From an uncultured Chloroflexota bacterium (GTDB lineage: Bacteria; Chloroflexota; Anaerolineae; Promineifilales; Promineifilaceae), in assembly GCA_900696625.1 (NCBI GenBank), contig CAADGU010000335.1:1-36624 (forward strand): a stretch of 36,624 nt of DNA, written 5' to 3'. The notes under the pieces were generated by a model. That model was not told the DNA's origin. It searched no databases and worked only from the letters and a program-made list of their open reading frames with translations. Within the stretch, counting starts at the first letter, position 1; each line of letters starts with the position of its first letter. A program made the position numbers and the translations under genes. Positions 1-36,624 of this stretch are shown one piece after another.

Positions 1-70
1 GACTGATGGGGAACATTGTAATGGGAAGCACGGCCGTTGGCTACTATCTATTTTTCCTATGTGATTATAT

Positions 71-297
71 GCCCGGCGGTACGGCCGTGACCGAAATCAC
101 GATGATTGGATGCCCGACGGTACGGCCGTGACCGAAATCACGATGATTTGATGCCCGACGGTACGGCCGTGACCGAAATCACGATGATTTGATGCCCGGC
201 GGTACGGCCGTGACCGAAATCACGATGATTGGACGCCCGGCGGTACGGCCGTGACCGAAATCACGATGATTTGATGCCCGGTGGTACGGCCGTGACC
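71..297. repeat. 41-bp tandem array A (five full units plus a partial sixth)
   Basis: Units begin at 71, 112, 153, 194, 235 and 276, an exact 41-bp period, and differ at only a few positions (GCCCGGCGG versus GCCCGACGG, TTGGAT versus TTTGAT). Every unit contains the palindrome ACGGCCGT followed immediately by a short hairpin, CGTGA-N6-TCACG. The period is not a multiple of three, so the array does not encode an in-frame peptide repeat. There are no variable spacers between units, so it is not a CRISPR array. Confidence 0.95.
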
Positions 298-329
298 ACC
301 TGCACGGCAATCCCCCCTGGCGCGGGGTG

Positions 330-493
330 GGTGGGGGCGAGATAGGCGGGGATGGGGTGTTGGGGAAAAGGGTGGGGGCGAGACAGGCGGGGATGCGGTG
401 TTGGTGAAAAGGGTGGGGGCGAGACAGGCGGGGATGGGGTGTTGGTGAAAAGGGTGGGGGCGAGACAGGCGGGGATGGGGTATTGGTGAAAAG
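330..493. repeat. 41-bp tandem array B (four units, G-rich on plus strand)
   Basis: Units begin at 330, 371, 412 and 453, again an exact 41-bp period, though the sequence is unrelated to array A. Each unit carries several G runs (GGTGGGGG, GGCGGGGATGGGG), so the plus strand could form G-quadruplexes. The proline-rich open frame on the minus strand across this array is a by-product of the repeat: with a 41-bp period the frame changes every unit. Confidence 0.93.
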
Positions 494-528
494 CAAAGGT
501 ATTGCCCGCCTGTCCCGCCCCTACGGGT

Positions 529-601
529 TTACGATTCGGGGGGCATTTGGGCGATGATGGACATGGTTTGGCGGTAGGTGTTGAATTGTTCAGGAATGAT
601 G
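529..601 (-). pseudogene. possible 3' remnant of a decayed gene
   Basis: Read on the minus strand, this stretch gives a plausible protein tail, IPEQFNTYRQTMSIIAQ followed by MPPES and a TAA stop at 529-531. Upstream of it the frame runs into C-rich sequence resembling array B and has no start. I do not recognise the family. It could be chance; it is listed because it is the only protein-like segment in the gene-free stretch 1-648, which otherwise holds the two 41-bp arrays. Confidence 0.2.
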
Positions 602-648
602 GGGTGAGGGGAGAGAGGGGGTACGGCCGTGAACCTTCAATACCAAAA

Positions 649-760
649 AGCTAACGCCACCATCAGCCGCCCTGGCGCGGGTTTCCAACGCCTTTGCCAA
701 TCACCAAAATGATAGCTGTCCGAGGTATCGCGCCAGCGTCAACTGGAAGGCGTGTTAGGC
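649..760 (-). repeat. attC-like recombination site of cassette 2
   Basis: On the minus strand the element opens with GCCTAAC (complement of 754-760), matching the R'' box RYYYAAC, and closes with GTTAGCT (complement of 649-655), a near match to the R' box GTTRRRY. The arms are imperfect inverted repeats: the left arm contains GACGCTGGCGCG and the reverse complement of the right arm contains GCCCTGGCGCG, with small bulges as in known attC hairpins. Total length is 112 bp, within the usual attC range of about 57-141 bp. It starts 38 bp after the stop codon of the GIY-YIG-like gene, the expected place for a cassette attC. Confidence 0.65.
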
Positions 761-797
761 GAGACGCCTGACCAACGCCTTTGCTGACCTGTTAAAG

Positions 798-1421
798 CTA
801 AATCTCAAACATTTCAGGAATTCCATAAATCTTGTAAAGGCATATGTTTCTTGCTTCAGTAGGAATTTCATAATTCGCTCTCCCTCTTAAAGCCACTTGA
901 CCGTCTACCAAGTCACTCCAAGCCTCTTTCGAGAGGTAAGCACTTTGCATTATTGCAAATTCTATCCTTGCTCGCTTCCGTCTATCCGCAACTTCGGTTA
1001 TGAACAAGTTGTATGAAGCTAGTTCTTTTTCTACTGACTGTAAAATGTAATCCTTGTGATGTAAAAATTCATCTTGGTGCGTTTTTGCATAGCCCCACCC
1101 GTGCCATATTTCCTTTCGTTCCCCTCTGTTGGCAGATTTGACATCCAGCACAGTATACCTTCCAGCCATGTATTCTCGTTTGTGTTGAGAAAAACGCCTT
1201 TTCATTGAATTTGTGTGGCCTGCCCCCCGTAGAATATAACCATCCTTATACTCGAATGTAAACAAATAAACCCCAGCAATGTCAGGAATTGGTGTGAGGT
1301 TATTTATTCGGTCAAATCCAGGCCAAGAAAATGGCCCTTGCCACACTATATCTTCTGTTTTAATCAAAGAAGCATCTCGAAATCTATTGAAGCTCCAAAA
1401 TGTTGGCAATGATTCTTCCAT
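798..1421 (-). CDS. GIY-YIG-like nuclease domain protein, integron-cassette gene
   Basis: This 207-residue protein has a GVYLF segment at about residues 50-54 and YILRG at about 61-65, which fit the GIY and YIG strands of the GIY-YIG nuclease fold. A basic stretch follows (SMKRRFSQHKREY, about 72-84), where the catalytic arginine would lie, and an RARIEFAIMQS helix near residue 150 could supply the metal-binding glutamate. The family is assigned by this pattern only; the exact GIY-YIG subfamily is not recognised. The gene is markedly AT-rich compared with the rest of the window, has no flanking metabolic operon, and lies between two attC-like palindromes. I therefore read it as the gene of a mobile cassette acquired by transfer. 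Whether it cleaves DNA is unknown. Confidence 0.6.
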   Translation of the reverse strand: MEESLPTFWSFNRFRDASLIKTEDIVWQGPFSWPGFDRINNLTPIPDIAGVYLFTFEYKDGYILRGAGHTNSMKRRFSQHKREYMAGRYTVLDVKSANRGERKEIWHGWGYAKTHQDEFLHHKDYILQSVEKELASYNLFITEVADRRKRARIEFAIMQSAYLSKEAWSDLVDGQVALRGRANYEIPTEARNICLYKIYGIPEMFEI

Positions 1422-1462
1422 TTTATCTTCAAATCAGACCATGTAACTTTATTAGTGGTTGT

Positions 1463-1576
1463 TCCTAACGCCATATTAACCGGCAAAGTTGAGCGGAACA
1501 AGCGTGTGGTAAAGTAAGCGCAACAAACCATACGCCTGTGGAGCGTAAATTTGTCCGGTTGAACACTTTGTTAGGT
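1463..1576 (-). repeat. attC-like recombination site of cassette 1
   Basis: On the minus strand this begins ACCTAAC (complement of 1570-1576, a full match to RYYYAAC) and ends GTTAGGA (complement of 1463-1469, near GTTRRRY). Between the ends are matching inner boxes: TTCAACCGG on one arm and the complement of TTAACCGG on the other, with one extra unpaired C, the kind of extrahelical base that sets strand choice in attC folding. Further inward, CAGGCGTATGG pairs with the complement of CAAGCGTGTGG. The stop codon of the neighbouring gene lies inside the ACCTAAC box, a classic gene-cassette arrangement. Length is 114 bp. Confidence 0.75.
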
Positions 1577-2272
1577 ATAAAGACTGTCAAAAATTCTCTT
1601 GTTTCTACTGTTCATCAGCTCTACTGTATGAGTTCTGTATTGATTATATTCATCAACTGTTTGCGGCAGTGGGGTACGGTAAAAATTATCAAATGGCAAA
1701 GAAAATTTTATTTGTTCTTTTCCATCTACAAAATCCTGCAACATAAAGAAGTCAACATAGCCACTGAAATCAATAAACAAATCAAAAAAATCTTTATATC
1801 TTGTAAGTGCGTCATAAAGAGGGCTATGCTCCTGCACATAAAAACGTCGAATGCACTCTAGGGTTAGATCAAACCTGTCGCAAATCATTCTGTTTACACC
1901 TCTGGCTTGATTTATCGTAAAACCATTTTTTTTGTGAGCGGGGAAAATTATATGCCCGCCAATTGTGCGAACTTTATGTTTTAGCTCCTCTATATCAGGT
2001 TGAGGTAGCCAACCATCAAATTTCCCATTGTATTTTCCATCATAATGCGGACACATTCTGTCGCTAGAGAAATTGGCATATAGGTTGTTTTTAATAAGTA
2101 ATCTTCCGTACTTGCCGTTCGACGCTATGATTTCCAAATCAAGGGTTTTTCCGCACGGCAACGCTTTATTCCATAACAATTTATGGGCTTCATACAATTT
2201 TTGGCTATCCACATCGGGGTCACCGCATTCGCTGTCTTTCCGAAAATCAAAATCGACATCGATTTTATTCAT
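1571..2272 (-). CDS. DUF6994-like hypothetical protein, integron-cassette gene
   Basis: This 233-residue soluble protein starts MNKIDVDFDFRKDSE and continues with DPDVDSQKLYEAHKLLW and LPCGKTLDLE, a pattern I associate with the uncharacterised DUF6994 family; that assignment is from memory. It has no signal peptide or membrane segment. An acidic N-terminus is followed by an alpha/beta-looking core with several conserved-looking aromatic residues (RFYVQEHSPLYDALTRYKDF). The gene is AT-rich, and its TAA stop is embedded in the R'' box of the attC-like site at 1463-1576. Its start follows 18 bases after a GTTAGGC core on the same strand. Both features fit a complete gene cassette running from about 2296 down to 1469. 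Function unknown. Confidence 0.65.
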   Translation of the reverse strand: MNKIDVDFDFRKDSECGDPDVDSQKLYEAHKLLWNKALPCGKTLDLEIIASNGKYGRLLIKNNLYANFSSDRMCPHYDGKYNGKFDGWLPQPDIEELKHKVRTIGGHIIFPAHKKNGFTINQARGVNRMICDRFDLTLECIRRFYVQEHSPLYDALTRYKDFFDLFIDFSGYVDFFMLQDFVDGKEQIKFSLPFDNFYRTPLPQTVDEYNQYRTHTVELMNSRNKRIFDSLYT

Positions 2273-2290
2273 ATCAGTTATTCCGGCACC

Positions 2291-2309
2291 GCCTAACTAT
2301 TTGTTATAC
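2291..2309 (-). other. attI-like or attC-end core site at the head of cassette 1
   Basis: On the minus strand the bases read GTATAACAAATAGTTAGGC. The last seven are a perfect GTTRRRY core, and the whole resembles from memory the simple site at the end of attI1, which finishes AAAACAAAGTTAGGC. It would be the junction where cassette 1 joined its target. No second R'' box or long inverted partner is visible on the outer side, and no integrase gene lies nearby, so it could equally be a secondary target site or the tail of a lost attC. Confidence 0.4.
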
Positions 2310-2375
2310 GGAAAGTGTCCGTATAGCAACCCGCACATGGGTTGATAGTCCACACGGCCGTTTCCTTCCGGCTGC

Positions 2376-2448
2376 CACCATAGCGGATAATGCGTTCAAC
2401 TTTATTGTGATATTGTTGGATGAGCTGGACAGACATGAGGGGGATTAT
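2376..2448. repeat. 73-bp direct repeat, copy 1, flanking the toxin-antitoxin pair
   Basis: This segment is about 95% identical to 2974-3045 in the same orientation. It includes the stop codon of the antitoxin (2445-2447) and the sequence downstream of it. The two copies lie about 598 bp apart and bracket the toxin-antitoxin genes exactly, so recombination between them would delete the module, and it may have arrived or been duplicated through them. Confidence 0.9.
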
Positions 2449-2663
2449 TCGGCTAAGGCTAATGCCTGTTTTACGTCGTCAATGGAAAGGCGGACGGCCG
2501 TGTCCTTCTTCACCCGCTGCATATGCAAATAATCGAGATAATCGGCCAGCTTCTCTTCGTCAGAAAGCATCTCTTTCAGAAAGAGATATTCTTCAATGGG
2601 GATAACGGCGAACTTCGCTTCATCATTTTCTTTAATCAATTGCACCTGATCAAACATCTCCAT
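2445..2663 (-). CDS. type II antitoxin of a RelE/ParE-type module
   Basis: This 72-residue acidic protein starts MEMFDQVQLIKENDEAKFAVIP, followed by IEEYLFLKEMLSDEE and a charged helical C-terminus. The layout resembles Phd/YefM/RelB-like antitoxins, with an N-terminal DNA-binding and dimer part and a C-terminal toxin-neutralising helix, though the exact family is uncertain. Its ATG overlaps the stop codon of the toxin gene by one base (TAATG), so the two are translationally coupled. The order is toxin first and antitoxin second, the reverse of the usual relBE order but as in higBA. The antitoxin would bind the toxin and probably repress their shared promoter upstream of 2941. Confidence 0.7.
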   Translation of the reverse strand: MEMFDQVQLIKENDEAKFAVIPIEEYLFLKEMLSDEEKLADYLDYLHMQRVKKDTAVRLSIDDVKQALALAE

Positions 2664-2941
2664 TACCTCCGATAAGATCGTCCACGCGGTAAAATATCAA
2701 TCACATCAATAATCAAAATTATATCATCCCGGTCAAACAACACGCGGTAATCCCCCACCCGCAAACGATAAGCCACATCAAAATCCACCAGCCGTTTGAC
2801 ATGAGGCATCGCCAGCGGGTCTTCCGCCAACTGCTCAATATGCGCCAATATCCGTCGCTGGTCATTTTGTGGATACCGCTTCAAATTCTTGAGCGCCATG
2901 TCCGTAAACTGGACTTTATAGGGTTTCGGGGAATTTGCCAT
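2663..2941 (-). CDS. RelE/ParE-family toxin
   Basis: This 92-residue basic protein has the RelE/ParE superfamily layout. An N-terminal strand and helix (YKVQFTDMALKNLKRYP) leads to a helix containing RRILAHIEQLAEDP. Then comes the characteristic sheet VDFDVAYRLRVGDYRVLFDRDD, and a final ILIIDVIDILPRGRSY strand with basic residues. RelE members cleave mRNA in the ribosomal A site, whereas ParE members poison gyrase; the sequence alone does not decide between them, although the YRLRVGDYRVLF core is more RelE-like. It is co-transcribed with the antitoxin that follows and is flanked by direct repeats, which points to a mobile or addiction module inside the accessory island. Confidence 0.85.
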   Translation of the reverse strand: MANSPKPYKVQFTDMALKNLKRYPQNDQRRILAHIEQLAEDPLAMPHVKRLVDFDVAYRLRVGDYRVLFDRDDIILIIDVIDILPRGRSYRR

Positions 2942-2973
2942 TTGTCAATCCGTGGGCATTTCTCGGTGGTTAG

Positions 2974-3045
2974 CACCATAGCAGATAATGCGTTCAACTT
3001 TATTGTGATATTGTTGGATGAGCTGGACAAACATGGGGGGATTAT
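2974..3045. repeat. 72-bp direct repeat, copy 2, flanking the toxin-antitoxin pair
   Basis: This is the second copy of the repeat at 2376-2448, with about four differences (for example GCAGATAATG for GCGGATAATG, and GGACAAACATG for GGACAGACATG). It lies 33 bp upstream of the toxin start, so it probably contains or abuts the module's promoter. The 3' end of the neighbouring kinase gene begins 26 bp further on. Confidence 0.9.
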
Positions 3046-3070
3046 AACCAAAAGCAAGGCCAGGTACAGA

Positions 3071-3643
3071 TTACGCCACTAATTGCGCAAGCTCATCACA
3101 AATCTGCTCCGGCGTTTTGTCTTTGGTGTAAATGATCCGTTTCGCCAATCGGCCATTCGCCGGATGCCGCACAAAATAATCATTCAATTCAAACAATTCA
3201 TCGCTGAACTCCCGCCCCGCCGCCGTCAACATCCGTACCAACCGCTCTTTCAATATCGCCGCCGACTCCGCCGCATCTGGCGACGGCAGCAGAAGTATCA
3301 CCTGCGGATAAGGGGCCAGCGCCCGTTCCACCCGCGCCAGGGCCGCTTCATCATCATAAACCGAATTACTGGCCCCAAAATCAATGACCCCGTCATGTTC
3401 GGCCACAACCATTTCCACCATGCGCGCCTCAAACGGCTGGCTGTACCGCAGCACCCCCCAAATCCCCTGCCCGGATGTAACAATCTGCGCCGCTACCGTT
3501 TCATCATACCCAACCTTTTGGTAATACTGTCCGCGCACCGCATCAACCGAACAAAAAGGCACGGCTAATTTTTCAGCTAACAAACGGCCGACGGTGCTTT
3601 TGCCCGCGCCCAGCGGGCCAATGAGGATAATGGTGGAATTCAT
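3071..3643 (-). CDS. shikimate-kinase-like P-loop kinase
   Basis: This 190-residue cytoplasmic protein has a clear Walker A motif, GPLGAGKST, at residues 9-17, in the position and length range of shikimate kinases and related small-molecule kinases. An SVDAVRGQYY segment after the first helix takes the place of the DxD/shikimate-binding region. VIDFGASNSVY near residue 87 and VILLLPSPDAAESAAILKER form later core elements. The shikimate-binding arginines and the lid motif are not obvious, so the substrate may be something else. It overlaps no neighbour and is followed downstream by the toxin module. A shikimate kinase-like protein is the safest name. Confidence 0.6.
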   Translation of the reverse strand: MNSTIILIGPLGAGKSTVGRLLAEKLAVPFCSVDAVRGQYYQKVGYDETVAAQIVTSGQGIWGVLRYSQPFEARMVEMVVAEHDGVIDFGASNSVYDDEAALARVERALAPYPQVILLLPSPDAAESAAILKERLVRMLTAAGREFSDELFELNDYFVRHPANGRLAKRIIYTKDKTPEQICDELAQLVA

Positions 3644-3658
3644 CCCCCTAACAGTCGC

Positions 3659-4870
3659 TCACGCCTGCGTCCACTGCCGGATCAACGTCGGCGTCACTGC
3701 TTCCGTCAGCAGCCGGGCATACCAATACGGCCGTTCCCCCTTCACGGCAAACAGCCCTTCCAACAGCTTCTGGCCCCAATAATAAGTAAAAATATAGGCG
3801 CGGTCCAGCGGGGCGCTCATAAATCCAATCATATGGTCAGCCTCCTGCTCCGTCAGCAAACCATACTCCTGCAAATACGCCCGCACACGTGCCGCCGCCG
3901 CCCCCTGCTCATGCAGCAGAAAAGCCGCATTACCATAGACCCCATTCAACTGCTCCAGGGCCAGTTCGATCATCCGCTCACGCTGCGCATCCAGATGCGC
4001 CAGCCCCACCATCGGGAAGATTTCCGCCGCGTGCCAGGCCGCCCACTCCTCATCCGACAGCACACTCGCCAGGGCACAAGTGGCAATGCCCTCAGAAACC
4101 ACACACGACGGCGCATTCACCAGCGCCAGACAATGCTCCACACGGCCGTCTTGCTGCGCCAGCCGGCTATCCTTAATCGAAAATTCCGTGTGATGCCCCG
4201 GATACGCCTCATGCGCCACCAGATTAACCAGGTCAGTAATATAAAGCGGCACATCCGTATTGATTTCAATCTGTGACCGGCCATGCCCCTGATACCAGTT
4301 ATAAGCCATCCAGGGCTGGTCTTGCACAAACACAAACTCAACCGATTCCTCCTCCGGCAGTGGAAAACGGGCGCGGCTGAGTTGGCGCAGCTGCCGGTGG
4401 ATAAACGGGATCAACTGCTGTAACTGCGCCGGGGAAAGTGCAAGCCCCTGTTTGCGCCGCGCCACCCGCTCCCGCAATGTACCGCCTGGCGGCAGCAGCT
4501 CATCGAGCAACCGGTACGTCTCCTCAAAAAGCGACTCCTCAACCCAGGTGGGCCGCACGTCATAAAGCAATTCCACCTCATCCGCCAGCGCCAGGGTTTC
4601 CCCTTGCAGCAGGCGCAGGCTGGTTTGCATAGCCACAACCTGACGGGTCAGAAATTCCCGCCGCTGGTCATCCCACACAGCGGCGTCCGCAATCGCGGCG
4701 GCCAATCTGGATGCTTGCTGCGCCAATTCCGGCAGCGGGCGCGGCCCATCTGTTTGCGCCTGTTCCTGCCATTCGGCCGGCCCAAAGTAAGCCTCGATAT
4801 AGCCGGGTATATGCTGGTCAATGGCCAGCGCCAGACGAACGTATTCTTCTCCAACAACTTCAGGTGACAT
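3659..4870 (-). CDS. DUF885-like zinc metallopeptidase
   Basis: This 403-residue soluble protein carries HEAYPGHHTEF at residues 220-230, the HExxxGH-type zinc site characteristic of the DUF885 family. SEGIA around 259-263 probably contributes the third metal ligand, as in gluzincin peptidases. The remainder is almost entirely helical. Typical DUF885 proteins run to about 550-600 residues, so this is a shorter variant lacking part of the N-terminal region. There is no signal peptide, so it should act in the cytoplasm. It lies 15 bp upstream of the shikimate-kinase-like gene and just downstream of a peptide importer, which fits a role in degrading imported peptides, though that is inference. 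Confidence 0.6.
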   Translation of the reverse strand: MSPEVVGEEYVRLALAIDQHIPGYIEAYFGPAEWQEQAQTDGPRPLPELAQQASRLAAAIADAAVWDDQRREFLTRQVVAMQTSLRLLQGETLALADEVELLYDVRPTWVEESLFEETYRLLDELLPPGGTLRERVARRKQGLALSPAQLQQLIPFIHRQLRQLSRARFPLPEEESVEFVFVQDQPWMAYNWYQGHGRSQIEINTDVPLYITDLVNLVAHEAYPGHHTEFSIKDSRLAQQDGRVEHCLALVNAPSCVVSEGIATCALASVLSDEEWAAWHAAEIFPMVGLAHLDAQRERMIELALEQLNGVYGNAAFLLHEQGAAAARVRAYLQEYGLLTEQEADHMIGFMSAPLDRAYIFTYYWGQKLLEGLFAVKGERPYWYARLLTEAVTPTLIRQWTQA

Positions 4871-4928
4871 AGGTGCTTCTCCGATCTATGGGTGTGTCTA
4901 TAAACAACGACTGACACGCGCCAAAACC

Positions 4929-5918
4929 TTAACTAACTGCCGCATGGTGGCAGGCAACGGGGTGAGGGGCTACGGCCGTGCCCAAATCCCGCAACACCGG
5001 CGCCTCCACCTGACAAATGTCCGTGGCAATGGGGCAGCGGGGGTGAAAGCGGCAGCCGGTGGGTGGATGCGCCGGATTTGGCGTTTCGCCTTGCAAAATA
5101 ATTGGCTGGCGCTTCGCTTCGGCGCGCGGGTCAGGCAGGGGAATGGCAGACAGAAGCGCCTGGGTGTAGGGATGCAACGGCCGTGTAAACAACGTATCCC
5201 GCTCGGCCAATTCCACAATCTGGCCCAGATACATCACCGCCACCCGGTCACTCAGGTAACGCACCATGGCCAGGTCGTGGGCAATAAACAGATACGTCAG
5301 CCCCAATTCTTGTTTCAAATCATCCAGCAAATTGACTACCTGCGCCTGAATAGAAACATCCAGCGCCGAAATGGGTTCATCGGCCACAATGAAGCGCGGG
5401 TTAGGCGCTAACGCGCGGGCAATACCCACCCGCTGCCGCTGCCCGCCGGAAAATTCGTGCGGGTAGCGGTTGGCCACGGCTATATTCAGCCCCACCATAT
5501 TCATCAATTCCTTCACCCGCTGCCGCCGCTGCGCCCCATTACCCAGCCCATGCACCCGCAGCGGCTCCTCGATAATCTCGCCCACCGTCATGCGTGGGTT
5601 CAGCGAAGCATACGGGTCTTGAAAGATAATCTGCATTTGCCGGCGAAAGGGTTGCATTTCAGAGTCGGACAGGGTTGCCAGATTACGGCCGTCCAGCCAT
5701 ATTTCGCCCGCCGACGGCCGTAACAGCCGCAGCAGCAGCCGCCCGGTAGTAGATTTACCGCAGCCGCTTTCACCCACCAGCCCCAACGTCTCCCCCGGCA
5801 AAATATCAAAATCCACGCCGTCCACGGCCTGCACCAGCCCCACCGTCTGCCGCCGCCAGCCGCGCCGGATGGGGAAATACTTCTTCAAGCCGCGCACTTT
5901 TAGCAATGGCTCACTCAT
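4929..5918 (-). CDS. peptide ABC importer, ATP-binding subunit (DppF/OppF type)
   Basis: This 329-residue ATPase powers uptake of di- or oligopeptides together with the subunit encoded just upstream. Visible motifs are Walker [10 protein letters not shown], the Q-loop [12 protein letters not shown], signature [14 protein letters not shown], Walker [13 protein letters not shown], and the H-loop [11 protein letters not shown]. The C-terminal oligopeptide-transport tail contains [15 protein letters not shown], whose cysteines suit the iron-sulphur-like cluster loop of this family. I chose the ATG at 5918 ([15 protein letters not shown]) over one 23 codons earlier, because it overlaps the stop of the preceding ATPase by eight bases, a normal operon junction. 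Confidence 0.93.
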
Positions 5919-6915
5919 TGATGGTCTCCAGGCCGGCCTGGCGCACTTCGGGCCAACGCCAGCAGGCGACGTGGTGGTCGCGGTCAATCAGTTCTAGCAA
6001 CGGCCGTTTCACCCGGCACTGTTCTTCCACAAATGCGCAGCGGTCGGCAAACGGGCAGCCTTTCACTTCGGCCAGCAAATCGGGCGGCGCACCTTCAATG
6101 GCTCGCAGCCGCTGCCGTTCCTGTTGGTTCACCTTCGGCAGCGATTCCAGCAGCCCCAACGTATACGGGTGGCTGGTTTGTTCATACAGTTCCAGCGCCG
6201 GGGCCATCTCCACAATATGCCCGGCATACATCACCGCCACCCGGTTTACCAGGCTGGCCACCACGCCCAAATCATGCGTAATCCAGATGACGGACATGCC
6301 CAATTCCGCTTTGAGTTCTTTAATCAGCGTCACAATTTGCGCCTGAATGGTTACATCCAGCGCCGTCGTTGGTTCGTCGGCGATCAGCAGCGCCGGGCGG
6401 CAGGCCAGGGCCATGGCAATGTTCAGCCGCTGCCGCTGCCCGCCGGAAAACTGGTGCGGGTAATCATCCAGCCGTCGTTCGGCGTCCGGGATGCCTACCA
6501 TCGCCAACAATTCGGCCGCTCGCTGCCGCGCTTCGGCCCGGCCAAGGGAAAGATGCAGCCGCAGGCTTTCCATTACCTGCCGCCCCACCGTCAGCACCGG
6601 GTTGAGCGAGGTCATGGGGTCTTGAAAGATCATGGCAATGTCACGGCCGCGAATACGGCGTAGTTGGCGTTCGGGTAGCTGCAATAAATCTTGTTCGTTG
6701 AAGAGGATACGGCCGTTTTCCACTTTCCCCGGCGGCGATGGCACTAACCCAATCAACGACAGGGCGCTGACCGATTTACCGCAGCCGCTTTCCCCCACCA
6801 GCGCCAGTGATTCCCCCTTTGCCAGGGTATAGGAAATGCCGTTCACCGCATGGACAACGCCATCCTGAGTGTAGAAGCGGGTGGTGAGGTTTTCCACTTC
6901 GAGTAAATATGACAT
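5911..6915 (-). CDS. peptide ABC importer, ATP-binding subunit (DppD/OppD type)
   Basis: This 334-residue ATPase is the partner of the one that follows. It has Walker [14 protein letters not shown]-loop [15 protein letters not shown], signature [16 protein letters not shown], Walker [13 protein letters not shown] and H-loop WITHDLGVV. It ends in the oligopeptide-transport domain with [15 protein letters not shown]. Its closing codons overlap the next gene by eight bases, so the two are translationally coupled and should form the heterodimeric motor of the transporter. A hairpin made of GGGTAATT-type units (6924-6986) separates it from the permease gene upstream. Confidence 0.94.
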
Positions 6916-6923
6916 GTGTATCT

Positions 6924-6986
6924 GGGTAATTGAGTAATTGGGTAATTGGGTAATTGGTTGCTCCCATTACCCAATTACTCAGTTAC
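6924..6986. repeat. inverted array of GRGTAATT 8-mers between importer genes
   Basis: Four direct 8-bp units (GGGTAATT, GAGTAATT) on the left arm face CCATTACCC-AATTACTC-AGTTAC on the right arm, so the RNA would fold into a long A/U-rich hairpin. The right arm reaches into the last codons of the permease gene. It lies inside an apparent operon, so a role in mRNA processing or partial termination is as likely as full termination. Confidence 0.8.
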
Positions 6987-7935
6987 TATAACGCCGCCGC
7001 CAGCGCCGGCGGGGGCGGGTAACGTCCATTTGCCGCCGTAAGCCTTCGCCCAGCATGTTAAAGGCAAAGATGTTCAGGAAGATGATGACGCCGATAAAGG
7101 CCACTTCCCAGGGCGTCAGCAGCATTTTGCTCCAAAAGTCCGAAAGCATTTGCCCCAGTTCCGGGAAACCAGACGTCAGCCCCACGGGAATGACGCCACC
7201 GCTGGCGGGGTCTTCGGCCATGCGTATAAAGGCGTCGCCGATGAACATGCCCAGGAAGCCGAGTTCGGCGATGACCAACAGGGCAGCCGCCAATTCAAAG
7301 GCGATGAGGGCGGGCAGGGCGGGCCACAGTTGGGGCAGCACATAACCGCGCAAAATGCCAAACGGCCGTACCCCCACCGCCCGCGCCCCTTCAATATACG
7401 GCGATTGTTTGATGACCAGGGTGCTGTTTTTAACGAACACGGCCGTGTTGGCCCACCCCGTAGCCACCAACGCCAGCATAAACGTACTCAATTCCCGGTT
7501 GCCAATAAACGAAATCAACGCCAGGGCAAACAGCAATATCGGCACCGCCAGGCTCACATCCGTCAACAGATCAATCACCCGCGTCACCGGCCCACCAAAC
7601 CAGCCACTTGTCAACCCCAACACGGTGCCCAACACAATCCGCAGCGAGGCAATAATAAAACAGAGCAGCAGCGTGGGGCGGATGGCCCACAAGAGGCGGC
7701 TGTATAAATCGCGCCCGGCGTTATCCGTGCCCAATAAAAATTGATCCAACGTTAGCGGCGGCACCGGCAGCCGGGATGGGGCATAAACGGTGTCGCCAAC
7801 TCGGATCAATTCATTAAATACTTCCAGCGGATCTTGTGGCGCCAGGCGTGAGCCAATGATGGCGATTAAGACAAAAAAGCCGGTAAGAACCATGCCAATC
7901 CAGAGGGGGTAATTGCGAGAGGAAACTTTTGACAT
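6979..7935 (-). CDS. peptide ABC importer, permease subunit (DppC/OppC type)
   Basis: This 318-residue inner-membrane protein starts with an N-terminal helix (PLWIGMVLTGFFVLIAIIGS), followed by a periplasm-side segment containing the family's typical FLLGTDNAGRDLYSRLLWA. About five further membrane helices follow. The cytoplasmic EAA loop, YIEGARAVGVRPFGILRGY near residue 185, is where the ATPases dock. It forms the membrane channel with the DppB-type subunit encoded upstream. The C-terminus is unusually basic (RPRRRWRRRYSN) and runs into the hairpin array, which may have supplied the last few codons. Confidence 0.93.
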   Translation of the reverse strand: MSKVSSRNYPLWIGMVLTGFFVLIAIIGSRLAPQDPLEVFNELIRVGDTVYAPSRLPVPPLTLDQFLLGTDNAGRDLYSRLLWAIRPTLLLCFIIASLRIVLGTVLGLTSGWFGGPVTRVIDLLTDVSLAVPILLFALALISFIGNRELSTFMLALVATGWANTAVFVKNSTLVIKQSPYIEGARAVGVRPFGILRGYVLPQLWPALPALIAFELAAALLVIAELGFLGMFIGDAFIRMAEDPASGGVIPVGLTSGFPELGQMLSDFWSKMLLTPWEVAFIGVIIFLNIFAFNMLGEGLRRQMDVTRPRRRWRRRYSN

Positions 7936-7954
7936 ATCAATTACAGAATGAGAG

Positions 7955-8016
7955 AGATGGAGATTGGGAGATTAGGAGATTGGGTAATCTCTTAATCTCC
8001 CAATCTCCCAATCTCA
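7955..8016. repeat. inverted array of GATTGGGA-type units between permease genes
   Basis: The left arm carries GGAGATTGGGAGATTAGG and the right arm TCTCTTAATCTCCC with AATCTCCCAATCTC. This makes a long imperfect hairpin in the 85-bp gap between the two permease genes, again inside what looks like one operon. Confidence 0.8.
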
Positions 8017-8019
8017 TCT

Positions 8020-8970
8020 TCAGGCCAGCGTCACCTCTGCATCTTCAGCGGCGTGGCTGAGGCGGGGGTCTAACCGGTAGGCCAGAACGCTGGTAAAGAG
8101 GTCGGTAAGGAGCAGCCAGCTTCCCAGGACGACGGTGATGATGGCGATCAGGTCTTGAGCGCCAAAAAACGCACCCGGTCCCCGCGCATCCAGCCGCAGA
8201 CCAATGGTAAGCAAAAAGACACGGCCGATACCCGGCCACAGAAAAATCGCCTCCACAATGACCAATGCGCCTACCATCAGGCGCATCGCTTCGCCAATGG
8301 TGATGAGGACGGGCGAGAGCATATTGGGCAGGGCATGAGACCAGATGAGCTGCGGCCAGCTCAGCCCCTTGCTGCGCGCTACCTGGATGTAATCCTTTTG
8401 CAGTTCGTTTTCCAGCAGCCCGGCGGTGACTTTGGCCAGATGGAAGGTGGGCTGGATGGCCAGCACCAATACGGGCAGGATGAGATGCTCGTCCAGCCCA
8501 TAGCCGCTAATGGGCAGCAATGGCGTCTTGTTGCTGGAATAGAACAGACGGTAAACGATGAAGGAAAGGATGACGGCACCAAAGACGAAGCCGGGCATGG
8601 AAGAACCGGCCGCCAGAAAGGTAAGCGCCAGCGGGTGTATGCGCCGGGTGCGGCGGGAGATGGAGATGAAACCAAAGAGCAGACCCAGCATGACGGTGGT
8701 CAGCATGGCGGTGGCTAACAGAATCAGGCTGTTTTTGATGGGGTCACGGATGATGTCATTGACGGCCGTTGTGCCCACCATGCCTAGATCACCGCCCAGT
8801 AGCGCTTGCAGATATTCCAGATAATGACTTTCGATTTCTCGTTCGACGGGCCGGCCGCCCGGAGAGAAAAAAAGGCGTGGGTGCATGAGGGCGTAATGGT
8901 AGGCAACGTAGTTGAGCAGCCCCAGGATGACGAGCATGATGATGATTTTGCGGGCGATGAGACGGGCCAA
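8020..8970 (-). CDS. peptide ABC importer, permease subunit (DppB/OppB type)
   Basis: This 316-residue membrane protein starts MARLIARKIIIMLVILGLLN, a first membrane helix, then has the extracytoplasmic part containing YLEYLQALLGGDLGMV. Five or so more helices follow. The EAA docking loop reads YIQVARSKGLSWPQLIWSHA. The family normally pairs with a DppC-type subunit, encoded next. It is the first gene of the importer in this window. No periplasmic or lipid-anchored peptide-binding protein is present, so the binding subunit must be encoded elsewhere or be shared. Confidence 0.92.
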   Translation of the reverse strand: MARLIARKIIIMLVILGLLNYVAYHYALMHPRLFFSPGGRPVEREIESHYLEYLQALLGGDLGMVGTTAVNDIIRDPIKNSLILLATAMLTTVMLGLLFGFISISRRTRRIHPLALTFLAAGSSMPGFVFGAVILSFIVYRLFYSSNKTPLLPISGYGLDEHLILPVLVLAIQPTFHLAKVTAGLLENELQKDYIQVARSKGLSWPQLIWSHALPNMLSPVLITIGEAMRLMVGALVIVEAIFLWPGIGRVFLLTIGLRLDARGPGAFFGAQDLIAIITVVLGSWLLLTDLFTSVLAYRLDPRLSHAAEDAEVTLA

Positions 8971-8982
8971 GTGTACCTCTTG

Positions 8983-9018
8983 TAAACCTGACAGGGCTTC
9001 TGAGACCTGTCAGGTTTA
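8983..9018. repeat. CCTGACAGG-family inverted repeat
   Basis: TAAACCTGACAGG (8983-8995) and CCTGTCAGGTTTA (9006-9018) form a perfect 13-bp stem around a 10-base loop. The same core recurs at 11108-11141 and 29697-29759. Lying just after the lipoprotein gene and before the importer on the minus strand, it could act as a terminator or attenuator. Confidence 0.85.
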
Positions 9019-9579
9019 GGGACTGGTGGGTTGAAATTGTGCCAGGCTCCAGAAGCCATCTTCGTAGGAGATGGAGGTAGGGTAGCCATATGTCTGGCTA
9101 AAAGTGATTTCAGCCGGATGGTCGGGTATGTTCAGGTTGCCAACGTATTCGGCCACGACCAGGAGTTCGTCTATGGTGAACTCGGCGGGGTCTATCTTTT
9201 GCAATGTGCAGTCACGCGGTGGGAAACAATCCTGTTTGTGGTCAATGACCACGCCGTCTTGCACGGTGATGTCAATAAATTGGGTGTTCCAGCCAGGCTG
9301 ATTGTAGCGAATGGTGACGGTGTAATCGTCTATATTGTGGGCGGCCCAACGGCTTTTGGCTTCTGCTAGTTGTTGGGCAAAGTTGGGGTTGGCGGCGGTG
9401 TTTACATCGGCGGCGGCGGCCATGATGCGGGTGGCAAGGGCGTTGGCGGTGGCGGCGCTGGGAGCGCCGGTGGCGGACACGGCCGTTCCCTCACCCGCAT
9501 TTCCGCCACAACCACACAATACAAGCAGCAAAATCCCGCAGCACAAGATTAGTTTGGGAATAGGTCTCAATGGGGACAT
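9016..9579 (-). CDS. lipoprotein with a DUF6174-like domain
   Basis: This 187-residue protein has a signal peptide (LILCCGILLLVLCGCGG) with a lipobox-like LVLCGC, so it is probably lipid-anchored outside the membrane. After a low-complexity Ala/Thr/Asn-rich linker, a domain begins at about residue 70. Its pattern is AKSRWAAHNIDDYTVTIRY, then VQDGVVIDHKQDC, FTIDELL and YGYPTSISYEDG, which matches the uncharacterised DUF6174 family as I remember it. It sits upstream of the peptide importer on the same strand but is too small for a peptide-binding protein. A paired cysteine motif (CFPPRDC) may form a disulphide. Function unknown. Confidence 0.7.
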   Translation of the reverse strand: MSPLRPIPKLILCCGILLLVLCGCGGNAGEGTAVSATGAPSAATANALATRIMAAAADVNTAANPNFAQQLAEAKSRWAAHNIDDYTVTIRYNQPGWNTQFIDITVQDGVVIDHKQDCFPPRDCTLQKIDPAEFTIDELLVVAEYVGNLNIPDHPAEITFSQTYGYPTSISYEDGFWSLAQFQPTSP

Positions 9580-9606
9580 ATTGTTTCTCTCTACCTGCTT
9601 GTGAGA

Positions 9607-9673
9607 TATCGGTTCCTACCCGATACCGCAACATTCCATCTGTTATACGCAATTTCTATCTGTTATACGCAAT
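9607..9673 (-). promoter_or_regulatory. leader of the lipoprotein gene with a 20-bp tandem repeat and a palindrome
   Basis: Two tandem 20-bp copies at 9634-9653 and 9654-9673 differ at one base and read on the minus strand ATTGCGTATAACAGATRGAA. Each contains TATAAC, close to a -10 box, spaced two helical turns apart. Downstream, TATCGG-N7-CCGATA (9607-9625) is a palindrome suitable for a dimeric regulator. No good -35 box is visible, so promoter identity is uncertain; tandem operators or duplicated start sites are equally possible. Confidence 0.4.
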
Positions 9674-10236
9674 CAGGGCAAAAGATATGGATGCAGGATC
9701 AGTTCTGTTACGGCCGTTTGCAGATCGGCATAAATGGGGAAAGGCGCCAACGCCTGCGCTTCTGGTTTGGCGGCTTGTGCCTGGCCGCGCCCGGTGTGTA
9801 ACAGGGCAGAGATGCGCACACCGGCGGCGCGCCCGGCCTGTACGTCGGTCAGGGCGTCACCGATCATGATAGATTGGCTTAAATCAATCTGGTGTTCCTG
9901 GGCGGCCTGTTGCAGCATACCGGGCAGGGGTTTGCGGCAGCCCGTTTCCTGGCCGGGGGCGTCCGGGCAAATGTAGCTGGCGTCTACACGGCCGTTATGC
10001 TGCCGCACTACATCCATAATCCGGTCGTTCAGGGCGACGGCCGTTTCCATCGTTATCAATCCCCGCCCCACCGCCGACTGGTTGGTGACCACAATCACCT
10101 TATACGGCGTGTGCCGTATCTGCGCCAGCGCCGCCAACGCCTGGGGGAAAAACTCCACATCCTCCCAGCGCCGCACATACCTGGCCCGGTTTTCAATGAT
10201 AACGCCGTCACGGTCGAGGAAGAGAGCGGGGTGCAT
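9673..10236 (-). CDS. HAD-IIIA family phosphatase (GmhB-like)
   Basis: This 187-residue phosphatase opens with the HAD motif I FLDRDGVI. It continues with NRARYVRRWEDVEFFP, motif II VVTNQSAVGRG, the KPLPGM region and motif III IMIGDALTDVQAGRAAG. This matches the D,D-heptose 1,7-bisphosphate phosphatase (GmhB) branch. GmhB proteins hold a zinc ion with Cys/His residues in the loop before CRKP. Here the loop is CPDAPGQETGCRKP, with only two cysteines, so the zinc site seems reduced and the substrate may be another sugar phosphate. The start at 10236 places motif I at the N-terminus; an in-frame start 35 codons upstream would add a repeat-derived, non-conserved leader. Confidence 0.8.
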   Translation of the reverse strand: MHPALFLDRDGVIIENRARYVRRWEDVEFFPQALAALAQIRHTPYKVIVVTNQSAVGRGLITMETAVALNDRIMDVVRQHNGRVDASYICPDAPGQETGCRKPLPGMLQQAAQEHQIDLSQSIMIGDALTDVQAGRAAGVRISALLHTGRGQAQAAKPEAQALAPFPIYADLQTAVTELILHPYLLP

Positions 10237-10244
10237 GAAGATGA

Positions 10245-10285
10245 GCAGGTGAGGGGGTGAGGGAGTAAGGAGGTGATTGATCACC
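10245..10285. repeat. GGTGAGGG-type short repeats ending in a palindrome
   Basis: Irregular 7-8 bp units (AGGTGAGGG, GGTGAGGG, AGTAAGG) run into AGGTGAT-TG-ATCACCT (10270-10285), a perfect 7-bp stem. It sits in the 67-bp gap between the SRAP gene and the HAD phosphatase gene. Confidence 0.6.
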
Positions 10286-10303
10286 TTGTCATCCCTTCGC
10301 CGG

Positions 10304-10987
10304 TCAGGTCTGGATTGGCTGAATACACTCTGGCGTGTCATTACGGGGATTATTCACGGCCGTGCTTACCGGATACGCTTTCATTTTGGCGGCGGGGTAC
10401 GGCCGTAGCAGATGCAGCGCCTCATCCGGGTGCGCGCCCGGTTCCAGCCACATGCCAAAATCTTCCGGTTCCAAGATAACCGGCATCCGGTCATGAATGG
10501 GGGCCATCAATTCATTCGGCGTGGTGGTGAGGATGGTGCAAGTTTGCAGCCGTGTGCCCTCCGGCTCTTGCCACACTTCCCACAGCCCCGCCAGCGCCAG
10601 CGGACGGCCGTCAGTTCCCTGAATATACATCGGCTGTTTGCCGCCGTTTTGCTTTTGCCATTCATAAAAACCATCGGCCGGAATCAGGCAGCGGCGGCGT
10701 TTGAAGGCGTTGCGGAACGAAGGTTTTTCCGTCACCGTTTCCGACCGGGCATTGATCAACCGGGAACCAATGGTCACATCTTTTGACCAGGACGGCACCA
10801 GTCCCCACTGAAAAAACGTCAGGCGGCGCTGCCCGGTATCATCCAGATAGGCCGCCAGCACCGGTTGGGTGGGGGCGATGTTGTAGCGGGGCACAGCCGG
10901 GGGAATGTCGGCAATGATCGCCGGATCAACCCCTAAGGCATCGGCTACTTCTTCGGTTGATGAAATGAGCGCAAATCGGCCGCACAT
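10304..10987 (-). CDS. SRAP-domain protein (HMCES/YedK family), abasic-site DNA crosslink protein
   Basis: This 227-residue protein starts MCGRFAL, with the catalytic Cys2 right after the initiator methionine that is removed. It contains [34 protein letters not shown], the [13 protein letters not shown] block and, later, IHDRMPVIL with the active-site His. These are the hallmarks of the SRAP family, which forms a thiazolidine crosslink with abasic sites in single-stranded DNA and so protects stalled forks. The start is fixed by the need for cysteine at position 2. It is divergent from the dehydrogenase at 11163 and upstream of the HAD phosphatase on the same strand. Confidence 0.95.
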
Positions 10988-11107
10988 AACTTTGTCCTTA
11001 CTCTCTGGTCATTTGTCGTGGCCTGATTTTACCACACACCGCAGGCGTAAACATCAGCGCGTTAAACTTGCCGTATTTGTGTTAAAATCCGGCCATCTTT
11101 TGGAAAG

Positions 11108-11141
11108 AGACCTGACAGGTTTTTGGAAACCTGTCAGGTCT
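11108..11141. repeat. CCTGACAGG-family inverted repeat in the leader of the dehydrogenase gene
   Basis: AGACCTGACAGGTTT (11108-11122) and AAACCTGTCAGGTCT (11127-11141) form a perfect 15-bp stem with a 4-base loop. It ends 21 bp before the ATG at 11163 and a few bases before the AGAGG ribosome-binding site. A TAAAAT box at 11083-11088 could be the -10 element. If so, the hairpin would lie at the very 5' end of the transcript and could stabilise the message. Confidence 0.9.
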
Positions 11142-11162
11142 GGACGGAAAGAGGTAAAAACA

Positions 11163-11933
11163 ATGCAGATTCAAAAGCATACATTTTTGGTAACGGGGGG
11201 GAGTTCTGGCCTGGGCGCGGCCTGTGCGCGGCGGCTGGCGCAGGCCGGCGGAAACGTCATTATCGCCGATTTGAATGAGGCGGCGGGGGCGGAACTGGTG
11301 GCAGAGTTGGGCGGGACCGTTCGCTTTGCGCGGGTGGATGTAACCAGTGCGGCAGATGTGGACACGGCCGTGACAACGGCCGTGTCCACCTTTGGCGCCC
11401 TCCATGGTGTCATCAACTGCGCCGGTATTGCTATTGCCGCCAAACTGCTCGACCGCGAAGGCAATCCCCACGATTTTGATGCCTTTAACAAGGTCATTCA
11501 AGTCAACCTGATGGGCACATTTAACGTCATCCGGTTGGCGGCAGCGGTGATGAGCAAAGGGGAACCAAACGCTGTGGGCGAACGTGGCGTCATCATCAAT
11601 ACCGCTTCCGTGGCTGCGTATGATGGGCAAATTGGGCAGGTGGCCTATGCCGCCAGCAAAGGGGGGGTGGTGGCCCTGACGCTGCCCATCGCCCGCGAGC
11701 TGGCCCGCTTCGGCATCCGGGTGATGACCATTGCCCCCGGCATTTTTGAAACGCCGATGATGGCCGGGCTGCCGGAAAAGGCCCGCCAATCGTTGGCCGA
11801 ACAGGTTCCCTTCCCGTCTCGCCTGGGCCACCCAGACGAATATGCCGCCCTGGCGCAACACATCATTGAAAACGAAATGCTCAACGGCGAAGTTATCCGG
11901 CTCGACGGCGCGATCCGCATGGCGCCGAAATGA
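11163..11933 (+). CDS. type II 3-hydroxyacyl-CoA dehydrogenase-like short-chain dehydrogenase (HSD10-like)
   Basis: This 256-residue short-chain dehydrogenase has the NAD-binding TGGSSGLG at residues 10-17, IADLN for cofactor choice, NCAGIA, the active-site serine in [13 protein letters not shown], and YAASKGG with catalytic Tyr and Lys. The C-terminal [15 protein letters not shown] and [13 protein letters not shown] closely follow the HSD17B10/HADH2 pattern, so oxidation of 3-hydroxyacyl-CoA in beta-oxidation is likely. The ATG at 11163 follows AGAGG at normal spacing. An open frame extends upstream but its sequence is not SDR-like. It works in the same pathway as the acyl-CoA dehydrogenase at 32211-33407, though not in one operon. 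Confidence 0.9.
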
Positions 11934-11941
11934 TCAGAACC

Positions 11942-12000
11942 GTGGTGAGTAATGCGTGACTTGTGAGAGACCCGGTCACGCATCACCCACCACGCATCAC
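11942..12000. repeat. inverted array of GCGTGAY-type units between dehydrogenase and transketolase
   Basis: The left arm has GTGGTGAGTAATGCGTGAC and the right arm TCACGCATCACCC with CACGCATCAC, giving an imperfect hairpin. The GAGG of the transketolase ribosome-binding site follows directly after the right arm. Confidence 0.75.
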
Positions 12001-12011
12001 GAGGAAACAAC

Positions 12012-14000
12012 ATGACAACTTACAACCTGGAAAAACACCGTCTGGCGGCCAACACCATTCGTGGGCTGACGATGGACGCGGTGCAAAAAGCCAATATCGG
12101 CCATCCGGGGATGCCGATGGGCATGGCCGATGTGGCCGTAGTGCTGTGGACGCAATTTCTCAAACACAATCCCCAGGACCCGAAATGGTTTGACCGCGAT
12201 CGTTTTGTCCTGTCGGCCGGACATGGCTCGATGCTGCTGTACAGCCTGCTGCACCTGAGTGGCTATGATCTACCGATGGCGGAATTGATGCAGTTCCGGC
12301 AGTGGGGCAGTGCCACGCCGGGCCACCCGGAATACGGGCACACGCCGGGTGTGGAGACGACCACCGGCCCGTTGGGGCAGGGCATTACCAATGCCATTGG
12401 CATGGCGCTGGCAGAGAAATGGCTGGCGGCGCGTTTTAACCAGCCCGGTTTTGATCTGGTTGACCATTACACCTATGTCATTGCCAGCGATGGCGACCTG
12501 ATGGAAGGCATATCGGCCGAGGCATCTTCGCTGGCGGGGCATTTGGGGCTGAGCAAGCTGATTGTGCTGTATGACGATAACGGTATTACCATTGACGGCC
12601 GTACCAACCTGACCTTTAGCGAAGATGTGCTGGCGCGTTATGCAGCCTATGGCTGGCATACTACTCTTATAGATGGGCATGATCCGCTGGCTGTCATTGC
12701 TGCCATTCAAGAGGCGCAGGCGACAGACCAACCCGCTATCATCGCCTGCCGCACCCACATTGGCTATGGCAGCCCTAACCGGCAAGACACGGCCAAAGCG
12801 CACGGCGAACCGCTGGGCGAAGAAGAAATCCGCCTGACCAAAGAGGCATTGGGCTGGCCGTTGGAGCCATTGTTTTATGTGCCGGATGAAGTCCCCGCGT
12901 TTTTGGCCGGTAATGGCATCGCGCAGGTGGCCTGGGAAGAACTGTGGGGACGCTACCAGAAGGCGCACCCGGAACTGGCGGCGACGTTTCAACAGGCGAT
13001 TAACGGCGATCTGCCCACCAATTGGGGCGAGATCATGCCTACCTTTGAAGTGGGCAAGGCGCTGGCCACGCGCGCTTCCTCCGGCATGGTGCTAAATGCG
13101 ATTGCGCCGCATGTGCCTTATTTGCTGGGTGGTTCGGCCGACCTGACCGGCTCGAACAACACCGCGCTCAAGGGGGAAACGCCTCTGTCGCGGGATGATT
13201 TTTCGGGGCGGTATATTCATTATGGCATCCGCGAACATGGGATGGGCGGGATGATGAATGGTATGGCGCTGCATGGCGGGGTACGGCCGTATGGCGGCAC
13301 CTTCCTCGTTTTCTCTGACTACATGCGTGGCTCTGTCCGGCTGGCGGCGCTGATGGGGCTGCCGGTCATTTACGTGTTTACGCATGACAGCATTGGCCTG
13401 GGCGAAGACGGCCCCACCCACCAACCCATTGAGCAGTTGATGAGTTTGCGGGCGATACCGGGGCTGACGGTGATACGGCCGTGTGACGCCGTGGAAGCGG
13501 CCGAAGCCTGGCAAATCGCCCTGGAAAACAAGAGCGGTCCCACCGCCCTCATCCTGACACGCCAGCCTGTGCCCACGCTCAACCATGTGCAGTCACAAAT
13601 CACCGGCAGCGTGGCGCAAGGAGCGTATGTGATCAAGCGGCCCACCCGCCAGCCGCAGGTATTACTCCTGGCGACGGGGTCGGAAGTGGCGATTGCCCTG
13701 GAAGCGGAAAAGCTGCTGGCCGAACAAAGGGTGAGCGCGCAGGTGGTGTCCATGCCCTCCTGGGAACTGTTTGCCGCCCAGCCCGATGTTTACCGAAACA
13801 CAGTGCTGCCGCCGCACATCAAGGCGCGGGTTTCCATTGAAGCGGGCGTCACCCTGGGCTGGGAACGGCATATCGGCGACAACGGCAAAGCCATCGGCCT
13901 GAATCGCTTTGGCGCCTCGGCCCCGTACAAAACCATTTATGAAAAGTTGGGGCTGACGGCTGAAGCAGCGTCCCATGCGGCGTTATCATTGATACGTTGA
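12012..14000 (+). CDS. tkt: transketolase
   Basis: This 662-residue thiamine-diphosphate enzyme moves two-carbon units between sugar phosphates in the non-oxidative pentose phosphate pathway. Recognisable blocks are [19 protein letters not shown] at the N-terminus and [17 protein letters not shown]. The TPP/metal-binding segment reads [13 protein letters not shown]. In the pyrimidine domain, [12 protein letters not shown] and [19 protein letters not shown] are present, and IEAGVTLGW begins the C-terminal domain. Length equals the family norm. GAGG lies 7 bases before the ATG. An acetyltransferase gene starts 3 bases after its stop, and a remnant of ribulose-phosphate epimerase, a functional partner, lies 600 bp downstream. 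Confidence 0.97.
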
Positions 14001-14003
14001 GAA

Positions 14004-14552
14004 ATGAGTACCGAGTCGTTCATCATAACTTCTGCCCGGACGGAAGACTTAAATCCGACTACCCGAACAGCGATTATCCAGCTTTGTATCGCCGCGCATC
14101 AGCAAGAAGATTTCCAACACCTGTTTTCTTATGTCCCTTCGGGCGGCTTGCATTTCCTTGCTTATCGAGATGATCTGTTGATGGGTCATGCTCTGGTGAC
14201 AACCCGTTGGCTGCAACCGGAAGGTCATCCGATCTTGAAAACAGCCTATGTAGATGCTGTGGCTACGCTACCGGCCTCTCAAGGGTACGGTTATGGGAGC
14301 GCCCTCCTGCGTCGGCTGGCAAGCGAAATTGGTGATGAGTATGTCATTGCCTGTTTAGAGACGGAGCGAACGGCATTTTATAGCCGGTTGGGTTGGGAAG
14401 TCTGGCGCGGCCCTCTGGCCGGTCGGGATGAGCATGGTTTGATTCCCACACCAGATCAAACCGGCGTGATGATCTTGCGGCTGGAGCAAACACCTGCGCT
14501 TGATTTGGACCGAGGGTTAACAATAGAATGTCAGCCGGGACGTATCTGGTAA
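14004..14552 (+). CDS. GNAT acetyltransferase resembling aminoglycoside 2'-N-acetyltransferase
   Basis: This 182-residue protein has the GNAT fold. VDAVATLPASQGYGYGSALLRRLA corresponds to the acetyl-CoA-binding motif A, and AFYSRLGWEVWRGP to motif B. The C-terminal layout WRGP, then IPTPDQTGVMIL, then a final ECQPGRIW, resembles the mycobacterial AAC(2')-I enzymes as I remember them. That family acetylates aminoglycosides and probably also cell-wall precursors. Overall similarity may be modest, so a housekeeping substrate is possible. The ATG comes 3 bases after the transketolase stop, so the gene is translationally coupled. Whether it confers drug resistance cannot be judged from sequence. 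Confidence 0.7.
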   Translation: MSTESFIITSARTEDLNPTTRTAIIQLCIAAHQQEDFQHLFSYVPSGGLHFLAYRDDLLMGHALVTTRWLQPEGHPILKTAYVDAVATLPASQGYGYGSALLRRLASEIGDEYVIACLETERTAFYSRLGWEVWRGPLAGRDEHGLIPTPDQTGVMILRLEQTPALDLDRGLTIECQPGRIW

Positions 14553-14590
14553 TGTTGCAGAGAAACTTTGTTGAGAACCCAAAACAATAA

Positions 14591-14699
14591 GATAGCCCCT
14601 CCATTTTGGCAGCCGACTTTGCCCGGTTGGAGGCTCATGCGCGGGAGGCAGTGGCGGCGGGGGCTGATTGGCTGCATGTGGATGGGATGGACGGCCGTG
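14591..14699 (+). pseudogene. rpe: truncated ribulose-phosphate 3-epimerase (N-terminal remnant)
   Basis: Directly after a TAA (14588-14590) the frame reads DSPSILAADFARLEAHAREA, then VAAGADWLHVDGMDGR. This is the N-terminus of ribulose-phosphate 3-epimerase, whose family pattern is PSILAADFxRL followed by GADWxHxDxMDG. In an intact enzyme the sequence would continue HFVPNITxGP and run for about 220 residues. Here, homology stops right after MDG and the sequence passes through an ACGGCCGT octamer into a palindrome. No upstream ATG is in frame. The gene is clearly decayed; a functional copy should exist elsewhere. Confidence 0.8.
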
Positions 14700-14707
14700 T
14701 TAGGATC

Positions 14708-14734
14708 GTAGGACAATTTTCAAAATTGTCCTAC
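14708..14734. terminator. perfect 13-bp inverted repeat, possible bidirectional terminator
   Basis: GTAGGACAATTTT and AAAATTGTCCTAC surround a single C. It lies between the plus-strand rpe remnant and the convergent end of the Ser/Thr kinase gene, whose stop codon at 14731-14733 is inside the right arm. The same TTTT-C-AAAA centre is seen at 32171-32203. Confidence 0.65.
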
Positions 14735-17238
14735 GGCAGCGGCCAGATGGTAAATTCCTCGTAATCGGTGCTTTCGCCTTCAATTTCGTGGTCAAAGTAG
14801 AAGGCGGTGAAAATTTCCACGTCCCCGGCGTGAGTAATGTCAAACAGGTCTAGCTGCTCGATGAACTCGCCATTGACAAAAAAGAAACCGGTTTCTCCCC
14901 ACACTATCAAGGCCAGATCGTTGCTCTCATTCGCGCCCAAATTCAAATTGCGGATCCGCCCGCTTTGCAGGGTTGTGTCGCTGTCGGCGTCGCCGTAGCG
15001 ACCAACTAACTCCCATTCCCCTTCGGAAGCGATGACCAGCCAGTATTTGGTGCCGTCGTTATCATCGCGGAAGGAGAAGCCGAAGTCGAAATCATTAACG
15101 GCGGCGGCAAATGGGTTCATGAAGGTGGCGGTGGCGATGAGATTGCGCAGCCTGACGCCGGAATCCTCCAGCTTGATCAAATCATCCAGCGCATGATCTA
15201 ATTCACCATTGGCCGGTCCAAACTCTGGTTCCAGCGACCAGATGGCAAAATCCTCATATTCGGTCGTCGCGCCTTGCCGTTCGTTGCTGGTGTAAAAGCC
15301 GGTGCCCAATGCAATTTCGCCCTCATCTTGCCGCGCCGATAAATCCAGGGTGGCGATAAACTCTTCATTGAGGAAAAAGACGCCGGCATCGCCGAGGACG
15401 ATCAGGGTCAACTGGTTGGCCTGGTTCGGCTGCACATCCAGGATGCCAGAGACGTTGCCTTCCTGGATAAATTCATCGCCGTCCAGGCTGCGGTTGTTAA
15501 GATTCCAAAGGCCGTCTGAGCGCACCACCAGGCGCAATTCTTCGTCCGGCTCTACCTGGCGGAAGGTGACGCCGAAGTCCCAACTGCCAGCCTGGGTGGG
15601 GTAGGGGTTGAGAAAGTGGACATTCAGGACAAAATCGGCGGCGCTGATGCCGGGATAATACATTTCAATGGTGTTATCGCCGGGGTCATGGGGTAGTTCG
15701 CCGCTGGTGGGGCGCAGCAGGGCGTTCTGGTTGCTCAGTTCACCAAAGAGGTTGACGGGCTGGCTGGCGATGAGTGCGGCGCGGGTAGCTTCTAAACTTT
15801 GGCGGGTGGCCAGGGCGCTGGCGCTGCCGCTGTTGTTGTCGTCGTTGGTCTGGCCGCCGGCGGCGGCAGCGCGGGTGGCTTCCAGACTTTGGCGGGTCGC
15901 CAGGGCGTCATCCAGGGCGGGCACGGCCGTATTGGTGGGTATTGGCGTTGCTTCGGGCACGGCCGTGTCCGTGGGTGCAGATGTTGGGGAGGGAATAGGG
16001 GTATCGGTAGCTTCATCCAATGATCCAAACACGGATGTGCCGTTATTGTCGTTGTCCTGTATGGCAACGACCGTCGGTGTGGTGGTCTCCTCGCCACCGG
16101 TGAAGGCGTTGAATACTGCATACCCACCAATGACTGTACCCCCCAGACAAAACAGCGCCAACACGCCCAACAATACCAGCAGCCAGGTTGGTGTTTTGGC
16201 GCTGCCGCCGGTGGCGGCCAATTCTTCGCTGAAGGCCGGCTCGGCGTAGGCGGCAGCCGCCTGGGGCGTGGGGCGGGGCGGCGGCAGCGGTGTTGGTTCG
16301 GGTGATGGGGTGGGTTCGGGCACGGCCGTAGTCGTTAAGGTTTCTGTTGGTGCTGCTTCTGGTGGGGTAGTGGGCAGGGTAGGCGGCGGCGGGGGAGGAA
16401 CGGCCGTCAAATCCGGCTGTTTCATCTTTTGGGTGATGGCCGTCAGTTCGCTGGTCATGTCAGAAGCGGTAGAGAAACGATCATCGCGCTCTTTAGCCAT
16501 GGCTTTGCTGATCACCAGGTCACAGGGGGCCAGGTCAGGGCGTTTATCCACCAGGTGCGGCACCGGGTTCATCACATGGGCCATCATCATGCGCGCCGGG
16601 GTGTCGGCGTCGAAGGGGATTTCGCCGGTGAGCATTTGGTAGAGGATGACACCCAGGGCATAAATGTCGGAACGGCCGTCTAACTCCTTGTTGCCATACA
16701 CCTGTTCGGGACTCATGTAAGTGGGGGTGCCCACCAGGCTGCCGCTGGCGGTCAGCTGCGAACCGGCAGTGGTGATGCGGGCGATGCCAAAATCGGCCAG
16801 GAAGGCGTCGCCATAATGGTCAAACAGGATATTACCCGGCTTCAAATCACGGTGGATGATGCCCTGGCTGTGCGCCCGGTCTAAGGCCGAGCCAATCCGC
16901 TTCAAGATTTCGGCAGCCTCGTCAATGGGAATGGGGCCGTTTGCCAGCCGGTCATTAAGCGAACCGCCGGTCATCAGGCGCATCACCAGGAAGGGCTGCC
17001 CATCTTCTTCGCCAAAGTCATAGACGGGCACAATAGCCGGATGCTCCAAAGCGGCGATGGTGCGGGCTTCACGGGTGAAACGGGCGCGGAATTCGGGGTC
17101 ATGCAAAAATTCACGCGGCAGCAGTTTCACGGCGACGGGGCGCTGGAATTGGGGGTCATACGCTTCATAGACCGAAGCCATACCGCCCCGGCCAAGTTCT
17201 CGTTTAATTTCGTAACGGTTGATTTTTTCGGGGATCAT
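14731..17238 (-). CDS. membrane Ser/Thr protein kinase with two extracellular beta-sandwich-like modules
   Basis: This 835-residue receptor-type kinase has an intact catalytic domain at about residues 8-270: glycine loop GRGGMAS, VAVKLL with Lys38, HRDLKPGN at 129-136, DFG at 149-151 and MSPEQ at 175-179. A Pro/Thr-rich linker (about 280-330) leads to one membrane helix (WLLVLLGVLALFCLGG, about 352-367). Outside is a low-complexity stalk with two copies of ALATRQSLEATRAA (about 446-459 and 476-489), then two related modules (about 525-680 and 690-835). Each has a WDFG/FDFGFSFR strand, a W-[EN]-L segment and VFFLNEEFI or FFFVNGEFIEQLDL, resembling a concanavalin-like ligand domain. The ligand is unknown. 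Confidence 0.88.
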   Translation of the reverse strand: MIPEKINRYEIKRELGRGGMASVYEAYDPQFQRPVAVKLLPREFLHDPEFRARFTREARTIAALEHPAIVPVYDFGEEDGQPFLVMRLMTGGSLNDRLANGPIPIDEAAEILKRIGSALDRAHSQGIIHRDLKPGNILFDHYGDAFLADFGIARITTAGSQLTASGSLVGTPTYMSPEQVYGNKELDGRSDIYALGVILYQMLTGEIPFDADTPARMMMAHVMNPVPHLVDKRPDLAPCDLVISKAMAKERDDRFSTASDMTSELTAITQKMKQPDLTAVPPPPPPTLPTTPPEAAPTETLTTTAVPEPTPSPEPTPLPPPRPTPQAAAAYAEPAFSEELAATGGSAKTPTWLLVLLGVLALFCLGGTVIGGYAVFNAFTGGEETTTPTVVAIQDNDNNGTSVFGSLDEATDTPIPSPTSAPTDTAVPEATPIPTNTAVPALDDALATRQSLEATRAAAAGGQTNDDNNSGSASALATRQSLEATRAALIASQPVNLFGELSNQNALLRPTSGELPHDPGDNTIEMYYPGISAADFVLNVHFLNPYPTQAGSWDFGVTFRQVEPDEELRLVVRSDGLWNLNNRSLDGDEFIQEGNVSGILDVQPNQANQLTLIVLGDAGVFFLNEEFIATLDLSARQDEGEIALGTGFYTSNERQGATTEYEDFAIWSLEPEFGPANGELDHALDDLIKLEDSGVRLRNLIATATFMNPFAAAVNDFDFGFSFRDDNDGTKYWLVIASEGEWELVGRYGDADSDTTLQSGRIRNLNLGANESNDLALIVWGETGFFFVNGEFIEQLDLFDITHAGDVEIFTAFYFDHEIEGESTDYEEFTIWPLP

Positions 17239-17244
17239 AGGCCC

Positions 17245-17283
17245 TTGGGTAATTAAGTAATTGGGTAATTGGGTAATTGATGG
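17245..17283. repeat. direct GGGTAATT array in the leader of the kinase gene
   Basis: Four consecutive 8-bp units (GGGTAATT, AAGTAATT, GGGTAATT, GGGTAATT) lie immediately upstream of the kinase ATG on the minus strand. Unlike most sites of this family in the window it has no opposing arm, so it would not form a hairpin alone. Confidence 0.7.
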
Positions 17284-17340
17284 CGGAAATGTAGCATAAG
17301 GTACGGCCGTGAGGCAACCATCAATATTCCACCGGCAAAT

Positions 17341-18024
17341 TCATACCAGAAATCCTTTCAAGCCAGAGTAAAGGAACAAGAGGCCAAAAACCAGCGAGAC
17401 AACAATAACAATGACGCGGTTATTCCTGGTTAGCCAGCTTGAAACCCCATCCAGTACGAGTTGTGATCGTTTGGGCATTAATAGGCGAATAAAGATGGGC
17501 AGCAACAGCAAGGATTGAGCCAGCAAAATGAAGAGCAAATAAACGAGGGCATTGGTTGGCTGCTCCAATTCGGCATTAACAATGACAGCCAGCGCGCTGA
17601 GGGTGAAAACCCACAGTTTAGGCATGATCAGCGGCAGAAAAAAACCAAGAGCCAATGCTTTTAAGGGGGTCAAATTGCCGGCTGCGGCCAACCACTTTGG
17701 GGGCGGGTCATCCGGGTCTTCTTCACGGCTCCATTTCTTATAGGCGGCAATTAATAAGAGGATGCCCAGTACCGTGATCAATGTGGTGACTACCAGGCTT
17801 TGGCCGCTGCTGCCATCAACCTCTGCTGCGCCAGAGGAGGCAAACACCTGCCCAAAAACCAGACCTTGCAAGAGTCGGATCATCGTCATTCCTGTTACAT
17901 AGGCTATGCCTTTTGCCAGGCCTTGCCGGGGGCTTTGCAGGAGCAAAATGGCGAGGATGATTTGCACAGGCACAAGGGCGCTGCCGATGATATAGGGGCT
18001 TAGGGAAATGAGGATGGTTTCCAT
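17341..18024 (-). CDS. GAP-family (Sap/LysE-like) membrane protein
   Basis: This 227-residue protein has about six membrane helices. It starts METILISLSPYIIGSALVPVQ, a helix with a Pro, and contains QSPRQGLAKGIAYVTGMTMIRLLQG between helices 1 and 2. A charged cytoplasmic loop (KKWSREEDPDDPPPKW) splits the protein in half, as in LysE-like transporters. The pattern matches the GAP/SfLAP family, known from mycobacterial sulfolipid and glycopeptidolipid addressing proteins, so export of a lipid or small molecule is possible. The start at 18024 follows AAGGA at the right spacing; an in-frame start 23 codons upstream would include only hairpin-array sequence. Confidence 0.65.
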   Translation of the reverse strand: METILISLSPYIIGSALVPVQIILAILLLQSPRQGLAKGIAYVTGMTMIRLLQGLVFGQVFASSGAAEVDGSSGQSLVVTTLITVLGILLLIAAYKKWSREEDPDDPPPKWLAAAGNLTPLKALALGFFLPLIMPKLWVFTLSALAVIVNAELEQPTNALVYLLFILLAQSLLLLPIFIRLLMPKRSQLVLDGVSSWLTRNNRVIVIVVSLVFGLLFLYSGLKGFLV

Positions 18025-18053
18025 AGATGTTCCTTGATTTTTCAGGAAGCAAC

Positions 18054-18115
18054 GTGATGCGTGATGCGTGATGCGTGAGAATGCTCCGATCACGCATCAC
18101 GCATCACGCCATCAC
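18054..18115. repeat. inverted array of GCGTGAT 7-mers
   Basis: Positions 18060-18078 and 18090-18108 form a perfect 19-bp inverted repeat made of GCGTGAT units, with an 11-base loop. The right arm overlaps the end of the LOG-family gene, supplying its last codons (VMRDA and TGA), and the left arm is in the leader of the GAP-family gene. Confidence 0.92.
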
Positions 18116-18797
18116 GAATGATGGCGCAGGCTTCTTCGGGAGAGTCGGTGATGCGGAAAAGTTCCAGGTCAGTGGGGTTAATTTTGCCCTGAGCGAGCAT
18201 GGTATGGCGCAGCCACTCTATCAGCCCGCCCCAGAAGGCGGAGTCAAAGAGGACAACCGGGAAGTTGTTGATTTTGCCGGTCTGGATGAGGGTGAGCGTT
18301 TCAAACATTTCGTCTAGTGTGCCAAACCCACCGGGGAAGATAACGAGGCCCCGGGCATATTTGAGCAGCATGACTTTGCGGGTGAAAAAGTAGCGGAATT
18401 CTTTGCCCACGTCTACGTAGGGGTTCAAATCTTGCTCGAAGGGGAGTTCGATGTTCAGGCCAACGGAGACGACGCCGGCCTCCCGCGCCCCTTTGTTGGC
18501 GGCTTCCATGAGGCCGGGGCCACCGCCGGTCATGATGTTGAAACCGGCTTCTCCCAACAGGCGGGCTACCGCCACGGCCGTTTCATATTGCGCCTCCCCC
18601 GGTTGTACCCGCGCCGAACCGAAGATGGTTACGGCCGTGCCCAATTCCGCCAGCAAGTCAATCCCTTCCACCATCTCCCCCATCACCCGGAATATGCGCC
18701 AGGTATCTGTTTTGTAGTAGGGCATTGGCTCCAGATTTGGCCCGGCCAACAGCCGTTCATCTTCGGTGTGTTGTGGGGCAGGTTGCACCTTTTTCAT
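18090..18797 (-). CDS. LOG-family protein (TIGR00730 Rossmann-fold nucleotide hydrolase)
   Basis: This 235-residue cytoplasmic protein shows the LOG signature PGGFGTLDEMFE around residue 155, and the upstream MTGGGPGLMEAANKGA that builds the nucleotide site. GSARVQPGEAQYE opens the Rossmann fold. The family cleaves nucleoside monophosphates to base and ribose 5-phosphate (cytokinin-activating in plants; AMP/IMP-type hydrolases in bacteria). The N-terminal 40 residues before the fold (PAPQHTEDERLLAGPNLEP) resemble the longer bacterial subgroup. AGGAG precedes the ATG. The last residues VMRDA come from the GCGTGAT array, so the natural C-terminus may have been altered by that element. Confidence 0.9.
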   Translation of the reverse strand: MKKVQPAPQHTEDERLLAGPNLEPMPYYKTDTWRIFRVMGEMVEGIDLLAELGTAVTIFGSARVQPGEAQYETAVAVARLLGEAGFNIMTGGGPGLMEAANKGAREAGVVSVGLNIELPFEQDLNPYVDVGKEFRYFFTRKVMLLKYARGLVIFPGGFGTLDEMFETLTLIQTGKINNFPVVLFDSAFWGGLIEWLRHTMLAQGKINPTDLELFRITDSPEEACAIIRDGVMRDA

Positions 18798-18862
18798 TTG
18801 CTCCTGTTCCTTTTCGATTGTTGGGCGATTTGGAAAATCACCCGACAGCTTTTCGTTGGCAG

Positions 18863-18891
18863 ATCATATGGCAGGTAAGAGAAGTTGACAA
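18863..18891 (-). promoter_or_regulatory. sigma-70-like promoter of the LOG-family gene
   Basis: On the minus strand TTGTCA (complement of 18886-18891) and TATGAT (complement of 18863-18868) are separated by exactly 17 bases. Each matches five of six consensus positions. The start site would be near 18856, giving a leader of about 60 bases before the ATG at 18797. The gap 18798-18961 is otherwise empty. Confidence 0.6.
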
Positions 18892-18961
18892 TCAGAAAGA
18901 TGTAGGAGTGCTGCTCACCCACCCCATTACCTCTGAAAACTGCAAACTTATCCCCAAACAA

Positions 18962-19642
18962 TTACGACATCTCACCCTTTTGGCCCATTCCCGCTTCAAT
19001 CGCCATCAACATTAATTTGGCCCGGTCGGTGGTTTGAACCTTGAGTAATACATTGGAGATGTAGTTGCTCACCGTTTTGGGACTCAGGTTCAGGATGGTA
19101 GCGATCTCGGTGTTTGTTTTGCCCTGGGCGATCAACTCCAGGATTTCACGCTCGCGCGGGGTAAGCTCGTCAAAAATGGTAACCGACACATGGGCCATTG
19201 CCGGCGGCGGTGGCATCGTCAGGTACCCCAGCACTTTCTGGGCGATGCCGGGGCTGAAAATAGCGCCGCCATTGGCAACCGTGTGAATGGCGCGCAGCAG
19301 CTCATCCTGTTCCGTGTCTTTGAGCAGATAACCACGTGCCCCGGCACGGATGGCGGGGAAGACGGAGGTGTCATCCTCAAAAACGGTGAGGATTAAAATG
19401 CCGATGTGCGGGCTGGTGCGGTGAATGAGACGGGTGGCTTCGATGCCGTTCAAACCGGGCATCCGCAAATCCATCAAGATGACATCAGGCTGTAAAGCTG
19501 TTGCCAGTGCCACGGCCTCTTCGCCGTGACGGGCTTCGCCGACAATTTCAAGATTTCCCACGGCCGTTAAGAGCATTTTCAGACCGCTGCGGGTAATGGC
19601 CTGATCGTCGGCGATGAGAATGCGAATGGTGTCCATGTCCAT
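18962..19642 (-). CDS. NarL/LuxR-family response regulator
   Basis: This 226-residue regulator has a receiver domain (residues 5-125) with the acidic pair ADD at 11-13, the phospho-acceptor Asp58 in VILMDLRMPG, a Thr/Ser switch in ILILTVFEDD, and Lys in GYLLKDTEQDELL. The C-terminal HTH (about 155-215) is typical of LuxR: LTPREREILELIAQGKTNTEIATIL, with SPKTVSNYISNV as recognition helix. It starts 3 bases after the histidine kinase gene, forming an ordinary two-component pair. The downstream target is unknown; the LOG-family gene has its own promoter, and the beta-helix protein lies upstream in the same direction. Confidence 0.93.
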   Translation of the reverse strand: MDMDTIRILIADDQAITRSGLKMLLTAVGNLEIVGEARHGEEAVALATALQPDVILMDLRMPGLNGIEATRLIHRTSPHIGILILTVFEDDTSVFPAIRAGARGYLLKDTEQDELLRAIHTVANGGAIFSPGIAQKVLGYLTMPPPPAMAHVSVTIFDELTPREREILELIAQGKTNTEIATILNLSPKTVSNYISNVLLKVQTTDRAKLMLMAIEAGMGQKGEMS

Positions 19643-19645
19643 TAT

Positions 19646-21739
19646 TTACCTTACCTGGATGGGACAGGGTATGCGCGCGGTCACGGCCGTGCCGCCGCCC
19701 GCATGTGCCCCAATCACACAAATGCCACCCACTTCCGCCGCCCGCGCCTGCATGGAAATCAGCCCCAGGCCGCCGGTTGATGGTTCCGCCAAACCGCGCC
19801 CGTTATCCTGAATATCCAATTCTAAAATAGAAGGATGGGATGCCGCCGACAAATTCAGGCGAACATGACAGGTCTGGGCCTGGGCGTGTTTTTCAATGTT
19901 GGTCAGGGCTTCGAGGGTGATGTAGTAAACGGCCGTTTCAATTTCCGCCGGTAAACGTGGCAAATTTTCGGGAGCATCCAGATGAACGTGCAAGTTGATC
20001 TGAGTTTCGGCGCGTTCACGCAGCGCCCCCACCAGCCCCAACAGTTCCAACTCTGGCGGGTATAATTGGTGCGCCAGGCCACGTACTTGTTTGGTAAGTG
20101 CCGCCAATTGCTGGTTGATGGCGGCGAGCTGCGATTGTGCCTGTGCCTGATCGTCGTGCATGAGGGTCATGGCATGTTCCAGTTGGCGTGTCAGACTCAC
20201 CAGTTGATGTCCCACACGATCATGTAAATCGCTGCCCAACTGTCGCCGGGCTTCGCCGCGTTCTGTCACCAGCCGCAGGCGGGCCTGTTCCAGATTGGTG
20301 GTCAGCAAGACGGCATGGGCGGCGGCCCCCAGTTGGTGGGCTAAATCGGCCAACAGGCGTTGGTCGGTGGGAGTCAATGGTTCTTTAGGAGAACGAGAGG
20401 CTGTTTGCAGTTCCCCCATCAGCTGCCCGGCATACGTTAGAGGATAGCGACTGATTTCATTTTGGGGCACACCGTACACGGCCGTTGCCTGCATCTCATC
20501 ACCTTGTTGTAATACAATCGCCACATAAGGCAGTTTGAGCGCCTGGGCCACCGTTTCTGCCGTCACCGTTAGCGCCGCTGCCGGGTTTAGCGCCGATTCT
20601 AGCTGCTGGCTGAGGCGGGTCAGCAGTTGATAAGGTTTGTCACGCTGCCCGTAAAACAGGCGGTTAATCTGCTGCTCCACATAGTTTTTGAGCGGCGTAA
20701 ACAGCACAGCCACCAGACTGGCGGCTACCAGGGAAAAAACGAGGTTCTCCCCTTCTATCTGGAACAAGAACCCCAAATACCCCACAACCAGCACATATAA
20801 ACTGATGACACAGACGATCATGATCCCATAGACGACGGTTTTACGGATGATGAGGTCAATTTCCCACAGCCGGTAACGCAAGATGGCAAATGTCACCGCC
20901 ACCGGGATGGTAGCGGTGACCAGGGTTAAGGAGGCGGTGCGCAGCAGGGAGTACCACATGCCCTGGCTGTTGATAGCGTTGACTGTCGGGCTGATGTAGA
21001 TGAGGTTGAGCAGCAGCTTAAAGACCAGATTCAGCACGATGGCCCATAACACCCATTTCATCTGTTGGCGCTGCACGGCCGTTCCCACCACACGATAGCG
21101 GTAAATCTGGCTGAGCACGCCCAACAGAAACAAAAAAGAGCTGATGATCGATAAGTAGGGGGCCGGTGGTCGTGTTGGCTGCGGCTGCAAAAAACCGATG
21201 TAGACGATAAATAAGCCGGTGACTGCTCCTACCCAACGCATCTGCCGCGGCACAAAACGGCCGTCAGGAAACACAAACACCAGAAATATCAACAATCCAT
21301 ACGCCAGCGCTGCCAGCCCATATGCCAGCCGATCTCCCCAATAGCCCCACTGCTCCAGCACAAAGGGCAGATCGTTTGACCCGACGCCAAACAGCACCAG
21401 ACTCAAAGCAAACAACAGGCCAAAGGTGTCACGCCGGCATCGCCTGAGAACAAACAGACCCAGGCCAATGTAGAAAACGGCCGTGAGCAAAATAAACCCC
21501 AGCCGCCACCACAAATAGGTCTCCACCGTCCACCCCAGGCTGGATAACGCTGCCAGCGCCGCGGGCGTTGTCCAGCTTCCGTTGGGTAAAATGCGCGGCG
21601 GCATTTGTTGGGCATAATGGGGAAACTGCCACAGCGCCCATACGCCAAAGAGCAGGCAGGCAGCAATCGCGGCGATCACCAGCACACGCAGTCCCGACAT
21701 ATCGGCTTGATGCCACCAAGTTTGACGCTGTTCAACCAT
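19646..21739 (-). CDS. NarX/DesK-type membrane sensor histidine kinase
   Basis: This 697-residue kinase has roughly eight to ten membrane helices in its first 350 residues, a GAF-like domain at about 375-480, and a HisKA_3 dimer helix with GSDLHDRVGHQL (phospho-acceptor His506). The ATP-binding domain has the N box EALTNIEKHAQ, a G1 box DIQDNGRGL and GGLGLISMQARAAEVGG. This is the usual partner of NarL-type regulators, and the regulator gene follows after 3 bases. The large hydrophobic N-terminus lacks a big extracytoplasmic loop, so the signal is likely sensed within the membrane or by the GAF domain. The stimulus is unknown. Confidence 0.9.
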   Translation of the reverse strand: MVEQRQTWWHQADMSGLRVLVIAAIAACLLFGVWALWQFPHYAQQMPPRILPNGSWTTPAALAALSSLGWTVETYLWWRLGFILLTAVFYIGLGLFVLRRCRRDTFGLLFALSLVLFGVGSNDLPFVLEQWGYWGDRLAYGLAALAYGLLIFLVFVFPDGRFVPRQMRWVGAVTGLFIVYIGFLQPQPTRPPAPYLSIISSFLFLLGVLSQIYRYRVVGTAVQRQQMKWVLWAIVLNLVFKLLLNLIYISPTVNAINSQGMWYSLLRTASLTLVTATIPVAVTFAILRYRLWEIDLIIRKTVVYGIMIVCVISLYVLVVGYLGFLFQIEGENLVFSLVAASLVAVLFTPLKNYVEQQINRLFYGQRDKPYQLLTRLSQQLESALNPAAALTVTAETVAQALKLPYVAIVLQQGDEMQATAVYGVPQNEISRYPLTYAGQLMGELQTASRSPKEPLTPTDQRLLADLAHQLGAAAHAVLLTTNLEQARLRLVTERGEARRQLGSDLHDRVGHQLVSLTRQLEHAMTLMHDDQAQAQSQLAAINQQLAALTKQVRGLAHQLYPPELELLGLVGALRERAETQINLHVHLDAPENLPRLPAEIETAVYYITLEALTNIEKHAQAQTCHVRLNLSAASHPSILELDIQDNGRGLAEPSTGGLGLISMQARAAEVGGICVIGAHAGGGTAVTARIPCPIQVR

Positions 21740-21790
21740 TGCCGAGAATTATCCGGTAGGGCCGCCATGCCCGCAAACCAGATATGCCGC

Positions 21791-23503
21791 CTACCGTTTG
21801 GCAAACGGTAAGTACACCTGCCACACAAAACCGCCCACTTCAACCGCGCCACTATCGCAGCCGCTGCCGATGGGGCGTGTGCCGCCGCGCTGGTCTGTGG
21901 CAAAATCGCACGACGCGGGTGGAATGATGTCAACCGCCTGATTGCCCGCCAACGGCAGCCGGGAGCCGGTGCTGCCGCCATTGTTAGCAAAGGGGGCCAG
22001 GGGCAGGGTGGCGTTTTGCATGTCGCCTGTTTGGGTAAAGCTGGGGCAGCTCCCGTTATCACTCAGGTTATAGCCGGTGGAGCCAATGCCGCTGCTGCAG
22101 TTGCCGCCGCTGTTGTGGGCGACAATAGATTTGTTGATGGTGATCGTGCTGCCATTGCTGCCATTGGAGAGACCGCCGCCGGTAACGGCCGTATTGTCCA
22201 CAATGGTCGCATATTGAATGAAAGCGGCGGCATTCCCATCCTGGTGAATGGCCCCGCCAACACTGTTCGCGCCATTAGCCTCGTTGTCGCTCAAGGTCAG
22301 GTTGCTCATGTTCAAAGAACAGGTGCTATACACAGCCCCGCCATCTCCGGCAATGGCTTCGTTATAAGCCAGCCCGGAGAGAATCACCGACATAAAAGCG
22401 TTAAAGCAGCCGATGGCGCCGCCGTTCACAACCGCTTTGTTCTCTACAAACTGGGTGCGCTCCACATCCAGGTCGCCGCCCGATAGGTAAATAGCGCCCC
22501 CCTCGCTGTTGGCGGCGTTGCCATCAAACAGGTTGTCATGCACGATCAGGCGGATACCTGAAAAGTTGATGGCGCCGCCGCTCAGACTGCTGTTGGTGTG
22601 GAAACGGGATTGCGTGACGGTGAGGTTGGTGGTAACGGTGGACAAAATCGCGCCGCCCGCATTAACCGCCGCGTTCAAATCGAAGGTGTTGTCCTCTATC
22701 GTCGTCTGCCCGGCCACAAACAGCGCCCCACCCGTATCAGAAGCCCGATTGTTGTAGAAGGTATTACCCGGTTCCAGCGTAACGACGGCGTAATCAAAGG
22801 GGTTATGAATGGCTCCACCGCGCCGCGCCTCATTTTCAAAAAATGTTGACTGGCTGACGGTCACATCCGCGCCCCACAATAAAATCGCGCCGCCCCAGCC
22901 GTTGGTGACATTGGTCGTCCGGTTATGGCGAAAGGTGCTGTTGGTAATGGTTGCGTCGCCAGCTTCAAAACGCAGGTAAAGCGCGCCGCCATTGCCACCC
23001 ACGTTGTTCTCAAACAGGCTGTTGGTGATGGTCAACGGCCCATAATTCACAATGGCCCCACCGCTGTAGCTGCTGCTCACGCTGCTGTCACGAATGGTCG
23101 TGTTGTCCAGGGTTAAAATGCCGTTGTTGTTGATGGCCCCTCCGTCGTTTGTATTGCTGAAGCCATTGCTCAGGGTAATGTTTCGTAGATGGAGCGTACC
23201 GCCAAATACTAAAAACAGGCGCGTGCTGTTGCCGCCGTTGAGTGTGATTTGATTCGCGCCGTCTATGGTCACGGCCGTTGAAATACTCTTCTCAAACGTG
23301 AAGGGAATGGTGGCTTCACCGCCACAGTTAAAGGTGATGGCACCGCCGCCGCTGCTTTGCACACTGGAAAGGGCCGTGTTGAAGGCCGCTTCGGTGCAGC
23401 TTGCGGCCGTCCCTGTGCCCACCACAGCATCGGCGGCGTGCAACGGCCGTATCCCACCCACCACAATCCACATCAATAAAAACAAACCGGTTAATTGTTT
23501 CAT
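21791..23503 (-). CDS. secreted parallel beta-helix surface protein (choice-of-anchor Q type)
   Basis: This 570-residue protein has a signal peptide (MKQLTGLFLLMWIVVGGIRP with cleavage after LHA). The body is a right-handed beta-helix, with many repeats of patterns such as SGGAIVNYGPLTITNSLFENN and NGGALY/GGAI turns, as in polymorphic outer-membrane or pectate-lyase-like surface proteins. The C-terminal region (RLPLAGNQAVDIIPPASC, TDQRGGTRPIG, CDSGAVEVG) matches the choice-of-anchor Q domain. The last residues are VYLPFAKR. I chose the ATG at 23503, preceded by GAGGAAG; the longer frame begins with TTG. It lies 51 bp upstream of the histidine kinase and may share its transcript. Confidence 0.88.
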   Translation of the reverse strand: MKQLTGLFLLMWIVVGGIRPLHAADAVVGTGTAASCTEAAFNTALSSVQSSGGGAITFNCGGEATIPFTFEKSISTAVTIDGANQITLNGGNSTRLFLVFGGTLHLRNITLSNGFSNTNDGGAINNNGILTLDNTTIRDSSVSSSYSGGAIVNYGPLTITNSLFENNVGGNGGALYLRFEAGDATITNSTFRHNRTTNVTNGWGGAILLWGADVTVSQSTFFENEARRGGAIHNPFDYAVVTLEPGNTFYNNRASDTGGALFVAGQTTIEDNTFDLNAAVNAGGAILSTVTTNLTVTQSRFHTNSSLSGGAINFSGIRLIVHDNLFDGNAANSEGGAIYLSGGDLDVERTQFVENKAVVNGGAIGCFNAFMSVILSGLAYNEAIAGDGGAVYSTCSLNMSNLTLSDNEANGANSVGGAIHQDGNAAAFIQYATIVDNTAVTGGGLSNGSNGSTITINKSIVAHNSGGNCSSGIGSTGYNLSDNGSCPSFTQTGDMQNATLPLAPFANNGGSTGSRLPLAGNQAVDIIPPASCDFATDQRGGTRPIGSGCDSGAVEVGGFVWQVYLPFAKR

Positions 23504-23552
23504 CTGTTTCTTCCTCAAAAATTTGTGGCTCAACAGGATTTCGTGGGGTCCG

Positions 23553-23615
23553 GCGTGACATGTGACGAGTGATGCATGTGGTTTCTCTGGTCACGCATCA
23601 CACGTCACGCATCAC
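23553..23615. repeat. inverted GCGTGAY array beside a CCTGAGCTTGTCGAAGG motif
   Basis: GCGTGACATGTGACGAGTGA faces TCACGCATCACACGTCACGC as an imperfect hairpin. Immediately after comes CCTGAGCTTGTCGAAGG (about 23623-23639), a semi-palindromic motif I recall as common in many bacterial genomes. Both are in the 361-bp divergent region between the beta-helix gene and the aminotransferase gene; no clear promoter was found in the rest of that gap. Confidence 0.7.
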
Positions 23616-23772
23616 AGCCTGCCCTGAGCTTGTCGAAGGGGCCTGTCAACCCCCTGAATTTCCAAAGAGCCAAAACCTCTGCGTTAGCCGCGTTTTTGCG
23701 GTCAAATCCACGGAGGTCTGGTAGTTACAAAACATCTGCATCATAGTAGAGTGTGTGGCCTGGGCAGCCAAG

Positions 23773-23804
23773 AGACTTTTTCCCAAGTTTTCGGGAAAAA
23801 GTCT
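23773..23804. repeat. perfect 12-bp inverted repeat upstream of the aminotransferase gene
   Basis: AGACTTTTTCCC and GGGAAAAAGTCT enclose an 8-base loop. It sits 61 bp before the ATG at 23865. It resembles the palindromes at 32171 and 33423, each with an AGAC-type start and T/A-rich centre. Confidence 0.8.
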
Positions 23805-23864
23805 GGTCGGATTCCCGCTCAGGTTTGCGCCTGCTTACCGCTTCATTTGCGATACAATCCCCGC

Positions 23865-24722
23865 ATGACAATACAATGGTTTGCGATAGAAGAGAAAGGG
23901 GTACGGCCGTTGCCCATTCCCAATGGCGTGTCCACATTTGATGGCCTGTATGATGGGCTGGCGTTAGGGGTTTATTCCGCGCTGCGTACCTTTGCCCACC
24001 ATAAATTCCTGCACCTGCAAGGCCACATTGACCGCACGGTACAATCCATGCGGCTGCTGGGCTGGGAATATGTGCTGGATGAAAAACGGCTGCGGCGGGC
24101 GCTGCATCAGGTATGTATGGCCTTTCCGTTTTCAGAGGCACGGGTGCGCTTTGATGTGCTGGCCGCGCCACCGACGCACCTGGGTACAACCAGTCGGGAG
24201 TTGATCGCTCTGCTGCCGTTTGCGCCGCCTGACCCGGCGTTGTATGCGAACGGGGTGGTGGTAGAGGTGACGCACGATTTGCACCGGACACGGCCGTTGG
24301 CTAAAACCGCCGACTTTGCCCAGGCGCGCCGGGTGTATCCGGTTGGTGGCGACGTGTACGAGTATATTCTGGTAGACGAAGCCGGTCATTTGTTGGAAGG
24401 CACGGGCACCAATTTTTATGGCGTGCAGGAGGGGGTGCTGCGCACGGCGGGCAGCGGCGTGCTGGCCGGCATCACCCGCCGCATCGTGCTGGAATTGGCG
24501 GCAGAATTGGGCATACCGGTGGATTTAACGGCCGTACACCTTGACGAAATCCCCCATTTACAGGAAGCAGCGGTTAGCGGGTCATCGCGGGCCATCGTGC
24601 CGGTAGTGCAGATTAGCGGGCAGGTGGTGGGCGACGGCCGTCCCGGCCCCATTTGCCAGCGCCTCCTGACGGCATATAATTCGTTTGTCTCACGAGATAT
24701 TAAAACGGCGGTAGAGGAGTAA
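23865..24722 (+). CDS. class IV (branched-chain/D-amino-acid type) aminotransferase
   Basis: This 285-residue PLP enzyme belongs to fold type IV. It has KTADFAQARR near residue 145, containing the PLP-binding Lys of the family. LLEGTGTNFYGVQEGVLRTA and LAGITRRIVLELA bind the cofactor phosphate. The final EAAVSGSSRAIVPVVQISG matches the closing motif of IlvE and related enzymes. Which amino acid it uses (branched-chain, D-alanine or aminodeoxychorismate lyase activity) is not clear: the branched-chain specificity residues are not recognisable. The ATG at 23865 starts MTIQWFAIEEKG; an upstream frame extension of 38 codons crosses the palindrome and is not conserved-looking. Confidence 0.85.
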   Translation: MTIQWFAIEEKGVRPLPIPNGVSTFDGLYDGLALGVYSALRTFAHHKFLHLQGHIDRTVQSMRLLGWEYVLDEKRLRRALHQVCMAFPFSEARVRFDVLAAPPTHLGTTSRELIALLPFAPPDPALYANGVVVEVTHDLHRTRPLAKTADFAQARRVYPVGGDVYEYILVDEAGHLLEGTGTNFYGVQEGVLRTAGSGVLAGITRRIVLELAAELGIPVDLTAVHLDEIPHLQEAAVSGSSRAIVPVVQISGQVVGDGRPGPICQRLLTAYNSFVSRDIKTAVEE

Positions 24723-24785
24723 TTGGGCAATTGGGTAATTGAGTAATTTGTGCTCAATTACCCAATTGCCCAATTACCCAATTAC
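24721..24785. repeat. inverted GGGTAATT array with a perfect 23-bp stem
   Basis: Positions 24721-24743 and 24753-24775 are exact reverse complements around a 9-base loop, built from AATTGGGY and AATTGAG units. It fills the whole gap between the aminotransferase stop and the pyrE start, so the pyrE ribosome-binding region lies next to the hairpin and no clear SD is visible. Confidence 0.95.
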
Positions 24786-24790
24786 ATTCA

Positions 24791-25396
24791 ATGACCACAC
24801 AAGAAAATTCCCCTCTGGAAAAATTCGCTCTGACTTTGTTTGATGTCGGCGCCGTACAGCTTGGTAAGTTTGTGCTGCACAGCGGCCGCACCTCGCGCAT
24901 TTATTTAGACTTGCGCGTCCTGGTTTCTTACCCGGAGGCGCTGCGGCAGGCCACGGCCGCTTACCGGCAGGTGTTGGAAAAGCTAACCTTTGACCTGTTG
25001 GCGGCGCCGCCACTGGCCGGGCTGCCCTTTGGCACTGCGCTTTGCCTGGACATGAACATCCCCCTCATTTACCCGCGCAAAACTTCCAAAAGTTACGGCA
25101 CGGGCAAGGATATTGAAGGTGTGTGGGAGGTGGGGCAGACGGCCGTGGTCATTGATGATGTGATCACCTCCGGCGACAGCATTATGGAGGCGATGATCGC
25201 CCTCAAAGCCGCCGGTTTGCAGGTGAATGAGGCGGTGGTGTTAATTGATCGCGAACAGGGCGGCAAAGAGATCATGCAAGAACATGGCTACACCGTTCAC
25301 GCCGCCATGGCCATCTCCCAACTGCTGGACATTTTACAAACCCACGAACGCATTACTGAAAAACAGTATGCCAAAGTGTTGAAATCGTTGAAGTGA
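24791..25396 (+). CDS. pyrE: orotate phosphoribosyltransferase
   Basis: This 201-residue enzyme makes orotidine 5'-phosphate from orotate and PRPP in pyrimidine synthesis. The PRPP-binding motif VVIDDVITSGDS is at residues 119-130. The N-terminal GAVQLGKFVLHSGRTSRIYLDLR and the flexible loop PRKTSKSYGTGKDIEG are typical of PyrE. Length matches the family. No other pyr gene is adjacent. The gene is flanked by palindromic arrays on both sides, and no strong Shine-Dalgarno sequence precedes its ATG. Confidence 0.95.
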   Translation: MTTQENSPLEKFALTLFDVGAVQLGKFVLHSGRTSRIYLDLRVLVSYPEALRQATAAYRQVLEKLTFDLLAAPPLAGLPFGTALCLDMNIPLIYPRKTSKSYGTGKDIEGVWEVGQTAVVIDDVITSGDSIMEAMIALKAAGLQVNEAVVLIDREQGGKEIMQEHGYTVHAAMAISQLLDILQTHERITEKQYAKVLKSLK

Positions 25397-25446
25397 TTAG
25401 AGATTAGAGATTGGACGATCTCCAATCTCCAATCTCCATTGGAGAA
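25394..25446. repeat. inverted GATTGGA array between pyrE and the acyl-CoA synthetase
   Basis: Three left-arm units (GATTAGA, GATTAGA, GATTGGA) face TCTCCAATCTCCAATCTCC, giving a hairpin with one mismatch. The GGAGA immediately after it (about 25441) also works as the ribosome-binding site for the downstream ATG at 25452, so folding could affect translation. Confidence 0.85.
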
Positions 25447-25451
25447 TCCCC

Positions 25452-28199
25452 ATGACTGACCAAAAACGAGCCGGGGCGCATAATGTACTGCGGTATGCCC
25501 GGAACCCTTTAGACATGATTTTTGCCCCCAAAAGTGTGGCCGTCATCGGCGCTACGGAGCGGGAAGGCAGCGTGGGCCGCACCATTTTGTGGAACTTGAT
25601 GAGCAGTTCCTTTGGCGGCACCATTTTCCCGGTGACACCCACCCGTAACAGTGTCTTGGGTATTAAAGCGTATCCGAACATCACGGCCGTGCCCGAACCC
25701 ATAGACCTGGCTGTGGTCGTTACCCCGGCCAAAACCGTGCCCGGCATTATCAAAGAGTGCGTGGACGCCGGTGTGCCCGGCGCTATCGTCATTTCTGCCG
25801 GGTTTAAGGAGAGCGGGCCGGAAGGGGTGGCGTTGGAACAGCAAATTCTGACCGAAGCGCGGCGCGGCAATATGCGCATCATTGGTCCCAACTGCCTGGG
25901 GGTGATGAATACCGTCAGTGGCCTGAATGCCACCTTTGCCAGCACCATGGCCCGGCCCGGCACCGTCGGGTTTATCAGCCAGAGCGGGGCGCTTTGCACG
26001 GCTATTTTAGACTGGAGCCTGCGCGAGAACGTTGGCTTTAGCGCCTTCGTTTCCATTGGTTCTATGCTAGATGTGGATTGGGGCGACCTGATTTATTACC
26101 TGGGGGATGACTCCCGCACCAAGAGCATCGTCATCTACATGGAAACCATCGGTAATGCCCGCTCGTTCCTGTCGGCGGCGCGGGAAGTGGCGCTGGTGAA
26201 ACCCATCATCGTCATCAAACCGGGGCGCACCGAAGCAGCAGCGCAGGCGGCGGCCTCGCACACCGGTTCGCTGACGGGCAGCGACGAGGTATTGGCGGCG
26301 GCATTCCGTCGTTCCGGTGTGTTGCGGGTGGATCGGATTGATGACCTGTTTAACATGGCCGAGGTGCTGGCGAAACAACCGCTGCCGCGTGGTCCGCGCC
26401 TGACCATTGTCACCAATGCCGGTGGCCCTGGCGTGTTAGCGACAGACGCGCTTATTGGCAGCGGTGGTGAATTGACGCCGCTGGCCCCGGAAACAATGAC
26501 GGCGCTGGATGAGATTTTACCGGCCCATTGGAGCCACAATAACCCGGTGGATATTTTGGGGGACGCCGACGCCGAACGGTACACCCAGGCGATTCAGATT
26601 GCGGCCAATGACCCCAACAGCGATGGGATGCTGGTGATTCTGACGCCCCAGGCGATGACTTCCCCGACACAAACGGCGCAACTGCTGCACAAGCAGTACG
26701 GCCGTCCCGCCGGCTACAAATTTGGCAAACCGATTCTGGCAAGCTGGATGGGTGGGGCAGACGTTCACGCCGGGCAAGATATTTTGAACCAGGGCAACAT
26801 CCCCACCTTTGACTTTCCCGACACGGCGGCGCGCACCTTCTTTTACATGTGGCGTTTCCAGCGGCGGTTGCAAAGCTTGTACGAGACGCCCCATACCCCG
26901 ACACAGACGCCAGAAAGCACGGCCCGCCACGAAGAAGTGTGGCAAATGATGGAGCGGGTGCGCCAGACAGGGCGGACTATCCTCACCGAATATGAGTCCA
27001 AGCAGGTGTTGGCCGCTTATGATATTCCCACCGTCGAGACACGGCTGGCGAGCAATGAAGAGGAAGCGGTGGCGGTGGCTGAAGCCATTGGTTATCCGGT
27101 GGTGATTAAACTTAATTCGGAGACGATTACGCACAAGACGGATGTGGGCGGTGTGCGGCTAGACCTGGTAACGGCCGATGAGGTGCGCCATGCTTACCGC
27201 TCTATGAAAGAGGCTGTCACCTCCAGATACAGCGCCGCTGATTTTTTGGGTGTGACGGTGCAGCCCATGTTGAATTTGAAAAATGGGTATGAGTTGATCG
27301 TTGGCAGCAGCCCAGACCCGCAGTTTGGGCCGGTGCTGCTGTTTGGCTCCGGTGGTACGCTGGTGGAGGTGTTCAAAGACCGGGCGCTAGGACTGCCGCC
27401 GCTGACGACGACGCTGGCGCGGCGCATGATGGAGCGGACGAAGATTTATGAGGCGCTGAAAGGGGTACGTGGCCGTGCGCCGGTTGACCTACCGGAGTTA
27501 GAGTTGTTGCTGGCCCATTTTGGTGATCTGGTGGTGGAGCAGCGCTGGATTAAGGAAATTGATATTAACCCGCTGTTTGCTTCGGACGAGCATCTGATTG
27601 CGCTGGATGCGCGGGTGGTGCTGTATGGGCCGGAGGTGACGGAAGACGAACTGCCCCGGCTGGCGATACGGCCGTACCCCATTGAATACGCCCAACCTTA
27701 CACCACCACCCAGGGCGACCATTTGCACATTCGCCCCATCCGGGCCGAAGATGAGCCCCAGGTGGTGGAATTCCACAAAACGCTGTCCGAAAAGAGCGTG
27801 TATATGCGTTATTTCCGCGCCTTCCAATATGACCAGCGGGTGGAGCATGACCGGCTGGTGCGGATTTGCCATGTGGATTATGACCGAGAGGTGGTGCTGG
27901 TGGCCGAAAAAATGGATGAGGCGACCGGCGCCAAACAGATATTGGGCATTGGCCGCCTGACCAGGGCACGGAATGCTGAAACCGGCGAGTTTGCCTTGCT
28001 GATCAGCGATATGTACCAGGGGCATGGGCTGGGCACGGAATTACTGCGGCGGTTGCTGCGTTACGGCCGTGCCGAAGGCATTACTCGCGTCGAAGCCTAT
28101 ATCCTGGCCGAAAACCGGGGCATGCTGCATGTGTGTGAGAAGTTGGGCTTCACCTTCCACCGCGAGGCGGAGGTGATTAAAGCGGTGATAGAGTTGTAA
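25452..28199 (+). CDS. ADP-forming acyl-CoA synthetase fused to a GNAT acetyltransferase
   Basis: This 915-residue fusion has an N-terminal CoA-binding Rossmann domain ([21 protein letters not shown], about 18-150) and a ligase-CoA domain with [13 protein letters not shown] and [18 protein letters not shown] (about 160-300). An ATP-grasp domain follows (about 480-710: [45 protein letters not shown]). A C-terminal GNAT domain (about 745-915) has [19 protein letters not shown]. The family combines acyl-CoA/ATP interconversion with protein lysine acetylation, as in PatZ/YfiQ-like enzymes. In PatZ-type proteins the synthetase half is often catalytically silent; here the His loop looks intact, so real synthetase activity is possible. 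Confidence 0.93.
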
Positions 28200-28241
28200 T
28201 TGAGTAATTGGGTAATTGAGTAATTACCCAATTACTCAATT
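28198..28241. terminator. perfect 20-bp GRGTAATT hairpin between convergent genes
   Basis: Positions 28198-28217 and 28222-28241 are exact reverse complements around a 4-base loop (GAGT). It lies exactly between the stops of the acyl-CoA synthetase gene (plus) and the anchored-protein gene (minus), overlapping both stop codons. The position suggests a bidirectional terminator, although there is no GC-rich stem with a U-tract as in classic terminators. Confidence 0.7.
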
Positions 28242-28812
28242 ACTCAATTTCTTTTGAACGACGGCGCCATTCTAAAGCTGCACCCGCCAGGAGAATGAGG
28301 ACGCCAAGCACGGCCGTGACCACCACCCCCGTTTGTAGATGATCATTCGCGGCGGCTGCGCCAGATTGGGGTAAAACAATGACGGCATTCGTGCCACCCT
28401 GGCTGATGCAGAAATTCACGTCTGTCTGCACCAGGCCGGTATCTGGCAAGACAGGCACATAGAGCGGATTCCGGGAAGTGACAATCCATTTGCTGGCGTC
28501 GGGGCGGGCGGTCACTTCCCAGATGCTTTGCCCGGCGGCTGCCAGCCCATACGTGCCATCGCTGCCCGTTGTCAGCGAAATAACGGTGGCCTTATCGCTG
28601 CTCACAAAGACGATCTCCACGCCAGGCACCGGATTCTCCCCGGCGACGCCCGTGCCCACACAAACGCCATCCCCATTGACATCTGTGTATACCGCGCCGG
28701 CCAGTTTGCCCTGGGTTTCCGTGCCTTGCGCCGCCACGGTAGCCACTGCCAGCAGCAGCCCTATGACGGTGATCAAGGTGAATACAATGGTTTTTTGTTG
28801 CCAGAATTTCAT
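28240..28812 (-). CDS. secreted cell-wall-anchored SdrD-B-like protein (sortase substrate)
   Basis: This 190-residue protein has a signal peptide (TIVFTLITVIGLLLAVATVA, cut near AAQG), then one SdrD B-type beta-sandwich domain (VYTDVNGDGVCVGTGVAGE, then YGLAAAGQSIWEVT). The tail has LPQSG at 147-151, a membrane helix at about 162-180 and EWRRRSKEIE: the layout of a sortase sorting signal, with Ser in place of the Thr of LPxTG. A second canonical LPDTG at 122-126 is not followed by a helix and is probably within the folded domain. The sortase gene is directly upstream (64 bp gap), supporting an enzyme-substrate pair. Confidence 0.85.
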   Translation of the reverse strand: MKFWQQKTIVFTLITVIGLLLAVATVAAQGTETQGKLAGAVYTDVNGDGVCVGTGVAGENPVPGVEIVFVSSDKATVISLTTGSDGTYGLAAAGQSIWEVTARPDASKWIVTSRNPLYVPVLPDTGLVQTDVNFCISQGGTNAVIVLPQSGAAAANDHLQTGVVVTAVLGVLILLAGAALEWRRRSKEIE

Positions 28813-28840
28813 CGAGAGCCTCCTTGAAATAAATGTGTTG

Positions 28841-28880
28841 TTGAGATTGGAGATTAGAGATTTTTAGCCTATCATCTCAA
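28841..28880. repeat. short GATTGGA array between anchored protein and sortase genes
   Basis: TTGAGAT-TGGAGATTAGAGATT on the left, with ATCTCAA on the right as a short opposing arm. It overlaps the sortase stop codon (28877-28879) and is a weaker version of the GATTGGA arrays seen elsewhere. Confidence 0.6.
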
Positions 28881-29644
28881 TTCTTATCTTCGCTTACAGT
28901 TGCATTGCCTGACCTATGGTCGTTTTTTCCCACCGGGTAAGCGACGACAACCAGCCGGTGAGAGTTATCTTCGTAGGGCCAGCAGGTGACTAACGTCAGC
29001 CGTGCGTCGTTTGTGGGGTTTATCCAACTGGCGTTTTGCACGCGGACGGTGAGTGGTTGGTCACGCTCAGGCAGAATCTCCACGGTGGCGACGGTGTAGG
29101 TATACGGCCGTTCCTGCCCATACACAATGATCTCCGCCCCTTCTTCCAATTCATCCAGATCACGAAACACTTCGCCATGAATGTTGTGGTGCCCGTTGAG
29201 AACGGTGTTGCCGGCTGTGCCCAGGGGCGCGCTGGTATTGTGCCAGCCGGCGCGGAACTCTGGCGGTACCTGCCACTGGTAATAGGTCTGCCCCCCGTTT
29301 TGTACCTGTATCAGACCAACGCTGCCGACGGGTGCATCCAGGTCGAGGGCGGGAATGACAATGCGCTCAGGCTGCCCCCGGACAAAGGCCAGTGTGCTTT
29401 CGTTGGGCGCGGTTAGCGCTTCCTCTGCTTCTAGCGGGGTTTCGGGTAACAAGGCGATTTCAGCATCGCCGGTTTGCGGTGGGGCGGTGGGCAAAACGGC
29501 CGTCGGAATGCGGGCGATGGTCTGGGGTGGATTGTAAGTGAGGAGGAGGAGAAGGGTGACGGCCGTGCAGACCACTACCAGCCCGACGACAATAAAAACG
29601 ATGCCCAGGGGGATAACTTCGCCATCTTTTGACCGCTTCGCCAT
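28877..29644 (-). CDS. membrane-anchored sortase
   Basis: This 255-residue transpeptidase has one N-terminal membrane helix (IPLGIVFIVVGLVVVCTAVT), a Pro/Thr-rich linker and a sortase beta-barrel. The active site is complete: NGHHNIHGEVFRDL with His152, TLVTCWPY with Cys221, and SHRLVV with Arg230. It joins cell-wall proteins to a nucleophile in the envelope, and its likely substrate is encoded immediately downstream. Class is uncertain; the TCWPY/HRLVV spacing and small linker suit class D or E-like sortases rather than class A. The start at 29644 (MAKRSKDGE) is favoured over an ATG seven codons upstream because KRSK suits a cytoplasmic tail. Confidence 0.9.
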   Translation of the reverse strand: MAKRSKDGEVIPLGIVFIVVGLVVVCTAVTLLLLLTYNPPQTIARIPTAVLPTAPPQTGDAEIALLPETPLEAEEALTAPNESTLAFVRGQPERIVIPALDLDAPVGSVGLIQVQNGGQTYYQWQVPPEFRAGWHNTSAPLGTAGNTVLNGHHNIHGEVFRDLDELEEGAEIIVYGQERPYTYTVATVEILPERDQPLTVRVQNASWINPTNDARLTLVTCWPYEDNSHRLVVVAYPVGKNDHRSGNATVSEDKN

Positions 29645-29696
29645 GCGGCGTAGTATAAACCACACCTGCGATTATGTAAAACAAGTGTAGCTGTAC

Positions 29697-29759
29697 AGAC
29701 CTGACAGGTTTTACCAGAGAACAACCTCATCAATTAACCTCAAAAAACCTGTCAGGTCT
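29697..29759. repeat. CCTGACAGG-family inverted repeat upstream of the sortase gene
   Basis: AGACCTGACAGGTTTT (29697-29712) and AAAACCTGTCAGGTCT (29744-29759) form a perfect 16-bp stem with a 31-base loop. This is the third copy of the family in the window and the one with the longest loop. Confidence 0.88.
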
Positions 29760-29804
29760 TGTGGGGCTGAATAGTTACGATCAGCGTGGCAAAGGTGAGG
29801 CCGG

Positions 29805-29822
29805 TCGCGCATCACGCATCAC
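29805..29822. repeat. short direct GCATCAC array
   Basis: The bases TCGCGCATCACGCATCAC hold two copies of the GCATCAC/GCGTGAT unit seen in the inverted arrays, with no opposing arm. They lie a few bases downstream of the AarF-like gene stop. Confidence 0.5.
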
Positions 29823-29826
29823 ACCC

Positions 29827-31542
29827 TTATGGTTTGTCACGGCCGTGCCACAATTGCCAGAGGATAAAAAGTATCAGAAGCCCGGCCAATATCGAGGCCG
29901 CTACATAGCCGGTAAAGGCAATGGTGGTAAATGTGGCCGATTGCTCAAATTCAAAGGCCGCGGCAATGCCCGTGGCAATAGCTGACCCCACAATCAACCC
30001 GCCCAGCAAAATGCCCAGGACGACGTAACGCACCAGCCGCCCCAGCCGATCCACCTGGTCATTAAGTCCAGATGTGTCGTGGTAAATTTCCAGCCGCCCT
30101 TTTTGATATTGATCCAGCCATTTCAGTGTGGCTTCTTGCAGGCTGGGCAGGCGTTGGGCTACTTCGCGCAGGGTGTAGGTCGCTTCTTGTTTGACCACAT
30201 TGGTGATGTTTTCGGCGGTGATTTCTTTGCGCACCAGTTCCAGCGTGATGCCCATGCCCACTTCCACAAAACCACCTTGCGGGAAGAGCAAACGGCCGGC
30301 AACTTCCATTTGCATCATAGACTTAATCGCCAGCGTCAGGCTGGGGTCTAGCTGCAAGCCATTTTCGCGCAAAACAGACATCACCTCATTCAACGTTTCA
30401 GACATCGGCGCCGTTTGCTGCTGCATCAGCCGCCCCACCCGCCGCTCAAAGTCACGCAAAAAGGCGCTTTCATTCACCTCGCGGAAGGGGACGCTGAGGG
30501 ATCGCGCCGCTTGCGCCAGCCCGCGCACATCCTGTTGTTGCATGACGAGCAGCATATTGATCATGTTGGCCCGCTGCCGCACGGTCAGTTCACCCACCAT
30601 GCCCACGTCTAAAAACACAATGTCCCCATCACGCCGGTTCACAAAGACATTGCCGGGGTGCAGGTCGCCATGGAAAAAGCCATCAATGAGGATTTGCTTG
30701 AGGGTGGCGCGCAGGGCGTTTTTTGCCAGTTCTTCTTTGTCAAAACCAGCTTCGTCAATGGCAGCCAGGTTTGTCAACTTGACGCCGTCAATGAATTCCA
30801 TCGTGAGTACCCGACCGGTACACTGTTCGTTATAAATGACCGGCAGCCGGGCCGCTGGAATCCCCTCCAGGTTTTGGTTGAGGCGGATAATGTTGTAGGC
30901 TTCAATGCGATAATCCAATTCGGCCAGCACTTGCTGCCCAAACTCGTCCACCACACCCACCAGCCCCATATCTTGCGCCCATTGCAGCCGCCGCTGCACC
31001 AGACGCGCCAGCCAGCTCATAATGCCCACATCGGCGCGCACCTGTTTGATAACGTTCGGCCGTTGCACTTTGACCACCACTTCCTCACCGGTATGCAGGG
31101 TGGCCCGGTGTACCTGGCCCAGTGAAGCGGCAGCTAAGGGGATGGGATTAAACGTGGCATAGACTTCTTCAGGCGGTGCGCCCAATTCGGCGATGATGAT
31201 CTCGCGCACCTGTTCATAGGGAAACGGCCGTACACTACTCTGTAACTTGCTCAACTCCACCGCCCAATCTGACGGCAGCGCCTGCGACTGGCTGGAAATC
31301 AGCTGCCCCACCTTCACGTAAATCGGCCCCAACTCTTGCAGCAGCAGCCTGGTTTTGACCGGAACTGTGAGTACATCCGGGGATTGATCGATGCCATACA
31401 GCCACTCCAGGAAAAAGCGGCGTGTTAGGCCAATCAACCCCCGATCCAGGGCAAAATCCAGACCATAACGCATAATCGTGTTATAGCTTTGTTGCAAACG
31501 CAAACTTTCACGAAATTCGTCCAGACGACTACGCCGTTTCAT
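29827..31542 (-). CDS. AarF/UbiB/ABC1-family atypical kinase
   Basis: This 571-residue protein has the KxGQ motif in PIYVKVGQLISSQSQALP (replacing the usual glycine loop of kinases), then VVVKVQRP with the ATP-binding Lys, DLHPGNVFV as catalytic loop, and FLDVGMVGEL for metal binding. Two C-terminal membrane helices (VVLGILLGGLIVGSAIATG and YVAASILAGLLILFILWQLW) anchor it. The family supports quinone synthesis or lipid export by an ATPase-like mechanism. Start at 31542 overlaps the preceding 4-TM gene by 14 bases, so the two are translationally coupled. Quinone or isoprenoid lipid metabolism is likely, but no ubi or men gene is nearby. Confidence 0.9.
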   Translation of the reverse strand: MKRRSRLDEFRESLRLQQSYNTIMRYGLDFALDRGLIGLTRRFFLEWLYGIDQSPDVLTVPVKTRLLLQELGPIYVKVGQLISSQSQALPSDWAVELSKLQSSVRPFPYEQVREIIIAELGAPPEEVYATFNPIPLAAASLGQVHRATLHTGEEVVVKVQRPNVIKQVRADVGIMSWLARLVQRRLQWAQDMGLVGVVDEFGQQVLAELDYRIEAYNIIRLNQNLEGIPAARLPVIYNEQCTGRVLTMEFIDGVKLTNLAAIDEAGFDKEELAKNALRATLKQILIDGFFHGDLHPGNVFVNRRDGDIVFLDVGMVGELTVRQRANMINMLLVMQQQDVRGLAQAARSLSVPFREVNESAFLRDFERRVGRLMQQQTAPMSETLNEVMSVLRENGLQLDPSLTLAIKSMMQMEVAGRLLFPQGGFVEVGMGITLELVRKEITAENITNVVKQEATYTLREVAQRLPSLQEATLKWLDQYQKGRLEIYHDTSGLNDQVDRLGRLVRYVVLGILLGGLIVGSAIATGIAAAFEFEQSATFTTIAFTGYVAASILAGLLILFILWQLWHGRDKP

Positions 31543-31969
31543 GTTGCGCCTCCTCTTCCCGCAGCGCCTGGACATAACCAAGTGGTGGGATTACGCCAAA
31601 AAGGTAATCAAGGAAGCTGCCTAACAAGCCAATGAAGATGCCGCCAACCAGAGCCGCCAGCAAACTGTCTATCACCAGACCCTTGAAGAAAATGGACATC
31701 AACCACAAAATGGCCGCGTTCACAAAAATCAACACAATGCCGTAAGTCACAAAGAGCAAACGGATGGTAAGTAATTGTAAAAACGGCTTCACGAAGGTAT
31801 TGAGCAGCCCCAAACCCGCAGCCAGCAAAAGCAGCATACCAAAGCGGTAATTCACCAGGTGAATGCCAGGGGTCAAGAGGATGATGATTGCCAACGTGAT
31901 CGAGTTGACCACCAAACTCACGAGGATGACCTTCCAATTGAGGGGAATTAATTTGCGCCAGTTTTTCAT
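31529..31969 (-). CDS. 4-TM phage-holin-superfamily-like membrane protein
   Basis: This 146-residue protein has four membrane helices: WKVILVSLVVNSITLAIIIL, RFGMLLLLAAGLGLLNTF, LLFVTYGIVLIFVNAAILWL and LLAALVGGIFIGLLGSFLDY. The spacing and the NTFVKPFLQLLTIRLL loop match the holin family IV (membrane proteins annotated as phage holin but usually housekeeping). Its end overlaps the AarF-like kinase start by 14 bases, so the two work together or need equal amounts. The upstream 241-bp gap to the acyl-CoA dehydrogenase gene is AT-rich and probably holds the promoter, but I see no clear boxes. Confidence 0.75.
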   Translation of the reverse strand: MKNWRKLIPLNWKVILVSLVVNSITLAIIILLTPGIHLVNYRFGMLLLLAAGLGLLNTFVKPFLQLLTIRLLFVTYGIVLIFVNAAILWLMSIFFKGLVIDSLLAALVGGIFIGLLGSFLDYLFGVIPPLGYVQALREEEAQHETA

Positions 31970-32170
31970 AAGTGCCTGATCTGTTTTGCAAGTCTGACAA
32001 CCATAACCTGCCTAGAGGTGGATAAACACTCTTATCACTGTGATGGCTCTAAGACACAGTAATCGTAACTTAGCTTATTACAAATCTTGTATGTCTGGAT
32101 CAACCAAAATGGTGCAATTAGGGAGTAGATAGGACTGGGGATGGGGGGCAGGTGGCTTGTTATCGTAAGC

Positions 32171-32203
32171 AGACATCCGATTTTTTCAAAAAATCGGATG
32201 TCT
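32171..32203. terminator. perfect 16-bp inverted repeat after the acyl-CoA dehydrogenase gene
   Basis: AGACATCCGATTTTTT and AAAAAATCGGATGTCT flank a single C. It starts 8 bp after the dehydrogenase stop and ends with a run of U in the transcript of the stem, so it is a good terminator candidate for that gene. Confidence 0.7.
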
Positions 32204-32210
32204 GGGGTAG

Positions 32211-33407
32211 TTATTCCAGGTCCGCTTCATAAGGTGGCAGTTCGCAGCGCATAGGGCGATCCTGCCGTTCCCCCAGGGCGTAAGCAGCCTGCATCAGGGT
32301 ATGAATTTGGGAGGTGCCTTCATAAATGACGGCGCTCTTGGTGTTTCGTAGATGGCGCTCTACATTGTACTCGTCGGAATAACCATACGCGCCGTGAATT
32401 TGCACGGCGTCATTGGCCGCCCGGTTGGCTGCTTCGGTGCAGTACCACTTAGCCATGCTCGTTTCGCGGGTGTTGCGAATGCCCTGGTTTTTCAGCCAGC
32501 CCGCTTTCCACACCAATAGTTGGCCGATGTCAATGCTTTGTTGCATGTTCGCCAGCATTTGCTGGATCAACTGGTATTCGGCAATCGGTTTGCCAAAGGT
32601 GTGGCGCTCTTTGGCGTAGCGAATGGACTCTTCCAGGCAGGCTTTGATAATGCCCACTGCGCCCGCAGCCACGCCATAGCGGGCATTGTCCAGGGCGCTC
32701 ATGGCAATTTTGAACCCTTCCCCTTCTTCACCCAGGCGATGGCTGGCGGGCACGCGCACTTCGTCCATGTTAATCCAGCCGGTGTTGCTGGCGTGGACGC
32801 CCATTTTGCCTTCAATCGTGCCGGTGGTCAGCCCTTTCCAGCCGCGTTCCAAAACAAAGGCCGTGATGTCATTGACGCCTTTACCGGTGTCTGTTTTGGC
32901 AAAGACCAGGAACCGGTCAGCGATGTCGGCCAGGGTGATCCACATTTTTTCGCCGGAAAGCAGATAGTCACTGCCGTCTTTGCGGGCGCGGCTGCCCATG
33001 CCGGCCACGTCAGAACCGGCGCCGGGTTCGGTCAGGCCAAAACAGGCCAGTTTTTCACCGGTAGCCAGGGGCGGTAAAAAGGTTTGTTTCTGTTCTTCTG
33101 TGCCCCATTGGTAAATAGGCAGGGCATGTAATCCCAGGTGAACGGCGATGGTTTCGCGCACGGAGGAATCGGCAAATTCCAGCCCTTCGGAGACGATGCC
33201 CAGCGAAATGTAGTCCATGCCCGCGCCGCCGTAACGCGGCGGCAGGCAAATGCCCATGAAACCAAGCTGTGCCATTTTGGGGATCAGTTCGTGGGGGAAG
33301 GTGTGGTTGCGGTCGTGTTCTTTGATGATGGGCATGATTTCGCCGCGCGCAAAATCATAAACGGCCTGTTCAATCATTTTGTGTTCAGGGGAAAGGGTAA
33401 AGTCCAT
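32211..33407 (-). CDS. acyl-CoA dehydrogenase
   Basis: This 398-residue flavoenzyme performs the first step of beta-oxidation. It has the [16 protein letters not shown] substrate/FAD segment at about 130-145, [19 protein letters not shown] for FAD binding, [28 protein letters not shown], and the catalytic base Glu in [14 protein letters not shown] near residue 372, as in short- and medium-chain members. Length is normal for the family. It stands alone, bounded by palindromic elements at 32171-32203 and 33423-33457, with the S9 peptidase gene upstream. Confidence 0.95.
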
Positions 33408-33422
33408 TTTGGTTTGTTCCTT

Positions 33423-33457
33423 AAGACTCTAAGGGTTTTTGAAACCCTTAGGGTCTT
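33423..33457. repeat. near-perfect 16-bp inverted repeat between peptidase and dehydrogenase genes
   Basis: AAGACTCTAAGGGTTT and AAACCCTTAGGGTCTT form a stem with one mismatch and a 3-base loop. The right arm covers the last codons of the peptidase gene (stop 33448-33450), and the left arm precedes the dehydrogenase ATG by about 16 bases. Confidence 0.8.
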
Positions 33458-35625
33458 GCCAGGTGGGTTTGAAAGTAGTCACAAAGGCGTTTTTCTAAAT
33501 AGAGACGGTCGGCCGGTTTGCGGGGCATGTGGCGTTCGTCGGGGAAGATGAGCAGGTCATACGGCCGTTGCGCCCGATTCAGCGCATTGATCAGCCGCGC
33601 CGTATGGCGAAAATGTACATTTTCATCAATCATCCCATGAATGAGCAGCAGTTTCCCTTGCAGTTTGTCCACATGGGTCGTGACCGCGCCGCTGGTGTAG
33701 CCGTCCGGGTTGTTTTGGGGCGTGCCCATGTACCGCTCCGTGTAGCCGGTGTCATATCCATCCCACTGGCTGACGGGTGCGCCGGCTACGCCCACGTGGA
33801 AGGTATCGGCGGCGCGGGTGAGGCACATGACGGTCATGTAGCCGCCATAGCTCCACCCGTAAATGCCCACGCGGACCGGGTCGGCCAATCCTTGCGCGGC
33901 CAGCCAGCGCACGCCGTCTACCTGGTCTTGCACCTCCACGTCACCCATATTGTGTTTGATGGCGCTTTCAAAGGCCAGGCCACGCCGGGCGCTGCCCTGG
34001 TTATCCAGCTTGAATACCAGGAAACCTTGCTGCGCCAGATATTGGGCGCGCATGTCCACTGTCATCAGCCAGCGGTTGACCACGGTTTGGGCGTGGGGAC
34101 CACCATACACCGCCACAAGCGTCGGGAATGGGCCGTCGCCAAAGTGGGCCGGTGGGCGGTAAAGTGCGCCGTAAAGGGTGGCGCCACGGCGATTTTGCAG
34201 CGTGACGATTTCTGGCGGTGGCAGCGGCAAATTTTCCAGGCGGGCGTCAGTTGGTTGGTGAATGGTTTGCAGCACAGCGCCATTCGCCAGAGAGTGCAGG
34301 GTGAGGGTAGGGGGTTGGGTAAGGCTGTGGTGGGTATCGCTGAAACGGCCGTGCCCCACATCCACCTCTACCCCATGCGTACCTGGTTCGGGGGTCAACG
34401 ACCGTGTCTCCTCACCATCCAACGAGATGACCAGCAGCTGCGTGTCTAGCGGCGTGGGATAAGCGGCCGTAAAGTAGACCAGACCGGCTTTTTCATCCAC
34501 TCCGGCAATGCTTTCCACCGGCCAGTCGCCGGCCGTTAGCTGGTGAATGAGCGCGCCATCCCCGGCATACAGGTAGAGGTGTTGGAAACCGGTGCGCTCC
34601 GATCCCCACAGGAAACGGCCGTCTTTCAGCGGATAAAACAGCTTGTGCAAATTGATCCACACAGCGCTAGTTTCGCGCAGCAGGTGTGTGGCCGTCCCCG
34701 TTTGCGGGTCAAAACTGAGCAGGTCTAGCTGGTCTTGGGTGCGGTTGAGGCGTTGGGCAGTGAGACGGCCGTCTGATCCCGGATCAGCCGGGAGCCACTT
34801 CACCCGCGCCAGATAAAAGTCATCCGCATTGCCTAAATCCATCCAGACCGGGTCACCGCCGCTGCGGGCAACCACCCCCAGGCGCACCCTGGCGTTGGGC
34901 GTCCCGGCAAAGGGGTAGCGGTGGTCTTCCTGCGCCCCCTCACCCACCGCGTCTTTACCCTGATGCACGATGCGGTAAATGGGGATATGTGTTTCGTCCA
35001 CTTCGGCGAAGGCCAGCCATTGGCTGTCTGGCGACCACCAGTATCCCTGGCGGCGATCCAACTCTTCCTGGGCGATGTATTCGGCCAGCCCGTTGGTCTT
35101 GCCGGCGCCGCGCGCGCCGCTGGTCACTTGCTGCGGCGTGCCGCCGGTGGCGGGCACAACATACAGTTCGGCGTCTTGCGCATAGGCCACCCATTCACCG
35201 TCGGGAGAAAAGCGGGCGTCCAGGCAGGGGGCGCTGTCGCCGCTCACCAGCAGGCGCAGGTCGCCATCTATACTGTCTTGCACGTAAATGCTGCCGCGCA
35301 GGGGGATGAGCAGCCGCTCGTTTTTGGCCGACCAGGCGTACTGAGTGACGCCAAATTCGCGCTGGCGCATCCGTTCCCGGCGCAGCGTTTCTTCCAGGGA
35401 GATGTTATCGTCGGTGGCGCCGCCATCGGGCGGACGAACGATAGGCTGCACATGGCCGGTTTGCAGGTCACGGCCGAATAACTGCCGTGTCAGGTCGCCG
35501 GATTCACTGTGCAGGTAGGTCAGCCAACGGCCGTTGGGACTGAACTGCACTGCACCGGGCACGTTCATGCCCGGCTGTGGGAAGGCGACAATATCTTGTA
35601 GAGAAAGGGGGAGTGGGGGGGGCAT
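33448..35625 (-). CDS. S9-family prolyl oligopeptidase (dipeptidyl-peptidase IV-like)
   Basis: This 725-residue protein has an N-terminal beta-propeller (repeats such as [37 protein letters not shown] and [16 protein letters not shown]) and a C-terminal alpha/beta-hydrolase. The nucleophile Ser is in [14 protein letters not shown], Asp in [10 protein letters not shown] and His in [27 protein letters not shown] in the propeller suits the dipeptidyl-binding double-Glu motif of DPP IV enzymes. There is no signal peptide, so it should be cytoplasmic, cleaving short peptides after proline. The start at 35625 is preferred over an ATG 21 codons upstream whose extension (SNLQSPISN) encodes only the GATTGGA array. 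Confidence 0.93.
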
Positions 35626-35636
35626 AGTTTCAAAGG

Positions 35637-35697
35637 GATTAGAGATTGGAGATTGGAGATTGGAGATTAGCGTTGAGGCTTTCTCCAATCTCCAATC
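35637..35697. repeat. inverted GATTGGA array upstream of the S9 peptidase gene
   Basis: Left arm: GATTAGA then three GATTGGA units. Right arm: CTCCAATCTCCAATC. The array lies in the gap between the anchored protein's stop and the S9 peptidase start; its left arm ends 12 bases before the S9 ATG, on the 5' side of that gene. Confidence 0.85.
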
Positions 35698-35703
35698 GTG
35701 GTT

Positions 35704-36624
35704 TTATGGTTTCAAGATGATAGGCAGGTAGATGATGTAGCCTGCTGTGCTTGCCGTCGTGGTCAGGTCTACGCTGGCGGTGGCGGTGGGGTCGTTGTCG
35801 GACACGGCCGTAATCGTCACCGTATCGTCATCCCCATTGGCCGCATCACTGGCAATGTGAACTGTCACCTGGACGGCCGTGCCCTCACCGGCAGCCAGCG
35901 TCACCGTCATCGGTTCCACATGCGTCACCCAGACGTTCCCGCTCATGCTCAGCGTAAAGCTGTCGGCGGCATTGCCTGTGTTGGTGATGTGTACCGTGTA
36001 CGTCACCACCGCCCCCGGTTCGCCGGACAGCGCATCCGGGTCGGCGCTGAGGGCCACATCCCGCAGTTCCGTCGCCGTCGTCGTCAGGAAGGCATCATCG
36101 CTGACACTGCTGTCGCTCTGCGAAGTAGCTGTCACCAGCGATAGGCCCTGATCCCCGGCAGCCGCATTGGCCGGCACACTCACGACGGCCGTGAACGTGC
36201 CCACGTCACCGGCATCCAGGCTGATGCTGCTGGCGGAGAGCAAGGTAGTCCACTGCGCATCCACCGCCAGGTCAAAGGTGTCGCTGGCACTGCCGGTGTT
36301 GGTGATGCTCAGGGTGTACGTCACCACACTACCCGGCGCGCCAGAACCAGCCTGGTCAGGCGAGAGGTCTACGCCGCCGCCGCTGGCCTCCAGGGTGGGT
36401 ACCACACACCACTCCACCAGCGTACCCACGTCCCCACCGGCATGGTCAGAGACAGTGATCGTCCAATCGCCGGTGATGTCCATGCCGTCATAGACAGCCA
36501 GCAGGCTGGTGTTGGGCGGGTCGCCGCCGACGCGGTCGCCGAAGATGGCCGGGGCGTTGGCGCACTGCGTTTCGATATTGCCATCCGGCCCTTCGTCATT
36601 GACGGTAACATCATAATCGTTGCC
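35704..36624 (-). CDS. secreted protein with P/Homo B domain and NEW3-like repeats (5' end missing)
   Basis: The frame stays open to the window edge, so the N-terminus is cut off. The visible part (306 residues) begins with the end of a proprotein-convertase P-domain (NDYDVTVNDEGPDGNIE, then DITGDWTITVSDHAGGDVG and LVEWCV), often found after subtilisin catalytic domains. Then come two NEW3/DUF11-type beta-sandwich modules (VVTYTLSITNTGSASDTFDL and VVTYTVHITNTGNAADSFTL). The last residues are YIIYLPIILKP, similar to the end of the beta-helix protein. A secreted, surface-held protease or adhesin is likely. The catalytic part, if any, is outside the window. Confidence 0.85.
   Translation of the reverse strand, partial: GNDYDVTVNDEGPDGNIETQCANAPAIFGDRVGGDPPNTSLLAVYDGMDITGDWTITVSDHAGGDVGTLVEWCVVPTLEASGGGVDLSPDQAGSGAPGSVVTYTLSITNTGSASDTFDLAVDAQWTTLLSASSISLDAGDVGTFTAVVSVPANAAAGDQGLSLVTATSQSDSSVSDDAFLTTTATELRDVALSADPDALSGEPGAVVTYTVHITNTGNAADSFTLSMSGNVWVTHVEPMTVTLAAGEGTAVQVTVHIASDAANGDDDTVTITAVSDNDPTATASVDLTTTASTAGYIIYLPIILKP

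Follow-up and report, generated by a model that had tools for sequence, protein, structure and literature searches.

Tandem-unit hairpins at gene ends supply stop codons and some final residues in an uncultured Chloroflexota genus

Introduction

Can a dispersed repeat write the end of a protein? The question arises at the 3' end of a LOG-family gene in the window, by which we mean the whole stretch of DNA analysed here, one complete contig of 36,624 nt from a 6.95-Mb, 641-contig genome of an uncultured Chloroflexota bacterium. At this point the reading frame runs into a hairpin whose arms consist of GCGTGAT heptamers. A sequence-only reading of the window had proposed that such arrays add short tails to proteins, move stop codons and give rise to in-frame extensions upstream of two genes. 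Here we compare the hairpins of the window with the orthologous sites in sister species and with a survey of congeneric sequence.

Materials and Methods

The hairpin and gene survey covered 1,271,081 bases (1.27 Mb), consisting of parts of six congeneric genomes in which some bases are masked (N). The window's genome is denoted G000 and its sisters in the same genus G001 to G005. We ran our own hairpin finder and a codon-model gene caller on this sequence, with N excluded. The survey includes pieces picked by synteny to array-rich regions, and orthologues are counted more than once. Locus L125 was left out because it overlaps L052, and fourteen hairpins containing ACGGCCGT were kept separate. 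This octamer is frequent across the window, and we take it to be comparable to HIP1.

Pairs whose coding flanks are more than 95% identical were excluded from the comparison of C-termini, for which rows needed at least 60 nt downstream of the stop; the 243 gene-by-species rows include some poor orthologue matches (e.g. L079:1620-2081). The filter for tiled arms fixed part of the GTRA core, and the repeat analysis required the core of the consensus only. Protein ends are written up to the stop codon.

Results

The end of the LOG gene. Read on the minus strand (18797-18090), the gene closes with ATT CGT GAT GGC GTG ATG CGT GAT GCG TGA, or IIRDGVMRDA and stop, and DGVMRDA, the final seven residues, falls within or adjoins the GCGTGAT array. 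GCGTGAT units make up the last codons and the TGA, so that the array does encode the final residues and the stop, as had been proposed. The hairpin (Table 1) contains perfect 20-nt arms at 18059-18109 and reaches -46.8 kcal/mol (z -6.6) when folded as RNA, with 0 of 200 shuffles as good. Comparison with array-free homologues, in which a shared ending would have spoken against the sequence-only reading, reveals different ends: the protein ends in IIRDGVMRDA (G000) and IIRDGVMREA (G001) with the hairpin, and in IIRQALQGTV in G003 and G004, where no hairpin was found. The end in G002 is IISQALKGIV, and a different hairpin begins 25 nt downstream. Since the hairpin-free sisters end with seven different residues, the LOG array represents a same-length replacement of the end. 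The proposal that arrays add tails is thus borne out at this gene as far as a changed end is concerned, but the proteins are of equal length and no tail has been added.

Table 1. Positions in the window of the hairpins, palindromes and genes discussed in the text
Feature	Position	Strand	Remarks
GTAATTGG octamer hairpin	6926-6986		Holds TGA of permease gene 6979-7893 (minus)
GAGATTRG octamer hairpin	7959-8008		Downstream of permease gene 8020-8970; other palindromes there in G002-G005
GCGTGAT-type hairpin between SDR and transketolase genes	11941-11994		RNA fold z -5.3
Palindrome CGTAGGACAATTT..AAATTGTCCTACG, GTAG-tagged, REP-like	14707-14735		Holds TAG of Ser/Thr kinase gene 14731-17238
SfLAP (GAP-type, PF11139) gene	17341-18024	-	Codon-model call; likely start ATG 18024-18022, after hairpin
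GCGTGAT heptamer hairpin, about 3.7-3.9 copies per arm	18053-18116		TRF; on minus strand holds LOG last residues and TGA
LOG-family protein (Pfam Lysine_decarbox, PF03641 at residues 97-225)	18090-18797	-	235 aa
GTAATTGG hairpin	24719-24777		Begins at TAA of class IV aminotransferase gene (ends 24722)
GATTGGA heptamer hairpin	25400-25436		Directly past stop of phosphoribosyltransferase gene (ends 25396)
GTAATTGA/GTAATTGG hairpin, convergent genes	28196-28243		RNA fold z -9.1
Palindrome, minus strand AAGACCCTAAGGGTTT, separate family without 7/8-nt period	33423-33457		Holds S9 peptidase TAA
GATTGGA heptamer hairpin between genes 35704-36624 and S9	35651-35697		S9 in-frame extension crosses to 35688

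The proposed N-terminal extensions fare differently. Upstream of the SfLAP gene, the frame is open through the array to 18093, but the extension is probably not coding, judging from G003 and G004, where the SfLAP ATG lies 8 nt past the LOG stop with no array between them. The GTG start at 18093, inside the array, is probably an artefact. The open frame upstream of the S9 peptidase gene likewise exists and is likewise probably not coding, the likely start being the ATG at 35625-35623. In G004, the S9 alignment starts adjoining the Met that comes after the window's array. A similar array in G002 and G003 is also crossed by the open S9 frame, with alignments running from query residues 1 and 12; because of this, the reading as a start artefact rests on G004.

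Other gene ends in the window. The four further stops that had been placed inside palindromes (14731, 28199, 28240 and 33448) were all located within inverted repeats by the hairpin finder, and their relation to the protein end differs from gene to gene. At 28240, a hairpin-supplied end is probable: the SdrD-like protein ends in SKEIE in the window, in KVAG in G002 and G003 and in KVTGQK in G004. Its TAA lies in one arm of the convergent hairpin, and the other arm holds the TAA (28199) of the acetyl-CoA synthetase-like gene. The latter protein shows no altered tail, being of the same length with near-identical residues in G000 and G002-G005, with the hairpin found in G000 only. No alteration is evident for the kinase stop at 14731 either, as WPLP closes the protein in G000-G004, including the palindrome-free G002-G004, and the palindrome is present in G000 and G001 only. 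The S9 stop at 33448 gives a mixed picture. The protein ends in THLARP in G000 and G003, which have the palindrome, and in THL in G004, which lacks it, but G002, also palindrome-free, has a longer and different end, HLLPAAGDGKPATGN. Since that end differs without any palindrome, the S9 C-terminus is variable anyway.

Several ends stay the same next to changing hairpins. The aminotransferase (window 23910) keeps AVEE with its hairpin (RNA fold -47.6 kcal/mol, z -11.3), without one (G002) and with another, and reads AVE in G005. The stops at 14731, 24722 and 28199 look native, as the protein end changes little whether the hairpin is there or not. The phosphoribosyltransferase junction carries a GATTGGA-type hairpin in G000 and G003, AGATTGGTGCAATCT in G002, a GTGTCAAG-type in G004 and an AAAACGT-type in G005, and the protein end across them is near-constant (VLKSLK; VLKSLR in G005). 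Permease 6979-7893 ends in YSN both in the window and in G002, where another, unrelated hairpin is present, and the hairpin at 6926-6986 has one 8-nt unit fewer in G001. At the junction 11941-11994, a GTAATCC-type hairpin is found instead in G003 and G004. Over 12.4 kb, G000 and G001 differ by 381 substitutions and 7 indels, one of which is exactly one array unit. Window 4935-17376 is 97% identical in DNA to L086 (G001:C12), and the nearby LOG part that was searched is 87% identical to G001; this contrast may reflect recombination between lineages.

Abundance and polarity. In all fetched sequence with N excluded, the finder returned 381 hairpins, as against 9, 8 and 4 in three block shuffles, and 156 of the 381 are of the array type, with tandem units. 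Five main unit families span 129 of the 156 arrays; the units of the elements are GTRA plus 3 or 4 bases, or GAGATTRG. Within one array, heptamers with a GTNA core vary mostly at positions 3 and 5, with mainly A or G at position 3, and mixed units occur in 74 of 125 tiled heptamer arms under the filter that fixes part of the core. The core is no better conserved where an array overlaps a stop. Strict hairpin patterns match 103 times (GTAATTGG) and 39 times (GCGTGAT) in the window's genome, long arrays being counted repeatedly, and the GTAATTGG pattern with its arms swapped matches there once. Neither strict pattern has a match in G005. Hairpin loops are common to another hairpin within the genome sample, which is a part of each genome, in 4 of 124 cases, and two G003 loci have the same loop among the genome-wide matches listed. 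No Rfam family matched the window at the gathering score.

Among 959 complete genes in the 1.27 Mb, 55 have their stop within an array hairpin (in loci chosen independently of synteny, 22 of 553), with 13/151, 15/193, 14/394, 4/57, 9/142 and 0/22 in G000 to G005, respectively; 29 further gene ends fall in non-array hairpins. Between one and eight complete hairpin-coded codons precede the stop in 36 of the 55 (at least three in 24), and none in 19. By junction, the arrays divide into 104 tandem, 21 convergent and 15 divergent, with 7 inside genes and 9 at contig edges. Overlap with the stop is not enriched: at 100 tandem gene ends, 33 overlaps were observed against 49.5 expected for arrays placed freely in the gap and the final 30 bases of the coding sequence, and stop codons as a specific target were rejected on this ground.

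The arrays display a pronounced polarity. Read on the plus strand, the 5' arm carries more stops than the 3' arm in 113 arrays, fewer in 13 and as many in 30 (p=4.5e-21, with related species treated as independent), and the ratio read on the minus strand is 104:15. The bias recurs in every well-sampled genome (18:1 in G000, 31:3 in G001, 40:6 in G002, 20:2 in G004), in arrays downstream of stops (51:6) and at divergent junctions (12:1). The same bias at divergent junctions indicates that polarity belongs to the element and is not imposed by gene ends; selection for stops as its cause was rejected for the same reason. Three frames are closed by 48 of the 156 5' arms, two by 53, one by 31 and none by 24, so that 132 carry a stop. 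Stops per nucleotide amount to 0.032 in real 5' arms vs 0.008 in 3' arms, and to 0.024 vs 0.011 in shuffled ones (four N-run rows included), and the C-poor composition of the 5' arm accounts for part of the asymmetry.

Unit turnover between species. The position of a hairpin is kept between species, and its unit is often different. The orthologues of L079:4455-5504 illustrate this most clearly: they end in LRSKQ (G000, G001), LSRDA (G002) and LKGNR (G003, G004) with the same frame and length, and the units behind these ends are GTAAGCA, GTGATGC and GTAATCG, respectively. Five species have SGQ, SER, GNQ, GNP and GNR at the end of L079:11407-13527, a hairpin being found in two of them. Further unit swaps occur at L079:2114-2779 and L079:2803-4227. 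At the latter, several species have outer GTAATCG/GTAATCC units, and G000 and G001 have an inner GTGATGC hairpin, which looks like a replacement inside an older array. GTRA heptamer runs at and after the stop of L079:5570-8839 and its orthologues, in five species, resemble direct arrays that lack the inverted arm.

Both species of a pair are occupied in 71 of 136 pairs vs 43.3 expected (gap 25-250 nt, without G001, p=2e-4, 5000 permutations). With look-alikes removed (identity <0.64 kept), the both-occupied fraction is 0.59 vs 0.39 permuted (p=0.001, 1000 permutations), or 0.38 vs 0.27 when no gap filter is applied (p=0.002), in a set that still contains some diverged homologues. Such co-occupancy could come from long or exposed gaps as well as from function. 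Of 54 unlike pairs, 35 have start offsets no more than 10 nt apart, compared with 51% of random pairs, a small effect, and both hairpin-occupied and empty versions of orthologous sites were seen. The hairpins change more quickly than the adjoining gene ends: where coding flanks are 88-95% identical, hairpin identity averages 63%; it is 0.90 where flanks exceed 95%, and the baseline between different genes is 46%. Among 51 homologous hairpin pairs, there are 27 compensated stem changes (19 distinct events in 9 genes) vs ~0.9 expected if the arms were independent, a count raised by the finder's selection of paired stems and by the counting of one convergent hairpin from both genes. The same 51 pairs contain 28 unpaired changes and 11 G-T changes.

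C-terminal effect across genes. Where one or both members of a pair have an array-coded tail, identity is 0.43 for the last five residues and 0.90 for the upstream core (58 pairs, 9 genes). Pairs with the stop in a hairpin and no coded tail give 0.48 and 0.82 (57 pairs, 14 genes), and those with the stop outside hairpins 0.62 and 0.82 (285 pairs, 52 genes). As the no-tail hairpin class is also low, low identity of the last five residues is not specific to array-coded tails. The gene-level test of array-coded tails against stops outside hairpins is borderline (p=0.07), and in 2 of the 9 tail genes (window 6979 and 23910) the ends do not follow the array. The C-terminal effect is hence clear in single genes and borderline statistically.

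Discussion

We regard it as probable that these arrays are dispersed REP-like polar palindromes in which genes come to an end, kept in position while their units are replaced in place, with protein tails as a tolerated by-product. Two arms of tandem 7- or 8-nt units form such an element, which lies mostly at gene 3' ends, and the period of 7 or 8 nt shifts stops through the frames, so that a gene entering the element usually ends within it. An array starting upstream of the stop encodes the final codons, and in several genes with unlike units the C-terminus is also unlike. We hypothesize that a unit is replaced inside an old hairpin via microhomology of the GTRA core, slippage and templated correction from arm to arm. 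The tails may then be no selected trait, and new ones would be tolerated by the proteins because the frame usually closes soon. The position might be kept by a role of the hairpin in the transcript, in the stability of the mRNA 3' end or in translation near the stop, or by the persistence of a selfish repeat. By analogy with REPs, one can speculate about protection of the mRNA end or an effect on translation around the stop codon; such a role is reported, in the accessible text of PMC12306157, for REPs <16 nt away from a stop. A bolder version, in which a dedicated or emergent process keeps the hairpin and swaps the unit in place and in frame, rewriting C-termini between sister species, is put forward tentatively, as conceivable but not likely.

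The same hairpins could instead be mobile REPs or MITEs, moved as finished elements by a RAYT-type (Y1 HUH) transposase, with unit differences reflecting independent insertions at safe sites. Short palindromes downstream of genes agree with this, as do Y1_Tnp homologues in 15 of 15 genomes searched, the concentration of most arrays in five unit families and the GTAG-tagged repeats reported in Chloroflexi in the available part of PMC3733652. A ~145-nt repeat (window ~23526-23671) holds a related hairpin and has many copies in G001, and the loop shared by two G003 loci among the matches listed also fits. We nevertheless consider this account unlikely, since loops in these partial genome samples are mostly unique, and mosaic arms together with the identical frame and start at L079:4455 favour change in place. 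Furthermore, there are 2 Y1_Tnp homologues in G005, which has no array-pattern match, and 2 in G000, which has the most GTAATTGG matches. RAYT copy number as the driver was rejected, as Y1_Tnp counts do not track array counts.

That the arrays are stop cassettes, selected to secure termination at gene ends with stops in three frames, seems improbable to us, despite the many 5' arms that close two or three frames and a heptamer position 3 that toggles mainly between A and G with the stop kept. Two or three frames are closed in 41 of 51 stop-holding arrays vs 44 of 78 other gene-facing ones, the first group being partly so by definition. Polarity, however, is the same at divergent junctions, the core is no better kept in stop-overlapping arrays, and the 19 of 55 overlapping arrays noted above encode no full codon before the stop. 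Intrinsic (Rho-independent) terminators that are incidentally repetitive would explain strong stems at gene 3' ends, convergent junctions included, and one array of the window (28196-28249) scores terminator-like. Against this, 17 of 311 flanks have TTTT no further than 12 nt from the stem vs an intergenic background of 731 of 12715, terminator-like sites number 16 vs 14.5 in shuffles (window 17000-29000), and at several junctions the hairpin directly precedes the ribosome-binding site of the next gene. With T-runs at background, U-tract termination is not supported, and we judge this explanation very improbable. Least credible of all is a product of chance or gene calling, with ORFs extended into noise: it is probably true of the two N-terminal extensions (SfLAP and S9), but the stops of orthologues fall on one aligned codon in several species, the excess of hairpins over shuffles (381 vs 4-9) is large, and RNA folds beat shuffles.

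How do the arrays compare with known systems? As REPs are, they are short, many-copy, mostly extragenic palindromes downstream of genes. In cyanobacteria, STRRs are tandem heptanucleotide repeats scattered through the genome, and the arrays resemble them as tandem heptamers dispersed in a bacterial genome; we know of no palindromic arms or stop polarity in STRRs. In the literature covered, which includes Chloroflexi and consists largely of papers outside subscription, we found no description of tandem-unit arms with interchangeable units and unit change at a kept position. Stops from palindromes, three-frame stop heptamers and C-terminal residues given by MITEs are already known, and the arrays here are a variant.

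Intergenic stem-loops soon after stop codons are described as common in bacteria in the available text of PMC1590033. As far as the accessible part of PMC3733652 goes, the ends of GTAG REPs are often the source of the TAG stop of a neighbouring ORF, and overlaps with N-termini may in many cases be extragenic. The arrays are like GTAG REPs, which have a tag at one end, in being short palindromes downstream of genes and in supplying stops. In contrast, the arms of the arrays are built from 7- or 8-nt units in tandem, the majority of which contain a stop, and several unit families exist per genome, with different units at one site in sister species. No catalogued unit begins with GTAG, the core being GTRA or GAGATT. 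The palindrome at window 14707-14735 carries GTAG, is no array and resembles an ordinary GTAG REP. It had prompted the thought that a right arm might be copied in inverse from the end of the gene itself, which we have given up.

The TAACTGA repeats of Beggiatoaceae, also stop-bearing heptamers at gene ends, are described in the portion of PMC4679880 available as giving three-frame stops, as being in forward orientation only at ORF ends and as overlapping the stop of the upstream gene in 13 cases. According to the same text, they are direct repeats (with one inverted case), mostly oriented towards the start codon and built of one unit, in contrast to the inverted GTRA/GAGATT units here; TAACTGA is absent from the unit catalogue of the array hairpins. 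QMITE insertions at 3' ends in Coxiella contribute residues to the C-terminus, as with 33 residues of EnhC in a single strain, and are described as MITEs in the accessible part of PMC5896051, as opposed to the tandem-unit hairpins here.

If this interpretation is right, a few percent of genes take their stop, and some their last residues, from repeats that turn over faster than the genes themselves. This would affect start and stop calls, C-terminal tagging and the comparison of orthologues. It would also provide a natural experiment on the spread of small palindromes, with junctions that can be compared with three or more different hairpins. Because position and sequence are separable, the persistence of REP-like hairpins becomes testable.

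Other Repeats in and around the Window

Apart from the arrays, the window holds other repeats. The ~145-nt stretch at 23526-23671 is MITE-like and contains a GTGACGA/GTGATGC-type hairpin; it has many copies in G001 (81-94% identical among the matches listed), with fewer listed in G002-G004. Palindromes of a second family, recognizable by their ACCTGACAGG..CCTGTCAGGT arms, are found at 8983-9018, 11108-11141 and 29697-29759. In five species, the stop of gene 9016-9480 lies in or adjoins such a palindrome, and in G002 one supplies the stop of the L079:8874-9521 orthologue (...GQT). At L092 and L096 (G003, G004), the DppD orthologue of window gene 5911-6915 continues through a AGGGTTTC..GAAACCCT-type palindrome, which codes for SLRVSETLRN near the C-terminus; the window gene ends otherwise.

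Near the start of the window, 41-nt tandem repeats form two arrays, at 62-297 (5.8 copies) and 329-493 (4.0 copies). A 67-nt stretch occurs twice, at 2376-2442 and 2974-3040, with 96% identity, and longer stretches overlapping this pair match several places in G001, G002 and G004 (82-95%).
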